From IMG/VR virus record IMGVR_UViG_3300006914_000013, positions 1 through 64,000 of that record: a stretch of DNA of 64,000 bases, one strand, 5' to 3'. Under the pieces are notes generated by a model, which was not told the origin of the DNA, ran no database searches, and saw only the letters and a program-made list of their open reading frames with translations. The DNA comes from a virus. Positions 1 to 64,000 of the stretch are shown here, one piece after another (the first letter of the stretch is position 1; every line of letters begins with the position of its first letter). Both the position numbers and the translations under genes were made by a program.

Positions 1-120
1 ATAGCTCAGGCCATCCACCCGGTGGTGCCAGAACTCGGTGATCAACTGGTCATTGATTTGCAGGCGGTAGTGGTGCCCCTTCTTCGGGTGCCGCTTGCCG
101 GTGTTGATGATCGCGATCAT
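1..120 (-). CDS. Small hypothetical protein (C-terminus outside the window)
   Basis: Forty codons are visible, starting MIAIINTGKRHPKKGHHY; the 3' end lies beyond base 1. The start ATG (118-120) overlaps the stop of the upstream membrane-protein gene in an ATGA arrangement, which is typical of translational coupling and supports the start. The N-terminus is basic and rich in His and Lys, then reads like a small beta-strand protein. No family recognised. Confidence 0.6.
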   Translation of the reverse strand, partial: MIAIINTGKRHPKKGHHYRLQINDQLITEFWHHRVDGLSY

Positions 121-563
121 GGATGCACGACCTTGGCCGTCGCCATGATCTGACGCTCACGGCGACGGGCCAGCCAACGAGTGGGCGACGGTAGCATGTC
201 GCGGATTCTCGGTTGGACGTAGGGCTGGTTGCGCTGCTCGACCAGAAACTGGTGCAGCCGCGTCATCGACTCCACCGCCTTGGAATACGGCGTGGCCAAC
301 GCCAGCCGTGCGTCCTCGGGCAGATCATCGAAGTCCGCCTGCAACTGGATCAGGTCTTTGGCCACCGAGCGTTCTTCGTCGATCCGCCGTTGCAGGATGT
401 CGGCCCAGCCTGCCAAACAGCCAAGCTTCCAGGACAGCCACATGCCGAGGATTATCCCGAGAATCGGCATGTCCACGACCATCGACCACACTTGGATGAA
501 CACCTGGATCGCGACCACCGCGAGGAACAGGTTAGATTTGAAAAACGCCCGAAGTGTTTTCAA
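117..563 (-). CDS. Small inner-membrane protein, function unknown
   Basis: 148 residues. A short basic N-terminus (MKTLRAFFKSN) is followed by a hydrophobic segment at about residues 11-28 and a second at about 33-53, so two membrane passes are likely. The rest is a soluble, charged, helical tail with an Arg-rich C-terminus. The start is TTG, preceded at a good distance by GGGA; no in-frame ATG competes. It sits in a minus-strand operon below csrA with an 11-base gap to the gene upstream and ATGA coupling to the gene downstream. Possible roles such as a superinfection or membrane-remodelling factor are guesses only. Confidence 0.6.
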   Translation of the reverse strand: MKTLRAFFKSNLFLAVVAIQVFIQVWSMVVDMPILGIILGMWLSWKLGCLAGWADILQRRIDEERSVAKDLIQLQADFDDLPEDARLALATPYSKAVESMTRLHQFLVEQRNQPYVQPRIRDMLPSPTRWLARRRERQIMATAKVVHP

Positions 564-574
564 TTGGTAGTCCC

Positions 575-955
575 TTACTCTGGCTTTATCGACTGATACG
601 CTTCGACCCCGAGACGTTCAGCCAACCGGCGAACTAACTTCTGCGCCGGGGTCTGAAACTTCAAACTGGACTCTTGGCGGTAGCGCCCGTCGTGCCAGGT
701 GACGTACTCGAAAAGCTCAAGCGCTTCGCGCAGCAGATCGGTGTCGTCATGCTGGAACTCGACCCACTCGCCGATGCGTTTCATGCGGACTTCGAAGTCA
801 TCCGGCAACCGGCTGTGCAACTGGCCGGTGTGGATGTTGCGGTAGATTTTGGTGTCGTGGCCACGGTCGGTACCGGCACCGATGCAGTCGCCCAGTAGTT
901 CGTAGGTGTCGTCTTTGTCGAGGTACTGGTACAGCTGTTTCGGGGTGTTAGGCAT
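575..955 (-). CDS. Hypothetical protein
   Basis: 126 residues, no membrane segment or signal peptide. It begins MPNTPKQLYQYLDKDDTYEL and ends with a basic helix (LVRRLAERLGVEAY). The ATG follows AAGGGA at a normal distance and overlaps the end of the upstream gene by 8 bases, so the two are probably translated together. Soluble and acidic in the middle. Family not recognised. Confidence 0.65.
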   Translation of the reverse strand: MPNTPKQLYQYLDKDDTYELLGDCIGAGTDRGHDTKIYRNIHTGQLHSRLPDDFEVRMKRIGEWVEFQHDDTDLLREALELFEYVTWHDGRYRQESSLKFQTPAQKLVRRLAERLGVEAYQSIKPE

Positions 956-1223
956 TGGTGATTCCCTTCGGTTGGGGGAACAATCCGCGCAGTTCAGGCT
1001 GGTTCATGAACTCGCGAACCTCGGCCAACGTGCTTTCGCTGTCGAACTTTGAGAATAGACGCTGAGCCCGAATATCACCGTCAGCGGTGTCGTCGAAGTC
1101 CAGCCGGATCACGCTCGACACCGCTCCGGGCATGGCGAAACGCAGCTGCACGCAGTGACCATCCAGCGTCACTAGCACCTGCCCGGTGTCCTCGGCCCAA
1201 TAGAGTTTGGCGAATTCTTGCAC
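948..1223 (-). CDS. Hypothetical protein
   Basis: 91 residues, starting with GTG at 1221-1223 behind AGGGAG with an 8-base spacer. The sequence alternates hydrophobic and charged residues (QVLVTLDGHCVQLRF, SSVIRLDFDD), suggesting a small beta-rich domain followed by a helix. It lies directly downstream of csrA in the same direction, so the two are probably co-transcribed. No family recognised. Confidence 0.6.
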   Translation of the reverse strand: MQEFAKLYWAEDTGQVLVTLDGHCVQLRFAMPGAVSSVIRLDFDDTADGDIRAQRLFSKFDSESTLAEVREFMNQPELRGLFPQPKGITNA

Positions 1224-1254
1224 GGTGAAAACTCCCTGTTGTGTGGCTGTCCGT

Positions 1255-1449
1255 TCAGTCGTCGACGGCTTCCGTCACCGCGACTTTTTCCGCCTGTATG
1301 CGGTTGTAGATTTCTTCGCGATGCACTTCGACGCCCTTGGGTGCGGCAATGCCAATGCGCACTTGCAGGCCGCTGACACCGAGCACGGTGATGCGGATGT
1401 CGTCGCCAACCATGATGGTTTCGTGAACGCGGCGGGTCAGTATCAACAT
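1255..1449 (-). CDS. csrA: CsrA/RsmA-family translational regulator
   Basis: 64 residues beginning [17 protein letters not shown], followed by [24 protein letters not shown] split over the rest of the domain. This is the full CsrA fold: residues Leu4 and Arg6-7 of the first strand and the VHREEI segment with the RNA-contacting Arg near position 44 are all present. CsrA dimers bind GGA motifs in mRNA leaders and usually block ribosome entry. I chose this ATG because it restores the canonical N-terminus and follows AAGGAG. The leader reads ACAAGGAGAAGGACATG, which itself resembles a CsrA target, so autoregulation is plausible. First gene of the leftward operon; Pseudomonas hosts carry their own RsmA, so this copy could mimic or override it. 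Confidence 0.93.
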
Positions 1450-1607
1450 TGTCCTTCTCCTTGTTGTTTTGGTGGGCATTCCTGGTACTAGGCGCAGCAC
1501 GTTACATATCTCGTACAAATCTGAACAGATGCTGAACGTAATATTAATTAAATCGTTCAAACCCCTGCTCGTTCCCCAAGGTGGGGGTTACAGCACCCGC
1601 AAAGGAC

Positions 1608-1630
1608 GGCCAGAAGCTGGCCCCTTTTTT
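1608..1630 (+). terminator. Rho-independent terminator-like hairpin
   Basis: Stem GGCCAG (1608-1613) pairs with CTGGCC (1617-1622) across an AAG loop and is followed by CC and six T (1625-1630). The orientation is plus, yet no plus-strand gene lies upstream in the window, so it may end an unannotated RNA or block read-through. Confidence 0.55.
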
Positions 1631-2022
1631 GCTCCCACTGGCGTGCGAGCCCCTGCGTCCGGCCCTTGAAAAAAGGCCTTCCACATGACTCCACGCAGTG
1701 GGGATTTTCAGGTCAAAACCTGCTCCCACTCCCAGCTGGCGTTCCGCACCTTCGGGGTTTAGCGTTACAAGCGCCCCCGGCCCGTCTCGGCGTGCGGCAA
1801 GTGTGGGATTTGGGACAGTCGACGGCGCCTGTGTCTGGGTAATACGCCGCCCTGCCATTGCCTTCTCGACCCATTTCGGGGTTCGCACACTTGGCTATAC
1901 CGACCCCCCTAAGACGATGATCCTTGTGGGGGGTTCTACGCACTGCGGCCCAATAGGCGAACGAACGCCCCATCTTGATCCAGACGCGCAATGGAAGGGT
2001 TACGGGGTTGAGGCGGGCATGG

Positions 2023-2052
2023 TTGAACACACGAACAATATTCGCGTATACT
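2023..2052 (+). promoter_or_regulatory. Sigma-70-like promoter for a small RNA
   Basis: A -35 box TTGAAC (2023-2028) and a -10 box TATACT (2047-2052) are separated by 18 bases. Transcription would begin near 2058, just ahead of a set of stems that ends in a terminator. The same -10 hexamer occurs at 4814-4819. Confidence 0.55.
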
Positions 2053-2057
2053 TTTTA

Positions 2058-2168
2058 GACCCGGTCTCGTATCCCGCCGACGAAAGCAGAATTCCCCGAG
2101 ACCTTGACTGGAGGTGCTTGTAACACCCGCCAGTCCGATGAGCCCTCGCCTAACAGCGGGGGCTTTTT
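2058..2168 (+). ncRNA. Putative structured small RNA
   Basis: Three helices can be drawn. Stem A pairs GGTCTCG (2063-2069) with CGAGACC (2097-2103). Stem B pairs GACTGG (2106-2111) with CCAGTC (2130-2135) and continues as GGTG (2113-2116) with CACC (2124-2127). A terminator follows: GCCCTCGC (2142-2149) with GCGGGGGC (2156-2163) and then TTTTT. With the promoter at 2023-2052 this gives a transcript of roughly 110 bases. No open reading frame with a ribosome site lies inside it. I do not recognise the RNA family. A regulatory antisense RNA, a protein-binding decoy or a leader are all possible. Confidence 0.5.
2142..2168 (+). terminator. Rho-independent terminator
   Basis: Eight-base-pair stem (2142-2149 with 2156-2163, one G-T pair), six-base loop CTAACA, followed by TTTTT at 2164-2168. 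It ends the putative small RNA that starts near 2058. Confidence 0.7.
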
Positions 2169-2198
2169 CGTTTATGGTCAATAGGATACGGAGCATTA

Positions 2199-2234
2199 GG
2201 GGGTAAAGACAACCAAGCCTCCATCTTTACCCCC
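2199..2234. repeat. Perfect 11-bp inverted repeat
   Basis: GGGGGTAAAGA (2199-2209) is the exact reverse complement of TCTTTACCCCC (2224-2234), with a 14-base loop. There is no T-run after it on plus, so it is not a standard terminator. It is followed by more hairpins: TTGTC-G-GACAA near 2274, GCGAAA/TTTCGC (2324-2329 with 2345-2350) and TCAAAAC/GTTTTGA (2358-2364 with 2370-2376). Confidence 0.6.
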
Positions 2235-2505
2235 CTTGACATTCACAAAAGTGCCATCAAAAGGCCCGTCTTGTCGGACAATTTCTGGCGCCAAAGCCTT
2301 GTCAGAAAAGGTTCCCAGCACAAGCGAAAAAATAGTTAAAAAACTTTCGCGAGGGGGTCAAAACACCCGGTTTTGAGGCCTCTGTTGCCTCGATTTTGAA
2401 GCAACGCAAAATTTTTTCGCGATCCTGACCTAGTCTTAAACCCAAGGCCGCGAGTGTTTCACCCATCCGAAGACGGCCGAGCTGATTTTCTGCATAGGTC
2501 TCCCC

Positions 2506-2796
2506 ATGAGCGAAATCACACCTGAAGCGCTGGTGCTTTGCCGGCTGGACGAAGTACGCCACACGTTGGTGATTGCTGGTGTCTACACCCACCCCGAAGA
2601 AGCCGAAGCCCACCAGGCCCAGCTGCCTGAGAGTTGCAGCCCGGTGATCATCCCGATGAGCATGGCCGACGCCCTGACCGCCCTGCGCGAGGAAGGCAAA
2701 GGCGAGTTCGAACACATCTTTGAACAACGCCTGTCGCGCCTGGCCGAGCGTGTCAGCCAGCTGACCGCCGTGGTCGCCGCGAAGAAGGTGGCGTGA
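2506..2796 (+). CDS. Hypothetical protein
   Basis: 96 residues, first gene of the rightward cluster. Starts MSEITPEALVLCRLDEVRHT. The second half (EHIFEQRLSRLAERVSQLTA) is a likely amphipathic helix or short coiled coil. No membrane segment. The stop overlaps the start of the endolysin gene. Function unknown; the coupling suggests production together with the endolysin. Confidence 0.6.
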   Translation: MSEITPEALVLCRLDEVRHTLVIAGVYTHPEEAEAHQAQLPESCSPVIIPMSMADALTALREEGKGEFEHIFEQRLSRLAERVSQLTAVVAAKKVA

Positions 2797-3380
2797 TGGC
2801 GTTGATCACCCGCACACCGGAAATCGACAAGATCATCAATGAGCTGATCGGCATCGAGGGGGACGGAAATGGGCGCATCGACCCTAATGACGCCGGGGGT
2901 GCGACTCGCTTTGGGATCACCGAAGCGGTCGCCCGTGCCCACGGCTACAAGGGCGCCATGAAGGATCTGCCGCGGGACACCGCCGAGGTGATCTACCTGC
3001 GCAACTACTTCGTCGCGCCGCACTTCGACCAGGTGCTGCTGCGCAGTCGCGCATTGGCCGCCGAGCTGTTTGAAATCGAGGTTAACCTGCCACCAGGTCA
3101 GGCCGCGACCTTCCTGCAGCGTGCGCTCAACGCACTGAACGACCCGGACGGCGACGGTAAGGTAAACTACCCGCAACTGGAGCCGGACGGCGACCTGGGG
3201 CCGCAGAGTTTCATCGCCCTGGACGCCTTTCTGGCGCTGCGCAAGTCACAGGGCGAACACTGCCTGCTGGCCCTGATCAACAGCCAGCAAGCGGTGTATT
3301 ACCTCGGCCGCACCGAGGCGAGACCGAAAAACAAGAAGTACGTGTTTGGCTGGACGATGAACCGCATCCAGCTCGCGTAA
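2796..3380 (+). CDS. Endolysin, GH108 family muramidase with PG-binding C-domain
   Basis: 194 residues. The N-terminal half has the GH108 signature: a catalytic Glu in LIGIEGD (about residues 16-23), then DPNDAGGATRFGIT and a helix ending in EVIYLRNYF. The C-terminal half (PDGDLGPQSF, ALINSQQAVYY) fits the peptidoglycan-binding domain usually fused in this family. Such enzymes cut N-acetylmuramyl links of the cell wall at lysis. No signal peptide is seen, so a holin is needed for export. ATG at 2796 was preferred over an overlapping GTG at 2793. Its probable holin lies about 30 kb away at 32693. Confidence 0.85.
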   Translation: MALITRTPEIDKIINELIGIEGDGNGRIDPNDAGGATRFGITEAVARAHGYKGAMKDLPRDTAEVIYLRNYFVAPHFDQVLLRSRALAAELFEIEVNLPPGQAATFLQRALNALNDPDGDGKVNYPQLEPDGDLGPQSFIALDAFLALRKSQGEHCLLALINSQQAVYYLGRTEARPKNKKYVFGWTMNRIQLA

Positions 3381-3402
3381 CCACCTGAAAAGGATGATCC
3401 AC

Positions 3403-3771
3403 ATGGATTTGCACGACAAAGAAGAAATGCTACGCCGCGTGCGTGAGAGCGCAGCGCAGAACCCCGAAATTCTGCGCCGCATGGGCCTGATGCGTGGGAT
3501 GCTCGACAGCGCCAAGACAATCGCGGACATCGTGGCCGCCTACAAGATGGGGTGCATCCCACCCAACGCTTCGGCGGACCAGATCCGTGAAACCGAGCAG
3601 GCGCAGTTCGCGATCTGTCAGACGCTGATGAAAATGATGCTGGAAAAGTTCCGCGAAGGCGGCGATGCGCCGCAACAGTGGGTCGACGCGATCATGGACG
3701 AAATCGACCAGTACGCATCGCAGCGCATTGCCCTGATGTCAGCCAGCCGTGAAGGGCAGACCGGGCACTGA
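3403..3771 (+). CDS. Hypothetical protein, helical
   Basis: 122 residues. ATG at 3403 was chosen because AAGGA lies 8 bases upstream; the ATG at 3394 sits on top of that ribosome site. Rich in Met, Glu and Arg and probably mostly alpha-helical (KEEMLRRVRESAAQNPEI, QTLMKMMLEKFREGG). Lies just after the endolysin. No family recognised. Confidence 0.6.
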   Translation: MDLHDKEEMLRRVRESAAQNPEILRRMGLMRGMLDSAKTIADIVAAYKMGCIPPNASADQIRETEQAQFAICQTLMKMMLEKFREGGDAPQQWVDAIMDEIDQYASQRIALMSASREGQTGH

Positions 3772-3785
3772 TCCGCATAACATGA

Positions 3786-3813
3786 ATTGTGAGTTGTGAG
3801 TTGTGAATTGTGA
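3786..3813 (+). repeat. Four tandem copies of (A/G)TTGTGA
   Basis: Four exact 7-bp units, ATTGTGA, GTTGTGA, GTTGTGA, ATTGTGA, run head to tail from 3786 to 3813 and reach into the GTG start of the next gene. Related units occur at 56281-56301 and near 57977. The layout suggests a protein-binding array or slippage-prone microsatellite. Confidence 0.75.
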
Positions 3814-4145
3814 ATAAGCAAAAAGCGCCCCGGGTGGGCGCATTGCTGACCGAAGAACAGGTGCTCGATCAGGGCTTCCAGTTCGCCCGACAGCTGCCGG
3901 ATGGCAGCTGGTTGGCGGTGGCAAAGATGATCTACAACGGGCGCCTGTACGTCGATGTCAGGCACTGTTCTTTCGAGGCGTGCTACTGCTACAAAACGGT
4001 GGCCGAGGCCGTCGCGGCCATGCAGGCGTTTGACCCGGAAGTCGATGAAGAACCGCAAGGGTGGTTCAAAGACCCGAACACCAACCGCATCCGGCCTGAC
4101 GGCGACAAGTCGCGGGAAACCATCGGTTACGAAACCTACGACTGA
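3810..4145 (+). CDS. Hypothetical protein
   Basis: 111 residues from the GTG at 3810. An in-frame stop just upstream makes this the first possible start. It has no clear ribosome site, and a GTG about 8 codons further in is an alternative. The protein is soluble and rich in aromatic residues, with WFKDPNTNRIRPDGDKSRET near the end. The 3' end overlaps the 3' end of the convergent membrane-protein gene by 10 bases. The tandem TTGTGA repeat overlaps its start and may regulate it. Family unknown. Confidence 0.55.
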   Translation: MNKQKAPRVGALLTEEQVLDQGFQFARQLPDGSWLAVAKMIYNGRLYVDVRHCSFEACYCYKTVAEAVAAMQAFDPEVDEEPQGWFKDPNTNRIRPDGDKSRETIGYETYD

Positions 4146-4525
4146 CGCGGCTCCAGCCCCTCACGCGCCTTGGCCAACAACTGGGCGCGGCGGCGCTTGT
4201 TGCGCCAAGCCAGAAACTTCGCTGTCAGGCGCATCAGCACCACGCCCAAGGGTGTCAGCACCATGTAAACCAGCAGCAAGGCAGTGGCGAGCACGGCGAT
4301 CACCGCCTTGAGCACGCCCATCACGACCTCCAACACCCCATGCAGCAACCGCCACAACTGCCCGCCGCCGGTGCCTAACTCGATCGGCTCATCCTCATCC
4401 TTCACCCGGAAGGTTTCGGGCTTGACCAACAGCGCCCATACCGCCCACACCATGGTGCGCCAGGCTTTGAAAATCCCACAGTTGGGTCCCGTCAGTTTCA
4501 GTGCCACGTAGTCGTTGAGTCTCAT
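4136..4525 (-). CDS. Membrane protein with hydrophobic hairpin
   Basis: 129 residues. A moderately hydrophobic stretch occurs near residues 22-34, then a long strongly hydrophobic block at about 60-95 (VVMGVLKAVIAVLATALLLV and onward) that could cross the membrane once or twice. The C-terminus is very basic (AWRNKRRRAQLL), which predicts a cytoplasmic end. Start ATG 4525 overlaps the stop of the upstream gene (ATGA) and follows GGGAG. It resembles holins or superinfection-exclusion proteins only in general design. Not assigned. Confidence 0.6.
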   Translation of the reverse strand: MRLNDYVALKLTGPNCGIFKAWRTMVWAVWALLVKPETFRVKDEDEPIELGTGGGQLWRLLHGVLEVVMGVLKAVIAVLATALLLVYMVLTPLGVVLMRLTAKFLAWRNKRRRAQLLAKAREGLEPRQS

Positions 4526-4776
4526 TCGAACATTGCTCCCCTGATCAGTTCGTGGCATTGCGTTTGGGTGTACAGCCGCTTTGAACCGAGGGGCACCCAG
4601 ACCCCGTCAATTCGTACCCGGTAGTACCGGCCCCGCTGGTTCAAGATGACGGGTTCGCCGTCGCTGTTATCAAATTCCTCGGTCGGAAACTGCAACGCCG
4701 AGAACAGTTCAAACTTGGTGGCGCTGCCGTTACGCCGAACCCGAACAACCGTGTCGGGTCTCCGTACTTCTCCCAT
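4522..4776 (-). CDS. Hypothetical protein, SH3-like character
   Basis: 84 residues from the ATG at 4776, which follows a strong AGGAGG; a longer version from 4812 has no comparable site. The chain looks like a small beta-barrel: TVVRVRRNGSATKFELF, then RGRYYRVRIDGVWVPLGS. Transcribed leftward and coupled to the membrane-protein gene. No family assigned. Confidence 0.6.
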   Translation of the reverse strand: MGEVRRPDTVVRVRRNGSATKFELFSALQFPTEEFDNSDGEPVILNQRGRYYRVRIDGVWVPLGSKRLYTQTQCHELIRGAMFE

Positions 4777-4813
4777 TTCAGCCCTCCTGGACCGAGTAAA
4801 ACTGAACCCCACC

Positions 4814-4819
4814 TATACT
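4814..4819 (+). promoter_or_regulatory. Possible -10 element of the late operon
   Basis: TATACT at 4814-4819 matches the -10 box of the small RNA promoter. The expected -35 region (about 4791-4796, ACCGAG) is poor, so an activator may be needed. Transcription would start near 4826, immediately before a strongly folded leader that precedes the terminase genes. Confidence 0.35.
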
Positions 4820-4828
4820 GGGAAATAC

Positions 4829-4923
4829 CTTGCCGCGTATTTGCGGCAAGTCAAGCCGGGTGCAGGATACAGCCAGAGGCCTGATTACAGGCCCGCCGTC
4901 CATAAGGACACTGTAGCACCCGG
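4829..4923 (+). promoter_or_regulatory. Structured leader: hairpin plus three-way junction
   Basis: First a hairpin CTTGCCGC (4829-4836) with GCGGCAAG (4843-4850). Then a three-way junction. The outer helix is CCGGGTGC (4856-4863) with GCACCCGG (4916-4923), continued by TACAG (4868-4872) with CTGTA (4911-4915) after an unpaired AGGA. Inside it are GGCCTG (4878-4883) with CAGGCC (4888-4893) and GTCC (4898-4901) with GGAC (4906-4909). The region leads into the first late gene. It could be a cis-regulatory RNA or a CsrA target through the exposed AGGA. The class is not recognised. Confidence 0.5.
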
Positions 4924-4948
4924 GTTTTGCTACCTTGGGGGCACCATC

Positions 4949-5344
4949 TTGTCTCAATCCAGTGTGATTTCTCGCACGGGGCGCGGCTCCGGCATGTCTG
5001 CCGAAGAAGAAGCGTTCCAGAAGCTCGCCGCCAGCCTGATCAAACTGCCCTTCAACCCCGCCGTATTGTGTGGCTGGCGGGCGTTTGCGGAATGGTTGGA
5101 AATCCTCTCCGGGCTGAGCCTGGTCACGGACGGCCTAGCCGCCGATGGCCGCGGCCCCGCCGAGTTCATCAAACAGGCCACCGCCTGCGGCTGGGTGCGT
5201 TTCGAACTGACCCGCGAAACCATCATGGTCCGCTCAAAGATCGCCTACACCGTCGAGCCGCAACCGGTGCTGCTGATGCAGTCGACTGGGCTGGACCCGG
5301 ACGAAGTGCGGATCTACGACAGCAAAATTCTACGGCGGGGCTGA
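4949..5344 (+). CDS. Hypothetical protein, first gene of the late operon
   Basis: 131 residues from TTG at 4949. That start is favoured by TTGGGGG seven bases upstream, the same ribosome site used by the portal, decoration and capsid genes; GTG 4964 and ATG 4994 are alternatives. The conserved-looking part begins MSAEEEAFQKLAASLIKLP. It is Trp-rich and acidic, and ends SKILRRG. One base separates its stop from the next gene. It precedes the probable small terminase, so a packaging role is possible but unproven. Confidence 0.55.
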   Translation: MSQSSVISRTGRGSGMSAEEEAFQKLAASLIKLPFNPAVLCGWRAFAEWLEILSGLSLVTDGLAADGRGPAEFIKQATACGWVRFELTRETIMVRSKIAYTVEPQPVLLMQSTGLDPDEVRIYDSKILRRG

Positions 5345-5345
5345 C

Positions 5346-5927
5346 ATGAGCGAACTGTCTGATTTCGACGCGCCGGCCGTGCTCAAAGCGCCGCCGGAAC
5401 CGCCAAAGGCTGAAGGTTTGCAGCCAATGCCGGACGCCCTGGACGGCCCGATTGTGGGCATCAGTCCGCGTTCCGCGATGTTTGCCGAGACCGACATGGG
5501 GCGCACCGCCACCGGCCTGAGCGTGTTCATCCACGACTTCCTGCCGCGCCTGAACAAAGACCAGCTGCACAAGCTGGTGTCCGCCCTGCCCGCTGGCACC
5601 CTGGAAGTGACCGGCCAAGGCTACGGCGCCGACTTCTCGCTGGCCGATGAAATGGGCTTGCAGATCGTCGCGGTGCAGAACCTGCGGCAGCACGTTTTCC
5701 CCAACGGCCACCTGCGCGAAGGCTGCAACGTGCGCGAGGCAAAGGAAGTGCTGACCACCTGCAACATCATGATCAAGACCCTGATGGACAACCACGCCCG
5801 GATCATGTCGATGGAGCGCATGCGCGCCGTCGAAGCGGCGACCGTGGACATCCTGGTCGAGCTGAAAGATGAGCTGAAAGAGCAGTTCCTGGAACGCCTG
5901 CGCGTTCGGCTGGAGGGGCTGCAATGA
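5346..5927 (+). CDS. Probable terminase small subunit
   Basis: 193 residues. The N-terminus is Pro-rich and disordered; the C-terminal third is a long charged helix (ILVELKDELKEQFLERLRVR) suited to oligomerisation. The call rests mainly on position: directly upstream of, and overlapping by 4 bases (ATGA), the large terminase gene. Small terminases recognise the packaging site and form a ring. No helix-turn-helix was clearly visible, so this is an inference. Confidence 0.5.
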   Translation: MSELSDFDAPAVLKAPPEPPKAEGLQPMPDALDGPIVGISPRSAMFAETDMGRTATGLSVFIHDFLPRLNKDQLHKLVSALPAGTLEVTGQGYGADFSLADEMGLQIVAVQNLRQHVFPNGHLREGCNVREAKEVLTTCNIMIKTLMDNHARIMSMERMRAVEAATVDILVELKDELKEQFLERLRVRLEGLQ

Positions 5928-7732
5928 GCAGTGGCTTGCGCCCGGAGCTGGAAGTTTATCTGGAGCGCCTGCGCATGCAGGCTTATGACGCCCGGGACTT
6001 CAGCGGCATTCCCAAGTGGCTGACCAACCACACCACCGACCCGAAAGACCCGAGCCGGCCGTGGACCTTCCACGAACACGAATACCAGCCTGAGATTCTG
6101 GCCGACACCACCGAAGACGTGTCGATGCAGAAGTGCAGCCAGGTCGGCGCCTCGGAAATCTGGATTCGCATGATGTTGGCGATGATGGCGATCGCCAAGA
6201 AAATCACGATTATCTACATTATGCCGACCTCGGCGCTGGCCAAGCGCTTTGCCCAGGGGCGAATCAACCCGGTGTTGACCGACTCCCGGACCCTGACCGC
6301 GCTGGTCGACAAGGACCTCAACAACAACGAGCAGAAGCGCATCGGCCGCTCGCTGCTGTACATCAGCGGCACCTTCGGCAGCGTCTCGGCGATTTCGGTA
6401 CCGGCCCAGGCGCTGTTCCGTGACGAAGTGGATTTCTGTAACCAGCGGGTGCTGACCACCTTCGACTCCCGCCTTGGCCACAGCAAGGAAGGCGAAGGCC
6501 TCAAGCGCAGTTTCTCCACCCCCACGGTGTTCCGCTACGGCATCAACCTGATGTTCGAAAAGGGCAGTCAGGCGCACTACGCCACCAAGTGCCCGCACTG
6601 CCACCAGTACATGACCCTCGACTATTTCCGCGACGTGGTCATCCCCGGTTACGACGGCTCGCTGCGGGACTTCGAACGCTCCGACCTGCTGAACCCGGCG
6701 ATCAACATTCAAGATGCCTACTTCCTCTGCTCGCTGTGCCGGCACAGCCTCAAGCACCGCGACTTCATCGACCCGTCCCGCCGCCGCTGGATTCACACCT
6801 TCCCCGACCGCACCGACAAACACAGCTACCAGGTGATCCCGATCGACGTGCCGGCGATCAACCCGCTGGCGCGCACGCTGGCCTTGCTCGGCGAGTACGA
6901 GAACAAAAAGGACTGGGTGAACTTCAAGCTCGGGCTGCCGTTTGAGGATGCTCAGTCGTCGTTTCTTGACGAAGAAATGGTCAACTTCGCCACCACCCTG
7001 CACATTCCGCGTCCCGAAGACGCCGAGTTCACGGGCCTGCGCGTGACCTCCGGCACCTACATGGGCCTCGACGTGGGCAAGACCTGCTGGCTGACCATCA
7101 CCATCCCCAATGATCGCGGCGGCGAAGACATTCTGTATCAGGAACGTATCCGCCAGGACGGTGACAACTACGTCGGCAAGCGCACCATGTTGTTGTTCAA
7201 GCTGTTCGGCTGTGTGTGTGGGGTGGTCGACTCCGGCCCCGACTCGACGCTGGCCCAGCACTTGGTCAAGGAAGGTGGCGGCCTGATCTACGCCTGCCGC
7301 TACCACACCGGCCCAGCGAAAACCCTCAAGACCCTCGACGTACTGATTGCCCGCGACGAAGTCGAAGGCCTGGTGACGGTCAACCGCACCGCGCTGTACG
7401 ACAACCTGGTGCGCCGGGTGAACAAGGGCGGCACGCGCCTGACGAAGAACAGTTCGGAGTACGAGCTGGCCCGCGCCCACCTGCGGGCGTTCAAGCGGAT
7501 CGAGACCCACGACCAGGAAAGCGGGGAAACGATTGTGCAGTGGGTGGCCACCGCCGACGACCACTACACCCACTCGCTGGGCTACGCCGACGTGGCCCGG
7601 CGGATCATCGCCGTACCGCCGAAAGAGCTGGTGGTGCCCTACATCCCGACCCTCGGGCTGGTGCGTTTGAAGTCCGAAGAAGACCTCAAGAGCGAATCCA
7701 ACCTCTGGCTGCCCCCCGGTTTTAAACGCTAA
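5924..7732 (+). CDS. Terminase large subunit, GpA type
   Basis: 602 residues, normal length for lambda gpA-type packaging motors. It pumps DNA into the prohead and cuts concatemers. The N-terminal ATPase carries a divergent Walker A (KCSQVGASE, about residues 68-76), comparable with the lysine-shifted motif of lambda gpA, and a Walker B-like ALFRDEVD. Two CxxC pairs (CPHC near 223, CSLC near 270) form the zinc-like knuckle typical of GpA. The C-terminal nuclease has YMGLDVGKT and GVVDSGPD acidic motifs. GpA-type terminases usually act on cos sites. A good GGAGG ribosome site precedes the ATG. Confidence 0.92.
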   Translation: MSSGLRPELEVYLERLRMQAYDARDFSGIPKWLTNHTTDPKDPSRPWTFHEHEYQPEILADTTEDVSMQKCSQVGASEIWIRMMLAMMAIAKKITIIYIMPTSALAKRFAQGRINPVLTDSRTLTALVDKDLNNNEQKRIGRSLLYISGTFGSVSAISVPAQALFRDEVDFCNQRVLTTFDSRLGHSKEGEGLKRSFSTPTVFRYGINLMFEKGSQAHYATKCPHCHQYMTLDYFRDVVIPGYDGSLRDFERSDLLNPAINIQDAYFLCSLCRHSLKHRDFIDPSRRRWIHTFPDRTDKHSYQVIPIDVPAINPLARTLALLGEYENKKDWVNFKLGLPFEDAQSSFLDEEMVNFATTLHIPRPEDAEFTGLRVTSGTYMGLDVGKTCWLTITIPNDRGGEDILYQERIRQDGDNYVGKRTMLLFKLFGCVCGVVDSGPDSTLAQHLVKEGGGLIYACRYHTGPAKTLKTLDVLIARDEVEGLVTVNRTALYDNLVRRVNKGGTRLTKNSSEYELARAHLRAFKRIETHDQESGETIVQWVATADDHYTHSLGYADVARRIIAVPPKELVVPYIPTLGLVRLKSEEDLKSESNLWLPPGFKR

Positions 7733-7756
7733 ACCCCTGAGTATTGCGGGTTTTTT
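7731..7756 (+). terminator. Weak terminator-like hairpin after terminase
   Basis: AAACCC (7731-7736) pairs with GGGTTT (7748-7753) and three more T follow. The stem is only six pairs with an 11-base loop, so it may attenuate rather than stop transcription between terminase and portal. Confidence 0.35.
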
Positions 7757-7851
7757 GGTCTTCGCAACCACCGTTTTGGAAACCACGTCTACGCTTTACG
7801 AATAAGAGCGGGTTTCACCATAACCGCCGGGCCTTTGGGGGGCCAACACAA

Positions 7852-9303
7852 GTGCCTGCACCGACCTCGCAACCTATTGTTTTGCCGCGCTCGCTCGTGA
7901 ACAAAGCCGTGACTGAAACGGTTTTTGATCGCGCCGGGGCGGACCAGGTTGTGCCCCGGGATAACCGCCAAACGGTCAACGAAGCGATCAGTGCCAGCCG
8001 CGCACGGAACAACCTGATCGGCTCGATCCGCGACCTGTATTCCCGCGAAGGGACCTTCTCGTCAGCGGCATTCAGTTTTGTCGAAGTTGCTCTTTCCGGT
8101 TACAGCGCCAAGGCCTACAACACCCAAACCGGCCAATTCGATCTGGCCGGTAGCCTGATGGCTCGGCAGATCATCGCCGGCTTCGACACCCTTTTTGACT
8201 ACAGCCAGGGCTACGGCGACAAGACTTCGTTTGAGAGTCTGCTGGAGCAGTCCCTGCTGGAAGTGGTGCTGACCAGCGCCCTGTGCCAGGAACTGGTGCT
8301 GGATAAGGCGCGCTTCCCTACCAAGATCAACACCATTCCATTCGAAACGATTGATTGGAAGAACGTCGGCAGCGGCCCGAAAGCCAAGAAGGTACCGCAG
8401 CAGAACCGCAGTCAGGGCGACCCGGTGCTGCTCGATGTGCCCACGGTGTTCATCAGCGAATTGCACCGTCAGGCGAACCGCGCTTACTCCGACTCGATGC
8501 TCTCGGCCGGGGTGAACAACACCTACACCTACGGCGAATTTCTGGAAGAAATGCGCCGTGCCGTGCGCCGCCAAGGTCACGGCCGTCTGGTGCTCAAGAT
8601 CAACATCGAACAGGTGATGGCCGCGCTGCCCCCTGAAATCAAGGCGGACAAGACCAAGTTGCAGAACGCGCTCGATGCGGTGAAAACCAAGATCGAGGAA
8701 AACTTGAAGGGCATCAACCCGGAAGACGCGCTGGTCATTTACGACACCGTGACCCCGGACATGCTCAAGGCGCAGGGCGAGAAAAGCGACTACGTGCCGC
8801 TGATCGAAACGCTCTCTGGCCTGCTGGCCACCTCGCTCAAATCCAACCCGTCGATGCTCGGCCTGCGCATGCAGGGCTCGCAATCGTTGAGCAACACCGA
8901 AAGCCTGGTGTTCCTCAAGATCGCCAACGCCGCCCGCCGCCCGGTCGAAACCAACCTGTCGCGCATCCTCACGCTGGCCGCCCGCCTGTACGGCGCCGAC
9001 GTGTACATCAAGTTCCGCTTCGACCCGATCAACCTGCGCCCGGATCTGGAGCTGGAAGCGTTCAAGACCATGCGCCAGGCGCGGACCCTTGAACTGTTGT
9101 CCGAAGGCTTTTTGACCGACGACGAAGCAGCTTGGGACCTCGGCACCGGCCCTCGCGCCCCGGGCGCCCCGCCGCTCGCTGGCACCGGCTTCCGCCGTGG
9201 CAGCAAGGGCATCGACGCCAACGCCGCGAGCCCGAACGAAGACCCGCAGGGCCGCGCCCTGCAATCGAATGAACCGAAAAAAGCCGGGGGCGCCAGCCAA
9301 TGA
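7852..9303 (+). CDS. Portal protein
   Basis: 483 residues from GTG 7852, which lies behind TTTGGGGGG; this matches the ribosome sites of neighbouring head genes. Upstream in-frame codons back to 7744 look noncoding and overlap the hairpin. The protein is mainly helical with a long central segment and a Pro/Gly-rich C-terminus (RAPGAPPLAGTGFRRGSKG). Its length and place between large terminase and head protease fit a dodecameric portal, the DNA gate and docking point for the terminase. Overlaps the protease gene by 4 bases. Confidence 0.75.
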   Translation: MPAPTSQPIVLPRSLVNKAVTETVFDRAGADQVVPRDNRQTVNEAISASRARNNLIGSIRDLYSREGTFSSAAFSFVEVALSGYSAKAYNTQTGQFDLAGSLMARQIIAGFDTLFDYSQGYGDKTSFESLLEQSLLEVVLTSALCQELVLDKARFPTKINTIPFETIDWKNVGSGPKAKKVPQQNRSQGDPVLLDVPTVFISELHRQANRAYSDSMLSAGVNNTYTYGEFLEEMRRAVRRQGHGRLVLKINIEQVMAALPPEIKADKTKLQNALDAVKTKIEENLKGINPEDALVIYDTVTPDMLKAQGEKSDYVPLIETLSGLLATSLKSNPSMLGLRMQGSQSLSNTESLVFLKIANAARRPVETNLSRILTLAARLYGADVYIKFRFDPINLRPDLELEAFKTMRQARTLELLSEGFLTDDEAAWDLGTGPRAPGAPPLAGTGFRRGSKGIDANAASPNEDPQGRALQSNEPKKAGGASQ

Positions 9304-10805
9304 CCGCCAAACGCAGCAAGACACCTCGCGGCCAAAGCCTGCAACTCGGCGACATCTGGTATGGCGACGACGACAGCATGCTATCCGCCCGCACCAGCCT
9401 GACGCAGCTGGCCGCGCTCGACCCTAAGTTGTATGCCGGCGACGACGAAGACGAAGACGAGAGCTTCGACGGGTTCCCGGAATACAGCTACATGCTCACC
9501 CGCCATGGCCACATTGCGGTGCTCAGCATCAGCGGGAGCATGGTCAGCAAGGAAACTTTCTACAACCGCTACGTGGGCCTGTGCTCGTACCAGGAAATCC
9601 GCAACGCCGCGATCGTCGCCGCTGAGTCCGGCTGCCGGGGCCTGCTGCTGGACATCGACACCAGCGGCGGCAGCGCCGAGGGCATCGGCGAGCTGTCGGA
9701 CTTCCTGACCGAGTTCGATAAGAACGTGATGCCGGTTTACACCTACACCGGTACCAAGATGCTCAGCGCCGGTTACTGGATCGGCTGCATCGGCCGAAAA
9801 GTTTTCAGCTCCGCGATGGCCCTGGACGGGTCGATCGGCGTAGTGACCGCACATTTCAGTTACGCCCGGATGCTCAAGGAACAGGGCATCGACGTAACCA
9901 TGCTTCGCCAGGGCGAGTTCAAAGCGTTGGGCTCCCCCTACGAAAAGCTGGACGACAAGGCTCGGGCCGACATCGAGGCGCGCATGGGGAAGTTCTACGA
10001 ACTCTTCCTCGCGCACGTCTCCAAGCACCGGAGCATCGACGTACCGGCACTGATCGAAACCGCTGCCGAAGGTCGCGTCTTTATGGGCGAAGACGCTGTA
10101 GCAGTGGGGCTAGTAGACCAAATCACTACCTTCGACAAGGCGGTTTCCGCCGTGATGAAAGCGGTGGGTGATCGACAGCCACAGGTCTCTGTACTCACCC
10201 CATCAACCTACTTAGGTGTGGACCATATGAAGCGCAAATTGACTGACGCGGGCCAAGCGGCCGTCGCTTCGGGGATGGCTGAGCAGCTGGCCTTGGCTGA
10301 TCCGAAGCTCTCCGAAGAAATCAAAGAACCAACCAAAGAAGAACTGGAAGCCGCCGAAGCTGCTGCTGCGCTCGCCGCCGCTGCTGACCCGGTTGTTCCA
10401 GAACCGAAGGTTGAGCCAGAAGCTGCCCCGGCCCCGGCCGCGAAAGCGGAACAACTGTCCGATCAGACCCTGGACAAAATCATCGCGCTGTCGACCGAAC
10501 TGGCCGATGCCCGGGGTGAAGTCAAGCGCCTGCAAGCCAGTGAAACGGAACGCTCGGCCAGCATGACCACGCTGATGAAAATCTGTGGTGATGCCATCAA
10601 CCGCATGGAATTGCCGTTGAGCCGCAGCCCGACCTCGTTCACCGGCATGAGCGCGGAAACCCTGATCGGCACCTACCACCGCACGCTCTCTGACTTCAAC
10701 AGCCGGATGAAGATCGGCGCGCAAGCCGAAGTGCCGGGCGAAGGCGATTTGGGTACGCCCAAAGCACAGGCCTACGCGCCCAGCGCTGACTGCGTGAAGC
10801 TCTAA
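9300..10805 (+). CDS. Head maturation protease (S49/SppA-like) fused to scaffold domain
   Basis: 501 residues. Residues about 70-290 form an S49 protease: GLLLDIDTSGGSAEG, the nucleophile Ser in KMLSAGYWIG (near 161), LDGSIGVV and the general-base Lys in RQGEFKALGSPYEKL (near 209). From about 310 the chain becomes acidic, Ala/Glu/Pro-rich and helical, as in scaffolds. This matches lambda gpC, where the protease cleaves scaffold during prohead maturation. An in-frame ATG at 10227 behind a GGTGTGG could yield the scaffold alone, like lambda Nu3. Confidence 0.88.
   Translation: MTAKRSKTPRGQSLQLGDIWYGDDDSMLSARTSLTQLAALDPKLYAGDDEDEDESFDGFPEYSYMLTRHGHIAVLSISGSMVSKETFYNRYVGLCSYQEIRNAAIVAAESGCRGLLLDIDTSGGSAEGIGELSDFLTEFDKNVMPVYTYTGTKMLSAGYWIGCIGRKVFSSAMALDGSIGVVTAHFSYARMLKEQGIDVTMLRQGEFKALGSPYEKLDDKARADIEARMGKFYELFLAHVSKHRSIDVPALIETAAEGRVFMGEDAVAVGLVDQITTFDKAVSAVMKAVGDRQPQVSVLTPSTYLGVDHMKRKLTDAGQAAVASGMAEQLALADPKLSEEIKEPTKEELEAAEAAAALAAAADPVVPEPKVEPEAAPAPAAKAEQLSDQTLDKIIALSTELADARGEVKRLQASETERSASMTTLMKICGDAINRMELPLSRSPTSFTGMSAETLIGTYHRTLSDFNSRMKIGAQAEVPGEGDLGTPKAQAYAPSADCVKL
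10227..10805 (+). CDS. Possible in-frame scaffold protein (internal start)
   Basis: 192 residues in the same frame as the C-terminal part of the protease gene, beginning MKRKLTDAGQAAVASGMAEQ. The composition changes sharply here to Ala/Glu/Pro-rich with a predicted helix (LDKIIALSTELADARGEVKR). The ribosome site (GGTGTGG) is only moderate. The call rests on analogy with lambda gpC/Nu3, where a nested start gives free scaffold. Confidence 0.4.
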   Translation: MKRKLTDAGQAAVASGMAEQLALADPKLSEEIKEPTKEELEAAEAAAALAAAADPVVPEPKVEPEAAPAPAAKAEQLSDQTLDKIIALSTELADARGEVKRLQASETERSASMTTLMKICGDAINRMELPLSRSPTSFTGMSAETLIGTYHRTLSDFNSRMKIGAQAEVPGEGDLGTPKAQAYAPSADCVKL

Positions 10806-10830
10806 CAAAACTTTTTTGGGGGAATGACCA

Positions 10831-11310
10831 ATGACCACTTTTGTTTACAACGAGAGCGTCACCGACGCGATGAAGGACACCATTTCGGCTGCCCTTGGTG
10901 CCGCCGCGTCCAGCGGTATCGGTAACAACGACCTGAACAAGGCCTACAAGGCGGGCACGGCGCAGAACTATGTGCCTTGCGCAGACGGTGACGCGATCGA
11001 GGGTTTCCTGACCGCGATCGAGCCTTTCACTGTTAACGCCGGCTTCGTCTTCGGCTCGGTCCAGCGCCGCGGTCGCAAGGTGGTGCAGAACGGCGCAGCT
11101 CAGGCCACGTTGGCAGTGGGTGACTACGTCGTCGCCTTCACCCAAGTCGCAATCGGCACTGCCGGTTTTGCGCAGGTGAAGAAAGCGACCGCCACTGCGG
11201 CCACCGACGACGGCGCGCTGAACCAGGCGGGGCTGTTCGCATGGCGCGTGATCCGCATCGTCACTGGTACCGGCGTTGCCGGCGACCAGGTTTTGATTGA
11301 GCGCGTTTAA
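10831..11310 (+). CDS. Probable head decoration protein
   Basis: 159 residues: a short helical N-terminus, then Gly/Ala/Val-rich beta-type sequence (VVAFTQVAIGTAGFAQ, RVIRIVTGTGVAGDQVLI). It starts behind TTTGGGGG and lies between the protease/scaffold and the major capsid protein. That is where lambda gpD-type capsid-stabilising proteins are found. No sequence signature was recognised, so the name depends on position and composition. Confidence 0.5.
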   Translation: MTTFVYNESVTDAMKDTISAALGAAASSGIGNNDLNKAYKAGTAQNYVPCADGDAIEGFLTAIEPFTVNAGFVFGSVQRRGRKVVQNGAAQATLAVGDYVVAFTQVAIGTAGFAQVKKATATAATDDGALNQAGLFAWRVIRIVTGTGVAGDQVLIERV

Positions 11311-11343
11311 CGCTCATTCCGACACATCTTTGGGGGAAACGAA

Positions 11344-12546
11344 ATGAGCGATCTCACCACTACGCTGAAACTGCGTAACACCGAAGGTAACCTCGTTGAG
11401 GTGCCGTTCGACGTGCGCATGTACGCGCAGGCATCCGAAAAGGGCTTGACCCTGTCGCAGCACCTGAACCAGATGTACGCAGGCGCCACCGACCTCGTTA
11501 AGTACGGCGACGTGTTGCAACAGGCCATGCTGCACTCCGGCATGTACACCTCGACCGACAGCCGCATGGGCATGCACCCGCCGAGCATGAAACAAATGTT
11601 CGACACCGGCATCCAGATGGGCTCGATCACCCGCGGCGACGGTTCCGACCGTGCCACCGTGGCTGGCCGCATGCTCTACCCGGAAATCCTGATGCGCGCC
11701 ATCGAGTCCAAGCTGCGCGACGACTACAGCGACCTGCTGGGCACTTGGTCGACCTTCATCGCGCAGACTCAGACCGTGACCGGGCCAAAGTTCGACCAGC
11801 CCGTGATCGACGTAACCCGTCCTGAAGGCTACTCGTCGATGCCGATCGCTCAGCTGGCTGAGCCGGACGTGATGCTGTCCATCACCACCGCTGCCCGTTC
11901 GAACAGCATTCCAACCAAGTCGATTGGTCTGCTGATTTCCGACCAGGCCGCGCAAGCGTCGACCCTGGACCTGGTCAACCTGGCCATGACTGCCCAAGCC
12001 CGCGCTGAGCGCGTGCGCATGGTGCAGGCGGACATCGCTGCAATCGTCTCCGGGGATGTCGACCGTGGCGAGACCGCGAAGACCTCGTTCAAGGCCAACA
12101 CCCTGGACTCCTCGATCGTGGCGGCTGGCACCCTGACCCATCGGGCTTGGGTGAAGTACATGCACAAACAGCGCCGCAGCATGCTGACCCTGGGCGCGAT
12201 CTGCGACCTGGACACCGCGCTGGCAATCGAGGCGCGCTCGGGCAAACCGACTCGCGACACGGTGTTCGTGCCACAGGCCGAAGGCTTCAACCAGGGTGTG
12301 AGCATCGAGAATCTGACTGGTCCAGATCCTCGCCTGCTGATCGTCGATGACGGCGTGATCGCCGCCAACACCTTCGTCGGCATCGACACCCGCTTCGCCC
12401 TGCGCCGCGTCATCAACATCTCTGCCGCCTACTCGGCGGTTGAGCAGTTCGTGCTGCGCCGTGCGACCGCGTTCCGTGTCGATTTCGGGGAAATGACCCA
12501 CACCTTATACCCAGATGCTTTCAAGGTGATGACACTCACGCTGTAA
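11344..12546 (+). CDS. Major capsid protein
   Basis: 400 residues, expected HK97 fold. The first 90 residues are helical and could act as a delta domain removed by the protease (many Met and Gln). The rest has the mixed alpha/beta pattern of capsid subunits, ending FRVDFGEMTHTLYPDAFKVM. Strong TTTGGGGG ribosome site seven bases before the ATG. It follows the protease/scaffold and probable decoration genes in standard order. A hairpin just after the stop may shape mRNA stability. Confidence 0.82.
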   Translation: MSDLTTTLKLRNTEGNLVEVPFDVRMYAQASEKGLTLSQHLNQMYAGATDLVKYGDVLQQAMLHSGMYTSTDSRMGMHPPSMKQMFDTGIQMGSITRGDGSDRATVAGRMLYPEILMRAIESKLRDDYSDLLGTWSTFIAQTQTVTGPKFDQPVIDVTRPEGYSSMPIAQLAEPDVMLSITTAARSNSIPTKSIGLLISDQAAQASTLDLVNLAMTAQARAERVRMVQADIAAIVSGDVDRGETAKTSFKANTLDSSIVAAGTLTHRAWVKYMHKQRRSMLTLGAICDLDTALAIEARSGKPTRDTVFVPQAEGFNQGVSIENLTGPDPRLLIVDDGVIAANTFVGIDTRFALRRVINISAAYSAVEQFVLRRATAFRVDFGEMTHTLYPDAFKVMTLTL

Positions 12547-12555
12547 ATGGAATAA

Positions 12556-12573
12556 GGGGGCCGCAAGGCCCCC
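12556..12573 (+). promoter_or_regulatory. Stable GNRA-capped hairpin after the capsid gene
   Basis: GGGGGCC (12556-12562) pairs with GGCCCCC (12567-12573), closed by a GCAA tetraloop. No T-run follows, so it is more likely an mRNA-processing or 3' protective hairpin than a terminator. It could help give the capsid message higher abundance than the connector genes. Confidence 0.5.
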
Positions 12574-12597
12574 AACCCCAACCGCAGGAGCCGAGCC

Positions 12598-12822
12598 ATG
12601 TCCCGTACCACTGAAAAACCGCAAGACGCACCCAAGGCATCCGCACCTGCCAAGGCAGACGGCTGGCCAAAATTTCTCAAGTCGACGACCCCCTACGGCT
12701 ACACCGACCCGGATTCGAACATCCACTACGGCCCGGTGACCCCCGTTAAAGTCGACGCCGCTCCAGCGGACGGCACCTGGCTGCACGGCCAGTTGCTCGC
12801 CGGCTTGATCAGCGAAGCGTAA
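12598..12822 (+). CDS. Small hypothetical structural protein
   Basis: 74 residues with a Lys/Ala/Pro-rich, probably disordered start, then an aromatic segment (TPYGYTDPDSNIHYGPVTP). GCAGGAG provides the ribosome site. It lies between capsid and connector genes. Small proteins at this position are often head components or head-completion factors; nothing further can be assigned. Confidence 0.6.
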   Translation: MSRTTEKPQDAPKASAPAKADGWPKFLKSTTPYGYTDPDSNIHYGPVTPVKVDAAPADGTWLHGQLLAGLISEA

Positions 12823-12832
12823 GGAGACGCCC

Positions 12833-13312
12833 ATGGCCAACCTCGGCAGCTACACCAACACCGACGCGGTGCGCGGCTGCCTTGGTGTGGATCAGGACGA
12901 TTGCCCGGATCGCTACATGGTGGATTCGCAGGTCGCGCTGGAACTGAGCCTCGACCTCGACGCTTGGTTGCCGACGCATGCCGCGCTGTACACCGCTGGC
13001 ACGACGGGCACACCGACCACCGCTGCCAAGGCGATCGCCGACCGGATCAAGCTGTATGCGCAATGGTTCGTGGCGCTGGAATTCGCCAACCGCCCGCTCG
13101 CCGTGCCGCAGATCGTCACGGACGGTAAGGCCCAGCTCGACCGATTCAAGATCGACTTGAGCAAGGTGGCAGAACTGGCCGCTGGCAAGGTGGCGAAGTA
13201 CAAAAACGAGTTGCAGGCGGCGGTCGAGGGTTTGCCAGCCCTAGCGCCGTACACCAACTACGTCAACGTGGCGACCCCTGGCGCCGACCCTGTGACCGAG
13301 GTGATCCAGTAA
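12833..13312 (+). CDS. Probable head-tail connector protein
   Basis: 159 residues, mostly helical at the N-terminus, which fits the small helical adaptors (HK97 gp6 or lambda gpW analogues) that follow the capsid gene. AAGGAGA precedes the ATG. Stop and the next start overlap by one base. No family motif was recognised, so the role is inferred from position. Confidence 0.5.
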   Translation: MANLGSYTNTDAVRGCLGVDQDDCPDRYMVDSQVALELSLDLDAWLPTHAALYTAGTTGTPTTAAKAIADRIKLYAQWFVALEFANRPLAVPQIVTDGKAQLDRFKIDLSKVAELAAGKVAKYKNELQAAVEGLPALAPYTNYVNVATPGADPVTEVIQ

Positions 13313-13917
13313 TGGCCGACCTCGCCCGCGCCCTCGGCCGCTTTGCCCACACCCCCTTGCTGGGGTGGAACGCTGCGACCAGCGTTTGGGACGATACCGG
13401 CCTGCGCGGGCGCTTGCAGGTCTACGACCGGTTTATCACCGAGCGGGATTTCGGGCAGCGCAAACGCATCCTGACCTTGGCCGGCGACCAAACCTTGCCG
13501 GGCGCCTACTCGGTGATCCGCCTCGGTACCAGCCCGACCGTGTACATGCTGGAAAGCCTGAACCAGGACATCGAAGGCGAGGCCGTGTATGGCACGACCT
13601 TCGCCCTGCATCAGGCGCCGTTCCATGTGCGGGTCTGCCGCGAGGCCGTCACCATTCTGCAATCCGGGGTCAAGCACAAGACCGGCGCGGAAGAAGTGTT
13701 GTTCGACACCTGGGTCAACCTGTCGCGCTACTCGGCGGTGGACTCGCGGGAATTCCCGCTGACCGACTTCACCATCTACACCGTCTACTTTCCGCGCAAC
13801 GTCGTCGCCACCACCGACATGTACGTGCGCCGGTTGGACAACGACGACGTGCTCGACATCACCGAGGTTTTCCAATCCTTGGAAATCCCAGCCGCGAGGG
13901 TCCAACGCCGTGGCTGA
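13312..13917 (+). CDS. Probable head-tail joining protein
   Basis: 201 residues, rich in beta-strand-forming stretches (KRILTLAGDQ, TIYTVYFPRN). It lies among connector genes, one base overlapping the previous gene and 8 bases overlapping the next. Size and position suggest a stopper or joining protein. The identity is inferred from gene order only. Confidence 0.5.
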   Translation: MADLARALGRFAHTPLLGWNAATSVWDDTGLRGRLQVYDRFITERDFGQRKRILTLAGDQTLPGAYSVIRLGTSPTVYMLESLNQDIEGEAVYGTTFALHQAPFHVRVCREAVTILQSGVKHKTGAEEVLFDTWVNLSRYSAVDSREFPLTDFTIYTVYFPRNVVATTDMYVRRLDNDDVLDITEVFQSLEIPAARVQRRG

Positions 13918-14383
13918 TGACTTCCCACTGATTGTGAAGGGCACCATCGACAAACTTGTGTCCGACAAGTGCGCCGCTTTGCAGGCGCAATACCCCGGTC
14001 TGGACTGGGCCGAAGTCGATGACATGCTGCAAACCGATGAGGCATTCAAAGGCGCAGGCCCTGCCCTGCTCTGGCAGTTCGGGGCGTTCGTCCCTGACCC
14101 GCGTGCGCCGCTGTACGAGATTGAGTTTTCGGTCGGGGCGCGCACCGTGGCCGACCCGGGCAACTACGCACTGATCGACCTGGTGTCGCAGATCCGCGAC
14201 GTGTTCCGGGCGGACCAGGAGTTCCAACTGTTCAACTACATCCTGCCCACGTCCTCCCCGGCGGACAACGTGAGCAAGGGTTTCGTGCGGGTGATTTCCA
14301 ACGAGATTTCGCCGCAGATGTTTGATCGCCAGTCCGGCATCCGCTACGCGGTGCTGCGGGGCAAGGCGGTGCGCTATGGCTAA
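13910..14383 (+). CDS. Hypothetical protein, possible tail terminator or connector
   Basis: 157 residues from GTG 13910, inside the end of the previous gene. It has a helical first third (GTIDKLVSDKCAALQAQ), then beta segments (LYEIEFSVGARTVADPGNY). Position before the tube gene suits a tail terminator or joining protein. No signature recognised. Confidence 0.5.
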   Translation: MADDFPLIVKGTIDKLVSDKCAALQAQYPGLDWAEVDDMLQTDEAFKGAGPALLWQFGAFVPDPRAPLYEIEFSVGARTVADPGNYALIDLVSQIRDVFRADQEFQLFNYILPTSSPADNVSKGFVRVISNEISPQMFDRQSGIRYAVLRGKAVRYG

Positions 14384-15110
14384 CAACACCAGCGTCAGCT
14401 TTGAACTCAACAAAGACGCACTGCTCGCCGTGATCATCAAACACGGGGGCACGCTGAAGGCGATCACTGAGCGCGCCGAAGACAAGCAGCGCGGCCTGGA
14501 AGTGATCGGCACCAACTTCTATCAGGCGGCGGTCGACGCGACCCAAAAGTTTCTGAACGAAGGCATCCCGGGTAACGACCAAGCCCGCAACCGGCTGCTG
14601 GTGAGCAACCCGAACTTGCCCGGTGGCAAACGCATGGCGGTCACGGTGGGCTGGAAAGCGTTGAGCCTAGCGTGGCGCGACAACAAGCGTGAACGGGCGC
14701 GGGGCAACTACGGCGGCAAGCTGCGCAGCATCGGCCCGAAGGTGTTCTGGCTCGACACCGGCACCTTGCATGCCGCCTTCGCTGAGTGGGCACCGGGTAA
14801 GGCGCGGACGATCCGTTCAAAACCAATTATTCGAATGCTGAGCAATGGGTATTTCCAAGTGGATCACCCCATTGCATTCAAAAAACTGTCTCCGGCTTTC
14901 CTAGATCAAGCGCTTCGTAGGGCGCTGATCGCGGGGGCCGCTGCGGGAAGGCGCGGGGTAGTGCTGGAACCTTTGGGGAGAACGAGCAAGCGGGACGGTG
15001 TGTACCGCGCGTTCTTGAACGAAGGCCGCCGGCCGCTGATGCGACCACTGGCCAACAGGCTGGGCAAGGCAATGCAGGAACAGATGACCAAACTACTTCG
15101 CAGGAGATAA
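14376..15110 (+). CDS. Hypothetical protein, possible minor tail/head-tail component
   Basis: 244 residues from ATG 14376, which overlaps the previous gene by 8 bases. Very basic overall, with a C-terminal Arg-rich end (QMTKLLRRR). It lies immediately before the tube protein gene, where gp10/gpZ-like tail completion proteins are frequent. That assignment is by order only. Confidence 0.5.
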   Translation: MANNTSVSFELNKDALLAVIIKHGGTLKAITERAEDKQRGLEVIGTNFYQAAVDATQKFLNEGIPGNDQARNRLLVSNPNLPGGKRMAVTVGWKALSLAWRDNKRERARGNYGGKLRSIGPKVFWLDTGTLHAAFAEWAPGKARTIRSKPIIRMLSNGYFQVDHPIAFKKLSPAFLDQALRRALIAGAAAGRRGVVLEPLGRTSKRDGVYRAFLNEGRRPLMRPLANRLGKAMQEQMTKLLRRR

Positions 15111-15114
15111 AGCC

Positions 15115-15918
15115 ATGTCTTTGGGCTCGCCAGTAACGAACAAGTTTCAGATCGGGACCGCCGAACTCCGTGTCGGTCCGATGACCTCGGCCATGAAGCT
15201 GCTCCAGACCCACTCCGTGGGCTTGGTCGACAGCTGCTCGGTCACCATCGGCCAGGAATCCGTCGACCTGGAAGGCGGTTTTCCGAAGCAACTGATGGAC
15301 TCGGCGGTGGTGCGTCAGACCGCCGAAGTGTCCACCGTGCTGCGTGAATACTCGCGCCGCAACCTGAAAATCGCGATCGGTGATGGTGTGACCACCGCTG
15401 TCGCGGACGTGGCCACCACCGTGGGCACCGCCGCTTCGGCTGCGGCCACCTCGCTGACCCTCGTTGCCGGTACCGGCATTTCGGGCAGTGACCTGATCGT
15501 GGCTTACAAGGTCAACACCCCGGAAACCGTGCAGATCCTGCGCGTGGCTTCGGTGTCGACCAACACCCTGACCCTGGACGCCTCCACCCCGCTGCTGTTC
15601 GACCTGGCGGTAGGTGACCCTGTGTTTGTGGCCAAACAAGTCGCGATCGGTGCGGTTTCCCAAACGAACTACATGGCTGCCGCCATCGTTCAGAAGGAAA
15701 ACAGCTCGGGTCGTCCGCTGGTGTGGAACTTCTGGAAGGCCTCTATCTCGGGCAACCTGGAGTACGCCACCAACTCCAGCGACTTCGCATCCACCACCAT
15801 GACCCTGAAATGCTTGCAGCCGGCAGCGGCTGAGTATGGCGTCGGGGCCAACCTGGCGCACTTGGCCAACATCATCCCGTCCCACCCTACTGGCTTCCTC
15901 GCCCTCGGCGGTAGCTAA
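15115..15918 (+). CDS. Major tail (tube) protein
   Basis: 267 residues, Thr/Ser/Ala/Val-rich with extended beta character, typical of tube subunits that stack into rings. Includes an inserted Ig-like-looking stretch around residues 95-150 (TSLTLVAGTGISGSDLIVAY). It is followed at once by a strong terminator and then by the assembly-chaperone and tape measure genes. High expression followed by transcript reduction is usual for tube genes. Good AGGAG site before the ATG. Confidence 0.72.
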   Translation: MSLGSPVTNKFQIGTAELRVGPMTSAMKLLQTHSVGLVDSCSVTIGQESVDLEGGFPKQLMDSAVVRQTAEVSTVLREYSRRNLKIAIGDGVTTAVADVATTVGTAASAAATSLTLVAGTGISGSDLIVAYKVNTPETVQILRVASVSTNTLTLDASTPLLFDLAVGDPVFVAKQVAIGAVSQTNYMAAAIVQKENSSGRPLVWNFWKASISGNLEYATNSSDFASTTMTLKCLQPAAAEYGVGANLAHLANIIPSHPTGFLALGGS

Positions 15919-15936
15919 GTCCGGGAACGCAACAGG

Positions 15937-15960
15937 GGCCGGGCGCTGCCCGGCCTTTTT
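15937..15960 (+). terminator. Strong Rho-independent terminator after the tube gene
   Basis: GGCCGGGC (15937-15944) pairs perfectly with GCCCGGCC (15948-15955) across a GCT loop and is followed by TTTTT. It should reduce transcription of the tape measure and later genes relative to head and tube genes. Confidence 0.8.
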
Positions 15961-15983
15961 CCATCAGCGATCGGAGGTGTGCG

Positions 15984-16514
15984 ATGTCGTTGTTCCGCGT
16001 CAGCAAGCCAAAGATCACCCTGCTGTTCAAAGAGATTTTGGGCGAAGTCATCGAGCAACAACCTGACTTGGCCTTGGGGCTGGCGATCGAGCTGGCCGCT
16101 GAACAGGCAAAGATGCCCTGCCCCAATCTGGAGGCCGTGGCGCAACGCCTGCTGGAAGAAAAGCTAGCCCCCGCCACCCCGACGCAGCCCGGCCCTAAAG
16201 GCAATGGCTTCGGTTCGGCGTACACCGCGTGGCTGAACTCCCTGAAAACCGACCAGCTCTGCCTGTGGCTGGCCGACTACGACCCGCAGCGGGCACAGGT
16301 CCTGTACTGCGAAGTCGACATGGACCTGGTCAAGTCCATGATCGAGATGAAAACCGCGCACGTTTGGCAAGACCTGCGCACCCGCTTTGAAGCCTGTCTA
16401 CTCGGCGCGGGCGGGAAGTTGACCAGCCAGAACGACACAGTCCACGACATCGACATGACCGACAAAGCGTCGGTGGATTCCATGATCGACATTATGAAAA
16501 AACTGGGGTTCTAA
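15984..16514 (+). CDS. Probable tail assembly chaperone
   Basis: 176 residues, helical, located between the tube and tape measure genes, the standard site for the gpG-type chaperone that coats the tape measure protein. The usual longer frameshifted product is not clear: an A-rich slippery run (GAAAAAAC) lies only five codons before the stop, and the -1 frame closes after about 25 codons. GGAGG precedes the ATG. Confidence 0.6.
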   Translation: MSLFRVSKPKITLLFKEILGEVIEQQPDLALGLAIELAAEQAKMPCPNLEAVAQRLLEEKLAPATPTQPGPKGNGFGSAYTAWLNSLKTDQLCLWLADYDPQRAQVLYCEVDMDLVKSMIEMKTAHVWQDLRTRFEACLLGAGGKLTSQNDTVHDIDMTDKASVDSMIDIMKKLGF

Positions 16515-16517
16515 GAC

Positions 16518-19500
16518 ATGGCCGGCGAAGACATTATTATCAAGACGCTGTTCCAGGCCGGTATCAAACTCGACCGCCAGGATGAACTTGAACTCCAGAA
16601 ACGTCTGTCGGCATTGGCGAAGTCGTTTGACCTCGACGTTGCCAAGCGGCAAGCCGAAGAACTCGGCGACTTGCTTAACCAGGTCAGGAAAGACCGGGGG
16701 CTGTTGCAGCGCGCCGCCACGTCGCCGGACAGGCTGACCAAAGGGCAGCAGGCGCGACTGCCCGCCGCATTCGGTCGACTCACGACCGCGCAGGAACAGT
16801 TGAACAAACTGTTCACCACCCTGAAAAACGCAGGCAACGCCGAGAGGCTTCCGGTCTTCAAGAACCTGACCGGGGTGAAAACCGTACTGAACGAAATGGG
16901 CGCGATTGCCAGTAAAATCTCGCCCCTGATCGACAACGTCACGCAGAGTTTCAAGGCCAACGCCACCGCCATGCGCAAGGCGCAGACGGATACGGTGCGC
17001 GATCAGCGCCTGCGGGAAAGTCAGGCGCGCACCGCTGAAACCCTGGAACGCGCTCGCCGTACCCGGGCGATCCAGTCGCCGGAGGGGCGCAAGGCGTTTC
17101 TCACCGCAGCCCGCGGTAACACCGGCGCGATTGAAACCGCCGCCAGCGCCAAGCAAGGCCGTGCCTTCGCCGCCTCGGCGCTGGCCGCTACAGAGCGGGC
17201 GGTGCTGCTGGAGCGCTCCCGCCCGGTGCAGGACCCTCGCGCCATCGAGCGCGCCGAGCGCAAGCTGGCCCTCTCGGCGCAGACGTTCCGCGACCTCGAT
17301 CAGCGCGCTGGCCAGCTGACCTCGATCGAGGCGCTGCGCAAAAAACAAAGCCAGCTGGACCGTGACAGCGAAATCGAGGGCCGCAAGAGCCCCGAGGCAA
17401 AGGCGGCGCTGCGTTCTGCCCTGCGTGGCGACCTGACCGCCGTTACCTCTTCGGTGGAAGCCAGCAAGGGCGCGTCCTTTGCCCTCAAGGAGTTGAACGC
17501 CCGCAAGCAGATCCACGCCCTGACCGAACAGGTTTATGGCGAGCAATCCAAAGAAGCTGAACGCTCTAGCCGTCAACTGGGCGCACTGTCGCAGGCTTAC
17601 GCCGGGCTGACCAAGCGGGTCACTGACCTGTCCGAAGTCGAGAAACTGCGCAAGACCAACAACCGCAAGGCCGATCAGCTGGCCCTGAAAGAAGCCGAAG
17701 TGGCGCAGACCCGTGCTACCCGTGGCCGCCTGCTGCGCCCCGGGCGCACCGCGCTGGAACAGGCTGGCGGCATCGGCGCCGGGGTCGACGGCTTCGGCAA
17801 TGTCGATGCAGCGAAGAAAGCCCAGGCGTTCGTCAAGGGTGAGCTGGGCGACCTGATCAAGTTGCAAAACGCCTATGCCCGAACCTTCGGCGTCACAAGC
17901 GACCAGGCCAAGACCGCGGCGGTCGAGGTCGAGCGCTATGGCGAGTTCCTGCGCAAACTGGAAACCCGTATCCAGTCGCTGGGGGCCACGGCCGACACGC
18001 AGAAACAAATCGACAAGCACGCGGAAGCGGTGCGCACCTCGGAAGAACGACGCCGCAACAACGCCCTCAAGCTGGCCAACGGCAAACAATTGCTGGAGGA
18101 AGCCAACGGCGATTTCACCGGCTACACCGACCGGCGCGCCCTCGCCCGAGCCAAGAACTTTGCCAATGCCGAGTTGACCCAGTTGCGGGCACAGCAGGAA
18201 TCGGCGGCGCGCACTGTCGGGGTGGCCAGCGGCGAGTACATCACGGCGCGCAAGGAAGGCGACGAGTTCGCCAAGACCATCGCGCTGATCGACCAACGCC
18301 TCGATCACCTGGCGACCACCATCCGCGCCATGCCGCGGCTGAGCACCTTCGACAGCGCGAACAAGCACGCGGCAGGTAAGCGGATTTATGAGACGGCCCG
18401 GGAAAACCCCAATGGGCTGGCCGAACTGGAGCCGGAACAGGCCAAGCAGGCCCGGGATTACGTGCGGGCGCGGCGCAACGAACAGGCGGCCTTCGGCAAG
18501 GGCCTGTCCAAATCCGGGGCCAGCAAAGCCGATATTGATGCGGCGGCAGTGGCGACCCGTAACCTGTCCGATGAACTGGCGGTGCTGGCCAAGGCCGCCA
18601 CCCCGGCCAGCCAAGGCATGGGCTTGCTCCAGGCGACCCTGCGTTCGTTCCTCAAGTACGCCGTGGGCTATGGCTCCCTCTACGGGTTGGCTTCGGCCAT
18701 CGTCGCGCTCGGCCGGTCGATGGTCGACCTCCAGACCGAAATGCTGGACATCCAGGCGGTTACCGGCTCGACCGATGCGCAGATGCTCAAGCTGACCGAC
18801 ACCGTCGCCCAGGTGGCGCGGACCAGCAAGTTCTCCCTGCTCGACCTGACTAGGGCGACCAAGGTTCTGGCGCAGGCGGGTATCTCGGTTGAGGAACTGA
18901 ACACCTCGCTGCAAGCCACTGCCAACTTCGCGGCGGCCACCGGGGCCAACCTTGAGGTGGCGGCGGACCTGCTGTCGACCACGCGCACGGTGTTCAAGGA
19001 GCTGTCGGACGACACGATCAGCAACCAGCTGGCCAAGGCGATCAACGTATCCAAGCTGACCGCCGAGGATCTGAAAACCATCCTGTCCCTCGGCGCACAG
19101 ACCGCCAAGTCGTTCAACCTGACCTCCGAGCAGTTCTTGGCCGCCGTGGCCACGCTGAAAAACGCAGGTCTCCGCAGCAGCACGGCGGCCACTGGCTTGC
19201 GCCAAGGCATGCTGGAAATTTTCAGCCCGGACGCCAAGCTGATCAAAGCGCTGCAAGCCCGCTACCGCGACCTCGGCGAGGAAATGGGCGCGGAAGCGGT
19301 GCGCGCCCGCTTCTTCGCGTTCAGCCGTGGCCGCTCGCCGCTGATCGCAGCGCTGACCGAACTGAAACGCTTGGGCTTCAACGATGAGGGTGCGATGGAC
19401 CTCTCGCGGGCCTTCGACATCCGTTCGACGAACGCCATTAAGGCGATGATCGCGAACCTGGAGGAACTGGCCGCCAACGAAGGCAAGATCACCTTCGGCC

Positions 19501-22500
19501 GCGCTGCGGCGGCGGGTGCCGCGACCACCATCGAAGGGTTGAACGCCAGCTTCACCCGCCTGATGTCGACCGTCAACACCTTCACCTACAGCCGCAGTGA
19601 AGGGGTGCTGGGGTTCCTCACCGACACGATTCAGTTCCTCGACAGGGCGATCCAGAAGCTGGACGAATGGGACCTCAAGCGCCGCTCGATGGGCCAGTCC
19701 TCGTTGACCGGGCCGAACGGCCTGTTCAATTCGTGGGACTCGGCCATTAACCCCTACGCCACGGTGCGTAACTTCGCCAAGAACAAATTCAAGGAGGCGT
19801 TCCCTAGCGAGCCCACCCCTGAAGAAGCGGTGGATCAGGCCACCTCCAGTGCTCAAACCCTGGCCAACCGCCGGGCGAAATTCGAAGAATTCGAAAACTC
19901 GGCCCGTGCTGCCGACATTCGCCTGGCCAAACTCGGCGAGACCGTGGGCAGCGCAGGCGACGGGCTGGTCAAGATCGAGCGGGTATCTGACGACCTGAAC
20001 CTGACCATTGCCCGGGTGTTCGGCCCGGGGCTGGAGGAACAGCGCGAGCAGCTGGTGAAGCTGGCGCAGAGTTACAGCAACCTGACCCCCAGCGAACGCA
20101 ATGTTCGTATCAAGGAGCTGATCGACAAGTTCCCGCAACTTGAAAAGTTCGACCCCGTTCAGCTGGATCGCAGCCTGGCCTCCATCGCCGGCATGGGTAC
20201 GGCGGTGGATGGCTTCCTGAAAGGACAGGCCGAAGCCCTGTCGGATGGCCTCGCGAAAAGCCATGAAGTCCTGGACAAGCTGCAAGGGAAAGCACCCTCC
20301 ACAGTGGCCGAGATTGAGGCGGTGGCCACCGAAGAAGTGGCCCGTCGTTTCCCGGAAATGCTGGACATCATGCGCGGCGACAGCAAGCTCGCCGCTGGCC
20401 AGCAGATCACCATTATGCAAATGGCCTCGCAGGTTTGGGCGGACCTGGTGCGTTCCAAAGGCGGCGCGGGCTTCCTGCAGGAAGAGGCCAAGATGCAGGC
20501 CGACGCCCTGCTGCTGAAAATCAAGGCGCTTTCGCTGACCCGCAACAAGGACACCGCCGAGGTCGACATCCGGCTGGCCATCCAGTCGCTGGAAACCGAG
20601 AACAAAAAGCTCGGCAAGGCTGCTGTCGACCGCATGCAGCAGATCAAGGACTTCCTGATCGCCGCCGCCGACAAGCTGGACCCGGGGGCCAACAAGAGCC
20701 TGCTGGAAACCGGGGTCAAGGAAATCACCAAGGGGCAGGAAATCACCGGCGCCAAGTCGGTGGCCGAGATTGACGCCCGGGTCAAGATCAACAACGAACT
20801 GTTTGAGAAGGTCCGCACCAACCCGGATTTCCGCACCAACCTGTTGCAGATGCCGGACACCACCGTGGGCCGTGAGGCGGCGCTGTCCTACACGGAGCCG
20901 GGCAGCCAAGGCATTCCGATGGAGGATGTGCTGAACGGCACACAGGAATACAAGGACTTCCTCGATCTGGCCAAGACGTTCAACGACACCTACCTGAAGC
21001 AGATCGAAACCCGTAAAGCCTACGCGGCGGAACTGAAGCGGGGCCAGGCGCTGGGCGATGCCGTGGAGAAAGCCACCACGGAGTTCAACGACTTCAGGAC
21101 CAACAAGCAGTTTCCTCAAGCCCGCGGGGCGCTGAACGCCAAGATCAACGCACAGATCGCGGTCGAGAATGACAACCTCGCCGAGGCGGAACGCCAGCGC
21201 GTGGCCAACCTGTCGAACACGGACATCGACAAAGACAAGACCATTCTCAAGAACGAACTGGACGCCAGGGCGCGCATCGCCAAGCTGGAAATCGAGCGCG
21301 CCAAGGAACTGGAGCAGATCAACCGCGAAGAGGCCAAGGTCGAGCTGGGCCGTGGCCAGCGGCAGAAGGCAGGCGAGCAGGCGCGGCTCAAAGGCACGCT
21401 GGACAACGCCACCAACCTGACCCCGCAAGCAGCGATTGACTCGACGATCGACCAGTTCGACAAGGTCAACGCCGAACGGCTGGCCCTGTTTGAGGAACAA
21501 CTGCGGCAGCAAGGCACCCTGACTGACCTGTCGGACGCCGAGATTGAGGAAAAGCGCAAGTCGCTGGCCCCGTACAAAGAGCAAGCGGCCTACCTAGAGC
21601 TGGTGTTCCGTCGTGAGCGCCAAGTGCGCGACGACATCGACGCCCAGCTCGCGCTCACCCTGAGCAGCGGCAACTTGATCAATGACGCCCGGCTGGAAGA
21701 CAAGGGCCTGGCCCCCGGGGACCGCACACAGCGCCGCGACTTCCTGCTCAACCAACGCAACCTGCTGCTCGACAAGCGCGACAACGCAATCAACACACTG
21801 GGCATTGCCCAGGGCAAAGTTCAGGACCTGGTCCCCAAATCCTTGGCCGACCCGGACAACCGGAACGTGGCCGAGTCGCTGCGCGTGGCGCGGGCGGAAG
21901 TCCACGACCTGACAGCGGTGATCGCCGACGCCAACACGGCGCTGGGGCAGACCGGTCTGGAACTGGAGCGCGTCACCGGCACTTGGGAGACGGGGTTCAA
22001 GCGCGCCTTCGACCCGAACGTCATCATGCGCAGCCTGGAACAGTCGGAGTCGTCGTTTGAGCACTTCGGCGAGGTCATCAATGACCATGTGGTCGGCGCC
22101 ATCGAAGGCATCGGCGATGCCTTTGCCGATGCCGTGGTGGAAGGCGAAAGCCTCGGCCACGCCATCGACGATGTGTTCTCGTCGCTCACCAAAGAGACCA
22201 TGCGCACGCTGATCAAGACGCTCAGCAACGAGACGATCGGCAGCCTCACCGGCACCCTGTTCGGCAGCAAGGAGCCGGGGCAACAGGGCCTCTTGCCGAG
22301 CCTGTTTGCGCGCTTGGGGCTTGGCGGTGGGGCGAAGAAAGGCGAAGCCACCCACACCACGGCGCAAGCCACCCAGCCGGTGGGCTTCGTTGACCGGGTG
22401 GTCAGCTCGCTGACCTTCGGCAGTTCAGAGGTCGAGAAAGACGGCAGCTGCCTGCCGCCAGAAACCGCCGAGGCGATGAAGAAAGTCGCCGCTGGCCCGG

Positions 22501-23132
22501 GGCTGGACAAGCTGGTTGCCGCCGAAGGCAAAGGCTTTTTCGAGGAACTGGGCGGGGGCTTCGTTGGCCTGCTGGACGATGTCACTAGTGGTTTCGGCAA
22601 GGTGTTCGGCAACCTCGGCGGGCTGCTCGGGCTGGGCAGCTCCAGCGGCGCGGGCCAGGCCACCGGCCTATTCAGCCTCGGCACCATGGTGGCTGGCATG
22701 TTTGCTGGCGGCGCGGGCGGGGCCGCCACCTACAAGGGTGCCTATGGCTTCGCCGGTGGCGGCATCATTCACGGGCCAGGCACTGGCACCTCGGACTCGA
22801 TCCCGGCCTACCTGACCGGCCCGAGCGGCCAGCACACAGAACTGCGCGTGTCCAATGGCGAAGCCATCCTGAACGCCAAGGCCACCGCCGCACTGGGCGC
22901 GGACTTTATCCACTCGGTGAACAACGGGCGGATGCTCAGCGCCCGCTCCAGCGCGGTGATGACCGATCAAGCCCAGCTGACCGGCTCGATGCCGGCGGCG
23001 CCGGTGTCCACCAACGGCCGCCCCGGCGGCGGTTCGGACATCTACAACGTCCACGTCACCCCGGCGCAGATGCGCATGCGCATGGGTGACTGGCTGGATC
23101 AGCAGATCCTCAACGAGAGGGCCAAGCGATGA
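16518..23132 (+). CDS. Tape measure protein
   Basis: 2204 residues. The first 680 are coiled-coil-like repeats of charged helices. Around 710-970 lies the conserved tape measure core (SMVDLQTEMLDIQAVTGSTD, ALSISV-type helices, LRQGMLEIFSPDAKLIKALQ). The C-terminus holds Gly/Ala-rich hydrophobic segments near 2030-2080 (GTMVAGMFAGGAGG), probable membrane-inserting parts used during DNA ejection. At about 0.15 nm per residue the tail would be near 330 nm. It starts three bases after the chaperone stop and overlaps the next gene by 4 bases. Confidence 0.93.
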   Translation: MAGEDIIIKTLFQAGIKLDRQDELELQKRLSALAKSFDLDVAKRQAEELGDLLNQVRKDRGLLQRAATSPDRLTKGQQARLPAAFGRLTTAQEQLNKLFTTLKNAGNAERLPVFKNLTGVKTVLNEMGAIASKISPLIDNVTQSFKANATAMRKAQTDTVRDQRLRESQARTAETLERARRTRAIQSPEGRKAFLTAARGNTGAIETAASAKQGRAFAASALAATERAVLLERSRPVQDPRAIERAERKLALSAQTFRDLDQRAGQLTSIEALRKKQSQLDRDSEIEGRKSPEAKAALRSALRGDLTAVTSSVEASKGASFALKELNARKQIHALTEQVYGEQSKEAERSSRQLGALSQAYAGLTKRVTDLSEVEKLRKTNNRKADQLALKEAEVAQTRATRGRLLRPGRTALEQAGGIGAGVDGFGNVDAAKKAQAFVKGELGDLIKLQNAYARTFGVTSDQAKTAAVEVERYGEFLRKLETRIQSLGATADTQKQIDKHAEAVRTSEERRRNNALKLANGKQLLEEANGDFTGYTDRRALARAKNFANAELTQLRAQQESAARTVGVASGEYITARKEGDEFAKTIALIDQRLDHLATTIRAMPRLSTFDSANKHAAGKRIYETARENPNGLAELEPEQAKQARDYVRARRNEQAAFGKGLSKSGASKADIDAAAVATRNLSDELAVLAKAATPASQGMGLLQATLRSFLKYAVGYGSLYGLASAIVALGRSMVDLQTEMLDIQAVTGSTDAQMLKLTDTVAQVARTSKFSLLDLTRATKVLAQAGISVEELNTSLQATANFAAATGANLEVAADLLSTTRTVFKELSDDTISNQLAKAINVSKLTAEDLKTILSLGAQTAKSFNLTSEQFLAAVATLKNAGLRSSTAATGLRQGMLEIFSPDAKLIKALQARYRDLGEEMGAEAVRARFFAFSRGRSPLIAALTELKRLGFNDEGAMDLSRAFDIRSTNAIKAMIANLEELAANEGKITFGRAAAAGAATTIEGLNASFTRLMSTVNTFTYSRSEGVLGFLTDTIQFLDRAIQKLDEWDLKRRSMGQSSLTGPNGLFNSWDSAINPYATVRNFAKNKFKEAFPSEPTPEEAVDQATSSAQTLANRRAKFEEFENSARAADIRLAKLGETVGSAGDGLVKIERVSDDLNLTIARVFGPGLEEQREQLVKLAQSYSNLTPSERNVRIKELIDKFPQLEKFDPVQLDRSLASIAGMGTAVDGFLKGQAEALSDGLAKSHEVLDKLQGKAPSTVAEIEAVATEEVARRFPEMLDIMRGDSKLAAGQQITIMQMASQVWADLVRSKGGAGFLQEEAKMQADALLLKIKALSLTRNKDTAEVDIRLAIQSLETENKKLGKAAVDRMQQIKDFLIAAADKLDPGANKSLLETGVKEITKGQEITGAKSVAEIDARVKINNELFEKVRTNPDFRTNLLQMPDTTVGREAALSYTEPGSQGIPMEDVLNGTQEYKDFLDLAKTFNDTYLKQIETRKAYAAELKRGQALGDAVEKATTEFNDFRTNKQFPQARGALNAKINAQIAVENDNLAEAERQRVANLSNTDIDKDKTILKNELDARARIAKLEIERAKELEQINREEAKVELGRGQRQKAGEQARLKGTLDNATNLTPQAAIDSTIDQFDKVNAERLALFEEQLRQQGTLTDLSDAEIEEKRKSLAPYKEQAAYLELVFRRERQVRDDIDAQLALTLSSGNLINDARLEDKGLAPGDRTQRRDFLLNQRNLLLDKRDNAINTLGIAQGKVQDLVPKSLADPDNRNVAESLRVARAEVHDLTAVIADANTALGQTGLELERVTGTWETGFKRAFDPNVIMRSLEQSESSFEHFGEVINDHVVGAIEGIGDAFADAVVEGESLGHAIDDVFSSLTKETMRTLIKTLSNETIGSLTGTLFGSKEPGQQGLLPSLFARLGLGGGAKKGEATHTTAQATQPVGFVDRVVSSLTFGSSEVEKDGSCLPPETAEAMKKVAAGPGLDKLVAAEGKGFFEELGGGFVGLLDDVTSGFGKVFGNLGGLLGLGSSSGAGQATGLFSLGTMVAGMFAGGAGGAATYKGAYGFAGGGIIHGPGTGTSDSIPAYLTGPSGQHTELRVSNGEAILNAKATAALGADFIHSVNNGRMLSARSSAVMTDQAQLTGSMPAAPVSTNGRPGGGSDIYNVHVTPAQMRMRMGDWLDQQILNERAKR

Positions 23133-23350
23133 GCCTACACGCTCTGACCGGCACCCTAGTTCGCACGGATGGCAGCTGCGTGATCGTGTTCACTGGCCCG
23201 CCCTTCCGGGCGATCCAGTGGACGCTGGCTGGCTCCGGCACCCTGACCCTGATCAGCGAAGTCACCGACGCCCAGGGCGTTGCGCTGGCCCGCTACAACC
23301 CCGGCACGGCAGGCGACACCCCGACTGTCTCTGTGCATTACGTTCCGTGA
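23129..23350 (+). CDS. Small hypothetical tail protein, Ig-like character
   Basis: 73 residues, almost entirely beta-type (GTLVRTDGSCVIVF, SGTLTLISEVTDAQGVALAR), resembling a single Ig-like or fibronectin-like domain. Its ATG overlaps the tape measure stop (ATGA). Position after the tape measure suggests a tail-tip accessory protein. Confidence 0.55.
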   Translation: MSLHALTGTLVRTDGSCVIVFTGPPFRAIQWTLAGSGTLTLISEVTDAQGVALARYNPGTAGDTPTVSVHYVP

Positions 23351-23357
23351 GGTGGGT

Positions 23358-23900
23358 ATGCCCCTTTTGACCGCAACGACCAACTTCACCATCCTCGACG
23401 CCAGCCCGGTGATCGAGAGCATTGTCCTGTCGGTGGTGGCCGCCGCTGCGCCGGGTACCGGCAAGGGCCGGATGATCCACCCGACGCTGGGCACGCTGGA
23501 CTACACGCTGGCCCCGCACGAATGGACCAACATGGCCGAGGACGCGATCATCGCGCCGATCTGGACCTCGCAGATGACCCTGTCGTCGGCGTCCAACACC
23601 CTGTGGCCGGGCAGCCTGCGCGACGTGGCACCAGAGGAACGCTGGATTCCCAGCGCTGGCCTGTCGATGCCGCTGGACATGCTCAAGGCGTTGATTGCCT
23701 TCTGGATGAACCCGCCCGATCCGGCGGTGGGGTACATCGAGTGGCACCCCTCCTACGTCACCAGCCTGAAGTTCAGCGTGATCATCGTCGGCATAGAGGT
23801 CGGGGGTGCGCCCATGACCATGTCCCCGCAATCGGTCGGCACCGACCTGGTGGAATACCCGGTGACGGTCAAACTGCGCATCGTCGGCAGGGTGGCCTGA
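23358..23900 (+). CDS. Distal tail region protein, hypothetical
   Basis: 180 residues from ATG 23358 behind GAGGTGG. Beta-rich (FTILDASPVIESIVLSVVAA, YPVTVKLRIVGRVA) with several Trp. Gene order after the tape measure corresponds to the distal tail/tip proteins of siphoviruses. The specific family was not recognised. Confidence 0.5.
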   Translation: MPLLTATTNFTILDASPVIESIVLSVVAAAAPGTGKGRMIHPTLGTLDYTLAPHEWTNMAEDAIIAPIWTSQMTLSSASNTLWPGSLRDVAPEERWIPSAGLSMPLDMLKALIAFWMNPPDPAVGYIEWHPSYVTSLKFSVIIVGIEVGGAPMTMSPQSVGTDLVEYPVTVKLRIVGRVA

Positions 23901-23901
23901 C

Positions 23902-24861
23902 ATGGCCCTGCGTCTGCTGGCCGGGCCGTTCCCGATGAAGGACATCGACGGCAACTATGCGCGCTGCTTTCACAAGCCGTCGTGGTTCGATTCGCTGATG
24001 GCGATGGCAGCCGTGACCGTCATTCACAAACCCACCGGCGATTCGCTGCAGAGCGGCACCCTGATTCAGCTCGACGGCTTTACCGGCGTGCGTAACCCGT
24101 CATTGACCGCTTACGACCTCTACTGCCACGACACGCAGAACACCGGCATCGCCGTGGCGTCGGCGGGCTTCACCTACATGGTCAAGCGCTCCGTGCATCC
24201 GGTGACCCTCTACCCCGAGGGGGTGGACATCCCAGACTCCAGTTGGCTGGCCGGTGGTGCTTACTTCCTGGCGGAACGGGTGTTGTTCATGGGACTGCGC
24301 AGTCGTCTGCACAGTGAAACCGGCAGTGGTGCCATCGAAGCCACCCTGCCCACCATGAACGCCGGGGGCATCGGCTACACCTACAGCCCGGGGCCTGCCG
24401 CCGGAACAGTGTTTGTATCGGCGATGGATTCCGCCGTGCTGTACGACCACGTCAACCGGGAAATCGTCAGCTGGCATCGCAAGCTGGGGTTCGACGCGGC
24501 CTACCCGCCGACCTACTCCCCGGCTCTCGGGGTCTGGTTTGTGCTGCGCCAGGAACTTAGCCCCGAGGTGCATCACACCATCAGTATTTACGCCGATGAG
24601 CCAATGCCCACGTCCCTGTCCGCCCCTGTGGCGCTCGGCATCGTAGGCCAAGGCAGCTCGGTCGAATACCGCACCCGCCTGCTTGGCGCCAGTGGCGAAC
24701 CGTGTGCCGGTGTACTGGTGGACTGGTCCAGTACCACGCCGGGGGTGGTGCAGATCGCGCAATCAACCACCGACGTGGACGGCTACGCCCGCACCCGGGT
24801 GACCCTGCCGATCGGCAGCACCGGCCTTAACTTCAACCTGACCGCAGGGGTGCTGCTCTGA
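23902..24861 (+). CDS. Tail tip protein with C-terminal Ig-like domain
   Basis: 319 residues. The first two thirds look like a beta-propeller or other repeated-strand fold; residues about 235-319 (SVEYRTRLLGASGEPCAGVL, then DGYARTRVTLPIG) resemble bacterial Ig-like domains, common on virion surfaces where they bind cell glycans. The stop overlaps the next start by one base. It resembles the next gene product in layout (propeller-like part plus C-terminal beta domain), hinting at a distant relationship. Confidence 0.5.
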   Translation: MALRLLAGPFPMKDIDGNYARCFHKPSWFDSLMAMAAVTVIHKPTGDSLQSGTLIQLDGFTGVRNPSLTAYDLYCHDTQNTGIAVASAGFTYMVKRSVHPVTLYPEGVDIPDSSWLAGGAYFLAERVLFMGLRSRLHSETGSGAIEATLPTMNAGGIGYTYSPGPAAGTVFVSAMDSAVLYDHVNREIVSWHRKLGFDAAYPPTYSPALGVWFVLRQELSPEVHHTISIYADEPMPTSLSAPVALGIVGQGSSVEYRTRLLGASGEPCAGVLVDWSSTTPGVVQIAQSTTDVDGYARTRVTLPIGSTGLNFNLTAGVLL

Positions 24862-25997
24862 TGCCCATCAAACAGGTTTTTGAGTCAGACGTAGCGGTCT
24901 ACCCGCTAACCCACCGGGCCGTGCCCCGCGTTGGGGTTTTCCCTGGCGACGGTATCAGTTACTTCTGGTACAGCCCCATCGAAACAAACTTCACATGCAG
25001 CATGTACATCGACTTTTTCCGCGGGCTGTTCACGGTCAAAGACCCGAACTACCCCGGCGAATTTGAGGTGCATCTGTTGTGCGTGATGCGCCAGGACGAG
25101 TGGCCGAGCTGGAGCGTACAGACGTTGGTGTGGGATGGCCGCTCTGGTGCGTTCAAGGGCATGCGCCAGAACATCACGTCTTTCATGATCGCGTTCATGT
25201 TTTCCGCCCCTGACGGAACAATCTGGGCCACCAGTCTCTACGACTACGGGTTTTTTAAGGTGGACCCGGTTACATGGTTAATGACCATGCACCCGGTGCT
25301 GTTCACCGACTTGGGGGCCAACATCGGCAGCATCGGCGGCGCTCCCGGTACCAGCGCCATTGCCATTGACCCCACTCGGGACGTGGTGATCACCCGCCTG
25401 CACGAAAACACTTCGTCACAGTTGTCGGTCTGCCGGCTTTCCAACGGGGACTGGCTGCGCACGATCAACGTGGCCGGCAACATCGAGTTCTTGTTCATTG
25501 CCGAACCGCCGATGGCCTACGCCGTGGAAACCAACGGCAACCTGACCGCCTTCAACTATGAAACCGGCGAAGTGACCGGCGTGCTGCACACCGGGCTGGT
25601 CAGTGGCGGCTTCACCTGGGCCAACACCGCGTTCACCTGGGACCCGTTCATGCGCCGGGTGATGTTCTGCTTCAACTCGCCTGACACCCTACCCGACTGC
25701 ATTTGCACCACCAAACTCAAAGGCTTCTACCCTGTGGCGTTGCCCGTTGGCATGACCCCGCCGATCCCCCTGCGCTCTCCGCAGAAGGGCAAGACTGTGC
25801 CGGTGCTCAATCGGGTGTATGGCGGCGCGGGTGAAGGGATCGTAGGTCAAGAGCTGACCTACACTGTAGGGAATGATTCAGCGGCAACCGTGAGCCCTGG
25901 CAGGAAAGCCAGCGAGAACAACGGAACCGTGCAAGTCCAACTGGCCGGCGTACTTGCTGGCGCAAATTCCATCGTTAGTGAAACTTCGGTGCCCTAA
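24861..25997 (+). CDS. Tail protein, propeller-like, with C-terminal beta domain
   Basis: 378 residues. Many short strands with Trp/Gly/Asp turns (TSLYDYGFFKVDPVTW, VETNGNLTAFNYETGEVTG) suggest a WD/propeller-like fold. The last 60 residues form a separate beta domain after GKTVPVLNRVYGGAGEG. Cysteines are unusually frequent. Overlaps its neighbours by one base on each side, so it belongs to a tightly coupled tail-tip set. Function inferred as host contact or structural. Confidence 0.5.
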   Translation: MPIKQVFESDVAVYPLTHRAVPRVGVFPGDGISYFWYSPIETNFTCSMYIDFFRGLFTVKDPNYPGEFEVHLLCVMRQDEWPSWSVQTLVWDGRSGAFKGMRQNITSFMIAFMFSAPDGTIWATSLYDYGFFKVDPVTWLMTMHPVLFTDLGANIGSIGGAPGTSAIAIDPTRDVVITRLHENTSSQLSVCRLSNGDWLRTINVAGNIEFLFIAEPPMAYAVETNGNLTAFNYETGEVTGVLHTGLVSGGFTWANTAFTWDPFMRRVMFCFNSPDTLPDCICTTKLKGFYPVALPVGMTPPIPLRSPQKGKTVPVLNRVYGGAGEGIVGQELTYTVGNDSAATVSPGRKASENNGTVQVQLAGVLAGANSIVSETSVP

Positions 25998-27478
25998 TGC
26001 TTACGGAATTCCCGTACCTGCGCTACCCGAGCGAGGACGTTGTGCGCAACGTCCAGCTGGTGCATTACAAGGCGACCAGCACCACCTGGGCGCAACTGGT
26101 CGGCGGCACCGCCACCATGTACCAGGACCTAAGCCCCTTTGCCGACAACATCACCCAGTCCGAGACTGGCCTGACCGTGGGCCTGGTGTTCTATCAGGAA
26201 CTGTACGGCGTGGCGCAGCCCAAGATCGGCGACTTGATCCAGGTGCGCCTCGACGGCCTGCCGCTGTTCAACGGGCAGATCGAGGACTTGTCGGACTACC
26301 GCGAGAGCCGTGGCGAGCGCGCCATGTCCCTGACCGTTCGCAGCCGGGACAGCAACAGCCTGTGGCGACAGACCAAGTGGGTCGGCAACGTCTATCCCGC
26401 TGGCAGCGAACTGGGCGTTATTGCCCGGGACGTGCTCACCGCCATCGGCCTGACCACCTCGGAAATCCGTGGCTCGCTGGTGCTGGGCATCGCAACCGTG
26501 CATGGCGACACCCAACTGGCCGACACACCGGCATGGGACATGCTGACCGACATCCTGCAGGTCGCTGGCCTTGAGCCGTGGGTCGACGCCTTGGGGCGCT
26601 TTAAGCCAATCTCCCGCGACATCGTGCGCCCTGCCGACCTAGTGCTGGAGCCGTACCAACTGCTGCGTATCAGCGGTTCGCGCAACAAGACCGCCGTAAC
26701 CTCCGTGATTCTCAAGTGGCTCGACCCGAACCTGAGCAAGAGCTTGCAGCAGGCTCAGGTGCTGGCTCGCGAGTCGATCACCGCCGGGTTCTTCAAGCTC
26801 AAGCAGGAACGCGAGTTGTACTGGTCGGACGACCGCCGGCAGCGCGCCGACAACACCTGGATGAAGACCATCACCTCGGTCAACGACGGCCTGCTGCCGG
26901 TCGGCGATGAGGACTACGAACAGAAAAGCGAGTTCAGCGGCGAAATAACCGTGACCAGCAAGGCGTGGGTACCGACCCTAGCCACCGCCGCCCTCGCCGC
27001 CATGCTGTACGCCGCCACCGACCCGGATGTGGTGCAGGTAGGGCCAACCGGAACCGGCTTCACCATCCCGATCGGGCGGATCGCCGAGGCCGCCGGGCAG
27101 ATCGCGTTCTTCCTGATCATCATGTCCCTCGGCACCGGGGTGTATGAGATTTGGGGTGAACCCTACGACTACGTCCACGAAACCAACACCACCGAAGCCT
27201 ACAACGACAGCACGCCAGAATGGATGCGCCTGGAAGAAGGTCTTGACTCGGACTTCGTGATGAACGAAGGCCACGCCCAGCAGATCGCCGTGCGCGAACT
27301 GCTGTACCGCTCCCTGTCGGCCATCACCTGGAACGTCGACATCATTGACCACCCGGCGCTGGAGCGCGGCGACATCCTGCAACTGCCGGACGGTTCGCGC
27401 CTGTACGTGCTGACGTTCTCCCGCGACCTGACCCGTGGGTCGGCGGCCATGCTCTCGGTACAGGGGTTCCGCGTCTGA
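25997..27478 (+). CDS. Tail/baseplate hub protein
   Basis: 493 residues. Beta-rich N-terminus (IGDLIQVRLDGLPLFNGQIE), a central segment typical of gp27/GpD-like hubs (AWDMLTDILQVAGLEPWVDA) and a closing strand set (ERGDILQLPDGSRLYVLTFS) where an OB-like domain is usual. A hydrophobic region near 335-380 (FTIPIGRIAEAAGQIAFFLI) is unusual and may contact membrane or tape measure. Such proteins form the central hub connecting tube and fibres. The family call is by pattern and position. Confidence 0.55.
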   Translation: MLTEFPYLRYPSEDVVRNVQLVHYKATSTTWAQLVGGTATMYQDLSPFADNITQSETGLTVGLVFYQELYGVAQPKIGDLIQVRLDGLPLFNGQIEDLSDYRESRGERAMSLTVRSRDSNSLWRQTKWVGNVYPAGSELGVIARDVLTAIGLTTSEIRGSLVLGIATVHGDTQLADTPAWDMLTDILQVAGLEPWVDALGRFKPISRDIVRPADLVLEPYQLLRISGSRNKTAVTSVILKWLDPNLSKSLQQAQVLARESITAGFFKLKQERELYWSDDRRQRADNTWMKTITSVNDGLLPVGDEDYEQKSEFSGEITVTSKAWVPTLATAALAAMLYAATDPDVVQVGPTGTGFTIPIGRIAEAAGQIAFFLIIMSLGTGVYEIWGEPYDYVHETNTTEAYNDSTPEWMRLEEGLDSDFVMNEGHAQQIAVRELLYRSLSAITWNVDIIDHPALERGDILQLPDGSRLYVLTFSRDLTRGSAAMLSVQGFRV

Positions 27479-27990
27479 TGGCCGGCTTACTGACCTACCT
27501 CATTCGTGGCGAAATTGACCAGTCGATCAGGGAGATTGACGGCACCATCCTGACCCGCCCGACCCTGCTGGTGACTGACGGCCTCGCCCTGACCTACGGC
27601 TGCGATGTCGACGTGGGCCTCAAGTCGTTGGACAGCAACACCGGCGATGAAGTGGTGGCACCGCTGCGCAACGTGGCGATCGCGGCCAACAGCCGGGATC
27701 TGATCTACGCCGACGCCGGCACCGCCGTGCGCCTGCGCCGTTCGGAAACCGGGCGCTGGGAAGTCACTGGCCTGTCGAAGCGCCGCCCCGGTTCGTACAC
27801 CCGCACCCCGGTTCACATTCCCGACCCTAGCTTTGGCCCGATTGCCTACGACCTCGGCACCACCGTCGATGTCGGCCTGGTCGCCCGCGCCCTGACCTAT
27901 GACGAACTCGCCAGCTTCGGCGGCTACGGCGTTGTGCCTTACGGCGCGACAGGGATTTTCCGTGGCGGCGTCCTGATCGAACTGAGGTAA
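27478..27990 (+). CDS. Tail tip protein, hypothetical
   Basis: 170 residues, beta-type, including LLVTDGLALTYGCDVDVG and a C-terminal YGVVPYGATGIFRGG. One-base overlap with the hub gene. Probably a small structural piece between hub and fibre. No family recognised. Confidence 0.5.
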   Translation: MAGLLTYLIRGEIDQSIREIDGTILTRPTLLVTDGLALTYGCDVDVGLKSLDSNTGDEVVAPLRNVAIAANSRDLIYADAGTAVRLRRSETGRWEVTGLSKRRPGSYTRTPVHIPDPSFGPIAYDLGTTVDVGLVARALTYDELASFGGYGVVPYGATGIFRGGVLIELR

Positions 27991-27992
27991 GC

Positions 27993-30335
27993 ATGACTAT
28001 TACATTGCAGCGCCTTGCGACCACCGGGGAAACGGCCTACATCCCCAAACACAACGCCAACTATGACGCGATCGAAGCCGCGATCAACGTGATGTCCGGC
28101 ACGGTCGACACGTTGAGCAGCGCGGCGGCCAGTCCGACCAACCTGTTCAACATCGGCAAGGCGATGTTCGGCCCGATCGCCGTGGCGCTGGTCGGCGAGA
28201 CTTCATTCGCCGAAAGCACGTCAGGCACCAACCTGACCTTGCAGCCGGGCTTCTTTTGGAGTGCCAGCGCCGCGCAGATGGCGTACAAGTCGACCACCAC
28301 GGTGATTCCGTTCAGTGGCGCCGCCGCCGGTACCTATTACATTCGCATGGGCATCGACGGCATTCCGTACCGCGACACCAGCAGCGCCGCCGCACTGTAC
28401 TCGGTGGTGTGGTCCGGCACGGCGTTCACTTCGGTCAACAAGCTGGCCACCTATGCCCCGGGCTACCAGGATCTGCTCGACCTGCTCAGCAGTGGCTACT
28501 CGGGTCTGACCTACGCCAGCCCGGACAAGCGGATCGAAGCCACGGAAAAGGCCTTTAGCGCCCTGCTGAGCAAGAGCATCACCACCGCCGACGTGACCTT
28601 GACCACCGCCGAAGCCATGGAACAGGGGGTGATCCGCCTGAGCGGCACGCCAACGGCGGCACGCAACCTGATCGTGCCGGCGAAGGCCAAGGTTTATTTC
28701 ATCGACAACGATACGGCTGGCGCGTTTGCCGTGACGGTTAAGACCCCGTCCGGTACCGGTGTGGCTCTGCCGTCCGGCACCAACGGCGCGCTGTTCTGCG
28801 ACGGGGTCAACGTGGTGTCGATCGCCTCGGGCACTGGCGGCGGTGGCGGTGCCTCGGCCTTCACCGGGTTGTCCGACGTACCGGCCAGCTACTCCGGCCA
28901 GGCCAACAAAATGGTCAAGGTCAAGGCTGACGAATCCGGCCTGGAGTTCTCCACCGGCGCCGCTCCCACAGTGTTTACCGGGCTTACCGACGCCCCCGCG
29001 AGCTACACCGGGCAGGCAGGCAAGGTGCCGGTGGTCAACCTGGCAGAGACTGGCCTTGAGTTCGGCAGCCCGGTGTCCAGCTACCTGGCCCTGTCCGACA
29101 CCCCGAACGCCTACACCGGCCAGGCGTTTCGCGTGGTGTCGGTCAAGGGCGATGAGTCCGGGCTGGAATTCAGCGCCGCCGCCGCACCGTCGACCCTGCT
29201 CGCCCTGTCCGACACCCCTGACACCTACGCCAGCCAGGCGCTGAAAGTGCTGCGGGTCAACGCCGCCGGCACCGGGGTCGAGTTTGCGATCGGCAGCGGC
29301 CCGGCGAACTTCCTGGAACTGCCGGACGCCCCCGACACCTACGCCAGTCAGGCGCTGAAGTTCGTCCGGGTCAATGCGGCGGCGACAGGGTTGGAGTTCG
29401 CCCCTCTGGCTACCACCACCCTGCTCGCCCTGACCGACACGCCAGATACCTACGCCGGTTCCGCCTTCAAGGTGATCACGGTCAAGGGGGATGAGAGCGG
29501 CATCGAGTTCTCGGCAGCAGCCACCCCCACAAGTTTCATTGGGCTCACGGACGCGCCCACCAGTTACACCAGCCAAGGCGGCAAGACGGTCAAGGTCAAG
29601 TCGGATGCCTCGGGCCTGGAGTTCGTCACGGTGCCGGCGGGCATCACTGCATTTACCGGCTTGAGCGATGTGCCAGCGAACTACACCGGCGCGGGCGGCA
29701 AGAAGGTCAAGGTCAAGGCCGATGCCTCGGGCCTGGAGTTCGTCACCGACACGTCCGGCGCGACCGCCTTCACCGGCCTGAGCGACGTGCCTGCCAACTA
29801 CACCGGCGCCGCCAACAAGAAGGTCCGGGTCAACTCGGCAGGGACCGGCTTAGAGTTCGTCACCGACACCACTGGCGCCACGGCGTTTGTCGGCCTGTCT
29901 GACGTACCGGCCAGCTTCTCCGGGCAGGCGCTGAAAGGCGTGCGAGTCAACGCAGCAGCCAACGCGCTGGAGTTCTATGACGAACCGGTGGTGATCGGTG
30001 TGGCGTGGAACGGTGTGCCGGCAGCCAACCAGGTGCTCGGCCTGTTCACCGCGCCGTATGCCATCGACTTCGCCGCCGCCATGGCCGGCTCCAGCGGGAT
30101 CGCCCTGGTCGCGGCCACCGCGCAGACCGACATCACCGTCAACAAGATCGCCGCCAGCGGCCACGGCGTCACGGCAGTGGGCACCGTGCGCTTCGCCGCA
30201 GCCGGTGCGGCGCCGACCTTTATCGCCGCTTCGGCGTTCAGCCTGGCGGTTGGTGACGCCTTGCAATTCAAGGCCCCGGGCACGGCCGACGCCACGCTCG
30301 CGGACTTTTCATTCTCTGTCGTAGGGGTGCGCTGA
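27993..30335 (+). CDS. Tail fibre protein with ten tandem repeats
   Basis: 780 residues. The N-terminal 285 residues include a jelly-roll-like part (PGFFWSASAAQMAYKS, TYYIRMGIDGIPYRDTSS). Residues about 288-662 consist of ten units of 36-39 residues with the consensus GLSDxPxxYTGQAxKxVxV and KADxSGLEF. The last 110 residues form a separate beta domain, probably the receptor-binding tip. Repeats of this kind build long trimeric shafts. GAGGT precedes the ATG. Repeat number could vary by recombination. Confidence 0.78.
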   Translation: MTITLQRLATTGETAYIPKHNANYDAIEAAINVMSGTVDTLSSAAASPTNLFNIGKAMFGPIAVALVGETSFAESTSGTNLTLQPGFFWSASAAQMAYKSTTTVIPFSGAAAGTYYIRMGIDGIPYRDTSSAAALYSVVWSGTAFTSVNKLATYAPGYQDLLDLLSSGYSGLTYASPDKRIEATEKAFSALLSKSITTADVTLTTAEAMEQGVIRLSGTPTAARNLIVPAKAKVYFIDNDTAGAFAVTVKTPSGTGVALPSGTNGALFCDGVNVVSIASGTGGGGGASAFTGLSDVPASYSGQANKMVKVKADESGLEFSTGAAPTVFTGLTDAPASYTGQAGKVPVVNLAETGLEFGSPVSSYLALSDTPNAYTGQAFRVVSVKGDESGLEFSAAAAPSTLLALSDTPDTYASQALKVLRVNAAGTGVEFAIGSGPANFLELPDAPDTYASQALKFVRVNAAATGLEFAPLATTTLLALTDTPDTYAGSAFKVITVKGDESGIEFSAAATPTSFIGLTDAPTSYTSQGGKTVKVKSDASGLEFVTVPAGITAFTGLSDVPANYTGAGGKKVKVKADASGLEFVTDTSGATAFTGLSDVPANYTGAANKKVRVNSAGTGLEFVTDTTGATAFVGLSDVPASFSGQALKGVRVNAAANALEFYDEPVVIGVAWNGVPAANQVLGLFTAPYAIDFAAAMAGSSGIALVAATAQTDITVNKIAASGHGVTAVGTVRFAAAGAAPTFIAASAFSLAVGDALQFKAPGTADATLADFSFSVVGVR
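28854..29985 (+). repeat. Ten tandem coding repeats of the fibre shaft
   Basis: Units of about 108-117 bases; the last units (from about 29643) are closest to each other at DNA level, for example the near-identical GGTCAAGGTCAAG segments, which suggests recent duplication there. Confidence 0.75.
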
Positions 30336-30336
30336 C

Positions 30337-31416
30337 ATGGCTTGGGTAACAAATTTTCTGGATGGCTTCGATCATTACACCGCAGCGGATGTAGGGGCCA
30401 AGTGGGATAACGCCGACCTCAACCCATCCATTTCCACCACGACCTTCCGTAACAGTGGGCAATCCCTGAACATCGGCAGTGGTCCGGCCGCCCAACAAAT
30501 GAGCAAGCGGCTGAATATCGCGGCGCGCAACATCGTGTTTGGGATGGGTATTCGGTTTGGGTCCGCGCCTACTGGGACGGCCTTTTCTGGGTCCGGGGCT
30601 TTCGCTGTGTTGACCAACGAGCAGACCTACGGGACCACCACGCAACTCGCCTTCACCTTTGCCTCTGATGGCAAGTTGCATGTCGGGCGCTGCACGTCTA
30701 CGGGCTTGTCGTTTGTGGGTGCAACGGACAACTGGGTGGGGACCACCGTTTTTGCCGCAAACACTTGGTATTACTTGGAAGTCCGGGTCTACATCCACGA
30801 CACCGCAGGGGCTATCGAAGTTCGGGTCAACGGCGTGGCTGAGATTACGGTTACAGGCGCCGACACCAAGGCCCACGCCACCCTGGATGCCGCTGAATAC
30901 TTCCAGATTCGCGGGCTGTCGGTGACTTCCTTCATTGATGATTTTTATGTGCGCACTGAAGCGTCGTCCACCGAAGTCACCGGCGGCTTTTTGGGCGACA
31001 TCAAGATCAAACCGTACTACCCCAACGCAGACGGCACGTACACCGCGATGACGTGCAGCACCGGCACCACGCACAACACGCTGGTGGACGAAACCACGCC
31101 CAACACCACCGACTACGTCAGTTCCAGCACCGCCCTGACAAAGGATTCCTACGGTTTCCAGGACGCTTCGGAAACCGGGTCGATCAAAGCGGTGCAGGTG
31201 AGCGCCTACTGCTACAAGGCGGACGCGGGTTTCCGTGGGGCCGAGGTGTTCATCAAATCCGGGGCAACGGAAGTTTTCGGCACCTCACAGCCGCTGTCCA
31301 CCAGCGCCAAGTACGTGCAGAAGGTGTTTGAGCAGGACCCCAACACCTCGGCGGACTGGTCGCAGACCAATTTGAACGCGGCCGAATTCGGCGTGCGGAT
31401 CTCGGCGGACGTCTGA
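30337..31416 (+). CDS. Virion protein with lectin-like (concanavalin-type) fold
   Basis: 359 residues. The N-terminal half fits a jelly-roll lectin/laminin-G design: FLDGFDHYTAADVGAKWDN, LAFTFASDGKLHVGR, NTWYYLEVRVYIHD. The second half (FIDDFYVRTEASSTEVTGGF and on) is typical of phage adhesin C-termini. It is likely to bind cell-surface glycans or decorate the fibre. It resembles the following gene product in its opening (TxxFDxYT, WYYxxxR), so the two may be paralogues. Confidence 0.6.
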   Translation: MAWVTNFLDGFDHYTAADVGAKWDNADLNPSISTTTFRNSGQSLNIGSGPAAQQMSKRLNIAARNIVFGMGIRFGSAPTGTAFSGSGAFAVLTNEQTYGTTTQLAFTFASDGKLHVGRCTSTGLSFVGATDNWVGTTVFAANTWYYLEVRVYIHDTAGAIEVRVNGVAEITVTGADTKAHATLDAAEYFQIRGLSVTSFIDDFYVRTEASSTEVTGGFLGDIKIKPYYPNADGTYTAMTCSTGTTHNTLVDETTPNTTDYVSSSTALTKDSYGFQDASETGSIKAVQVSAYCYKADAGFRGAEVFIKSGATEVFGTSQPLSTSAKYVQKVFEQDPNTSADWSQTNLNAAEFGVRISADV

Positions 31417-31417
31417 C

Positions 31418-32305
31418 ATGACCACCTACTCGACCAGTTTTGACAGCTACACGGCCGACGTTCAGCCGTCCGACTGGACGGCGCGGTGGGTCACCACCTC
31501 CACCACCTGGCTAACGCGCAGCAAGGCCGCCACGGAAGGTGGCAAGGTGTTGGAGCATACCGCGAGTTCTCAAGCTCGCCACCTGCTGACCTGGAATGCA
31601 ATCGACGCCGATGCCAACCGGGCCAACGTCGAGATTCTGGCGAGGGTTCGCCCCAGCACCAGCTCGGTCGAGCTACCGCAACTGACGGTCAGGGGCTCAG
31701 GGGCAGCGGCGGCCGAGAACGGTTACCTGATCAAGTTCGACCCCAGTAGCATCGGTTACAAGCTGCAAAAATTCGTGGCCGGGGCCAACACTGACCTGGG
31801 CACGTTCGTCAGTTTCAGTCCGACGGCGAACGCTTGGTATTACATCCGTTTCCGGGCCAACGGCACCACCGTGCAGATGCGGATCTGGAAGGACGGCGAA
31901 GTAGAACCCACCGCCTGGAGCGTCACGGTAACTGACTCATCGGTTACGGCGGCCGGGTGGGTGGGGGTAACCCAAATTAGCGCCACCGGCACACGAGACA
32001 TCGACTGGTTCAGTGTCGGCACTAACGGTGACACCGCCCCACTCCCTACCAGCACCGCGACCCAAATCCGGGTCTCGCAGGTGGTAAATGAGGCGATTCA
32101 CGCCACCGTAGCGCAAGGCCGCGTCTCGCAGGTGGTAACCGAAGTTATTCACCACACCGTGGCGCAAGCCCGCATTTCGCAGCTGGTCACCGAAGTGGCG
32201 ATCAGTGCCCCAATCGACGGCCGTATCAGCCAGATGGTGGTCGAAGTCGCCTTCAGTAACGCCGTCGCCGTCACCCAACAACCACGCATGATTGTGTTGA
32301 CCTGA
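31418..32305 (+). CDS. Lectin-like virion protein with four RVSQ repeats
   Basis: 295 residues. Residues 1-205 have a lectin-like fold pattern (YSTSFDSYTADVQPSDW, NAWYYIRFRANGTTVQM). From about 217 four 17-residue units follow: RVSQVVNEAIHATVAQG, RVSQVVTEVIHHTVAQA, RISQLVTEVAISAPIDG, RISQMVVEVAFSNAVAV. Such RVSQxVVEV repeats are frequent at the ends of phage tail proteins. Role in attachment or assembly is inferred. Confidence 0.62.
   Translation: MTTYSTSFDSYTADVQPSDWTARWVTTSTTWLTRSKAATEGGKVLEHTASSQARHLLTWNAIDADANRANVEILARVRPSTSSVELPQLTVRGSGAAAAENGYLIKFDPSSIGYKLQKFVAGANTDLGTFVSFSPTANAWYYIRFRANGTTVQMRIWKDGEVEPTAWSVTVTDSSVTAAGWVGVTQISATGTRDIDWFSVGTNGDTAPLPTSTATQIRVSQVVNEAIHATVAQGRVSQVVTEVIHHTVAQARISQLVTEVAISAPIDGRISQMVVEVAFSNAVAVTQQPRMIVLT
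32069..32272 (+). repeat. Four 51-bp coding repeats (RVSQ units)
   Basis: Units begin at 32069, 32120, 32171 and 32222; the first two share most bases, including TCTCGCAGGTGGTAA, indicating a recent duplication. Confidence 0.75.
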
Positions 32306-32322
32306 CCCAAGGGGGAGCGCCT

Positions 32323-32706
32323 ATGACAATTGAAGAACGTCGTGCAGCGGGGTATTCACGCCTAGCCCGAGTGGTTACGGCCGTGTGCAGCGCACTGTGT
32401 GTCGCCATCTTGGTCGGGTTCCTGAGCAGCATTCAGGACCTGGTAAAGCAGGCGCCTCTGCTCGCCCTGCACATGGCCACGACCAACCAGAAGCTGGACG
32501 CCATTGAGAACGAACAGGCGCAAGCCAAGCTGGCGATCGCCTCCCTGACCAAGGACTACACGTCGCGGGAACAGTTACAGAGTGAGCTAGAAAAGCTCAA
32601 CGACAAGATCCGCGCCTTGCAGATGCAGCAGGCCGTGATCGAAATGATTTTGAAATCGGGGAAGGCCGGGCCAACCCGGCAGGGGGGTGGGTATGGGCAG
32701 TCCTGA
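32323..32706 (+). CDS. Membrane-anchored coiled-coil protein
   Basis: 127 residues. A basic start (ERRAAGYSRLARVV) leads into one membrane helix at about 18-38 (TAVCSALCVAILVGFLSS), followed by a long coiled coil (KLDAIENEQAQAKLAIASLT, QLQSELEKLNDKIRALQMQQ). This N-in topology with a periplasmic coil resembles inner-membrane spanins, though no partner lipoprotein was seen. Strong GGGGGAG site. It is next to the holin, overlapping it by 14 bases, so a lysis role is plausible. Confidence 0.6.
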   Translation: MTIEERRAAGYSRLARVVTAVCSALCVAILVGFLSSIQDLVKQAPLLALHMATTNQKLDAIENEQAQAKLAIASLTKDYTSREQLQSELEKLNDKIRALQMQQAVIEMILKSGKAGPTRQGGGYGQS

Positions 32707-32947
32707 AGCACGACAAGCACTGTTGAACTTGCTGATGCGCTACCTGCAACAGCCGTCAACCTGGCAGGGGCTGGCTTTGGGCCTCGGCTCCCTGTCGGCC
32801 TACCTCGGGGTGCCGGTGGAACAAGCGGCGGCGGGGGTCGCCCTGGTCATCGCGTTGATCCTGATCTTTCGCGACGAGCGCAAGCCGACCGAGGTGATCG
32901 AGGACGCGGTGGCCAAGGCGCTGGATGACAAGGTCGACAAGTCATGA
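32693..32947 (+). CDS. Probable holin
   Basis: 84 residues from ATG 32693 behind AGGGGGG. The pattern QPSTWQGLALGLGSLSAYLG followed by a hydrophobic helix (AAAGVALVIALILIF) and a charged tail (RDERKPTEVIEDAVAKALDD) is typical of small phage holins with two membrane passes. Holins form membrane lesions that release the endolysin. The endolysin is distant (2796-3380). Stop overlaps the next start (ATGA). Confidence 0.65.
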   Translation: MGSPEARQALLNLLMRYLQQPSTWQGLALGLGSLSAYLGVPVEQAAAGVALVIALILIFRDERKPTEVIEDAVAKALDDKVDKS

Positions 32948-33402
32948 GCGCCTTCCAGTTCATCAGCCTGCTCAACTTGCAGGAATACACCCCACGCGGG
33001 GTGCCCGTACCAGATGAGTGGGTGGTGACTGACCCGCTGATCGGGCTGCGCACCTACGCCGGCAAGGTCGACAAGATCATTGCCCCCCGGGGCTTTATCA
33101 CTGACCTAGCGTCGATCCCGCGCCCGTTCCGTGGGGTGTTCAACGTCAACGGGCTGTTGCGTGCCCCGGCGGTGCTGCATGACTGGCTGTACTGTTCGCA
33201 GCGCTACAGCCGGGCCGAGGCGGACGCGATCTTTCTGGAGGCCATGGAGGCCCGGGGCATCGACAAGGCCACCCGCTACGCCGTGTATGCGACCGTGCGG
33301 GCGTTCGGCTGGCGCTACTACAACAAACGTAAAGCAGCCCTCGGCCTGAGCGCCGAGGATTTTGTACCGCCGGGCTACTTCACCGTCGCAAGTGCGACAT
33401 AA
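32944..33402 (+). CDS. DUF1353 family protein
   Basis: 152 residues with the family hallmarks: APRGFITDLASIPRPFRGVF, APAVLHDWLYC, SRAEADAIFLEAMEARGI and YAVYATVRAFGWRYY. The conserved Asp and His residues suggest a metal-binding or enzymatic site, but the biochemical role of the family is not settled. It commonly lies beside lysis genes in tailed phages, as here. Its 3' end overlaps by 23 bases the convergent zinc-finger gene. Confidence 0.85.
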   Translation: MSAFQFISLLNLQEYTPRGVPVPDEWVVTDPLIGLRTYAGKVDKIIAPRGFITDLASIPRPFRGVFNVNGLLRAPAVLHDWLYCSQRYSRAEADAIFLEAMEARGIDKATRYAVYATVRAFGWRYYNKRKAALGLSAEDFVPPGYFTVASAT

Positions 33403-33598
33403 CCCGGCGTTCATGGTCCATGCGACAGTCCACATCGCAATAGCGCCCCTCCGTGATGGGCGCCTCGCAGTTCAAACACTCCCCCGTACACGTCGCCATC
33501 ACCTTCTGGTGGTGAGCGGCGGCTGCCCGGTGCTGGCGCAGCAGCAAGTCCTCGATCAGTTCCTGTTCATCCCCGGCGGCATCGGCGGCATCGGTCAT
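33380..33598 (-). CDS. Small zinc-finger protein
   Basis: 72 residues from ATG 33598 behind GGAG. An acidic helical start is followed by a Cys cluster, CTGECLNCEAPITEGRYC and VDCRMDHE, that can hold one zinc in a treble-clef-like finger. ATGA-type overlap with the SbcC-like gene upstream. Small fingers of this sort are common in phage replication operons; target unknown. Confidence 0.65.
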   Translation of the reverse strand: MTDAADAAGDEQELIEDLLLRQHRAAAAHHQKVMATCTGECLNCEAPITEGRYCDVDCRMDHERRVMSHLRR

Positions 33599-33600
33599 GG

Positions 33601-35808
33601 TCAAATCTCCAGCGTGTTGTCGAATACGGTGGCGTCCATTTCCCTGTGCGTCACCATCACCACCTGTTTGCCGCTGCCAGCGAGCAGGGTACTGAAAGCC
33701 AGCGCACGCTCCGGGTCCATGTCGGCGGTCGGTTCATCCATCAGCACCAGGTTCAGCGGCGACAGCGCAGCGGCATCGAGCGCCAGTTGCACGGCGGTGC
33801 CGATGATCGCCAGCTGGGCGCCCGAGGCTTCGGCCTGCTCCATTTCGAAACCGTCCTCGACGAAGGTGAAGGCGCCGTCTTCGCCCCGGCTGATTGACTC
33901 GATCACCCCGCCGGTGGCGTTGCTGGCGAACATCGAGGCGCTGGCCATGAACACGTCCCATACCTGTTTGCTGTAGCGATCACGGTTGCTGCGGATGTGC
34001 CCCAGCAGTTCGGTGAGCAGGCTGACCTTCTGCGCCGCCTGTTCGTGCTGGCGATTGCGCTCGACCACGGTGGCCAGCGTGCGTTCCAGCGCGACCCGCT
34101 GTTCGTGGATGCCGTGCTTGAGGTTGGACAGAACCCCGATCTGTTCCTGCAGGCGGCGGATCTGGCCATCGCAGGCGTCAACCTTCTCGCGGTGATGCCG
34201 CAGGGCGGTGGGCAGGTCGACCCCAACCACCTGGTGCTGGATTTCGGTCTGGTGCAGCTCGGCTTTGGCGTTGGCCAGCCACTGATTGCGCTGCGTGGCG
34301 TTGCCTTCGGCCACGGCCAGCGCCTGGCGCAGGGTGGCTTGGCGCTGCGCGTCCTGCCGGCCGGTGCTGATCTGCGCGTCCAGCGCCTCGATCTGCGGCG
34401 CGAGCGATTCAGCTGGCGGCATCGTCAGGGAGTCACGGGCGGCCTGATCGAGCTGGTCGCTCAGCCGGTTGCACGTCACCTGGTGCAGATGCACCGAGTT
34501 TTCTGCCTGACGCAGACCTTCTTCGACACGGGCCAGGTTCTGGCGGTAGTTGGTTTCGGCCTGCAAGGCGTCCCGGGCCAACTGGGCCGCCGCCAGTTTC
34601 TCGCGCCAGGTCTCTTGGTGCTCGCGCACCTGCTCGGCGTGATCATGGGGGTTGAAGGCGTCAAACGGCCGCTTGCATCCACTGCACACGCCATTCTTGC
34701 CCGCCTCGATCAGCGCTTCCAGCCTGTCGCCTGCGCTTTGCTTGTCGGCCTCGGCCTGCGCGGCGACCATGCGCAGTTCCTCCAGATCCGCCCCGCCTTC
34801 GCGGCGAAACGCCTTGAGGTCGTCGCGGTAGGGCGCGGCTTTCCTGACCGCCGCCTGCAACTCCACCTGGGCTGACTCCAGATCCTGCTGCAACTGCTTG
34901 ACCAGGTTGCGCGCCTGCTTGCCTTCCATGGCCTGCTCGCGCAGATCCTTGAGCTGTAGTTCCAGATCCACCAGGCTTTCGGTGGTCAGCGGGTGCCCGC
35001 GGAACTGCGCGAGCTGCTGCTGGGCGCCTTCCAGTGCGGCCTGACTGGCGGTTGCCTCGCGCTCGGCCTGGCGCAGCGTGGTCACGGCGCCGAACACAGC
35101 GGTTTGCGCCTGAGACAGGCGGCGTTCGTTGTCTTCGCTGATGCCTCGCTGGCGTTTGGCCTCGGTCAGGTCGCTGTTCAGCTGCGTCAGGTCGATGGCC
35201 AGCTGGGTTTCCTCGCCCAGCCAGTTCATCACCTGCACCTGCTGTTCGTCGATGTCGGTCAGGGTCGTTTCATCCTGCAAGAGTTTCCAGGTCTTGAGCT
35301 GCCCCCCTACCCGCTCCATCACCTGACTGACCCGCTCCAGCCCGGTCAGCTCGGTGATGATCTTGAACAACTCAGTGCTGCCCACTTCCAGCAGGGCGCT
35401 GGCCTTGCGCTGCTTGGCGTACTTGATCTGCGCGAAGCGCTTGAGCGGCATGCCCAGCAGGCGGGCGACTGCCTGATTCACTGGCGTGGTGCCGGTGGCC
35501 ACCGGCTGTTCAGTGCCGTCCGGGCACAGCTCGGTCAGGCTGGCGCCGGTCTTGGTGCGCTCGATCCGGTACCGGCCGATGTTGCCGAAGGACAGCCACA
35601 GCGATTGTTTGAACCCGGTGTTGGTGCCCCGGGTTTGCAGACGGGTGCCGGGGACCAGCCGCGCCCCACCCAGGCAGTACAGAATCCCGTACAGCACGGT
35701 GGTTTTGCCCCGGTAGTTCGGCCCTGTCACCCCATTCAACCCAGCGGTGAAGTCCAGCACCAGGTGCTCATGCTTCTTGAAGTTGTTGAGTTCCAGGCGC
35801 TCTAACAT
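33601..35808 (-). CDS. SbcC/Rad50-like ATPase (gp46 type)
   Basis: 735 residues. Walker A is GPNYRGKTT (about 29-37), a zinc hook CSGC occurs near 372-375 between two long coiled coils, and the ATP-binding C-terminal lobe has LVLMDEPTADMD (near 684). With the SbcD-like nuclease two genes upstream it forms the Mre11-Rad50 type complex that processes DNA ends for recombination-dependent replication. The signature region ASGAQLAIIGTAVQLAL is degenerate compared with the usual LSGGE. Start overlaps the P-loop gene by one base. Confidence 0.9.
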   Translation of the reverse strand: MLERLELNNFKKHEHLVLDFTAGLNGVTGPNYRGKTTVLYGILYCLGGARLVPGTRLQTRGTNTGFKQSLWLSFGNIGRYRIERTKTGASLTELCPDGTEQPVATGTTPVNQAVARLLGMPLKRFAQIKYAKQRKASALLEVGSTELFKIITELTGLERVSQVMERVGGQLKTWKLLQDETTLTDIDEQQVQVMNWLGEETQLAIDLTQLNSDLTEAKRQRGISEDNERRLSQAQTAVFGAVTTLRQAEREATASQAALEGAQQQLAQFRGHPLTTESLVDLELQLKDLREQAMEGKQARNLVKQLQQDLESAQVELQAAVRKAAPYRDDLKAFRREGGADLEELRMVAAQAEADKQSAGDRLEALIEAGKNGVCSGCKRPFDAFNPHDHAEQVREHQETWREKLAAAQLARDALQAETNYRQNLARVEEGLRQAENSVHLHQVTCNRLSDQLDQAARDSLTMPPAESLAPQIEALDAQISTGRQDAQRQATLRQALAVAEGNATQRNQWLANAKAELHQTEIQHQVVGVDLPTALRHHREKVDACDGQIRRLQEQIGVLSNLKHGIHEQRVALERTLATVVERNRQHEQAAQKVSLLTELLGHIRSNRDRYSKQVWDVFMASASMFASNATGGVIESISRGEDGAFTFVEDGFEMEQAEASGAQLAIIGTAVQLALDAAALSPLNLVLMDEPTADMDPERALAFSTLLAGSGKQVVMVTHREMDATVFDNTLEI

Positions 35809-36095
35809 TACGCGGCCTCCACGACGTGGATGGTCAGGTCGATGTCCATGCGTTCGCCGATTTCCCGGATCGCCCGGCGCAGGCGCTTCAGCGTCTCGGC
35901 GTTGCAGTCATCGAGCGTCACGGCCGAGTAGCCCTGCAGGCTGGCGAGCACGATGCGGCGGCGGATGTAGGCCAGGGTCGCGGTCGGGCCGATGTCCAGC
36001 ACCGCCTTGCCGTTGGCCACGTAGTCCGCGGTGAGCTGGCGCAGCTTGGTGGTTTTGCCGCTGGCCCGTGGGCCACTGATGATGTCCAGTTTCAT
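35808..36095 (-). CDS. Small P-loop NTPase-like protein
   Basis: 95 residues beginning MKLDIISGPRASGKTTKLRQ, a clear Walker A (GPRASGKT). A possible Walker B lies at AVTLDDC. Too short for a full ATPase, it looks like a minimal nucleotide-binding fold. It is inserted between sbcC- and sbcD-like genes with overlaps on both sides. ATG 36095 has a better spacing to GAGGA than ATG 36098. A regulatory or loader subunit for the end-processing complex is a guess. Confidence 0.7.
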   Translation of the reverse strand: MKLDIISGPRASGKTTKLRQLTADYVANGKAVLDIGPTATLAYIRRRIVLASLQGYSAVTLDDCNAETLKRLRRAIREIGERMDIDLTIHVVEAA

Positions 36096-37186
36096 CATGC
36101 TTCCTCTTCTTGCAGGGAGGGCGCGGTGTCGGCCCAAAAGGCGTCAAACAGCTCGACCAGCTCGGGGCGCTTGATCAGCTCGGCGCGGATCTGCATGTCC
36201 AGCTGGTGGAAATCGTGGTCGGCCAGCGTCTCGCCGGTGCCCGGCTTGATCACCTCGGCGGTGTTGCGCACGGCCAGCGGTGCCCAGCTCTGCCAAATCT
36301 TGCGCACGGCGCGGGCCAGATCCATCACCTGACTGGCCTGCAACTCGCCGCTGATTTCGATGAACTGCGCGCCGTTTTCCTCATCGAAGTTGAAGTCCGG
36401 GGCGACCAGGTCGTTCACGTCCAGGTGCAGGTAGCCAGAATCGCGGTGCCATACCGTGTGGAATTCGTGCTTGCCGTCCGGGCGGATCAGCATCACGCGC
36501 TTGTCGGTGATGTCGCCGAAGCCGGTCGGGTGGGTGTTGCCGAGGATCACCACGCGGCCATCGAAGTCCTCGCGGGGATGGTGGTCGTGGCCGACCAGGA
36601 TGTAATCGAAGCCAGCATCGAGCAGCTGCTTGGCCTGCTTGCGGCTGAGCGACAGCGCGGTGTCGTCGGTGGCAAAGCCCGAGTCGTAGTTGCAGTGGAC
36701 ACACAGGTAGGCCTTGGTCCCGGCCACCTTGCCGCGCACCCAGTTCTCGGCGGCGGCCAGCGATTCATGGAAAAGCTTGTCGGTGCTGTGGTGCGGGATG
36801 AACAGGAAGGACACCCCGGGGCGCACGTCGTGAAGAAAGCCCCGGGCCTCGCCGAACGGTGTCAGCTGGATCACCCCCGGCCGGGCCTTGTCCATCAACT
36901 GCAAGGTGCCGAGGCGGCCCCGGTCGTTCACCAGGTCGTGGTTGCCCGCCATGATGTAATCCACCATGTCGGCCAGGCGCATCCCCTGCCAGATCACGTC
37001 TTCCGGGTTGGTGAAGCGGTCGAACAGGTCGCCCAGGCAGGCCTTGATCGCATGCGGAAAGCTATCGACCAGCCCACGGTTGTGGTAGTAGATCCCGTCC
37101 CGTAACCGGCGGCGGCTGTCCAGGGTGGTGTGGGACACCAGATTCTTGCCCAGGTGCGGGTCGGTGAAGACAAGGATGTCGGTCAT
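36095..37186 (-). CDS. SbcD/Mre11-like nuclease (gp47 type)
   Basis: 363 residues with the calcineurin-like phosphoesterase motifs: TDPHLG (8-13), GDLFD (near 52), AGNHD (near 80), the His in CVHCNYDSG and VGHDHHP (near 198). These bind two metal ions for nuclease action. Partner of the SbcC-like ATPase. Typical gp47 proteins have the same length. It overlaps its downstream neighbour and is coupled to the upstream nuclease gene. Confidence 0.9.
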   Translation of the reverse strand: MTDILVFTDPHLGKNLVSHTTLDSRRRLRDGIYYHNRGLVDSFPHAIKACLGDLFDRFTNPEDVIWQGMRLADMVDYIMAGNHDLVNDRGRLGTLQLMDKARPGVIQLTPFGEARGFLHDVRPGVSFLFIPHHSTDKLFHESLAAAENWVRGKVAGTKAYLCVHCNYDSGFATDDTALSLSRKQAKQLLDAGFDYILVGHDHHPREDFDGRVVILGNTHPTGFGDITDKRVMLIRPDGKHEFHTVWHRDSGYLHLDVNDLVAPDFNFDEENGAQFIEISGELQASQVMDLARAVRKIWQSWAPLAVRNTAEVIKPGTGETLADHDFHQLDMQIRAELIKRPELVELFDAFWADTAPSLQEEEA

Positions 37187-37680
37187 CTGAAAACCTTCTT
37201 CGCGGTGTACCGCGGGTTGTGCAAAAGTGCGGCGGTAAAGGCAGCCTTGAACGCCTCAAAGTCGGGGAAGGTGTCGCAGATCCCTTCGGCCTTGAGGCGC
37301 ATGTGGGGCGCGTGGCGGACGTGGGCGACGGCTTCCCCGTCCCACAGCTCGATCGCCCCGGTGCTTTGCTGCCAGAACAGAACGTGGGTACTGGCGCCGG
37401 CTCGCGCCCAAATTTTCAGGTGGGCGGCCTGGTGGTTGCCCAGCAGCTTCGACAGGCCGGCGGTCAGGCTGCTATGCACCTCGCTCGACTTCAGTTCGAA
37501 CAGGTGGCAGATCCCCCTGAAACAGGCGATCGTGTCGCCCGGCTGGTCCGGCAGGAAGGCGCCGGCCGAGTGCGTGTCATAGAACCGGGCGCTGGCCAGT
37601 GGGTGTTTCTGCATCAGTTCCTTGAGGAACAGCCGAAACGCTTCTTCGAACTCCTTGCCCTTCTCTTGAGGTGTCTTCAT
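37183..37680 (-). CDS. PD-(D/E)XK nuclease, RecU-like Holliday junction resolvase candidate
   Basis: 165 residues from ATG 37680, overlapping the helicase stop (ATGA). A helical start (KGKEFEEAFRLFLKELMQKH) leads to QPGDTIACFRGICHLFELKS, in which Asp, then Glu-x-Lys eleven residues later, match the PD-(D/E)XK metal site. The arrangement recalls RecU-type resolvases that cut four-way junctions before packaging. The surrounding recombination genes support a role in DNA processing. The fold is inferred from motifs only. Confidence 0.6.
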   Translation of the reverse strand: MKTPQEKGKEFEEAFRLFLKELMQKHPLASARFYDTHSAGAFLPDQPGDTIACFRGICHLFELKSSEVHSSLTAGLSKLLGNHQAAHLKIWARAGASTHVLFWQQSTGAIELWDGEAVAHVRHAPHMRLKAEGICDTFPDFEAFKAAFTAALLHNPRYTAKKVFR

Positions 37681-38957
37681 TTGCTGATCGCCAGAATCCG
37701 ACGTGGGCGGGTGCAGGCCACGTTCAGGCACTGCAAGGATTCGATGTAGTTTCGGTTGAGCAGGATGTCGGCCGAGTCCACGAACACACTCTCGTAGGTC
37801 GACCCCTGTGCGCGGTGCGCGGTGATGGCGTGGCTGGGGCGCACGTCATGGATGACTTCCTTGGCCTTCCAGAAGGCTGGCCAGCCCCCGCTGCCGGTCT
37901 TGGCGCGTTCCGACAGTTCGTTGAGCAGGCGCTTGTAAGCCCGTTCGGATGTCTGGTGGATGACCCAGCAGGTCACCAGCATGTGGTCATCCATTTCCGG
38001 GCGGACTTCGACGCGGTAGCAGGTCAGTTCGCTGTACATCGGGTGCTGCTGCACGTCGATGGAGAACACCGTGCCTTCCTCGTCGGTGGTCATCAGCGTC
38101 TCTTTGCCGTCCACCGACATGATCGGCTGGCACACCACCACCCGTTCGCCCGGCTGGAACGGCGCCTCGGCGGCCAGCTTGGCGCCGTACATGGCATCCC
38201 GGATCAGGGCGTTGTACATGGCCACGGTGTCGTTACGCCACGCGATCACCTTGATCGAGCCCGGATCGGCCCGGTAGCTGTCGCTGTTGAACGCATCCAC
38301 CGCCTTTTTCCGCAGGCGCTTGTAGTCGAGCAGGTAGACCCCGCCGCGTTCATCGTTGGCGCTGAACAGGTTCAGGGCCTCGCCGTGCAGGATGCAGTCG
38401 CGCATGTGCGTGGCAAAGGTCAGGATCTGGTTGTCGTGGCGCTCGACCTTGTCCAGCTGCCAGCGGTTCTCGATGTCGAACACCTCTGAGCGTTCTTCTC
38501 CCACTGGCGGCAACTGGGTCACGTCGGCCATGAACAGGAACTTGACGCCTTCGTTCTTGGCAGTGCGCTTGATGTGGTACATCAGCCCCGAGTTCGACAT
38601 CGAGCCTTCATCGACCACCACCACCTGGTAGTTGCTGGCCTGGTTGAAGGCGTCGGCGGCTCGCACCTGGCGCACTTCCCCGCTGTTGTCCATGCGCAGG
38701 CCGAGCAGGGAGTAGATCGTGCGGCACGGGACCAGCCCCTGCAGCTCGGTCTCGCACATCTGCTTGAGCACCTTGGTCGCCTTGTTGGTCGGCGCGGTGA
38801 ACACCACGCTTTGGTCCGTCTCGCGGGCGAAGGTCTGCGCGCTGGTGGACTTGCCGGTACCGGCGCGGCCATCGAGCAGGAAGAACGAATCGTCGCTCTC
38901 GGCAAACTCCAGCATGCGGTCGACGCCGCCGCGCTGGTCACTGTTCAACTGGATCAT
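37677..38957 (-). CDS. Dda/RecD-like SF1 DNA helicase
   Basis: 426 residues from ATG 38957. Walker A LLDGRAGTGKSTSA (about 26-39), motif Ia FTAPTNKATKVL, Walker B QVVVVDEGSM, motif III FMADVTQLPPVGE, and the C-terminal HAITAHRAQGSTYE plus VACTRPRR of the SF1B group. These helicases move 5'-3' and clear proteins from DNA or help origin melting and recombination. Overlaps polymerase and nuclease genes by 4 bases each. Confidence 0.9.
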   Translation of the reverse strand: MIQLNSDQRGGVDRMLEFAESDDSFFLLDGRAGTGKSTSAQTFARETDQSVVFTAPTNKATKVLKQMCETELQGLVPCRTIYSLLGLRMDNSGEVRQVRAADAFNQASNYQVVVVDEGSMSNSGLMYHIKRTAKNEGVKFLFMADVTQLPPVGEERSEVFDIENRWQLDKVERHDNQILTFATHMRDCILHGEALNLFSANDERGGVYLLDYKRLRKKAVDAFNSDSYRADPGSIKVIAWRNDTVAMYNALIRDAMYGAKLAAEAPFQPGERVVVCQPIMSVDGKETLMTTDEEGTVFSIDVQQHPMYSELTCYRVEVRPEMDDHMLVTCWVIHQTSERAYKRLLNELSERAKTGSGGWPAFWKAKEVIHDVRPSHAITAHRAQGSTYESVFVDSADILLNRNYIESLQCLNVACTRPRRILAISK

Positions 38958-41900
38958 GCTAACCACCCCTCTTTGGCCCACTTGTCGAACAGCGCTTCAA
39001 CCTTGCGTTGCGACGGTCGATCCCCCAGTTCGTTTTTGCTCGCGTCGTACCAGTTCCGGCCGACCGACACCTCGGCCAGCATCGGGATCGGGTGCCCCGG
39101 CGGCGTGATGTTCATGATGTCTTGGGCGCGCTGGGCGAATTCGAAGACGTTGTCGATCGGCACGCTGTTGACCAGCTCGTCGTACACCGGCGCGATCAGG
39201 TGGGACTGGGTTTCTTCGTAGAGGCGGGTGTGGTGGGCTTTGGTCAGCACCACTTTCAGGGTGTCGGCGGCGGCGCCCTGGATCTTGTGGTTGACGGTTT
39301 GGCGCTCGGCCCGGGACCGCAGCGAGCCGTCGCGGCTGAGAATGTTGGGGTCGACATGCTTGCGCGTGCCGAAGGCGGTGGTGATGTACCCCAGCCGCTT
39401 GGCCTGGTCGGTGGTTTCCTTCTGCCACGGTGCCAGGCGCGGGTAACCGGCGAACACGCCGTCGATGATTTGCTGGGCGAAGCGCTCAGGCACCCCGAGT
39501 TTCAGGGCCATCGAGAACGCCTGACCGCCGTAGATAATCAGGAAGTTCACGGTCTTGGCCATCTTGCGGATCTTGACGATGGTTTTGCCCAGCGGCAGCG
39601 CCAAGTCGCCGACCAGCTCATAGACGTGGTCGCCTTCCTGCAGCAGGCTGACGAACTGTTCATAGTTCATGCTGCCGGTTTCATCGAACGCCAGGCGCTT
39701 GAGGATTTCCGGCCCCATGGCCTGTTCCAGCACCTTGCCAGCGAAGGTACAGGCGGTGACCGAGTGGATGTCCTTGAAGATCGAGCGGGTCATGCCGTGG
39801 TCGTCGACGTAACTGCCGCCGCCGGTGTAGGCCTCGATCAACACCGGGTCGCGGGCTTCACTGCCAGCCAGGCGCAATTCCTGCCCGCTGAAGTCCAGGG
39901 CGACGATCACATGCCCCTTGAACCGCGGCAGAAAGATCGAGCGCAGCGGCCCTTTGCTCACGGCGAGGATGTTCAGGCTGGAACCCGCCGGGCGGCGGGT
40001 CTTGGTGCCACAGTTGCGGGTACCCGGGTGGACCACGCCAGTGCTCGGGTGCCGCCAGTGCGGGTACTTGGCGTAGTACAGGGACTGGCGGGTCATGCAC
40101 TTCTTGGTGTCGATCAGCAGCGTCAACAGCTCGCGGCGCCAGTCCCCTTCCGGGCAGTCCTCGGCGATCGCCGCGTTCATCGCGTCTTCGTTGGTCGACG
40201 GGTTGCCTTCCAGACCCAGCTGATCGCGCTGGCTGTCCTTCTGCGGGAAGGTGCGCAGGCGCACCGGCAGCTGCAACTTGCAATACAGCAGTTCCTGCAT
40301 CTGCTTGGGGCTGCCGAGGTTGAGTTCGTCACCCTCGATCACGCGCACGCCGTCCTGGTGCAGCACCTCGGTTTCAATGAAGGCTTTCAGGGCCAGGAAC
40401 GCCGCGCCTTGGCGCTTGCGAATCTCCCCCGCCGCTTCCTGCACCAGGTCGACCAGCGTGCGGGCACGCGGATCGGTGCTGCCGTGCTGTTTCAGGTGGT
40501 GCCGACTGGACATCAGCCAGGCGGTGACGCCCTTGCCGCTGACACTCTCCATCGTGATCGGCAGCCCGACCTTCTCGGCCACGCGGGTAAACCCCTTCTC
40601 CGTGGCGATGAACTCGGCCGGGGTAAAGGTCTCGGTGTACGGGTGATAGACCGAAGCCAGCCGCCAGCGCTCATAGGATTCCGCCACCTTGGCCTGCGCC
40701 TGTGAGCGGTTCAGCCCGGCAAACAGGTGCAGCTTGAGCAGGTTGTCGCCCTCGGCCTTCTTCAAACCTTCGGCGCCGACATTGCTGATCTGGCTGCAAT
40801 GGGTGGCCAACAGGCCATGGATGGCCGTGGTGTTCCCTGCCACCCGCGCCGCGTCGGCCTCGGCCAGTTCGCTCAAGGTCTCAAAGCCCAGCTGCACGCC
40901 GACCTCAAAGCTGCGGTTGAAGCGGTGCAGGGTGTAGCGATCCTCTTCGTAGGCGAACACCCATTGCTTTTCCAGCTTGAGGATCAGCCAGAACAGGGTG
41001 GCCAAGCGCGCCGCGACGAAGCTGTCATCACAGGCGTAGTGGGTGACCTGCTCGCCGGTGAGGTCGCGCATGTCGCGGGCGCCGTACTGCGCCAGCAGAT
41101 CCTTGTACTCGACCTGGTCGTACTTCAACCAGTGCCGGGCGTGCGCCTTCAAGCCCTGCTCCAGGTTCTCATCGACATAGCTGCCGAGCATCTGCGTGCA
41201 GACTGGGCCGTCGAGCTGGAAATTCAGGCACTGCTTGGTGACCTGTTCTTCGAACCGGGCGTTGTGCGCGACGAAGTCCAGGCGGGCGTCCTCGATGTCG
41301 ACCAGCAGGTTGACCAGTTCGCCCTGGTCCAGGTTGTCGGTGTTCTTGTGCAGCACCGGCAAGTAGAAGGTGTGTTGCAGGTTGCTGCCGTAGGTGAACG
41401 ACCCGCCGGTCAGGCGCTGCGACAGCACGTCGACGTAGCCACGGGCGGTGTCCGGCAGGGCTGCCGACCAGTCATGCCCGAGGCTGTCGTAGGTTTCATA
41501 GTCGAAGCTGGCCAGCGGGGTGTCGCGCAGGCCTTCGACGTAGGCGGCGTGTACCTGCGGCCAGTTCTCCGGCGTCACCAGGGTCATGGTCGGCATGTGC
41601 GGGGCGAAGTGTTCGAACAGGCTCGGGTCGCCAGCCAGGGTCAGCAGGTCCTGCACCTTGGTCGCGTCCGGTAGGCGCACGTACCACTCCGGCCGGATGA
41701 TCGTGCGACCCTGCGCCCCATACAGCAGCTCCGGGTGCAGCCCGGCGAGGGTGTACATCAGGCGCCAGGTGCCGCGGCTCTCGTAGATTTTGCGCAGCAC
41801 CTTGCAGCTGGTGGCTTCACACGCTTCCAGCAGAAAGGTGTAGTCGTTGCTGGCCACGCAGGCTTCCAGCTGCTCGATGCCGTCCCAGCCGTAGGTGTCG

Positions 41901-42520
41901 ACCAGGAACTTGAACGCCACCGGCCCGACCTGCGGCACGCCGCCGTATTCGTCGGTCTTGTCCCCCACCAGGGACTTGTAGATCCGCACGTAGCGGGTTG
42001 GGTAGCCTTCGAAATCGTCCGCCGGGAGGTTCTTCACCAGCACGGTGGTGTTGTCGTCGTTGAGCTGGGACAGGTCGCGGTCGACCGTATGCACCAGCTT
42101 GAGCACTTCCGGGAACTGGCGGCAGAAGGCGCCAATCACGTCGTCCGCTTCCACGCCTTCGACGCGCACGTTGAAGGCGCCAGCGTAGGCCAGCAGTGCC
42201 TTGGCCATGTCGAACATCTTTTTCAGCTGGGCTTCGACCGCCGGGTCTTTCTCTTCGGCGTGACGCTTGGCCTTGTATTCCGCGAACAGGCTTTCGCGGA
42301 AGGTGTTGCCCCCATCCCACACCGCAATGATGTTGAGGGGGGAGAAATCAGACAGCAGGGGAATGATGTAGGTGTCCAGGAACCCGCGCAAACCGTAGCC
42401 GGCAGAGTTCACCGGCTTGTCAGTCAGGGGGCTGAGTTTTGCGTCGGGGTCAGTGCCCCGGTGGTAGGCGTGCAGCAGCAAGCCGCGCACATCGAGCAGA
42501 GCAAGTCCATTCAGTTTCAT
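38954..42520 (-). CDS. polA: DNA polymerase I with 5' nuclease, 3'-5' exonuclease and polymerase domains
   Basis: 1188 residues. Residues 1-290 are a FEN-type 5' nuclease (WDGGNTFRESLFAEYKAKR, VEGVEADDVIGAF, HTVDRDL, SLVGDKTDEYGGVPQVG). The 3'-5' exonuclease follows with FDYETYD (near 337), VAHNARFEEQV and YACDDSF. The polymerase domain has motif A LDFSGQELR (near 873), motif B KMAKTVNFLIIYGG (near 990) and motif C VYDEL (near 1110); the usual HDE is YDE and NFG is NFL. ATG 42520 restores the FEN start. Replicative polymerase of the phage, transcribed below a candidate SSB. Confidence 0.93.
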   Translation of the reverse strand: MKLNGLALLDVRGLLLHAYHRGTDPDAKLSPLTDKPVNSAGYGLRGFLDTYIIPLLSDFSPLNIIAVWDGGNTFRESLFAEYKAKRHAEEKDPAVEAQLKKMFDMAKALLAYAGAFNVRVEGVEADDVIGAFCRQFPEVLKLVHTVDRDLSQLNDDNTTVLVKNLPADDFEGYPTRYVRIYKSLVGDKTDEYGGVPQVGPVAFKFLVDTYGWDGIEQLEACVASNDYTFLLEACEATSCKVLRKIYESRGTWRLMYTLAGLHPELLYGAQGRTIIRPEWYVRLPDATKVQDLLTLAGDPSLFEHFAPHMPTMTLVTPENWPQVHAAYVEGLRDTPLASFDYETYDSLGHDWSAALPDTARGYVDVLSQRLTGGSFTYGSNLQHTFYLPVLHKNTDNLDQGELVNLLVDIEDARLDFVAHNARFEEQVTKQCLNFQLDGPVCTQMLGSYVDENLEQGLKAHARHWLKYDQVEYKDLLAQYGARDMRDLTGEQVTHYACDDSFVAARLATLFWLILKLEKQWVFAYEEDRYTLHRFNRSFEVGVQLGFETLSELAEADAARVAGNTTAIHGLLATHCSQISNVGAEGLKKAEGDNLLKLHLFAGLNRSQAQAKVAESYERWRLASVYHPYTETFTPAEFIATEKGFTRVAEKVGLPITMESVSGKGVTAWLMSSRHHLKQHGSTDPRARTLVDLVQEAAGEIRKRQGAAFLALKAFIETEVLHQDGVRVIEGDELNLGSPKQMQELLYCKLQLPVRLRTFPQKDSQRDQLGLEGNPSTNEDAMNAAIAEDCPEGDWRRELLTLLIDTKKCMTRQSLYYAKYPHWRHPSTGVVHPGTRNCGTKTRRPAGSSLNILAVSKGPLRSIFLPRFKGHVIVALDFSGQELRLAGSEARDPVLIEAYTGGGSYVDDHGMTRSIFKDIHSVTACTFAGKVLEQAMGPEILKRLAFDETGSMNYEQFVSLLQEGDHVYELVGDLALPLGKTIVKIRKMAKTVNFLIIYGGQAFSMALKLGVPERFAQQIIDGVFAGYPRLAPWQKETTDQAKRLGYITTAFGTRKHVDPNILSRDGSLRSRAERQTVNHKIQGAAADTLKVVLTKAHHTRLYEETQSHLIAPVYDELVNSVPIDNVFEFAQRAQDIMNITPPGHPIPMLAEVSVGRNWYDASKNELGDRPSQRKVEALFDKWAKEGWLA

Positions 42521-42554
42521 GTTGCACCCCGTTCCTCGGACGACAAGAGAGAGT

Positions 42555-42578
42555 GCCAGCGGGCAAACGCCCGCTGGC
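42555..42578 (-). promoter_or_regulatory. Strong hairpin in the polymerase leader
   Basis: GCCAGCGGG (42555-42563) pairs perfectly with CCCGCTGGC (42570-42578), loop of six. It lies in the 80-base gap between the candidate SSB stop and the polymerase start, with no T-run. It may limit polymerase expression or protect the upstream message. Confidence 0.5.
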
Positions 42579-42600
42579 AAACCACAGCTAGCCGTGAGGC

Positions 42601-43392
42601 TTAGGAGTTCAATTCAACAAACTTGAAATCCCACGGGTAGAACGGGAACTTGGCGGCCGTGACCTTTTCGCCACGGATGAACAGGGTTTTGTAGCCGTTC
42701 GGGAGGCAGCCGGTGCGGCTCTGCATCTTGAACTTGTAGCCCGCCCAACGACCGATCGACATCGGCGATACCTGCACCACGACGGCGTCCCCTTCCAGCT
42801 CCTTGCATTCCCCGGCGTGGATCTTGTCGACCATGACAAAGAGTTCGGCGTATTCCTTCAGCTCGGGCTTCAGGTTTTCCGCACGCCACTCGGCCACCTT
42901 GGCCCCGGCTTCGGTTTCCACGTCGTTGAATTCCGCCTTGCTGTAGGCGAAGGTCACATCGGCGTCGTCGTCGTTGCCCACACGCATCGCCCATTTGGCG
43001 CGAGCCTGCAGGATGGTGCCGGTAAACCCTTCGGTCGCGGAAAACGACTTGGTGGTGCCGACCAGTTGGAATTCGCCATCCTTGAGCACGATGTTGGTGA
43101 AAGACGTGAAGTCAATGTGACCGCCGCCGAAGCCGGCGTCTTCCATTTCCTGCATGGCTTTCATCTGGCCGCCATTGCTGCGAGCCACAGGCGCATCGGC
43201 GCGAGGGGCGACAGCGTTGGAGGTAGAGGTGGGTTGAGCCGCAGGCTGCGCAGCCGGTTCAGGGTCCAGGACAGCCGGCTCATCCAACACGGAGGCCTCT
43301 TCCTGCAGGGTTTCGGAGTTTTGTGCGGCGCTCGCTTCTGCGGTTTCCACCGCGTCCTTGCTTACGGCGCTACCATCTTTGATCAGTGGCAT
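42601..43392 (-). CDS. Candidate single-stranded DNA-binding protein
   Basis: 263 residues from ATG 43392, preceded by GGGGA. The first 75 residues are acidic and Ala/Pro/Gln-rich, so probably disordered; this is unusual because phage SSBs have acidic tails at the C-terminus. The remaining 185 residues look beta-rich with an OB-like pattern (FQLVGTTKSFSATEGF, GDAVVVQVSPMSIGRWAG). Gene position between helicase and DNA polymerase is typical for an SSB. No diagnostic motif was found, hence the modest confidence. Confidence 0.4.
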   Translation of the reverse strand: MPLIKDGSAVSKDAVETAEASAAQNSETLQEEASVLDEPAVLDPEPAAQPAAQPTSTSNAVAPRADAPVARSNGGQMKAMQEMEDAGFGGGHIDFTSFTNIVLKDGEFQLVGTTKSFSATEGFTGTILQARAKWAMRVGNDDDADVTFAYSKAEFNDVETEAGAKVAEWRAENLKPELKEYAELFVMVDKIHAGECKELEGDAVVVQVSPMSIGRWAGYKFKMQSRTGCLPNGYKTLFIRGEKVTAAKFPFYPWDFKFVELNS

Positions 43393-43408
43393 TGTCATTC
43401 CCCTAGTC

Positions 43409-43421
43409 TTTGAACTTCAAA
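43409..43421 (-). promoter_or_regulatory. Perfect palindrome upstream of the SSB candidate
   Basis: TTTGAA-C-TTCAAA at 43409-43421, 17 bases upstream of the ATG. A second hairpin, TTCCAG with CTGGAA (43458-43463, 43468-43473), lies further upstream. Either may be an operator or an mRNA hairpin. Confidence 0.35.
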
Positions 43422-43487
43422 ATGTCATTCAAATTGCGGCTGTACCGCCGCTTGTTATTCCAGTCCCCTGGAATTCGTGCCGTCGTC

Positions 43488-45020
43488 TTATGCGACGTTG
43501 TAAAAGTGCCGCAGGGTGCGAGGGTCGAGGGTCACTTGCCCGATGTCCCCGTCACGCTTGAGCATGTTGCGGATCGCGTTGGGCGCTAGGGTTTCCAGCG
43601 CCTTCAACACGTAAATGTTGCATTGCCAGAGCTGGCCCGGCCGGACCACACGGTCCATGGCCTGCTTGAATTCCCCCGGCGAGCCAGTCGGTTCGGCAAA
43701 GATCACCGTGTGACTGACCCCTTGAAAGTTGAAGCCCGCCCCGGCGGATCGTGGGTTGGCCACCAGCAGGCGGCAGGTCGGGTCGTGCAGAAACTTCTCG
43801 GTCATCGCCTTGCGCTGAGTCGGGGACAGGTCACCGTTCATGGTCGCCGGGTTCAGGTCGGCGAAGAACTCGGCGTACCGCGCCACGGTCTCGCGGAAGT
43901 TGACGAACAGGATCACCTTGGAATCCGCAGTGTGCGCCGTGGCCAGATCGCGGCAGGTGGCGAGCACCTGGTTGTCGACCTTGCTGCCCTCGGGCAGGAA
44001 CAGTTCCGGGCAGGTGACGATCTGCAACGTCTTCTGGCGCAGTTCCTGTTCCTGCAGGGCGGAAAGAATGGTGCCGTCGCCGAAGTCGATGAAGCGCTCG
44101 ATGGTGAGTCTGCGGTACACCTCGCGGTGTGCCGGGCTCAGCCTGACCGCTACTTCGGTGATGATTGGCTCTTTCAGGTCGCGCAGTTCCGGGATCTGGC
44201 TTTTCAGCACACGTCGGCAGCGGGCATACAGGTTGGCCGACAGCTCGGCGTGCCGCTGGTAGCCCACCAGTTCCTTGACCCGGCTGATGCGCTTGCCGCT
44301 GGTGGTGACTTTCGGCACCTTCAAGCGGATCAACTTGTAGCGGCAGTGCCGGCGGCAGAAGTGGTCGTAACTCAGGTACGCCCCAGGGCTCATGAAACTC
44401 AGCAGGGTGTAGCAGTCGGTCAGGTAGGTGTGCATCGCCGTGCCGGTCATGGGGAAGAACGCGGTGTCCGGCTGGGCCGGGTCGCCGACGTACTCACCAA
44501 TGCGCTTGGCCAGCGTGCTTTCCGGCGCCTTCCACTTCTGGCTTTCGTCCGTGATCAGCACGTCGTAGCCCTTTTCCTTGAGCAGCTTGCACAGCTTCTG
44601 GTGGGCGAACAGCTCGTAACTCATGACCACCATTTCTGGCCAGCCTTCGTTGTCCCACTTCTCGATCAGCTTGGCGCGTTTGGCCGGTGGCTCATCGAGC
44701 ACATGGACCCGCACGTACTTGTCGACGCCCTGGAACTCTTCGATCACCGACTCGGCGAACTGGTAGATCAGGGTGGCCAGCGTCAGCACCACAACCTTGT
44801 TGCCCAGCCCGATGTAGTGCAGGGCCGCACCCACCACGGGAATCGACTTGCCTGCACCGGTTTCGTCGAGCAGGCCGAACCACTGGTAATGCACGCACAG
44901 GCTCAGGCCTTCGACCTGCGACTGGAACGGGGTGTGCTTGAGCTGCACGAACGGGGCGAACGATGGGTACCGCTCGATGCCAGCGCGCTGGAAGTATTCA
45001 GCTAGTGTAGGAGCCGTCAT
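43488..45020 (-). CDS. SF2 (SNF2-like) DNA helicase/translocase
   Basis: 510 residues from ATG 45020 behind GGAGG. Motif I LLDETGAGKSIPVV (near 47), motif II ITDESQKW instead of the usual DEAH, motif III FFPMTGTAMH, motif V-VI ANPRSAGAGFNFQG and QAMDRVVRPGQ. The arrangement fits SNF2-type ATPases that track on double-stranded DNA. In phages these are associated with replication or fork restart. Its start overlaps the end of the primase-helicase gene by 23 bases, so translation is probably linked. Confidence 0.87.
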   Translation of the reverse strand: MTAPTLAEYFQRAGIERYPSFAPFVQLKHTPFQSQVEGLSLCVHYQWFGLLDETGAGKSIPVVGAALHYIGLGNKVVVLTLATLIYQFAESVIEEFQGVDKYVRVHVLDEPPAKRAKLIEKWDNEGWPEMVVMSYELFAHQKLCKLLKEKGYDVLITDESQKWKAPESTLAKRIGEYVGDPAQPDTAFFPMTGTAMHTYLTDCYTLLSFMSPGAYLSYDHFCRRHCRYKLIRLKVPKVTTSGKRISRVKELVGYQRHAELSANLYARCRRVLKSQIPELRDLKEPIITEVAVRLSPAHREVYRRLTIERFIDFGDGTILSALQEQELRQKTLQIVTCPELFLPEGSKVDNQVLATCRDLATAHTADSKVILFVNFRETVARYAEFFADLNPATMNGDLSPTQRKAMTEKFLHDPTCRLLVANPRSAGAGFNFQGVSHTVIFAEPTGSPGEFKQAMDRVVRPGQLWQCNIYVLKALETLAPNAIRNMLKRDGDIGQVTLDPRTLRHFYNVA

Positions 45021-47820
45021 AGCCACCTCCCCCGCCGAGCAGGCTGATGTCGATGTTCTTGCCCTGCATTTCTTTGAGGGACAGGTAGAGCATCGCACGG
45101 CCCCCGCCTAACCCGGCGTGTGGCGCGTATTTGATGAAGTAGGGTTCTTCGTTGATCAATTTGGTGAACTGCGCCCCGCTGCTGATCACTGGCGCGGTGC
45201 GTTCCTCGACGGTGCAGTAGCGGGTGTAGGCGGCGTGACCCAGCACCGGGTCGAGGATCAGGTACTCCGGTGTCACTGCGTAGTGTAGGCCTTCCACCAG
45301 ATGCACGTAGCCCTGCCCCGCTTCCTGTGTGCTGCGCGAAATGGCCACGATGATCGCGAGCTTTTGCAGCACCAGGTCGATTTCGCTCTGCACATAACCC
45401 TGGTCCGGGGCATCGAAGCGGCCGATCACCGCGTCAATGATTGGCCCCAAAGTTTTCAGTGACTGGAACAGGTGCAGTTCCTCGCACACCGCCTGCAACA
45501 GCCACAGCCCGACCAGCACCACCTGCTGCGAGTAGCGCGGGCGGTCGTCCATTTCCCGGGGCAACAGGGCCGACGCCTTGTTCATCAGGGCTTCGATTTC
45601 CTCGGGCGTGGTGGTCAGGGACTTGGCCATGAGTGCCTTGCCGAGTCGGCGCAGGTGTTGACGCCCCTCGCTGGCCTTAAAGAACGGCTCGCGGCAGTTG
45701 CCACGCTTCTGCTTGGTCAGGTGTACGCGAATGCTGCGTTCCTGAATCGCGGGGATTTCAATCTCTTGCTCGGAAATCACCAGCAGCGGCGAGGACAGGG
45801 GGATGGCCACCGCTTCGGCGCCGGTGCGGCCCATGCCCCGGCCGAGCCGACCTTTCAAGGTGGACTCGGCGTTCCACGCCTGCTTGATCCGTTCGCCCAC
45901 GTCCTTGTAGGCATGGCTGGTCATCTTGGATTTGTTGAATTCTTCGATGATCCGGGGAACCGTGGTGGTGCTCGACAGGTAGTCGAGCATCCCGTAGGGC
46001 GAGGTCGACGGGGCGCTGACCCCGGAGTCCTTGAGCATGTAGTCGGTGCCGTTGAGCCAGGTGACCAGGCCTGCGGTCTTCGACTTGCCGGAACCGGCGC
46101 TGCCCCACAGGCACAGGATCGGAAACTGGCTGTAGAGGTACATCAGGTGCGTCTTGAAATGCGCCGCGATGCTCCAGCCGATCATCATGCCGACTTCGTG
46201 CCTCTGGTTGATCCTGAGCAGGTTGTCCAACGTCTTGTCCACGTCCTGGTCCGCCCGTTCGGGCATGGTGGTGTGCGCGAGGTAAGGACGGGCCACCAGG
46301 TTGCCGAGAAACTGGTGGGTGCCGCGCACCTTGACCGTGTTCACCGACATATCGGGTTCGACATAGGTGAACAGCGGGATGTCATCGACGAAGTCCATGT
46401 GAACCCCGGCGGTGTAGACCTGGAAAATTTCTCCCACGTCCTGAGCCTCCCGGAAAATTGCGAGTTTGATTTTCTGAATCTCCAGATCGGACCCCTGAAA
46501 CGTCAGGTCAGTGAGGCCTTCCAGCTCTTTCAGAAACGCCGAGCGGCTGGCGAAGGCCGCTTCTTTGAAAAGGATCTTGGCCAGCTCGTTGCCGTCCTTC
46601 ATCACCGACATGCGGGTGCCGACCCGGCGCGGGGCGGTGCCGTCCTGCGGCACGTCAATGAACACGTCAATCGGCAGCATGGTGAAGTTGCTGATGCGGC
46701 GCTTGCCGTCGCCGAGGCGGATGTAATAACCGTCCGGTTCAACCACGGCGCACAGCCCGGCGTCCTGATCGCCGCCCTTGTTCGCCCCGGCCTCGATCGC
46801 GCAGCCTTCACACGGGCGCTTGCTGAGCAGGGCGCGGATCGCGTTGCAGCCAAAGCTGAACGTCGGGGTGTGCTCGACGTAGCGGATCTGCGCCTCGATG
46901 TGGTCGCGGCGCAACTTGGCGGTGTTGTACTTGCTCGACTTCGCGCTGCTGGCCAGCCGCGCCGCGAGGCTTTCGCTCACCGTCTGCGACACCCCGGCGC
47001 GCACGATGTACGCCGCCAGTTGGGTCGCGGCCTGGTTGTAGGACGCATCGGCTTTCAGGGAATCGCTGTCACACAGCATCTGGATGCAGGTCGGTACCGG
47101 CTCGCGGATCGCTTCCATGTCGGCGGATGACGCTATGATCACCAGCTTCGGCTTGGCGTTGACGCGCTTCTTGGCCTCTTCAAACATGGCCTTGAGTTCA
47201 TGCACCACCAGCCCCTGCGGGTCGTCGACTTCCACCACGCGGGGCGCCTTCACCAGTTCGCGGTAGCCGTCCACCGTCAGCTGTTCTAGTTCCTCGGCGC
47301 TGACCGGCACCCGGTACTTACCGTCATGGCGTTGCAGGTTGACGATGCGGAAGCTGTTGCCCCGGCCGCTGCTGTACACGGAATAGTCGAGGCCGATCAC
47401 GAACAGGTCGCGGGCCATTTCCTTGTAGATTTCCGGCAAGCGCAGGGTGAAGCGGCGGGCACCAAACAGGCTTTCGTTGACCAGGACGTGCAGGCCCTTG
47501 CTACCCGAGAGAAAGATTTCGATGCAGCCTTTCGGCACGCCCATGCGGGTCAGCTTGCCGATCAGTTCCTGCCCGCTGGCGATGGCCTGGGCCAGGTCAT
47601 CCTTGCAGTCGATGTCGAAGTACAGCGGGCCACGGTAGCCGATCTTGTCGCGGTTGCGCGGCAGCTCGGCCTCGGTGCCATCGTTGACCATCTGGTTCAG
47701 GGCGAGGATGGTCAGTTTCTTCGCACCCTGCGCCTTGGCCAGCTCCACCGGGTTCTCTTCACCCTGGCTGGAGAGCAGAAACCAGGCGTCGTGTTCCGAA
47801 CGCTGATAGTAATGGTACAT
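44998..47820 (-). CDS. Primase-helicase (AEP-type primase fused to P-loop helicase)
   Basis: 940 residues. The N-terminal archaeo-eukaryotic primase-like domain has the metal-binding pair in LYFDIDCKDD (69-71), FLSGSKGLHVLV and SSGRGNSFRIV. A Cys group follows (CEGCAIEAGANKGGDQDAGLC split over about 330-350). The C-terminal ATPase has Walker A LWGSAGSGKSKTAG (near 570-580) and a conserved RIIEEFNKSK as the likely Walker B region. Fused enzymes of this sort prime and unwind at phage origins. Start chosen at MYHYYQRS, after GGGGGCGGGG. Confidence 0.82.
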   Translation of the reverse strand: MYHYYQRSEHDAWFLLSSQGEENPVELAKAQGAKKLTILALNQMVNDGTEAELPRNRDKIGYRGPLYFDIDCKDDLAQAIASGQELIGKLTRMGVPKGCIEIFLSGSKGLHVLVNESLFGARRFTLRLPEIYKEMARDLFVIGLDYSVYSSGRGNSFRIVNLQRHDGKYRVPVSAEELEQLTVDGYRELVKAPRVVEVDDPQGLVVHELKAMFEEAKKRVNAKPKLVIIASSADMEAIREPVPTCIQMLCDSDSLKADASYNQAATQLAAYIVRAGVSQTVSESLAARLASSAKSSKYNTAKLRRDHIEAQIRYVEHTPTFSFGCNAIRALLSKRPCEGCAIEAGANKGGDQDAGLCAVVEPDGYYIRLGDGKRRISNFTMLPIDVFIDVPQDGTAPRRVGTRMSVMKDGNELAKILFKEAAFASRSAFLKELEGLTDLTFQGSDLEIQKIKLAIFREAQDVGEIFQVYTAGVHMDFVDDIPLFTYVEPDMSVNTVKVRGTHQFLGNLVARPYLAHTTMPERADQDVDKTLDNLLRINQRHEVGMMIGWSIAAHFKTHLMYLYSQFPILCLWGSAGSGKSKTAGLVTWLNGTDYMLKDSGVSAPSTSPYGMLDYLSSTTTVPRIIEEFNKSKMTSHAYKDVGERIKQAWNAESTLKGRLGRGMGRTGAEAVAIPLSSPLLVISEQEIEIPAIQERSIRVHLTKQKRGNCREPFFKASEGRQHLRRLGKALMAKSLTTTPEEIEALMNKASALLPREMDDRPRYSQQVVLVGLWLLQAVCEELHLFQSLKTLGPIIDAVIGRFDAPDQGYVQSEIDLVLQKLAIIVAISRSTQEAGQGYVHLVEGLHYAVTPEYLILDPVLGHAAYTRYCTVEERTAPVISSGAQFTKLINEEPYFIKYAPHAGLGGGRAMLYLSLKEMQGKNIDISLLGGGGGYDGSYTS

Positions 47821-47834
47821 GGCCCCGCCCCCGC

Positions 47835-48086
47835 TTACTTGCTGCCCTTGACTTTGCCCAGTTGCAATTGGTCGAGCAGGCGGTCGAACGCCCGGACAGG
47901 CACGGCGCGATAGCGCGGCGAGGTCTTTTCGGTGAGCCAACCGGACACGCTGTCACGGGCATAGCCGGTGAACCGAGCCAGGTCGACATGGGTGAGGTTG
48001 TGCTTTTCGATGATGTGACGGATGAACAAAAGGCGTTCGTCGTCAGTCAATTTTTCGCCGGTCGTAGGAAGGAAATGCGGATTCAT
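47835..48086 (-). CDS. XRE/Cro-like helix-turn-helix regulator
   Basis: 83 residues. A helix-turn-helix is clear: LTHVDLARFTGYARDSVSGW, followed by a further helix with Arg-rich flank. No dimerisation or cleavage domain is present, so it is more like a Cro-type or accessory repressor than a CI-type repressor. It sits at the head of the replication operon, 14 bases before the primase-helicase gene, and may control that operon through sites between 48087 and 48148. Confidence 0.75.
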   Translation of the reverse strand: MNPHFLPTTGEKLTDDERLLFIRHIIEKHNLTHVDLARFTGYARDSVSGWLTEKTSPRYRAVPVRAFDRLLDQLQLGKVKGSK

Positions 48087-48148
48087 TAAGCGCCCCGGTC
48101 AACCCCCCAAAACGGGAGGACAATGTGCCCAGCACAGAAGGTCGAGGG

Positions 48149-48173
48149 AAAAAAACGCCCGGTTTCCCGGGCG
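48149..48173 (-). terminator. Rho-independent terminator (leftward)
   Basis: Read on minus: CGCCCGG-GAAA-CCGGGCG followed by seven T. Plus coordinates of the stem are 48156-48162 and 48167-48173, with the A-run at 48149-48155. It ends the 48234-48758 transcript and separates the accessory region from the replication operon. Confidence 0.85.
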
Positions 48174-48233
48174 ATAAAATTTGAGTGCCGTCCTTTCGCC
48201 TGGGCCGGTCACTCGCACGCTTACCCTCAAGAC

Positions 48234-48758
48234 TCAAGTATTAACCACGTTCCCATTTCCTGCCGAAAACTCGTCTACAGGCCCCGGTTTTACTGGGTTT
48301 TCAACTCGCAACAGGGGGGACTCGGCGCCGCGCACTTCGGCCTCTTTTGCGAGCAGCGCCGCCTCGGTCGGGAAGGGTTGAATGGGGACCATGCGGGTGT
48401 TGGTCAGGCGTTGAATGGCCACCGGGCGTTTGTTGCTGCGGTAGCGAATTCCGTTCTCGTCGACGGTCGGACGGAACAGGCGATAGTCCGCTTCCTGCAC
48501 ACCCCTGGCCCTCAAATGCTTGCGCAAATTGAACAGCGATGGGTTGTTCGGCAGGCTGATCAGGAACAGGTCGCCGGGAACACACTGGTTGTACCGCAGC
48601 GCGACGGAGTCGTAGAGGATGGTGGCGGGCTGGCCATGCGAGCCCTTCACCCGACCTTGGCTGGTCACGGTCTCAAACGCCATGGTGCCTTGCTTGATAA
48701 TCTTGAAGTGAGTGTCGTCTTTTGACCACTCGGTCAGGGGAGTGCGCCTTTTGGTCAT
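48234..48758 (-). CDS. Hypothetical protein
   Basis: 174 residues, basic in the first half (MTKRRTPLTEWSKDDTHFKI), with a beta-type middle (VPGDLFLISLPNNPSLF) and a long flexible C-terminus. A hairpin leader lies just upstream (48780-48800) and a strong terminator just downstream, so it may be its own transcription unit. No family recognised; a nucleic-acid-binding role would fit the charge but is not shown. Confidence 0.6.
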   Translation of the reverse strand: MTKRRTPLTEWSKDDTHFKIIKQGTMAFETVTSQGRVKGSHGQPATILYDSVALRYNQCVPGDLFLISLPNNPSLFNLRKHLRARGVQEADYRLFRPTVDENGIRYRSNKRPVAIQRLTNTRMVPIQPFPTEAALLAKEAEVRGAESPLLRVENPVKPGPVDEFSAGNGNVVNT

Positions 48759-48779
48759 AGCTGCTTCCTGGTGGTATGA

Positions 48780-48800
48780 GCGACGGTGATCCTCCGTCGC
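48780..48800 (-). promoter_or_regulatory. Hairpin with AGGA in the loop
   Basis: GCGACGG (48780-48786) pairs with CCGTCGC (48794-48800) and the outer GGTAT/ATACC extends it past a small bulge. On the minus-strand RNA the loop is AGGATCA. A GGA in a hairpin loop is the classical CsrA/RsmA contact, and the phage encodes a CsrA. It lies in the leader of the 48234-48758 gene. Confidence 0.45.
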
Positions 48801-48807
48801 ATACCTT

Positions 48808-49266
48808 TCAGCTTAGCCGGTAAAACCCTGACATCGGCAGGGTCAGCAAGGGTTTGAATACCTCCGGCGAACCTTGCTCATCCACCGCTGGCACCACACG
48901 CAGGGTGTCGCAGTCCATTCTAAATTCCAGCGACTGCCACGGCCCTTTGGGGGGGCCGAGCCGACTGACTCGGACCTGCAACACTTCCTCCCCCTGGTCA
49001 CCGATGGCGAAGAACTGGAAGCGTGCGGCGTCGTCGACCGGGTGCCCTTCCTGTTCGGCCCACTGGACGATCGCCTTGGCGCAGCGGCCCGCGAGGACAC
49101 GCAGCGCAGCGAGCGGTTGGACCGAGCTGTCACGGCAGGGGTCAAACTTTCGGTACCGGGCGACAACCCGTTCCAGCGGGCTGCGGGGATCGCGGCACAC
49201 AGGCGGCGGGAGTCCACGCTTGGCACGGTGGTTCGCAAGGCTCAGGACATTACTTTGGCTCATCAT
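48808..49266 (-). CDS. Hypothetical protein
   Basis: 152 residues starting MMSQSNVLSLANHRAKRGLP. Basic Cys-containing N-terminus, then a beta-rich half (LQVRVSRLGPPKGPW, LEFRMDCDTLRVVPAVD). AGGA lies 8 bases before the ATG at 49266. Overlaps the previous gene by 17 bases. No family assigned. Confidence 0.6.
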   Translation of the reverse strand: MMSQSNVLSLANHRAKRGLPPPVCRDPRSPLERVVARYRKFDPCRDSSVQPLAALRVLAGRCAKAIVQWAEQEGHPVDDAARFQFFAIGDQGEEVLQVRVSRLGPPKGPWQSLEFRMDCDTLRVVPAVDEQGSPEVFKPLLTLPMSGFYRLS

Positions 49267-49996
49267 GGTGGTATTCCTTTTCAGGTGGGTTTAACAACCG
49301 CAAGACCCAGTGCTCTTTGAACAGCTGCTTGCGGGTGGTGGGGTCGGGATCGACCGTGACGCCGGGTTGCGGGGCGAGGAACTGAATGCGTTCCAGCGGG
49401 ACCGCGTTGGGGTGTTCCAGTTTCAGCACGGGCCGGGGCAGCCCGAGCAGCGGGCTTCGTTCCTGCAGGTAGGCGGCTCGTTGAAACGGGTCCTCCAGCT
49501 GCACGGCCAGTTGTTCCAGTTCGTACTCGTTGTAGTCGCTGGCGAGGAACCACAGCACCGTCCAGCTCTCACCTGGTAGAGCCAGTCCGAGCAGGTCGGT
49601 GGCGCAGTACAGGGCGAACTCGGCTTCCTCGGGCTCCAGCAGCACCCCCTCTGGCCAAGTCTTGTCGATTTCCGAGAGGGGGAACAGCGCACCCGACCAG
49701 CTGCTGCGAGCCATGGCGCGCAAGGTGTAGGCAGCCCAGCGGTCACCGGTGAAACCCAGCGCCAGGGTCCACACGCCCGGCTCCAGTTCCGACAGGCCCA
49801 CCGATTGCAAACGGCGCAGGGCTTCCGAGCGCATCCAATACGTCAGGAAGGTTTCCCCGGCGTCCCCGGGTTTGACTTCGATCCACTCATCCCCGTCGCC
49901 GTCCTGCGGCTCGATCTTGAAGGCCCGGCACGGTGAATGGTCATAGGTAAGCGCCGCGAGCCGTTGTTCCTGCTCGCGGATCTGTTCAGGGGTCAT
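49250..49996 (-). CDS. Hypothetical protein
   Basis: 248 residues from ATG 49996 behind GAGGA. Acidic, rich in Trp and Leu, no membrane segment. Contains WTLALGFTGDRWAAYTLRAM and a long C-terminal part ending NPPEKEYHHDEPK. The gene starts one base after the stop of its upstream neighbour. Family unknown. Confidence 0.6.
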   Translation of the reverse strand: MTPEQIREQEQRLAALTYDHSPCRAFKIEPQDGDGDEWIEVKPGDAGETFLTYWMRSEALRRLQSVGLSELEPGVWTLALGFTGDRWAAYTLRAMARSSWSGALFPLSEIDKTWPEGVLLEPEEAEFALYCATDLLGLALPGESWTVLWFLASDYNEYELEQLAVQLEDPFQRAAYLQERSPLLGLPRPVLKLEHPNAVPLERIQFLAPQPGVTVDPDPTTRKQLFKEHWVLRLLNPPEKEYHHDEPK

Positions 49997-49997
49997 A

Positions 49998-50261
49998 TCA
50001 AAGTTCCTCAATGAGTACGGGCACTTCCAGCAAGCGGTCAACGCTAAAGCTGCGCAAGCCCTGGGCTTCGGTGTCCCACACCAGCAGGTTGCCCGCAGGC
50101 ATCGGCCGCCCCGGTTTCGCCTCGGCGTCAACCGGTGGCGGGGGTGGCATGCGGGAGGGGTGGAGGGTCGCGAGCAGGGTGCGCTCGCTGTTGTCGGCTT
50201 TCAGAAAAACTATGCGGGTCACGCCTTTTTCCAGCAGCGCACGCAGTTCTTGAATGTGCAT
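49998..50261 (-). CDS. Small SH3-like/DUF2693-type protein
   Basis: 87 residues. The pattern VTRIVFLKADNSERTLLATL, then NLLVWDTEAQGLRSF and SVDRLLEV resembles the small SH3-like barrel proteins found in many phages and phage-related operons, where a Trp-Asp pair follows a Pro-rich loop. These may bind nucleic acid. The first of a three-gene leftward set. Assignment from memory of the pattern. Confidence 0.5.
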   Translation of the reverse strand: MHIQELRALLEKGVTRIVFLKADNSERTLLATLHPSRMPPPPPVDAEAKPGRPMPAGNLLVWDTEAQGLRSFSVDRLLEVPVLIEEL

Positions 50262-50399
50262 CGGGCACCTCTTCTCGGGCGTCTTAGATCACCTGAGAGT
50301 AGCCGAGAGGTTTGGAATTCTGGATTCCCTGCCACACTTAGAGGGGGCTTGTGCCCTTCCCTCTTTTCAGCTGAGCCCGTTGCGGGCCTGGAGAACGCC

Positions 50400-50606
50400 G
50401 TGAGCAACCCCCCTACCCCTGTCCCAGCGAAGAAGGTCAAGCCTTGGCCGGAAGCGCACGCCACCAACGGCGCGTGGGAGAGTAATTCGAACACTGGCCG
50501 GGCGCAGACCTGCATCCAGTTCCTGCAGGCCCACGGTTTCCTCAATGACCATCAGGCCGATGCGCTGCGCACGCAGGTAACGGAACGCAGCGCCGCCACC
50601 GACTAG
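50400..50606 (+). CDS. Small plus-strand protein in a minus-strand region
   Basis: 68 residues from GTG 50400, six bases after GGAG. Pro/Lys-rich start ([15 protein letters not shown]), then a helical end ([20 protein letters not shown]). It is the only plus-strand gene supported between 33.4 and 64 kb. Its TAG and the TAG of the convergent Arc-like gene share the palindrome CTAG at 50603-50606. Reading frames on the opposite strand here lack ribosome sites, so this direction is favoured. Function unknown. Confidence 0.55.
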
Positions 50607-51037
50607 TCCGCGCCGAGCTGCGCCCGCAGCTCCTTGATCGCTTCCTTCGCGTTGGGGTGACGTTGGGCCAACAGGTCCAGCGTCTCCCCGATGGCGTTGC
50701 TGCTGATGCGTTCCTGAATGGACAGCTCGCGTTCCGTGGCCTGCAACATCGACCACATCAGCGTCTGCCGGTCCATCCACCACTCCATCGCCACCAGGCA
50801 TTCCGAGTTCATGCTGCGTAAATGCACGCGGGCGTAGCGCGCCATGCGGTGGCGCATGTCGTCCGGCATGCGCACCACGAACTTGTCTGCTGTCCGGGAG
50901 TCACCACCGCCGTAGTTGGTACGCGGGATCGGCACCGGCACTTCCTTGGGCAGCACCTGGAAGAACGATTGCGACGCAGGTTCTGGCCTCTGCAACGCGG
51001 CACGGGCACGGGTCAGCAGGCTATCAATGTCACTCAA
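50603..51037 (-). CDS. Arc-like ribbon-helix-helix regulator
   Basis: 144 residues. Residues about 50-85 ([20 protein letters not shown], then [17 protein letters not shown]) are a textbook Arc-type ribbon-helix-helix that dimerises and inserts a beta-ribbon in the DNA major groove. The C-terminal helix may add oligomerisation. TTG 51037 is chosen because GGAG lies 8 bases before it and it overlaps the upstream stop as TTGA. A transcriptional regulator of early phage genes is likely. Confidence 0.8.
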
Positions 51038-51264
51038 AACCAAGTCTCCACGATGTCGGGGGCGTCACAGTCCGCTCTGCCCATAGGGTACAAACCAAAG
51101 GGCAGCAGGGCGCGCACGCCCTCCAGGGTTGTCGCTGAAACGGTTTCCCCGGTCGGCACCACCTGCCCCGCGATCGCCAGCGCTTTGTGGGCGATGTATA
51201 TCTCGGGGTGGTTGGCCGGGCGTAGGTACACCGTCCACATGGCCAAGTAGCGATCCGCTCCCAT
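51034..51264 (-). CDS. Hypothetical protein
   Basis: 76 residues, starting [20 protein letters not shown] and ending with a Cys-containing acidic tail. GAGGGG precedes the ATG. Small alpha/beta protein, no motif recognised. Coupled to the Arc-like gene by a 4-base overlap. Confidence 0.6.
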
Positions 51265-51275
51265 TCATGCGCCCC

Positions 51276-51692
51276 TCAGAGAAAAGTGCAGGGGCGCCAG
51301 GTCGGCGCCCGCTTCGGTTTGGGGAAGCGCAGGTAGCGGTCATGCAGGCGCAGAGCATCGTAGCGCTGCATGCGCAAGACGTAAGCCTGCACCACCTCGA
51401 CCATGTCCTTGTGCCCGGCTTCCGCTTCGGCCCAGGTGCAATAGCGCATCTGTTCTTCGTTGAGAAACCCGCCGCCGAAGACCATGGTTTCAAACAACAC
51501 TGGCGGGTGGTTGGGGCCGTACCAGTTGTGGTCAATGCTGAGAAACACCGTGCTGATCCACACCTTGCCAACATAGTCTGCGGCTACCCGGCGGACCTCC
51601 CGCGACGTTTCATACCACTTGGCCCACTCCATCAGGTCGCGGACCTTCACGGGCGTGTGACCGTCCAGGATGTACTTGTCGTCGACGAACAT
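51276..51692 (-). CDS. Conserved phage protein, function unknown
   Basis: 138 residues. The segment KVWISTVFLSIDHNWYGPNH, followed by PVLFETMVFGG, and the later CTWAEAEAGHKDMV are features I have seen in many short phage proteins, but no function is known to me. Soluble. The start overlaps the stop of the first MvaT-like gene by one base, so they are probably co-expressed. Confidence 0.65.
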   Translation of the reverse strand: MFVDDKYILDGHTPVKVRDLMEWAKWYETSREVRRVAADYVGKVWISTVFLSIDHNWYGPNHPPVLFETMVFGGGFLNEEQMRYCTWAEAEAGHKDMVEVVQAYVLRMQRYDALRLHDRYLRFPKPKRAPTWRPCTFL

Positions 51693-52099
51693 CAGCCGCG
51701 TTTCATCCAGGTCAGGACCGTCTCTAGCCCGTACTGTTCAGTCCACGCCAAGAGAGTCTTGTGATCGCGGCGTCTGGACATCACGGTTTCCCCGGTGTGC
51801 GGGTTGGTCCAGAGCTTGTCCTTATGGGCGTCGTACCCGGCCTTCACTCTGCTGGCTCTGCCTGTTTTAGTCAGGGCCGGGGTTTTTACTTCCGCTTCCT
51901 TGGCGGCCCCATACTGCGCTTCAAGGAAGCCGTACAGCTTCGCTTTGCTGAACGAATGCTTGGTCAGCAAGGCCTCTAACTCAGAACTGAACTCTAACTC
52001 CCGCTTCAACTCCGGGTCGTTCTTGAGTTCTTCAAGGGCGGTAACTTGTTTCGCTAGCGCTAATTCCGCCGCAGTGTACAGGGCAATTTTCTCAAACAT
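51692..52099 (-). CDS. MvaT-family xenogeneic silencer (copy 1)
   Basis: 135 residues from ATG 52099, seven bases after AGGA. The N-terminal coiled coil (AAELALAKQVTALEELKNDP, then LKRELEF) gives oligomerisation. The C-terminal DNA-binding part WTNPHTGETVMSRRRDHKTL and AWTEQYG matches the NPHTGE and HKTL motifs of Pseudomonas MvaT/MvaU, which bind AT-rich DNA in the minor groove and silence foreign genes, like H-NS. A clear paralogue lies just upstream. It could replace, mimic or poison host MvaT complexes. Confidence 0.88.
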   Translation of the reverse strand: MFEKIALYTAAELALAKQVTALEELKNDPELKRELEFSSELEALLTKHSFSKAKLYGFLEAQYGAAKEAEVKTPALTKTGRASRVKAGYDAHKDKLWTNPHTGETVMSRRRDHKTLLAWTEQYGLETVLTWMKRG

Positions 52100-52132
52100 C
52101 ATAACTTCCTTAGTATTGAATTAGCGCCGGAC

Positions 52133-52501
52133 TTATTCTTGCAGCCAAGTATGCACGACAACTTCGCCGTACTTTTCTGCCCACTCCCTGTACTTAGAAT
52201 GGCTAAGACGTTTGATCGTCAGGCGCTCTCCGGTGTGCGGGTTAAGAAAAGTCTTGGCTGGCTCGCGATTGACCACCTTGCGCTTGCCGCCCGTGGCTTT
52301 ACCTTCTGCTGGCCGAGGCTCCACACCTAAGAGGGCCGCCACCGTTTCGCGGCTAACATCGAAGTCTTCCATCAGACGAGTTAATGCAGCTTCGAACTCT
52401 AACTCGCGCTTGAGCGCGATGTCGTTTTTAAGTGCTTCAAAAGCCGCGAGTTGTTTGCCCAGCTCTAGTTCCGCAGCGCGGAACTCTGCAATTTTAGACA
52501 T
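52133..52501 (-). CDS. MvaT-family xenogeneic silencer (copy 2)
   Basis: 122 residues from ATG 52501, seven bases after AAGGA. N-terminal coiled coil with FRAAELELGKQLAAFEALKN and LKRELEF, C-terminal LNPHTGERLTIKRLSHSKY and EWAEKYGEVV. It shares with copy 1 the AAELxLxKQ and LKND motifs and the NPHTGE loop, so the pair arose by duplication. Here the HKTL position reads HSKY, which may alter DNA choice. Thirty-three bases separate the two genes; both are in a visibly more AT-rich stretch. Confidence 0.88.
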   Translation of the reverse strand: MSKIAEFRAAELELGKQLAAFEALKNDIALKRELEFEAALTRLMEDFDVSRETVAALLGVEPRPAEGKATGGKRKVVNREPAKTFLNPHTGERLTIKRLSHSKYREWAEKYGEVVVHTWLQE

Positions 52502-52567
52502 GACCGATTCCTTACTACTCAAATAAAACGGGCTGCCAATACGGCAGCCCGGCGCAGGGTGTGTGAC

Positions 52568-53185
52568 CTAAGCCCGGTGTTCGCAGACTTCTTCTTTGAT
52601 GCTGATCTGGATCGTGGAAAGCACCGTGAAGCCGTAGCTACGCGCCTTGCGGCCCGCTGCCAGTTCGGCTTCCAACTGGCTGCCCTGGAGTTCTTCGTGG
52701 AAGAACGGCAGTTCCAGACCGTCCGGTCGGCGGATGCGCAACAGCACTTCGACGCGACGTTTGAGGACACTGAATTCAACGCGGGGCTTAACTGGAACCG
52801 GAACGCTAGGCTTAGCAATTAGCGGCTTGATAGCAGCTTTAGCTTTAGGTTTCGGTGGGGGGACGGCAGAGGATATAACGGTGTCGATGCCTAACGCTAA
52901 GCGCATCTGTTGCTCAAGCTCATCACGCTCGGCTTGCTGCTTAGCGGCTGGCGTTAGCTGCTGATCAGGGGCGGTGAAGGAAAAAATTAACTCTTCTAAG
53001 GGGGCATCACGGAGAGCGGCTAACTCCCGTTCCTGCGCTTCACGTAGGCGGCGAGCTTCTTTTTTCTTTGAGACGAAGTGCTGGTGTTTAGGGGTAGGTT
53101 CTTCAACGTAGGCAGCTAACATCGCCTGTATTTGAGAGTCCATTTCCGCCAGCTTACTAAATCCTGATCCCGCATTTAAAGCCAT
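52568..53185 (-). CDS. Hypothetical protein with coiled coil, AT-richer gene
   Basis: 205 residues from ATG 53185, which follows GGAG by seven bases. Strongly charged helix in the middle (KKKEARRLREAQERELAALR) and a Lys/Pro/Val-rich linker (KPKAKAAIKPLIAKPSVPVP), then a C-terminal beta domain (FSVLKRRVEVLLRIRRPDG). Codons such as TTA and GCT are more frequent than in the surrounding genes, suggesting recent acquisition. First gene of the unit that also carries the MvaT pair. Family not recognised. Confidence 0.6.
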   Translation of the reverse strand: MALNAGSGFSKLAEMDSQIQAMLAAYVEEPTPKHQHFVSKKKEARRLREAQERELAALRDAPLEELIFSFTAPDQQLTPAAKQQAERDELEQQMRLALGIDTVISSAVPPPKPKAKAAIKPLIAKPSVPVPVKPRVEFSVLKRRVEVLLRIRRPDGLELPFFHEELQGSQLEAELAAGRKARSYGFTVLSTIQISIKEEVCEHRA

Positions 53186-53241
53186 TCGTTGGCTCCTAAT
53201 TGTAATGTTGCCAGTCAGTCCGTGGGTTGTAAGGTGCCTAT

Positions 53242-53270
53242 CATTTAAAAGAATATCAAGCCCTTGACAA
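53242..53270 (-). promoter_or_regulatory. Possible promoter of the MvaT unit
   Basis: On minus: -35 TTGTCA (53265-53270) and -10 TAAATG (53242-53247) with a 17-base spacer, in an AT-rich 160-base intergenic stretch. The -10 is imperfect. AT-richness makes it a likely MvaT target, allowing self-control. Confidence 0.35.
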
Positions 53271-53346
53271 CAAAATGCTATCAACCTCGCGCAATGGAAA
53301 ACCTCGGCTACACTACGCCGAAAATTTCCCACCCTGTTGGGTTAAC

Positions 53347-53613
53347 TCACAGCAGTGCGAGCGAGCTACCACTTAGGTCCCATTCCTGCGCAGCCCACAA
53401 CAGCACGTCTTTCATGGGCAGGCCGGTCTGTTCCGCCACCGGGCGGTAGCGTTCGAACAGGGTCTGTGCGCCCGCTTCCCGAAAGTGAAACTCGGTGCCG
53501 GCACCGCGGTTGTACAGCACCGAGGGCAGCATAAAGTCGATGTCCAGGTACTGCCCTTCCCCGCGAGCTTTTCGACAGGCGGTGAGGATCTGCGTGGCCA
53601 ACGGTGCGTTCAT
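53347..53613 (-). CDS. Hypothetical protein
   Basis: 88 residues from ATG 53613 (GAGG site), ATGA overlap with the upstream gene. The middle QYLDIDFMLPSVLYNRGAGT and a C-terminal amphipathic helix with Trp-Ala-Ala-Gln-Glu-Trp are seen. No family known to me. Confidence 0.6.
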   Translation of the reverse strand: MNAPLATQILTACRKARGEGQYLDIDFMLPSVLYNRGAGTEFHFREAGAQTLFERYRPVAEQTGLPMKDVLLWAAQEWDLSGSSLALL

Positions 53614-54002
53614 GGCTGGTCCTCGATCGGCGGGATTTCGTCGTCGCAGCATTCACACTGCAACGGTTCTGAGTACCGCAGCTCCGTGGCCACCACCCGG
53701 AGCAGGTAACTTTCCGGGTGGCGCAGGCCGTAGAGCAGATCGCGCAGCAGCACGCGCATGCAGCGCCGACAGATCGCCCGGCCTTCGTCGGTGATGCAGA
53801 CGAAGCGCCGGCCTTCCACGGCGTCCTCCAGAAAGCGCAGCGTGGCGCGCAGCTGGTGCCCGTCGCTGATCTGGTAGAACACGTCACGGTAACCGGTGCG
53901 CAGGCGCTTGCCGGTGCGCCGGTCGTACAGATCGCCGTGGACCTCTTCGTAGTGCCCTGGCTGTGGAAACAGGTCGAGCTGGTTACGCGACGGATACCCC
54001 AT
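53610..54002 (-). CDS. Hypothetical Cys-rich protein
   Basis: 130 residues. Two Cys pairs, CRRC near residue 79 and CECC near 117, could hold a metal. The N-terminus is hydrophilic (GHYEEVHGDLYDRRTGKRLR). Its start overlaps the end of the methyltransferase by 20 bases. Function unknown. Confidence 0.55.
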   Translation of the reverse strand: MGYPSRNQLDLFPQPGHYEEVHGDLYDRRTGKRLRTGYRDVFYQISDGHQLRATLRFLEDAVEGRRFVCITDEGRAICRRCMRVLLRDLLYGLRHPESYLLRVVATELRYSEPLQCECCDDEIPPIEDQP

Positions 54003-55125
54003 GACCTGCCCCCTCGGCGTCCATGAACGCTTCTATGAAGACTTGAGCCGCTTGCGCGTTGACGGCATTGCCATAGCCGCGCAGGCGTCCCACTCGGCCG
54101 GGTATCCCATGAGCCAGCGGGAATGTTCCGGCCTCAACTGGCCGCCACTTTCCATCCCGGCAGCCGAGCCAGTCAGCAGTTCGCCAGAAGCCGTTAACCG
54201 GGCCGGGGTGCAGAGGTACGCCTGCCTCGGGAGCTGGTCGTTCCGTTCCCGGCCGTCCCGGGTGGCCACCATGCCCGGGGTGTCCTTGTGGTCCCGGGTG
54301 GTCGGCGTGGTCCAGCCGCACAGGTGATACGACACGACTTCCACCGTCTTGCGGGAGCTGTCGTTGTTCCCCGCTGCGTTGTTGCCGTTCTGCGCTGGCG
54401 TCCCGGCCATCGGCGTCGGCCAGCCCGCGAGCTGGGTGCAAGTGTGCAAGGCCATCCCGCCCTGCTTGTTCGCCGAGTTCCCCGGGCCGTTGGTGTCCGA
54501 GGTCTTGGGTGTCGGCCAGCCTGTCAGCGTTACCGCTGCCGCCAAGTCCGGCCCGTGATTGCGCATAGCTTCCCGCAGACCACCCTCGGGTGAACGCACT
54601 CCCTTGTCGGCCAGGCTGGCTGTTGGCGTAGGCCACCCAGTACAGTCGGTCACGAATGTGCGGCGCACCGACCCCCGCAGACGGGAACGGGACGGCCCCA
54701 AAGGCGTAATCCAGGGCTTCCAGGTTAGCGTGTACAAGGTCGACCCAAGGGTCGACAGCCTTGCTCGCAACTTGCTCTCCAAAAACGACTGAAGGCTTTG
54801 ACTGCTCGATGAGCCAGGCAAAACTTGGCCAGAGGTGTCTTGGGTCCTCAAACCCCGCTCCAATGCCTGCCGCGGAGAAAGGCTGACACGGACAAGATCC
54901 AGTCCAAACAGCCCGGTCATCAGGCCATCCGGCGGCACGCAGGGCATAAGACCAGCCGCCAAGGCCGGCGAAGAAATGGCACTGGGTGAAGCCGAACAGG
55001 TCACGGGGTTCGACATCCTCGATACTCCTTTCATCCACGATGCCGGGGGCGATCAGGCCCTCGGCGATCAGGTTGCGCAGCCATTGCGCAGCGTAAGGGT
55101 CAATCTCGTTGTAATACGCGGCCAC
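53983..55125 (-). CDS. DNA (cytosine-5) methyltransferase
   Basis: 380 residues from a GTG. Motif I is FFAGLGGWSYALRAAGW (near 50), motif IV with the catalytic Cys GSCPCQPFSAAG (near 77), motif VI GEQVAS (Gln where Asn is usual), motif VIII IRDRLYWVA, and motif X LRGYGNAVNAQAAQVFI near the end. The enzyme transfers methyl from SAM to cytosine, probably to protect phage DNA. Between motif VIII and the C-terminal motifs the sequence is low complexity (His, Gly, Asp, Arg), and another reading frame spans nearly the whole gene, so this part is probably constrained by that frame. Confidence 0.88.
   Translation of the reverse strand: MAAYYNEIDPYAAQWLRNLIAEGLIAPGIVDERSIEDVEPRDLFGFTQCHFFAGLGGWSYALRAAGWPDDRAVWTGSCPCQPFSAAGIGAGFEDPRHLWPSFAWLIEQSKPSVVFGEQVASKAVDPWVDLVHANLEALDYAFGAVPFPSAGVGAPHIRDRLYWVAYANSQPGRQGSAFTRGWSAGSYAQSRAGLGGSGNADRLADTQDLGHQRPGELGEQAGRDGLAHLHPARGLADADGRDASAERQQRSGEQRQLPQDGGSRVVSPVRLDHADHPGPQGHPGHGGHPGRPGTERPAPEAGVPLHPGPVNGFWRTADWLGCRDGKWRPVEAGTFPLAHGIPGRVGRLRGYGNAVNAQAAQVFIEAFMDAEGAGHGVSVA
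54033..55016 (-). CDS. Nested gene inside the methyltransferase, alternate frame
   Basis: 327 residues, fully within the methyltransferase gene on the same strand but another frame. The ATG 55016 has a canonical AAGGAG (55025-55030) eight bases upstream. The protein begins MSNPVTCSASPSAISSPALA, has LYTLTWKPWITPLGPSRSRL, four GW(P/T)TP motifs (GWPTPTASLAD, GWPTPKTSDT, GWPTPMAGTP, GWTTPTTRDH) and ends SRWLMGYPAEWDACAAMAMP. It looks like a genuine protein, not a random translation, and I recall similar WPTP-rich proteins beside such methyltransferases in other phages. Function unknown; possibly a methyltransferase partner or specificity factor. Confidence 0.6.
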   Translation of the reverse strand: MSNPVTCSASPSAISSPALAAGLMPCVPPDGLMTGLFGLDLVRVSLSPRQALERGLRTQDTSGQVLPGSSSSQSLQSFLESKLRARLSTLGSTLYTLTWKPWITPLGPSRSRLRGSVRRTFVTDCTGWPTPTASLADKGVRSPEGGLREAMRNHGPDLAAAVTLTGWPTPKTSDTNGPGNSANKQGGMALHTCTQLAGWPTPMAGTPAQNGNNAAGNNDSSRKTVEVVSYHLCGWTTPTTRDHKDTPGMVATRDGRERNDQLPRQAYLCTPARLTASGELLTGSAAGMESGGQLRPEHSRWLMGYPAEWDACAAMAMPSTRKRLKSS

Positions 55126-55128
55126 GGG

Positions 55129-55347
55129 TCACCCCCACTTCTGCAATTGGACCGAAATGACTTGGTCCGTGGGGTAGTGCTGGGCCAGCCAGAGATAGGC
55201 CGCGTCGTAGTCGGCCGCCAACACCGGCACCTGCCAGCGCCACCCGTTGGGCTGTTCCAGGGTGACCAGGTAATAGTTATGCCGCAGGGCGAAGTGCTTC
55301 GCCCACCAGGCTTCCAGACACGACTTGGCTTGCAGAATCCAGAACAT
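55129..55347 (-). CDS. Small Trp-rich hypothetical protein
   Basis: 72 residues, starting MFWILQAKSCLEAWWAKHFA, with unusually many Trp and Tyr. It ends three bases before the methyltransferase start, so both are likely on one message. No motif identified. Confidence 0.55.
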   Translation of the reverse strand: MFWILQAKSCLEAWWAKHFALRHNYYLVTLEQPNGWRWQVPVLAADYDAAYLWLAQHYPTDQVISVQLQKWG

Positions 55348-55356
55348 GCCCAGCCC

Positions 55357-55890
55357 TCATGCGTTGGCCAGCAGCTCATTGATTCGTTCAACCAGCACGG
55401 TGGTGGACACCTGCTTGCGCGAGCCCTTCACCAGCTTCACCTGGATCAGGTTGCACAGCTGGCGCAGCAGCGGTTCGACGCTGCCATAGGTGCGTTCCAG
55501 GCGGCGGGTCAGCGAGGTTTCCGGGAATTGCCAGTCGGTGTACTCGCGGCCGTTGACCAGGCGCATGGTCGGCGGCAGGGGCGGCCATACCGCTTCCTGC
55601 GCCTGACTCTCGGCGTTGTAGACCTTCGGGGTGTACGCCGCGCTCACGCTGCGCGGCATCATTGAGCCTTCGGCATCCCGGCCGCCGCCTTCAAACCCGG
55701 GCAGGGCCACGATGCTGTACGTCAGTTCACGATGTTTGACCTGCACGGCCACCGCCAGAATCTCGGTTCCGCACGGCAAGGTGCGCCGCAGGGTGCGCAG
55801 GGTCAACGGCGTGGCCGTGCCTGCTTTAGGGGTGGCGGGGGAGGAATTGACGGGGGGTTCCATGCAAACCAATGGATTCATCATGAACAT
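55357..55890 (-). CDS. Hypothetical protein
   Basis: 177 residues from ATG 55890, six bases after GGAG. The N-terminus is Pro/Thr-rich, the middle beta-type (GTEILAVAVQVKHRELTYSI), and the C-terminal third helical (LTRRLERTYGSVEPLLRQLC). No family recognised. Confidence 0.6.
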   Translation of the reverse strand: MFMMNPLVCMEPPVNSSPATPKAGTATPLTLRTLRRTLPCGTEILAVAVQVKHRELTYSIVALPGFEGGGRDAEGSMMPRSVSAAYTPKVYNAESQAQEAVWPPLPPTMRLVNGREYTDWQFPETSLTRRLERTYGSVEPLLRQLCNLIQVKLVKGSRKQVSTTVLVERINELLANA

Positions 55891-55931
55891 GTCAGGCTCC
55901 GAGGCTGATCATTCAGCCGTTTAGTTATGTC

Positions 55932-56216
55932 CTAGTGCAGCTGGTGAATCGTGACGCTGTCTGCCAGCCCATCGGTCGCCCACAAAGCGACCGGGCAGGA
56001 TTGAACCTTCGGGTCAAACAACCCGAACAGGATTCGTGGGTCCACAGGGGGTGCGCCGTTCTGCAGGCGGTAGCCGGTAAGCGCGGCCAGCACAGCAGGG
56101 AAATCGGCGCATTGGATTACGGTTTCGGTGAAGGCTACACAGCCTGTGTCGACCTGCCACCGCTTCTTACTGACTACATGCACGTCGATTCTCCGATCAA
56201 CTTGCGCCCTAGTCAT
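55932..56216 (-). CDS. Hypothetical protein
   Basis: 94 residues. Begins MTRAQVDRRIDVHVVSKKRW; small alpha/beta pattern with PAVLAALTGYRLQ and a C-terminal SVTIHQLH. No clear ribosome site before the ATG, so the start is uncertain. Role unknown. Confidence 0.5.
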   Translation of the reverse strand: MTRAQVDRRIDVHVVSKKRWQVDTGCVAFTETVIQCADFPAVLAALTGYRLQNGAPPVDPRILFGLFDPKVQSCPVALWATDGLADSVTIHQLH

Positions 56217-56280
56217 TTAACGATAGTCGGGGTTCCCAAACCCGATGTTAGAAACCCGAAAATCTGATTGCAGATTGCCA

Positions 56281-56309
56281 TTTGTGAATTGTGAACTGTG
56301 AATTCACGG
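56281..56309. repeat. TTGTGA-type repeats with GTGAATTCAC palindrome
   Basis: Units TTTGTGA, ATTGTGA and ACTGTGA (56281-56301) run into the perfect palindrome GTGAATTCAC (56298-56307). The 13-mer TGTGAATTCACGG (56297-56309) recurs with one change (TGTGAATTCATGG) at 57977-57989 upstream of the ParA-like gene, and TTGTGA units recur at 3786-3813. Confidence 0.65.
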
Positions 56310-56474
56310 TCAATCGTACTCCTTGACCTGGAACCGGTAGTTGCTGTCTTCGGGGCCGCCTGAGCCCTCGCGCTTGCCTGCCTTGATCCGGGTCACGGCC
56401 TCGTCCAGGGCGTCATCCAGGTCACTCTCTTCCTCGCCTTCCAGCTCGATGGTGATGCTGCGTTTCAGGGTCAT
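56310..56474 (-). CDS. Small acidic hypothetical protein
   Basis: 54 residues from ATG 56474, eight bases after AAGGA. TLKRSITIELEGEEESDLDD then a helix with AVTRIKAGKREGSGG. Its start resembles small phage proteins with one beta-strand and one helix. Function unknown. Confidence 0.55.
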   Translation of the reverse strand: MTLKRSITIELEGEEESDLDDALDEAVTRIKAGKREGSGGPEDSNYRFQVKEYD

Positions 56475-56478
56475 GGTG

Positions 56479-56721
56479 TCATTCCTTCTCAGGTGGTGGG
56501 GGTACTTCGCCATGCACAGTGGCCCAGCAGTCGAGCAGCAGTTCGGCGACTCGTAGCGGGTACCGGCTTTGCATGATCTTGCGTACACCAGGGCGATCAG
56601 CGACCGGCAACTGGTTCACGATGTTGCGGGCCACCGCACGCACGGCGGCGTCGGTCTTGTGGATGCGGGCGGCGAGGACGATCAGCAGCACGGCGTCGAC
56701 CGCGTTGTACCGGGCGGCCAT
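56479..56721 (-). CDS. Hypothetical helical protein
   Basis: 80 residues, mostly alpha-helical (MAARYNAVDAVLLIVLAARI, then AVRAVARNIVNQLPV), moderately hydrophobic at the N-terminus but interrupted by charges. Start overlaps the upstream stop by one base. Unknown. Confidence 0.55.
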   Translation of the reverse strand: MAARYNAVDAVLLIVLAARIHKTDAAVRAVARNIVNQLPVADRPGVRKIMQSRYPLRVAELLLDCWATVHGEVPPPPEKE

Positions 56722-56939
56722 CAGCTGAGCCCCACGGTTTGCATGGTCTTGCTGCGCACGCGCTGGGGTTCGATCCGGTAGGTGACCAGCGGGTTCTTGG
56801 CGCGCTGCTTACGCAGGCAGGCGTCCGCTTCGTCGCGGTCAAAGGTGCTGAGCAGGGACACCCAGCCGTGACCGACGTAGAGGCCCTGCACATGGTAAAG
56901 GTCGTAGGTGATGCGGCGGGACGGACGGGGGGAACGCAT
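56721..56939 (-). CDS. Hypothetical protein
   Basis: 72 residues from ATG 56939 behind AGGA. Basic (MRSPRPSRRITYDLYHVQGL), ends RSKTMQTVGLS. Appears to be a small alpha/beta domain. Unknown role; coupled to the next gene. Confidence 0.55.
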   Translation of the reverse strand: MRSPRPSRRITYDLYHVQGLYVGHGWVSLLSTFDRDEADACLRKQRAKNPLVTYRIEPQRVRSKTMQTVGLS

Positions 56940-57007
56940 GGGGGCTTCCTTGTTCTTGGAATTCTCCCCACACATTGCCTTGGTTGCAGGTGGCCAGCAA
57001 CTGCGAG

Positions 57008-57253
57008 TTAAAGCCCCCCGTAGCCGTCTTTTTCCAGCGCGACCTTGATCAGCCCGCTGATGGTTTTCGGCCCGGCGGCGGTGTCCTTGTTCGACAGGCG
57101 GCGGGTTTCCAGTTCACGGATCATCGACTTCGGCAAGCTGATGGTGATCGAGGCCGGGACATCTTTCTCGCCGTCCCCCGCCACACCCGCCAAGCGTTTG
57201 GCCAAGTCCCCAGCGATCTGCGCTTGGCTTTTCTCTGCCTCTGCCTTACCCAT
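57008..57253 (-). CDS. ParG-like ribbon-helix-helix partition protein
   Basis: 81 residues. A mobile basic N-terminus (GKAEAEKSQAQIAGDLAKRL) precedes a ribbon-helix-helix: VPASITISLPKSMIRELETR, then a second helix in TISGLIKVALEKDG. Length and layout fit ParG-type centromere-binding proteins of type Ib partition systems. The gene overlaps the end of the ParA-like gene by 8 bases, the expected parF-parG order. It probably binds the repeated sites upstream of the pair and at 56281-56309. Confidence 0.65.
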   Translation of the reverse strand: MGKAEAEKSQAQIAGDLAKRLAGVAGDGEKDVPASITISLPKSMIRELETRRLSNKDTAAGPKTISGLIKVALEKDGYGGL

Positions 57254-57887
57254 AAAACACCTCGTCCAGTAGTTCGTTGATTTCTTCTTTGGCTTTGTTG
57301 CTGCCGCACTCCAGCACCGACAGCCCCTTTTTCATGCTGCTTTTGTAGATTTTGCGGTAGCGCCCGACGCTGTTCAGCACCTCAAACTCGGGGTACGGCA
57401 GCAGGGCTTCAAGGAATTCCGCACGCTCGATGACCCTGCCTTGGGCGTGGGTTTCGCCGAACGTCTGATAGATCAGGACGCGCAGTTTCGGGTTCGACGG
57501 CGAAATCTCGGCGTACTGCTTGCGCAGGCGCTTGAGCGTGTCGGTGTCCAGTTCACTGCATTGCAGCGGGCAGATGACTATGTCCGCCACGCACATCGAC
57601 GTGATCAGTTCCGTGCTGTTGTGCCCGGCCACGTCGATCAGCACATGCTCGTACTTGTCGGCCAGGTTGGCGACGGCGTTCACCAGGTTGCCGTACTTCT
57701 GCGCGTGCGGGACCACCGGCTGGTGTTCGGCGGCTGCCCGGTTGCCGTGCCAGAGGTGACAACTGCCCTGCCCATCACCATCGAGCACGACCACGTCCTT
57801 GCCTCTAATCGTCAGACCGATCGCGAGGTTCATGCAGGTGGTCGTCTTGCCCACCCCACCCTTGTTGCTGCCCACGACAACTTTCAT
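57246..57887 (-). CDS. ParA/ParF-like partition ATPase
   Basis: 213 residues from ATG 57887 (MKVVVGSNKGGVGKTTTCMN). The deviant Walker A KGGVGKTT (near 10-17) has the signature lysine, Walker A' is VLDGDGQGS, and Walker B is HVLIDVAGH. No N-terminal helix-turn-helix, so it is the short ParF (type Ib) form, which pairs with ribbon-helix-helix partners. These ATPases move plasmid DNA on the nucleoid. In a phage this suggests maintenance as a plasmid, or another positioning role. Confidence 0.88.
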   Translation of the reverse strand: MKVVVGSNKGGVGKTTTCMNLAIGLTIRGKDVVVLDGDGQGSCHLWHGNRAAAEHQPVVPHAQKYGNLVNAVANLADKYEHVLIDVAGHNSTELITSMCVADIVICPLQCSELDTDTLKRLRKQYAEISPSNPKLRVLIYQTFGETHAQGRVIERAEFLEALLPYPEFEVLNSVGRYRKIYKSSMKKGLSVLECGSNKAKEEINELLDEVFYG

Positions 57888-57893
57888 AAAATT

Positions 57894-57990
57894 GGCCCTC
57901 ACCAGTTTTAAAACCCGTTGGTACACAGTACCGCTGGTGAGCCTAGCGTCCGCGCCATGAATACGCAATTCATGTATGTGAATTCATGGA
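57894..57990. promoter_or_regulatory. Operator/centromere-like region upstream of parF
   Basis: Contains CTCACCAG with CTGGTGAG flanking GGTAC-ACA-GTACC, then three copies of CATGAAT/ATTCATG (57956-57962, 57968-57974, 57982-57988). The outer pair forms CCATGAAT with ATTCATGG, and the last two copies are 14 bases apart. Repeats like these are typical of sites bound by ribbon-helix-helix partition proteins. Confidence 0.5.
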
Positions 57991-58179
57991 AAGTGGCGTC
58001 TGTCGGCAGGCTTTGCTCGGCGGGACAGGGTGATCTAGAGTTCTAGCGAGGGGCAAAGGTGCTGCCGGACGAATTCTCCCCATAAGCCGGCACTCACGCA
58101 GAACGGACGGGGTTGCGTCTACCGCGCTGAAAGATGCGCGATTAGCCAGAGCGGACAGACACGGCCTTTGCCCCTCCCC
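57991..58179. other. Intergenic region with a CTAGA palindrome
   Basis: The rest of the 290-base gap between the ParA-like and YkgJ-like genes. CTAGA-GT-TCTAG lies near 58033-58044. No reading frame with a ribosome site was found. It probably holds the parF promoter, but no good -35/-10 pair is visible. Confidence 0.4.
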
Positions 58180-58800
58180 TCACCCCTTCGGGAAAAAGTC
58201 GCGGATGTCCGCGTGCATCGACCCGAGCGTCATCATGAACAGCGCCGCGTCGACGCCGTGCAGGTTGAGCGACGGCACTAGGCTGTTCTGCGGGGCGATC
58301 GCCGTGGAGCAGAAGAACGGGTCGTCGGCCATGTTGAAGTGCAACCGGCAGGCCAGCGGCCGAACCTCGTAGATCGAGCAGCGCCCACCCTTCAAGAAGG
58401 TGCAGGGCACGCCAAAGTATTTGTCCTGGATGGCCACGACATCCGCCGGAAACGCGCCGGTCTTCACCGGCTTGCGCCCGATCACTTCGCCGATGCGCCG
58501 CGCTTCGACATCCGACATCAGCACGGCGATGTTGCAGCAATGACTACAGCCCTTGCGGCAGGCGGTGAACGGCAGGATTTCTTCGCTGGCCTCATCCACC
58601 AGCTTGACCAGCTTGTTGTAACGAATGCGCTGGCTCAGTGGCAGTCGCGCTATCTCCATCGCTTCATCGCCGAGGCGGCCCGCTGCGGCGGTCTTGGCGT
58701 TCAGGCGGGCGACGTTGACTTGGGCTTGGGCCTCGGCCTGCTCGCGCAGGGCGGGCAGTTGCTCAACCGGGATCAGGGTCGCAGGGTCGGGGCGTTTCAT
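58180..58800 (-). CDS. YkgJ-type cysteine-cluster protein
   Basis: 206 residues from ATG 58800 behind GGAGGA. The hallmark cluster is CRKGCSHCCNIAV, then GVPCTFLKGGRCSIYEVRPL and ACRLHF, followed by another Cys near 170. The eight-Cys pattern is that of the YkgJ family, thought to bind an Fe-S cluster or zinc. The N-terminal 90 residues are helical and variable. Function in phages is unknown; redox sensing or tRNA/protein modification have been proposed for the family, without proof here. Confidence 0.82.
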   Translation of the reverse strand: MKRPDPATLIPVEQLPALREQAEAQAQVNVARLNAKTAAAGRLGDEAMEIARLPLSQRIRYNKLVKLVDEASEEILPFTACRKGCSHCCNIAVLMSDVEARRIGEVIGRKPVKTGAFPADVVAIQDKYFGVPCTFLKGGRCSIYEVRPLACRLHFNMADDPFFCSTAIAPQNSLVPSLNLHGVDAALFMMTLGSMHADIRDFFPKG

Positions 58801-59126
58801 GCCTTGTCCTCCACCCACCAGACGCTCTCGATTTCCAGCAGCGGGTCACCGTGGCGCGGGTGCCCTTCCTCCATCTTGCCGGTGGCTTTGCTGCGGTACG
58901 GCGGGTTATCGAAGCGGGTCAGCGTGACACCGGCCACCCCGTTGGCTTCCAGCAAGCCCTTGGCCTGGCGCAGGCGGCTGGCCTGTTCCTCCCGGGGCAG
59001 CCCGGTGGGCGCTTCCAGGTACACGGTGCAGAAGTGCCCGCCGTGGCGGCGGGTGTCGATGGTCAGGCCCAGGTGTTCGGCCTCGCGTCTTATTTCAGCG
59101 ACGACTTCAGCGTCAGTCAGAGACAT
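58797..59126 (-). CDS. Hypothetical protein
   Basis: 109 residues. Starts MSLTDAEVVAEIRREAEHLG; beta-alpha-type middle (HFCTVYLEAPTGLPREEQAS), ends with a Trp-rich acidic strand. ATGA overlap with the YkgJ-like gene, suggesting a functional pair. No family recognised. Confidence 0.6.
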   Translation of the reverse strand: MSLTDAEVVAEIRREAEHLGLTIDTRRHGGHFCTVYLEAPTGLPREEQASRLRQAKGLLEANGVAGVTLTRFDNPPYRSKATGKMEEGHPRHGDPLLEIESVWWVEDKA

Positions 59127-59157
59127 GGCAGTTTCTCTCAGGGGTAAGGGGCGGCGG

Positions 59158-59176
59158 GGTAAACCGGCAGTTTACC
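59158..59176 (-). promoter_or_regulatory. Short perfect hairpin between operon genes
   Basis: GGTAAAC (59158-59164) pairs with GTTTACC (59170-59176), five-base loop, no T-run. It lies in the 87-base gap between two small genes and could be an mRNA stability element. Confidence 0.4.
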
Positions 59177-59213
59177 AGCCGCGTCCGGGGTGGGTGGAAC
59201 AACTGTCGAGCGG

Positions 59214-59612
59214 TCAGGCCGTGGCCTGTAGCGCGGGCGGGCTGGTGTTCTGGAACGGCTTTTCCCAGGTGCCGAAGGTCAGGTCGATGTAATGCCCCAC
59301 GTCGAAGTAGTCGGTCATGGGGTCGCTGTTGTCGTGGTTGTCGTGGTTCATCGCGTCGATGATCTTGCCAACCTGCTCGCGCAGGGCTTCGTCTTTGATG
59401 TGGTCCTTGTACCAACAGGTGTTGACGTTGTAGTAGGTCTCGTTGCGCAGGGGCTGGCCCATCAGGCCCAGTACGTCGACCGGCGCGGAATACACGGTGC
59501 AGATCAGCGTGCTGTGGTGCCGCACCCTCAGGCTGTACTTCCAGTCTTTGGGGATCACCTCTTTCAGCAGTTTGGCGATTTCGGCTTTGTGCGCCTGGCT
59601 CATGTAGGCCAT
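59214..59612 (-). CDS. LPD29-like phage protein
   Basis: 132 residues. The start MAYMSQAHKAEIAKLLKEVI and SLRVRHHSTLICTVYSAPVD correspond to a short conserved phage and mobile-element domain I know as LPD29-like. A helical C-terminal part with repeated Asn/Asp/His (MNHDNHDNSDPMTDYFDVGH) is followed by a Trp-containing tail. Function unknown. Preceded by a hairpin leader shared with the next gene upstream. Confidence 0.55.
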   Translation of the reverse strand: MAYMSQAHKAEIAKLLKEVIPKDWKYSLRVRHHSTLICTVYSAPVDVLGLMGQPLRNETYYNVNTCWYKDHIKDEALREQVGKIIDAMNHDNHDNSDPMTDYFDVGHYIDLTFGTWEKPFQNTSPPALQATA

Positions 59613-59639
59613 GACGTTCTCCTTTGTACGGGCGTGAGC

Positions 59640-59666
59640 GGGCCTGCCGGGATGGTTGGCTGGCCC
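59640..59666 (-). repeat. Leader hairpin, copy 1
   Basis: On minus: GGGCC-A-GCC pairs with GGC-A-GGCCC, an eight-pair stem with one A-A mismatch and a nine-base loop. Lies 28 bases before the start of the LPD29-like gene. A second copy with the same stem and a different loop lies at 60112-60137. Confidence 0.6.
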
Positions 59667-59696
59667 GCGGGGGTGGGGTTTCAGGGGTGTGGGGCG

Positions 59697-60083
59697 TCAG
59701 GCTTTCTTGTAGTAGCGTTCCGCGTCCGTCTCTTTCAACTTGTAGCGCTTGCCCTCGGCGTTCTCGATGATCCACGGGTATTCCGAACTGCGGCTGTTGT
59801 ACTTGACCAGGCGGCTGACGCCGATGCGCGGGATGTCAGGGCGCAGGGCCGGGTCGAGGCCGTACATCGTGGCGTACTGGATCGCCATGGTTTCTTCCAT
59901 GCTCATCTTGCCCTTCACCTGGAATTCCACCTTGAGCGAGCAGGAACCCTCGGAAAAGCTGATGTTGCCCGGCTTGACCTCGATCATCGGGTCAAGGTCT
60001 TTGAGCGCCACGTCCACCATGGCGCGCAGCAGTTTCAGGTTGGCCTTGTTGAAGCCGTCTTTGAATGCGGAAGTGTCTGACAT
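59697..60083 (-). CDS. Hypothetical protein
   Basis: 128 residues. Begins MSDTSAFKDGFNKANLKLLR; central PGNISFSEGSCSLKVEFQVK and an ending SSEYPWIIENAEGKRYKLKE. Looks like a beta-rich domain with a helical start. AAGGAG precedes the ATG. Family unknown. Confidence 0.6.
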   Translation of the reverse strand: MSDTSAFKDGFNKANLKLLRAMVDVALKDLDPMIEVKPGNISFSEGSCSLKVEFQVKGKMSMEETMAIQYATMYGLDPALRPDIPRIGVSRLVKYNSRSSEYPWIIENAEGKRYKLKETDAERYYKKA

Positions 60084-60111
60084 GGTGTTTCTCCTTTCTA
60101 CAGGCAGGGGT

Positions 60112-60137
60112 GGGCCTGCCGGGGTGTTGGCTGGCCC
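60112..60137 (-). repeat. Leader hairpin, copy 2
   Basis: Same mismatch-containing stem as the element at 59640-59666, loop of eight. It precedes the 59697-60083 gene by 28 bases, the same distance as copy 1 from its gene. The conservation of stem but not loop suggests a selected RNA structure. Confidence 0.6.
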
Positions 60138-60170
60138 ATAAGGTTGGGGGTTTACGGGGTGCGGCGGGGG

Positions 60171-60566
60171 TTACTCGGGGTTAGCCAGATCCACCTTTGT
60201 GGTCTCGCCGGTGAGGGAGTCAACCACGGTGAACACGCAGGCGGTGTCCGGTTCGCCTAAGCGGATGCGCGACTGGAAGTAAGCGTCCGCCGCGTCCTGC
60301 GCCGCCATCCTTGGGTTGTCGGCTTCCTGGTCCACTTCCCAGCGCACCACGTACTCTGGAACGGTGCGGCAGTCGTCCGCGTCGAGGTTGAAGAACCAGG
60401 CGTTGGCGCTGTGGCCACAGTCCTGACAGGTCATGGGGGATTCCGCGTCAAACTCATGGTCGCCGTCGATTTCGGTTTCGAAGTTGTCCGCAGATTGAAT
60501 CAGGTTGGCGGTGGTCATGATGGCCACCTGCAAGCTGGTTGATTTGCATTTTGGGCATTGCCACAT
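60171..60566 (-). CDS. Zinc-ribbon protein
   Basis: 131 residues with two CxxC knuckles, CPKCKS (4-9) and CQDCGHS (near 47), separated by an acidic insert. The second half is hydrophilic. Zinc ribbons of this layout often bind nucleic acid or act as RNA polymerase partners. No further assignment. Confidence 0.65.
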   Translation of the reverse strand: MWQCPKCKSTSLQVAIMTTANLIQSADNFETEIDGDHEFDAESPMTCQDCGHSANAWFFNLDADDCRTVPEYVVRWEVDQEADNPRMAAQDAADAYFQSRIRLGEPDTACVFTVVDSLTGETTKVDLANPE

Positions 60567-60589
60567 GGTTGCGATCCTCTAGGGGTGGG

Positions 60590-60784
60590 TTAGTTACTGG
60601 CGCGCTCGGCGAACCAGGCTTGCGCCGCCGGTTCGCATTCTTCCAGGGTGTCGACGGCGCCGACGTAGTCCAGACATTCCTCGCTGGCGAACAGCTCATA
60701 GACCGGCACGGTGGGGTCGTACACGGCCCACACCTCCAGCCCGTTCTTGCGGCCGTCCGTGGCAATCAGGATTGGCTTGTTCAT
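60590..60784 (-). CDS. Small hypothetical protein
   Basis: 64 residues from ATG 60784, overlapping the upstream stop (ATGA). MNKPILIATDGRKNGLEVWA then an acidic helix. Alpha/beta, unknown role. Confidence 0.55.
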   Translation of the reverse strand: MNKPILIATDGRKNGLEVWAVYDPTVPVYELFASEECLDYVGAVDTLEECEPAAQAWFAERASN

Positions 60785-61071
60785 GCCGAGTCCTCCGGCA
60801 GTTTGATCAGCAGGGTCACGCCGTGGCGGCTGCCGCCGAGCCCGGAACGGCACAGCTCGCATTCCTGCCAGCTGAACTCGTCGTTGCCGTAGCCTTCGGG
60901 GTCGTCCTCGGTCGGGGCGACCCCACAGTTGAAGTGGGCGTCTTTGCCGTCCACTTCCCGGGCGATCGCCTCGGTAAACTCGCTCTCCTGGCGATCCTCG
61001 GGCACATCGCCGTTGGCGATGTACAGCAGGCAGTCTTGGCAGACGCTGTATTCGATGGTGTCGAAGTTCAT
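60781..61071 (-). CDS. Small Cys-rich, zinc-finger-like protein
   Basis: 96 residues from ATG 61071 behind GGAGGGG. CQDC near 12, CGV and CELC near 74 could hold one zinc; the remainder is acidic (DVPEDRQESEFTEAIARE). Similar short finger proteins recur in phage early regions. Not assigned further. Confidence 0.6.
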   Translation of the reverse strand: MNFDTIEYSVCQDCLLYIANGDVPEDRQESEFTEAIAREVDGKDAHFNCGVAPTEDDPEGYGNDEFSWQECELCRSGLGGSRHGVTLLIKLPEDSA

Positions 61072-61349
61072 GGTTGACCCCTCCAGGCCAAGTATCTGGC
61101 TTTCTGTTCGTCGCTGAGCCAGTGGCCCCGGTCCAGCTTGTCGACCCACACATCCCCGTCCGCGTCCACGCTGGCGGTGATGCAGTTGAACCATTCGCAG
61201 ATCCCGTCCTCGTCGTCCGGGGTGATGGTCACCTCAACCAGCGCGTCAAACTGCGCCTGCTGGTCGCCTTCCCAGTCAGACATTTCAGAGCGCCAGTTGT
61301 CCTCAGTGTCGACCGAGCCGGTGGCGGTGTTCATCAGGTAACGGGTCAT
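61068..61349 (-). CDS. Hypothetical acidic protein
   Basis: 93 residues, strongly acidic (VTITPDDEDGICEWFNCITA) and rich in Trp. Negative charge and small size would suit a DNA-mimic anti-defence protein, but nothing in the sequence proves it. Coupled by ATGA to the next gene. Confidence 0.55.
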   Translation of the reverse strand: MTRYLMNTATGSVDTEDNWRSEMSDWEGDQQAQFDALVEVTITPDDEDGICEWFNCITASVDADGDVWVDKLDRGHWLSDEQKARYLAWRGQP

Positions 61350-61350
61350 G

Positions 61351-61908
61351 TCACACCTCGCTGAGTGGGCCGATCCAGTAGCCCTTGACGGTGACGCTGC
61401 CCTTCTCTTGCAGTTCCTTCGTCGCCGCGTCGGCCCTGGCGATGTGCGCCGGGGTCCCGCCGCCCTCGATCTGCAACAGCGTCAGGTTGAGGGCGTGCTT
61501 CTTGACGCAGCCGATCTTGCCGTTGGGTCTACGCATCCCGTAATACTCAACGCCTTTGTCCGCATCGGGGACCTCGTAGGCGTCGACGCAGATTTGCGAC
61601 GACTTGACCTTGATTTCGATGCACAGCAGGTTGGGGATTTCCAAGTAGCGCTGCAAATCGGAGAGGGGCATGTGCTCGCCGAAGTCATCGCCGCCGAACT
61701 TGGCGTGGCAGGTGTCATACCAGTCTTCATCCTTGCTCGGGTCGCAGCCCGGGAAGTAGATAATGCACTTCGGCGCCGGGTCCATGCCCAGGGACATTCC
61801 GAGGTAGGCGCCCTGATCCTTGGCGATGAACCACTGGTCTTGCTTGTGCTCGATGCCGAAATCAACCAGCTGTTGAACCTGACGTTTGGACAATTCAATG
61901 GAGTGCAT
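61351..61908 (-). CDS. DUF3085-like protein
   Basis: 185 residues. The stretch DQWFIAKDQGAYLGMS, then CIIYFPGCDPSKDEDWYDT and FGGDDFGEHMPL matches my memory of the DUF3085 pattern. The C-terminal extension (NGKIGCVKKHALNLTLL and beyond) appears separate. No known activity. One-base gap before the next gene. Confidence 0.6.
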   Translation of the reverse strand: MHSIELSKRQVQQLVDFGIEHKQDQWFIAKDQGAYLGMSLGMDPAPKCIIYFPGCDPSKDEDWYDTCHAKFGGDDFGEHMPLSDLQRYLEIPNLLCIEIKVKSSQICVDAYEVPDADKGVEYYGMRRPNGKIGCVKKHALNLTLLQIEGGGTPAHIARADAATKELQEKGSVTVKGYWIGPLSEV

Positions 61909-61971
61909 GACGGTTACCTTCTTAGGGTTGGGGGGGTGTTACGGGGGTTATCGGCACCCTGATGGGTGGGG

Positions 61972-62505
61972 TTACAGGTTAGCGGCGCCCTTGACGATGC
62001 GAATGTTCGCTTCGCGGATGATCCGGCACAGCGCCTCTTCGTGGTCGCTGCCGTCGAATTCCTGGTCGATCTTTTCGAACACGGCGTTGGCCATGTCCAT
62101 GATCTCGGTCATTTCGTTGGTGTCGCCTACCAGGGGGATGTCGAGCAGGTCCACCCACGCCACCGTCTGCCCGCCGATCCGCAAGCCGAGGATGCCCCGG
62201 ATCGGCTTCTTGGTGGTGTCCGGGGTGTAGCAGCCGGACGGGTCAGTGATCCACAGTTCGCGGCCGTCGTCGGTGTCCACGCACAGGGCCTCACAGCCGC
62301 CGCCGGTGTCGATGACCACGAAACCGTAGTCTTTCACCGGGTCCGCTTCGAAGCGTCCGCACTCGCTGATGAAGGGGTTGCGGCACTCGTCGCCTTCATG
62401 GATGAAGGCCAGCAGGTACGGGCTGTAGGCCACGCTTTCCGGCTGTTCGAACAGGTACATGCGGCCGTAGTTGGGAGTGATCAGTTTCGGGATGGAGTTT
62501 TTCAT
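61972..62505 (-). CDS. Hypothetical protein
   Basis: 177 residues, acidic, with MKNSIPKLITPNYGRMYLFE at the start and several Cys. Middle part GRELWITDPSGCYTPDTTKK and a helical end. Distinctive conserved-looking motifs but no family known to me. Preceded by a GGAATAACCCC leader. Confidence 0.6.
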   Translation of the reverse strand: MKNSIPKLITPNYGRMYLFEQPESVAYSPYLLAFIHEGDECRNPFISECGRFEADPVKDYGFVVIDTGGGCEALCVDTDDGRELWITDPSGCYTPDTTKKPIRGILGLRIGGQTVAWVDLLDIPLVGDTNEMTEIMDMANAVFEKIDQEFDGSDHEEALCRIIREANIRIVKGAANL

Positions 62506-62509
62506 GGGG

Positions 62510-63043
62510 TTATTCCTGTTCAGCGATGCGTTTGAGTTCGTCCAGGGTTACTTGCTCCAGCCACTCCGGGCCGAAGTGATTGCGCAGGTATTGCAGGTGG
62601 CCACCGTCCGCGCCGTCTTTCGGGTAGCTGGCGCGGTACCAGCAGCGGTGCAGTTCCGCCTTCCACTTGCCGCCCTCACGGTTGGCGAAGACCAGCACGG
62701 CGGCGGCCTGTTCTTTGGTCGGCCGCCGCCCGAAGGCGACCACGGGCGGCGGGGCTTTCGGCGCGTAGTCGGGGAACGACTGGCGGGCGAACTTCTGCAC
62801 GTCCGGCGGCAGGTCGTCCCACTTCACCCGTTTGCCCAGGTGCGGGCCTGGTGTGGCCGCGCCGTGCTGGCCGAAGCCTTGCGGATGGAACGGGTGCTCA
62901 CTGGCGCCGATGCTGTTGAAGGTGCCGTCGCGCTCGCGTTCTTCCTTGGCCCAGCGCGGCGGGACCACGGTGTAGCGATCCCAGGTCCCGCCGCCGTTGT
63001 CGTAGCAGCGCAGGACGGTGCCGTAGCGTTCGAAGATGGTCAT
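62510..63043 (-). CDS. Hypothetical protein
   Basis: 177 residues from ATG 63043 behind AGAGGA. MTIFERYGTVLRCYDNGGG; then a Pro-rich area (PKAPPPVVAFGRRPTKEQAA) and WKAELHRCWYRASYPKD. Basic in the middle. Several phages have short proteins of this style; function unknown. Confidence 0.6.
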   Translation of the reverse strand: MTIFERYGTVLRCYDNGGGTWDRYTVVPPRWAKEERERDGTFNSIGASEHPFHPQGFGQHGAATPGPHLGKRVKWDDLPPDVQKFARQSFPDYAPKAPPPVVAFGRRPTKEQAAAVLVFANREGGKWKAELHRCWYRASYPKDGADGGHLQYLRNHFGPEWLEQVTLDELKRIAEQE

Positions 63044-63045
63044 GG

Positions 63046-63270
63046 TCAGTCCTCTTCGGGGTGGGTTACAGACAGCTCCCACCAGCCGCGCCACATCACG
63101 CCGCCGAGGTCTTCCAGCAGTTCGCCTTCGTTGAAGCCCTCGCTGGCCAGCTGGATTGCCCGGGTAAACCCGGCTTCTTCCAGACATTCCCAGTGGCTCT
63201 TGGGTGGGTCGCTGGCGTCTTCCGGGTGCTGCCAGCGCAGGGTGATGGTGTATTTGCTTTCGTAGGCCAT
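63046..63270 (-). CDS. Small hypothetical protein
   Basis: 74 residues. MAYESKYTITLRWQHPEDAS, ends WWELSVTHPEED. Acidic, Trp-rich small domain. Two-base gap to the gene upstream. Unknown. Confidence 0.55.
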   Translation of the reverse strand: MAYESKYTITLRWQHPEDASDPPKSHWECLEEAGFTRAIQLASEGFNEGELLEDLGGVMWRGWWELSVTHPEED

Positions 63271-63272
63271 GG

Positions 63273-63548
63273 TCAGTTCTCCAGGGCGAAGCGTGGCAGG
63301 AAGTGGCCGGTCAACCGGCCGGTGGTGCGGTCGATGTGATCGCGGATGCCGCAGGCGTCATGCAGGAAGTTGAAATTGTTGGAGGAATAGAGCGCCACCA
63401 GATCCAGCGGGCAGCCGTTGGCGTGGCAGGCGGTGAAGTCCATGGAGGCTTCCTGCCAATCGGCCTTGGGGTAGAACGCGCAATAGCGCCGGGTGATGTC
63501 ATGCAGCAGCTTGGCGTCCCCCTCGGTGACCTCGAAATTGACGGTCAT
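63273..63548 (-). CDS. Conserved phage protein, DUF6874-like
   Basis: 91 residues. MTVNFEVTEGDAKLLHDITR followed by MDFTACHANGCPLDLVAL, FNFLHDACGIRDHIDR and TGHFLPRF. This arrangement of ACHANGCPL and HDIDR-like motifs is shared by many short phage proteins; from memory it is DUF6874. Cys and His could bind a metal. ATGA overlap with the gene upstream. Confidence 0.6.
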   Translation of the reverse strand: MTVNFEVTEGDAKLLHDITRRYCAFYPKADWQEASMDFTACHANGCPLDLVALYSSNNFNFLHDACGIRDHIDRTTGRLTGHFLPRFALEN

Positions 63549-64000
63549 GGCTTGTTCGCTCCCACAGGGGCCGAGGCAGGGGCCAGCCCGGCTTCGGCTT
63601 CCTTGGCCAAGGCGCGCAGCACGTCGACCGGCTTGGTGTAGATCGAGGTCGGCGAGCCGCTGGCGATCAGGTCGGCCTTGCTGCGGGCGCCTTCGGCGAT
63701 GTCGCGCAGGCGTTTCTCCAGATCCGCGATCCGGGCCGGAGTGGCCAGCCGATCAAGGCGAAACGATGCCTCGGGAAAGCGTTGTTTCTCGGCAGCCAGC
63801 ACGCTGCGCGCCTCGGCTTCGGTGTACAGCGGGACCAGCACCGGGTCGGTGGTCAGGGGCAGCGGCCCCTCGTCGTCTTCGTCGCTGCGCTGTTGCAACC
63901 AAGTGGGGCGCGGCAAGCCGTACAGCGCAATGGCGTACTCCCGGGGTAGGGTGTTATGGGTCGGCCCGGTGTCCTCGTCGTCGACCAACTCGTCCACGAA
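63545..64000 (-). CDS. Hypothetical protein (N-terminus may lie beyond the window)
   Basis: At least 151 codons open to the window edge. A GTG at 63995-63997 could be the start, but the frame stays open to base 64000, so the true N-terminus is unknown. Acidic first part (DELVDDEDTGPTHNTLPREY), a helical second part ending in SAPVGANKP. No family recognised. Confidence 0.55.
   Translation of the reverse strand, partial: FVDELVDDEDTGPTHNTLPREYAIALYGLPRPTWLQQRSDEDDEGPLPLTTDPVLVPLYTEAEARSVLAAEKQRFPEASFRLDRLATPARIADLEKRLRDIAEGARSKADLIASGSPTSIYTKPVDVLRALAKEAEAGLAPASAPVGANKP

What the first reader, a model, noticed from the sequence alone, without database searches (positions are those of the whole stretch)
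4829..4923. Three-way-junction leader before the late operon
A hairpin is followed by a junction with a 13-pair outer helix and two inner stem-loops with ATTA and ATAA loops; an AGGA is left unpaired on one side. The pairing is nearly saturated over 95 bases, which is unlikely by chance. It could be a riboswitch-like or protein-responsive control of terminase and structural genes. The AGGA suggests CsrA.
Basis: partly seen in the sequence, partly recalled or inferred. Interest (0 to 1): 0.62.

Follow-up and report, generated by a model that had tools for sequence, protein, structure and literature searches.

The report
Folded RNA heading a phage operon

Summary
Window 4829-4923 folds into a 9-bp hairpin (P1) plus a three-way junction: P2 (8 bp) and P3 (5 bp) separated by a 4-nt AGGA bulge, with two inner stem-loops. 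MFE is -49.3 kcal/mol, z -6.0, second of 3357 windows sampled from the genome. Eight distinct homologous leaders, all upstream of the same terminase genes, keep the fold. Eight of 30 pairs show compensatory changes, with at least one in every helix; shuffles gave a mean of 2.1 and slid structures at most 1. No Rfam family matches. It is therefore a new, clade-restricted structured RNA.

A conserved -10-like TATACT ends 9 nt before P1, so the element would be the 5' end of a roughly 28-kb late transcript. The Shine-Dalgarno and TTG start (4949) lie outside the fold.

CsrA is not supported: AGGA occurs in only 2 of 8 leaders, and the other GGA lies in a stem. P1 also belongs to a palindrome found at three intergenic sites, so it may double as a DNA operator. 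Best reading: a cis-acting, promoter-proximal leader, acting on RNA polymerase (put-like) or on mRNA stability. The mechanism is not shown. A second conserved phage RNA (2052-2170) turned up nearby.

The parts
4796..4819 (+). Conserved promoter-like block GTAAAAC-GAACC-ACCTATACT with a -10-like TATACT at 4814-4819; predicted start near 4826
   Evidence: All 10 leader-bearing loci keep ACCTATACT. No good sigma-70 -35 hexamer. Start site inferred, not measured.
4829..4850 (+). Hairpin P1; its core 4830-4849 is the palindrome TTGCC[G/T]C-N6-G[C/A]GGCAA, possibly also a DNA operator
   Evidence: Folds in most leaders; one compensatory pair. Two further copies in G000 at 2385-2404 and 72495-72514, all intergenic.
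4851..4855 (+). Unpaired linker UCAAG, invariant in all leaders
   Evidence: Alignments A1 and A2
4856..4863 (+). P2, 5' strand (pairs with 4916-4923)
   Evidence: GC to AU at two neighbouring pairs in L010; G-U in L003/L006; A bulge in L009/L013
4864..4867 (+). AGGA bulge, not conserved in sequence
   Evidence: AGGA only in window and L004
4868..4872 (+). P3, 5' strand (pairs with 4911-4915)
   Evidence: Two pairs with changes on both sides, plus G-U
4878..4893 (+). P4 stem-loop (loop AUUA)
   Evidence: C-G to G-C in L010 and U-A to G-C in L004; loop and stem length vary
4898..4909 (+). P5 stem-loop (loop AUAA); its GGA is in the 3' strand of the stem
   Evidence: C-G to A-U in L009
4911..4923 (+). 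3' strands of P3 and P2, followed by UUUU at 4925-4928
   Evidence: Fold; the U run varies from 2 to 5 in homologues
4937..4941 (+). Shine-Dalgarno-like GGGGG, outside the junction
   Evidence: Invariant in all leaders; not paired with the junction in most predicted folds
4949..5344 (+). p1, first gene after the leader, TTG start, 131 aa, unknown function
   Evidence: Homologues 98-71% in leader-bearing phages, 53-52% in L173 and L014; no family, no solved fold
5346..5927 (+). p2, 193 aa, in the small-terminase position, unassigned
5924..7732 (+). Terminase large subunit (GpA-type ATPase)
   Evidence: phrog_675 E 1.7e-94, PF05876 E 1.6e-16

Best explanation
The DNA 4829-4923 is transcribed as the first ~95 nt of the late (packaging and particle) mRNA and folds into a hairpin plus a three-way junction that works in cis on the transcript that carries it. 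Steps shown: a conserved fold with compensatory changes, conserved position between a -10-like box and the terminase operon, and SD and start codon left outside the fold. Steps inferred: transcription starts near 4826; the + strand is the functional one; and the junction acts early and in cis, either by binding the elongating RNA polymerase to make it processive over the 28-kb operon (put-like; about 0.3) or by protecting and insulating the mRNA 5' end, perhaps with a bound protein (about 0.35). P1 probably also serves at DNA level as an operator palindrome beside the start site, so promoter control and RNA control overlap there.
For: Compensatory changes in every helix: 8 of 30 pairs, and 7 of 21 for the junction alone, with 0 of 500 shuffles reaching these counts and at most 1 for slid structures. 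They occur in at least three lineages: L010, L009 and L004. The fold stands out energetically, and the distant leaders fold the same way on their own. Position is constant in 10 loci upstream of p1-p2-terminase. A conserved TATACT lies 9 nt upstream. Hairpin tips vary while linker and junction strands are largely kept. In L014 and L173, where p1 and its upstream region are turned away from the terminase operon, the junction is absent although p1 is kept, which fits an element serving the operon rather than p1. Core G-U cells favour the + strand 4 to 1, weakly.
Against: No transcript data: start site, strand and RNA existence are unproven. Only 8 distinct sequences, and most double changes sit in one lineage (L010). 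The minus strand folds as well. No obvious intrinsic terminators on the + strand of 4930-20000, so the need for antitermination is not visible. HK022 has no match to the model. Loss in L014/L173 could reflect divergence alone.
Confidence: 0.62

Rival explanations
1. A transcription attenuator: the P2-closed junction followed by the U run is a conditional terminator, opened by a ligand, protein or translation event.
For: GC-rich P2 is followed directly by UUUU in most leaders.
Against: The U run is 2-5 and interrupted by G or C; L009 has CCCUU. No conserved anti-terminator pairing was found.
Confidence: 0.1
2. A translational switch or protein-responsive operator controlling p1 start, including a CsrA/RsmA site.
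For: The SD lies 14 nt after the fold; the phage encodes a CsrA-family protein.
Against: AGGA is not conserved and the second GGA is paired. SD partners are local and differ between homologues.
Confidence: 0.12
3. A trans-acting RNA (processed small RNA, or a packaging RNA as in phi29) encoded next to the terminase genes.
For: Three-way junction next to packaging genes; compact fold with its own promoter-like block.
Against: No strong terminator closes it; no match to the phi29 pRNA or any Rfam family.
Confidence: 0.06
4. A DNA element, such as a packaging (cos/pac) site or repressor operators, whose inverted repeats only look like RNA.
For: Right place for a cos-type site; P1 is a repeated palindrome; its AT-rich centre occurs in either orientation at the 2385 site among relatives.
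Against: A nested three-way junction with distant compensatory changes and G-U pairs in P2-P5 is not expected of a DNA site. Remains plausible for P1 alone.
Confidence: 0.08

Closest known systems
HK022 put RNA (antiterminator RNA; PMC9378689)
   Same: Promoter-proximal phage RNA made of two stem-loop units; putL lies just downstream of its promoter; acts in cis without a dedicated protein.
   Different: put is ~70 nt, two stems 1 nt apart, on early operons, and binds the RNAP beta' zinc-binding domain. Here ~95 nt, a 5-nt linker, a three-way junction, a late operon, no sequence-structure match in HK022 and no tested RNAP contact.
CsrA/RsmA-bound 5' leaders
   Same: Structured 5' UTR with an unpaired AGGA in this one phage; a csrA-like gene in the same genome.
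   Different: The motif is not conserved and is not in a hairpin loop.
phi29 packaging RNA (RF00044)
   Same: Phage three-way-junction RNA linked to packaging.
   Different: No Rfam match; unrelated phage and terminase type; no evidence of a free RNA.

Membership tests
Any Rfam 15 family | Score at or above the gathering threshold | tested here: not met
   No match in the whole window, and none at E <= 5 for 4750-5050
CsrA/RsmA target leader | Conserved ANGGA, usually in a hairpin loop or unpaired near the SD | tested here: not met
   Unpaired AGGA in 2 of 8 leaders; the other GGA is in the P5 stem
CsrA/RsmA target leader | Binding by CsrA | not testable with these tools
   Needs a binding assay
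HK022 put RNA | Two stem-loops just after a promoter | tested here: inconclusive
   P1 plus a branched second unit start ~3 nt after the predicted start; the start is inferred
HK022 put RNA | Sequence-structure similarity to put | tested here: not met
   Best HK022 hit 11.1 bits (E 0.31), in what reads as repressor coding sequence
HK022 put RNA | Antitermination through the RNAP beta' zinc-binding domain | not testable with these tools
   Needs terminator-readthrough assays
Riboswitch | Match to a known aptamer class | tested here: not met
Riboswitch | Ligand binding that changes the structure | not testable with these tools
   Needs in-line probing or SHAPE with ligands
Intrinsic attenuator | Conserved hairpin followed by a strong U tract | tested here: not met
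   U run of only 2-5, not conserved
Conserved structured RNA | Compensatory base changes above controls | tested here: met

The most novel reading that the evidence does not exclude
A new class of promoter-proximal phage RNA that makes RNA polymerase processive over a whole late operon without a Q-type protein, combined with a DNA operator built into its first hairpin.
Probability: 0.2. Interest if true: 0.8.

Novelty: new variant of a known kind. Interest (0 to 1): 0.52.

Why it matters
Structured RNA leaders that control phage late genes are rarely described, and no matching family was found here. A conserved three-way junction at the head of a packaging and structural operon gives a compact, testable target: does late expression in these phages depend on RNA structure rather than on an antitermination protein?

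Tried and rejected
CsrA binding: rejected on lack of conservation. Rfam membership: none. HK022 put homology: none; the best hit lies in coding sequence. A short shared string (GNGGCAAGTCAAGCC) in IMG/VR gave 119 stretches, but of the 78 new loci searched none was a true homologue by covariance model. L025, found by a promoter string, is a chance match. Weak model hits at 2375-2489 and 72485-72579 are only the shared palindrome. Pairing of the nearby small RNA with the leader was no better than shuffled. Known annotated phages hold no close relative of the leader or p1. An early error: p1 was read 2 bases out of frame (from 4951); redone from 4949 (the plasmid search was not repeated).

Full report
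Observation. The 95 bases at 4829-4923 fold as described: P1 (9 bp, 4-nt loop), linker UCAAG, then P2 (8 bp), a 5'-side AGGA bulge, P3 (5 bp) and two inner stem-loops P4 and P5. The energy is far below dinucleotide shuffles (z -5.98), and the window ranks second of 3357 across the 84 kb of sequence I could read. The complement folds as well, so the strand needs other evidence.

Context. The window is part of an 84,385-base IMG/VR virus record. Downstream lie p1 (4949-5344), p2 (5346-5927), terminase large subunit (5924-7732), portal and major head protein, and an uninterrupted run of + genes to about 33402. Upstream, a gene of unknown function runs the other way (start 4776, -). The nearest named relatives of the terminase are about 32% identical, in Pseudomonas phages Lana and PMBT3, so a Pseudomonas-like host is an inference.

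Homologues and covariation. A terminase scan of IMG/VR gave 21 loci; ten of them, plus the window, carry the leader at the same place, with eight distinct leader sequences. Counting pairs on the model-fitted alignment, 96.7% of cells are standard pairs and 8 of 30 pairs show a change on both sides, against 2.1 in shuffles and at most 1 with slid partners. For the junction alone the figures are 7 of 21, 1.6 and at most 1. Double changes fall in L010 (P2 twice, P3 twice, P4), L009 (P5) and L004 (P4), so they are not one event. The alignment was fitted to the model and leans towards it, but an element-by-element reading made by hand without the model gives nearly the same changes. The divergent leaders L013, L009 and L010 each fold into the same topology on their own (z -3.6, -2.0, -3.0). 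Hairpin tips vary in length and sequence; the linker and most junction-flanking bases are kept.

Strand. Within P2-P5 the non-Watson-Crick variants are G-U on the + strand in four cells and A-C (G-U on the minus strand) in one core cell. This is weak, but it agrees with the promoter-like block upstream and the late genes downstream.

Start of the transcript. ACCTATACT is invariant in all leader-bearing loci; TATACT at 4814-4819 would place the start near 4826, about 3 nt before P1. There is no good -35 hexamer; the conserved GTAAAAC-GAACC block may bind an activator or a phage factor (inference).

P1 as operator. TTGCC[T/G]C-N6-G[A/C]GGCAA recurs at 2385-2404 and 72495-72514. All three sites are intergenic, and 3 such palindromes compare with 0.55 expected. 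At the 2385 site relatives carry the centre as GATTTT or AAAATC/AAAAAC, which suits a DNA operator better than an RNA loop. P1 may therefore have a DNA role of its own; the RNA claim rests mainly on P2-P5.

Rearranged relatives. In L014 and L173 p1 lies on the opposite strand to the terminase operon, and the operon begins from the other side of the divergent region; p1 is kept (51-53%) but the junction is not found. This fits an element that serves the late operon rather than p1, although it may be a single evolutionary event.

Mechanism. The SD (4937-4941) and TTG start (4949) are outside the fold, and their predicted partners are local and not conserved, which argues against a simple SD switch. 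The U run after P2 is short and variable, which argues against an attenuator. What remains is a promoter-proximal cis element that acts on RNA polymerase, as HK022 put does (PMC9378689), or on mRNA stability or insulation. The + strand of 4930-20000 shows no terminator-like sites, so there is no positive sign of a need for antitermination. I hold the cis-leader reading at 0.62 and the put-like mechanism at about 0.3.

CsrA. The phage has a CsrA-family gene, but the AGGA is present in 2 of 8 leaders only and the P5 GGA is paired. The CsrA part of the finding is not supported.

Known families. No Rfam match, even at a permissive threshold. The model finds nothing significant in HK022. Literature searches found no described equivalent, but the library holds open-licence papers only.

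Limits. There are few homologues, no metagenome scan was available, and there are no expression data. Early p1 searches were out of frame and were repeated, except the plasmid search.

Noticed in passing
window 2052-2170 (+): A second conserved phage RNA: sigma-70-like promoter (TTGAAC-N18-TATACT), three hairpins, and an intrinsic terminator at 2140-2165; compensatory changes across seven relatives. Best Rfam resemblance is ColE1 RNAI (24.4 bits, E 0.009, below the gathering score of 47). Possibly more interesting than the finding itself.
   Followed up: partly
window 1255-1449 (-): Phage-encoded CsrA-family protein (PF02599, phrog_9500), about 600 bp from that RNA.
   Followed up: partly
window 2385-2404, 4830-4849; record position 72495-72514: Repeated intergenic 20-bp palindrome TTGCC[T/G]C-N6-G[A/C]GGCAA, a candidate operator set shared by three transcription units.
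   Followed up: partly
L014 3338-4096 and L173 3741-4510: The p1 / divergent-gene cassette is inverted relative to the terminase operon. G000 also encodes a DNA-invertase-like serine recombinase at record position 73041-73712 (-); a link is untested.
   Followed up: partly
window 57246-57887 (-): ParA-like partition protein (phrog_164), followed by a small protein with a weak Arc-like match; the phage may persist as a plasmid.
   Followed up: no
window 42556-42579: Strong hairpin (TGCCAGCGGGC/GCCCGCTGGCA) between genes, the lowest z of the scan; probably a terminator or processing site.
   Followed up: no

What the first reader, a model, noticed from the sequence alone, without database searches (positions are those of the whole stretch)
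54033..55125. A second long gene nested in another frame of the C5 methyltransferase
A 327-codon frame lies entirely inside the 380-codon methyltransferase gene on the same strand. It has its own ATG with AAGGAG eight bases upstream, both inside the methyltransferase coding sequence. Both frames give plausible proteins: the outer one carries C5 motifs I, IV, VI, VIII and X, the inner one has four GW(P/T)TP motifs and a structured C-terminus. The outer frame is low complexity exactly where the inner frame looks best. Overprinting of about 1 kb is rare and the inner product has no known role.
Basis: partly seen in the sequence, partly recalled or inferred. Interest (0 to 1): 0.88.

Follow-up and report, generated by a model that had tools for sequence, protein, structure and literature searches.

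The report
Methyltransferase subunit hidden in second frame
One stretch of phage DNA is read in two frames to make what are most likely the two halves of a single DNA-methylating enzyme; this double coding is conserved in very many phages, although most records annotate only one of the two proteins.

Summary
A 327-codon frame (54033-55016, minus strand) with its own AAGGAG/ATG lies in the +1 frame of a 380-codon C5 methyltransferase. It is a real, strongly selected gene: all 79 loci fetched by the outer protein alone keep the +1 frame open for at least 262 codons (the +2 frame has 7-26 stops). Codons for the internal SD and ATG are kept beyond what the outer protein needs. Four-fold synonymous sites are 65-79% conserved inside the overlap and 36% just before it.

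'No known role' is not supported. The inner C-terminal half is homologous to the TRD-plus-motif-IX segment of single-chain and tandem-split phage C5 methyltransferases. The outer protein has motifs I-VIII and X, no motif IX, and a disordered stretch where the recognition domain should be. Best reading: outer = alpha, inner = beta of one heterodimeric enzyme, as in M.EcoHK31I, where motif IX sits in a separate small polypeptide. The nested layout occupies one side of a well-supported branch of phage methyltransferases (proteobacterial, Paenibacillus, mycobacterial, environmental). Each frame looks ancestral in one half and overprinted in the other. Heterodimer activity is inferred, not shown.

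The parts
53983..55125 (-). alpha: C5 cytosine methyltransferase with motifs I, IV, VI, VIII and X, without motif IX (380 aa, GTG start)
   Evidence: PF00145 E=7.6e-13; phrog_363 1.1e-87; profile matches M.HhaI 1e-13; fold match M.HhaI
54607..55125 (-). alpha catalytic domain, residues 1-173 (motifs I-VIII)
   Evidence: AlphaFold2 pLDDT mostly 83-97 per 10-residue block (dips at 81-90 and 151-160); Pfam match at residues 74-171
54175..54606 (-). alpha linker, residues 174-317: low complexity, predicted disordered, in the place of a TRD
   Evidence: pLDDT 31-43 per block; outer amino-acid identity 0.33 among relatives
54037..54090 (-). alpha motif X (GRLRGYGNAVNAQAAQVF) and start of C-terminal helix
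   Evidence: conserved columns 346-363 in A2; helix 342-376
55025..55030 (-). internal Shine-Dalgarno AAGGAG, 8 nt before the inner ATG
   Evidence: sequence; codon excess at this motif: Arg as AGG 50/114 against 5% elsewhere
54033..55016 (-). beta: inner +1 gene, 327 aa, TRD-like repeats plus motif IX
   Evidence: phrog_31772 1.2e-39 and phrog_1008 1.5e-33; conserved open frame; synonymous constraint
54639..54899 (-). beta N-terminal half from residue ~40 to 126, overprinted on alpha motifs IV-VIII (SLESKL..YTLTWKPWITP..RRT)
   Evidence: 4-fold site identity 0.60-0.85 here against 0.34-0.39 before the overlap; helix 70-89 and strands 95-102/110-117 at pLDDT 76-82
54222..54638 (-). beta TRD-like region with four GW(P/T)TP repeats
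   Evidence: hhalign of inner profile to fused methyltransferase profile, columns 206-356, E=2.7e-9
54087..54143 (-). beta motif IX (GQLRPEHSRWLMGYPAEWD)
   Evidence: aligns to PRLNAAIVEWLMGLPAGWVT, which directly precedes motif X in single-chain relatives; collinear with M.HhaI RKLHPRECARVMGYPDSYK but at -1.9 bits

Best explanation
The locus encodes one two-subunit C5 cytosine DNA methyltransferase from two overlapping same-strand frames. The outer frame makes alpha: SAM-binding and catalytic domain (motifs I-VIII) plus the C-terminal helix of motif X, joined by an unstructured linker. The inner +1 frame, started independently from its own SD and ATG inside alpha, makes beta: a TRD-like repeat region and motif IX, preceded by an overprinted N-terminal segment. 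Beta would supply in trans the small, DNA-recognising domain that alpha lacks, and the pair would methylate phage (or host) DNA, probably to evade restriction. Shown here: both frames are selected, the internal start is selected, the beta C-terminal half is homologous to the TRD/IX part of single-chain enzymes, and alpha lacks it. Inferred: that alpha and beta bind each other, that both are needed for activity, and the biological purpose.
For: Frame conservation 79/79. Internal SD/ATG codons in excess: AGG 50/114 vs 5%, GAT 103/114 vs 25.5%, also in the outer-sampled subset 14/54 vs 4.7% and 45/54 vs 28%. Four-fold synonymous identity 0.359 before the overlap, 0.654 and 0.787 inside, rising at alpha codon ~76. 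Inner-to-fused-enzyme homology, hhalign E=2.7e-9. PHROG 1008 matches the nested inner proteins of the window, K1G and Jacopo, the free-standing downstream gene Float294 gp61 next to gp62 with motifs I-VIII, and residues 186-383 of a single-chain enzyme. Alpha folds only at 1-173 and the motif X helix. Nested layout on one side of a 100/99 branch opposite fused and tandem relatives. Precedent: M.EcoHK31I, large subunit with motifs I-VIII and X, motif IX in the smaller polypeptide (PMC3404938).
Against: Beta alone is modelled poorly (mean pLDDT 57) and has no fold match. Neither the whole inner profile nor the motif-IX profile matches a solved methyltransferase, so motif IX is assigned through single-chain relatives. 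M.EcoHK31I's own sequence could not be compared. There is no peptide, ribosome-profiling or activity evidence. The first ~38 beta residues show only weak synonymous constraint.
Confidence: 0.85

Rival explanations
1. The inner frame makes a real protein with a separate role (for example a regulator or anti-restriction factor) that merely descends from a methyltransferase fragment.
For: The beta N-terminal half (residues ~40-126) has no counterpart in single-chain enzymes, yet is strongly constrained; beta has no fold match.
Against: In essentially every nested locus sampled alpha and beta occur together, and alpha lacks just the part that beta has; in Float294 the same beta family is the downstream half of a split methyltransferase.
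Confidence: 0.1
2. A programmed frameshift near motif VIII joins the alpha N-terminus to the inner frame, making a single chain with the TRD and motif IX; the inner ATG is not used.
For: Single-chain relatives have this order of domains.
Against: The internal SD and ATG are conserved beyond alpha's needs, and the +1 frame is constrained across alpha motifs IV-VIII, which a shift after motif VIII would not need; the shifted product would lack motif X.
Confidence: 0.04
3. The inner frame is a passive by-product of base composition and of strong conservation of the outer protein.
For: Parts of the inner N-terminus mirror conserved outer motifs; GC-rich +1 frames tend to be open (general knowledge).
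Against: Expected stops 3.4 per gene under synonymous permutation; +2 frame full of stops; synonymous sites conserved in the overlap only; same layout at GC 0.38-0.50.
Confidence: 0.01

Closest known systems
M.EcoHK31I (YGGCCR), two-polypeptide C5 methyltransferase
   Same: Large subunit with motifs I-VIII and X, motif IX in a smaller separate polypeptide (PMC3404938). From memory, not checked here: Lee et al. 1995 (NAR 23:103) report that the small polypeptide is read from an alternative frame inside the large one's gene.
   Different: EcoHK31I is the methyltransferase of a restriction-modification system; its TRD was predicted to lie in the large subunit, and its beta is shorter (about 176 aa from memory). 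Here beta is 327 aa, carries the TRD-like repeats as well, and the locus is phage-borne.
M.AquI, split C5 methyltransferase
   Same: Two polypeptides making up one C5 methyltransferase. Float294 gp62/gp61 looks like this tandem form and is homologous to the present pair.
   Different: In M.AquI motifs IX and X are both in the small subunit; here motif X stays in alpha and the genes are nested.
Single-chain phage C5 methyltransferases of the L180 type
   Same: Homologous catalytic domain and homologous TRD/motif IX.
   Different: TRD, IX and X in one frame; the opposite side of the tree from the nested forms.
Escherichia phage K1G ORF30 'putative Mte8-like protein' inside ORF31 methylase
   Same: Same nested layout, annotated in the record GU196277; PHROG 1008 match 1.3e-55.
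   Different: The record gives it no function and no link to the methylase; beta there is 230 aa.

Membership tests
C5 cytosine DNA methyltransferase (alpha) | Catalytic domain with PCQ, motif VI Glu, RxR of motif VIII, motif X | tested here: met
   PF00145 7.6e-13; invariant P79, Q81, E117, R158, R160 and near-invariant C80, G352-N353-A354 in A2
C5 cytosine DNA methyltransferase (alpha) | Motif IX and a TRD in the same chain (monomeric enzymes) | tested here: not met
   Residues 174-317 predicted disordered; motif IX found only in the +1 frame
M.EcoHK31I-type heterodimeric C5 methyltransferase | Large subunit has motifs I-VIII and X; motif IX in a second polypeptide | tested here: met
   definition from PMC3404938
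M.EcoHK31I-type heterodimeric C5 methyltransferase | Small subunit encoded in another frame inside the large subunit gene | tested here: met
   The nesting here is shown; that EcoHK31I itself has it is from memory
M.EcoHK31I-type heterodimeric C5 methyltransferase | Sequence homology to M.EcoHK31I alpha and beta | not testable with these tools
M.EcoHK31I-type heterodimeric C5 methyltransferase | Both polypeptides needed for methylation | not testable with these tools
   needs biochemistry
M.AquI-type split C5 methyltransferase | Small subunit carries both IX and X | tested here: not met
   Motif X is in alpha; the inner frame ends without it
PHROG 1008 | Profile match | tested here: met
   57 of 57 inner relatives match, window E=1.5e-33
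Overprinted gene under selection | Synonymous sites of the host gene constrained only in the overlap | tested here: met
   0.359 before, 0.654/0.787 inside; second family shows the same rise

The most novel reading that the evidence does not exclude
A whole clade of phage C5 methyltransferases, spread over phages of Proteobacteria, Firmicutes and Actinobacteria, is an obligate alpha/beta heterodimer made from one stretch of DNA by reciprocal overprinting: an ancestral single chain was split by frame changes so that TRD and motif IX stayed in the +1 frame and motif X returned to the catalytic frame, and each frame then grew across the other's half. Most phage records that name a 'DNA cytosine methyltransferase' of this kind lack the gene for the specificity subunit.
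Probability: 0.7. Interest if true: 0.83.

Novelty: new variant of a known kind. Interest (0 to 1): 0.74.

Why it matters
If true, many deposited phage methyltransferases are annotated as one protein when they are two, which would explain inactivity when alpha is cloned with altered codons or expressed alone, and would change how target specificity is predicted. It is also a long and very widely conserved same-strand overlap in double-stranded DNA phages, with three related layouts (fused, tandem, nested) that make the origin of an overlapping gene pair directly testable, and a natural split methyltransferase family for targeted-methylation tools.

Tried and rejected
Simple comparison of inner-frame identity with synonymously permuted outer genes: rejected as evidence, because the +2 frame also exceeded that null through shared ancestry; replaced by four-fold-site conservation with the non-overlapped start of the same gene as control. 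Stop-count null: useful, but the real intervals run to their first stop, so zero stops is by construction and only the null is informative. Structure of beta alone: too poor to use. Profile searches of solved structures with beta or its motif IX: no methyltransferase hit. Suspected cases of inner without outer (Erythrobacter R6L, Komagataeibacter phiKX1): the outer frame is present there too, only not annotated. Frameshift fusion: rejected, see rivals. In the fused control set the synonymous signal also rises near motif VIII; nine of those loci carry the LPTP repeats in +1, so it is not a clean negative control. The literature searches found no paper describing the nested phage gene pair; the library lacks most subscription journals.

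Full report
What is there. The window is 64 kb of an 84,385-base virus record. On the minus strand a 380-codon C5 methyltransferase gene, 53983-55125, contains in its +1 frame an open stretch ending at 54033, with an ATG at 55016 preceded by AAGGAG at eight bases. The outer protein matches PF00145 (7.6e-13) and phrog_363 (1.1e-87). The inner one matches no Pfam or NCBIfam model but matches phrog_31772 and phrog_1008, both labelled 'DNA methyltransferase' in PHROGs.

The inner frame is a gene. Loci fetched with the outer protein only (L082-L160) give a sample chosen without regard to the inner frame: in 79 of 79 the inner homologue is present in the same +1 frame and open for 262-617 codons, while the +2 frame holds 7-26 stops. 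Permuting synonymous codons of the outer genes would put on average 3.4 stops into the inner interval. The internal start is selected on its own: at the outer motif DxRSIxDV, which covers the SD and ATG, arginine is written AGG in 50 of 114 nonredundant loci against 5% elsewhere in the same genes, and aspartate GAT (which creates the ATG) in 103 of 114 against 25.5%; the outer-sampled subset shows the same. At four-fold degenerate codons with identical outer amino acid, third bases agree in 35.9% of comparisons in outer codons 3-28, where there is no overlap, although the protein is 84% identical there; inside the overlap they agree in 65.4% (catalytic part) and 78.7% (C-terminal part). The signal jumps at about outer codon 76 and falls after codon ~171, where relatives no longer align well. 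A second, lower-GC family (Paenibacillus phage Jacopo-like) shows the same rise. These sequences are related to each other, so intervals come from resampling sequences and no single p-value should be read as independent evidence.

What the inner protein is. The downstream gene gp61 of Gordonia phage Float294 matches phrog_1008 at 4.8e-51. It is not nested: it follows gp62, which holds motifs I-VIII, and it contains LPTP repeats, LNPKLSEWMMGLP and then motif X (LGNGVVPQQ) in one frame. Searching with gp61 gave 80 loci: 44 have the catalytic domain, the LPTP or linker region, that segment and motif X in one chain, 35 have it in a separate downstream gene. A profile of such single-chain enzymes matches M.HhaI at 2e-35, and its LSPxFxEWMMGLP segment falls on M.HhaI RKLHPRECARVMGYPDSYK, just before motif X, though that stretch alone scores -1.9 bits. 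The inner profile aligns to this profile over the TRD region and the same segment (probability 96.2%, E=2.7e-9), and phrog_1008 covers residues 186-383 of a single-chain member. So the inner protein carries the TRD-like region and motif IX.

What the outer protein lacks. Its model is confident for residues 1-173 and the motif X helix, and disordered (pLDDT 31-43 per block) from 174 to 317; the fold search returns M.HhaI. No motif IX is found in its frame; in every nested locus where it was found, it lies in +1. The two products are thus complementary parts of one C5 enzyme. The inner N-terminal half, overprinted on motifs IV-VIII, has no counterpart in single-chain relatives; its role, perhaps docking, is unknown.

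How it most likely works. Alpha is translated from the GTG at 55125; ribosomes also initiate at 55016 in +1 and make beta. Alpha binds SAM and holds the catalytic cysteine; beta supplies target recognition and motif IX; together they methylate cytosine. The precedent is M.EcoHK31I, whose large subunit holds motifs I-VIII and X while motif IX sits in the smaller polypeptide, and M.AquI, another two-polypeptide enzyme (PMC3404938). That the EcoHK31I small subunit is also read from an alternative frame within the large gene is my recollection of Lee et al. 1995; the paper is not in the library. Assembly and activity of the phage pair are inference.

How widespread and how old. The nested layout appears in Salmonella phage epsilon15, Burkholderia phage BcepC6B, Escherichia phages N15 and K1G, Xanthomonas, Erythrobacter and Komagataeibacter phages, Paenibacillus phage Jacopo and Mycobacterium phage Zerg, in 77 of 80 loci from bacterial genomes, and in 91 of 99 distinct loci fetched with three distant methyltransferases. 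On a tree of 79 catalytic domains the 43 nested ones lie together on one side of a 100/99 branch with two exceptions (one fused, one tandem), and the other fused and tandem ones lie on the other side; the tree is unrooted. Because C5 enzymes in general are single chains, fused is the likely ancestral state: TRD and IX would be ancestral in the inner frame and the outer linker an overprint, while the inner N-terminus is an overprint on the catalytic domain. Nine 'fused' loci show another variant, with the LPTP repeats in +1 but motif IX and X in frame 0.

Novelty. The nested frame has been drawn in a few records (K1G ORF30 'Mte8-like'; PhiXhv-28; Jacopo_57) without a stated link to subunit function, and most records annotate one protein only. 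I found no paper describing it in phages, but the library lacks most subscription journals. I therefore call it a new variant of a known kind: an M.EcoHK31I-like split enzyme, with TRD plus IX in beta, long reciprocal overlap and a very wide phage distribution.

Noticed in passing
L230, L232, L236, L251 (viral contigs): A second kind of nesting: the main frame holds motifs I-VIII, IX and X with an ADADRDGR-type linker, while LPTP repeats lie in the +1 frame (nine such loci).
   Followed up: partly
L174 (Pseudomonas phage LPPA33, OR188720): The record annotates the beta frame (WNO25067.1) as the gene and not the methyltransferase frame that overlaps it, the reverse of the usual omission.
   Followed up: partly
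L164 (Komagataeibacter phage phiKX1) and L003: The outer frame leaves its usual motif X region and a second motif X-like stretch occurs several hundred bases downstream; the inner frame is intact.
   Followed up: no
L437, L440: Within the nested clade, a form with motif IX in the catalytic frame and no detected motif X: a recent fusion or a broken copy.
   Followed up: no
window 57246-57968 (-): ParA-like partition protein (phrog_164, 2.6e-40) about 2 kb upstream of the methyltransferase, which may point to a plasmid-like prophage.
   Followed up: no
window 54757-54780 (-): Motif VI of the outer protein reads GEQV instead of the usual ENV; G, E, Q and V are invariant among the 56 relatives.
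   Followed up: no
L169 (Gordonia phage Float294 gp62/gp61): A tandem-split C5 methyltransferase (motifs I-VIII, then TRD-IX-X) annotated as two separate DNA methylases.
   Followed up: partly
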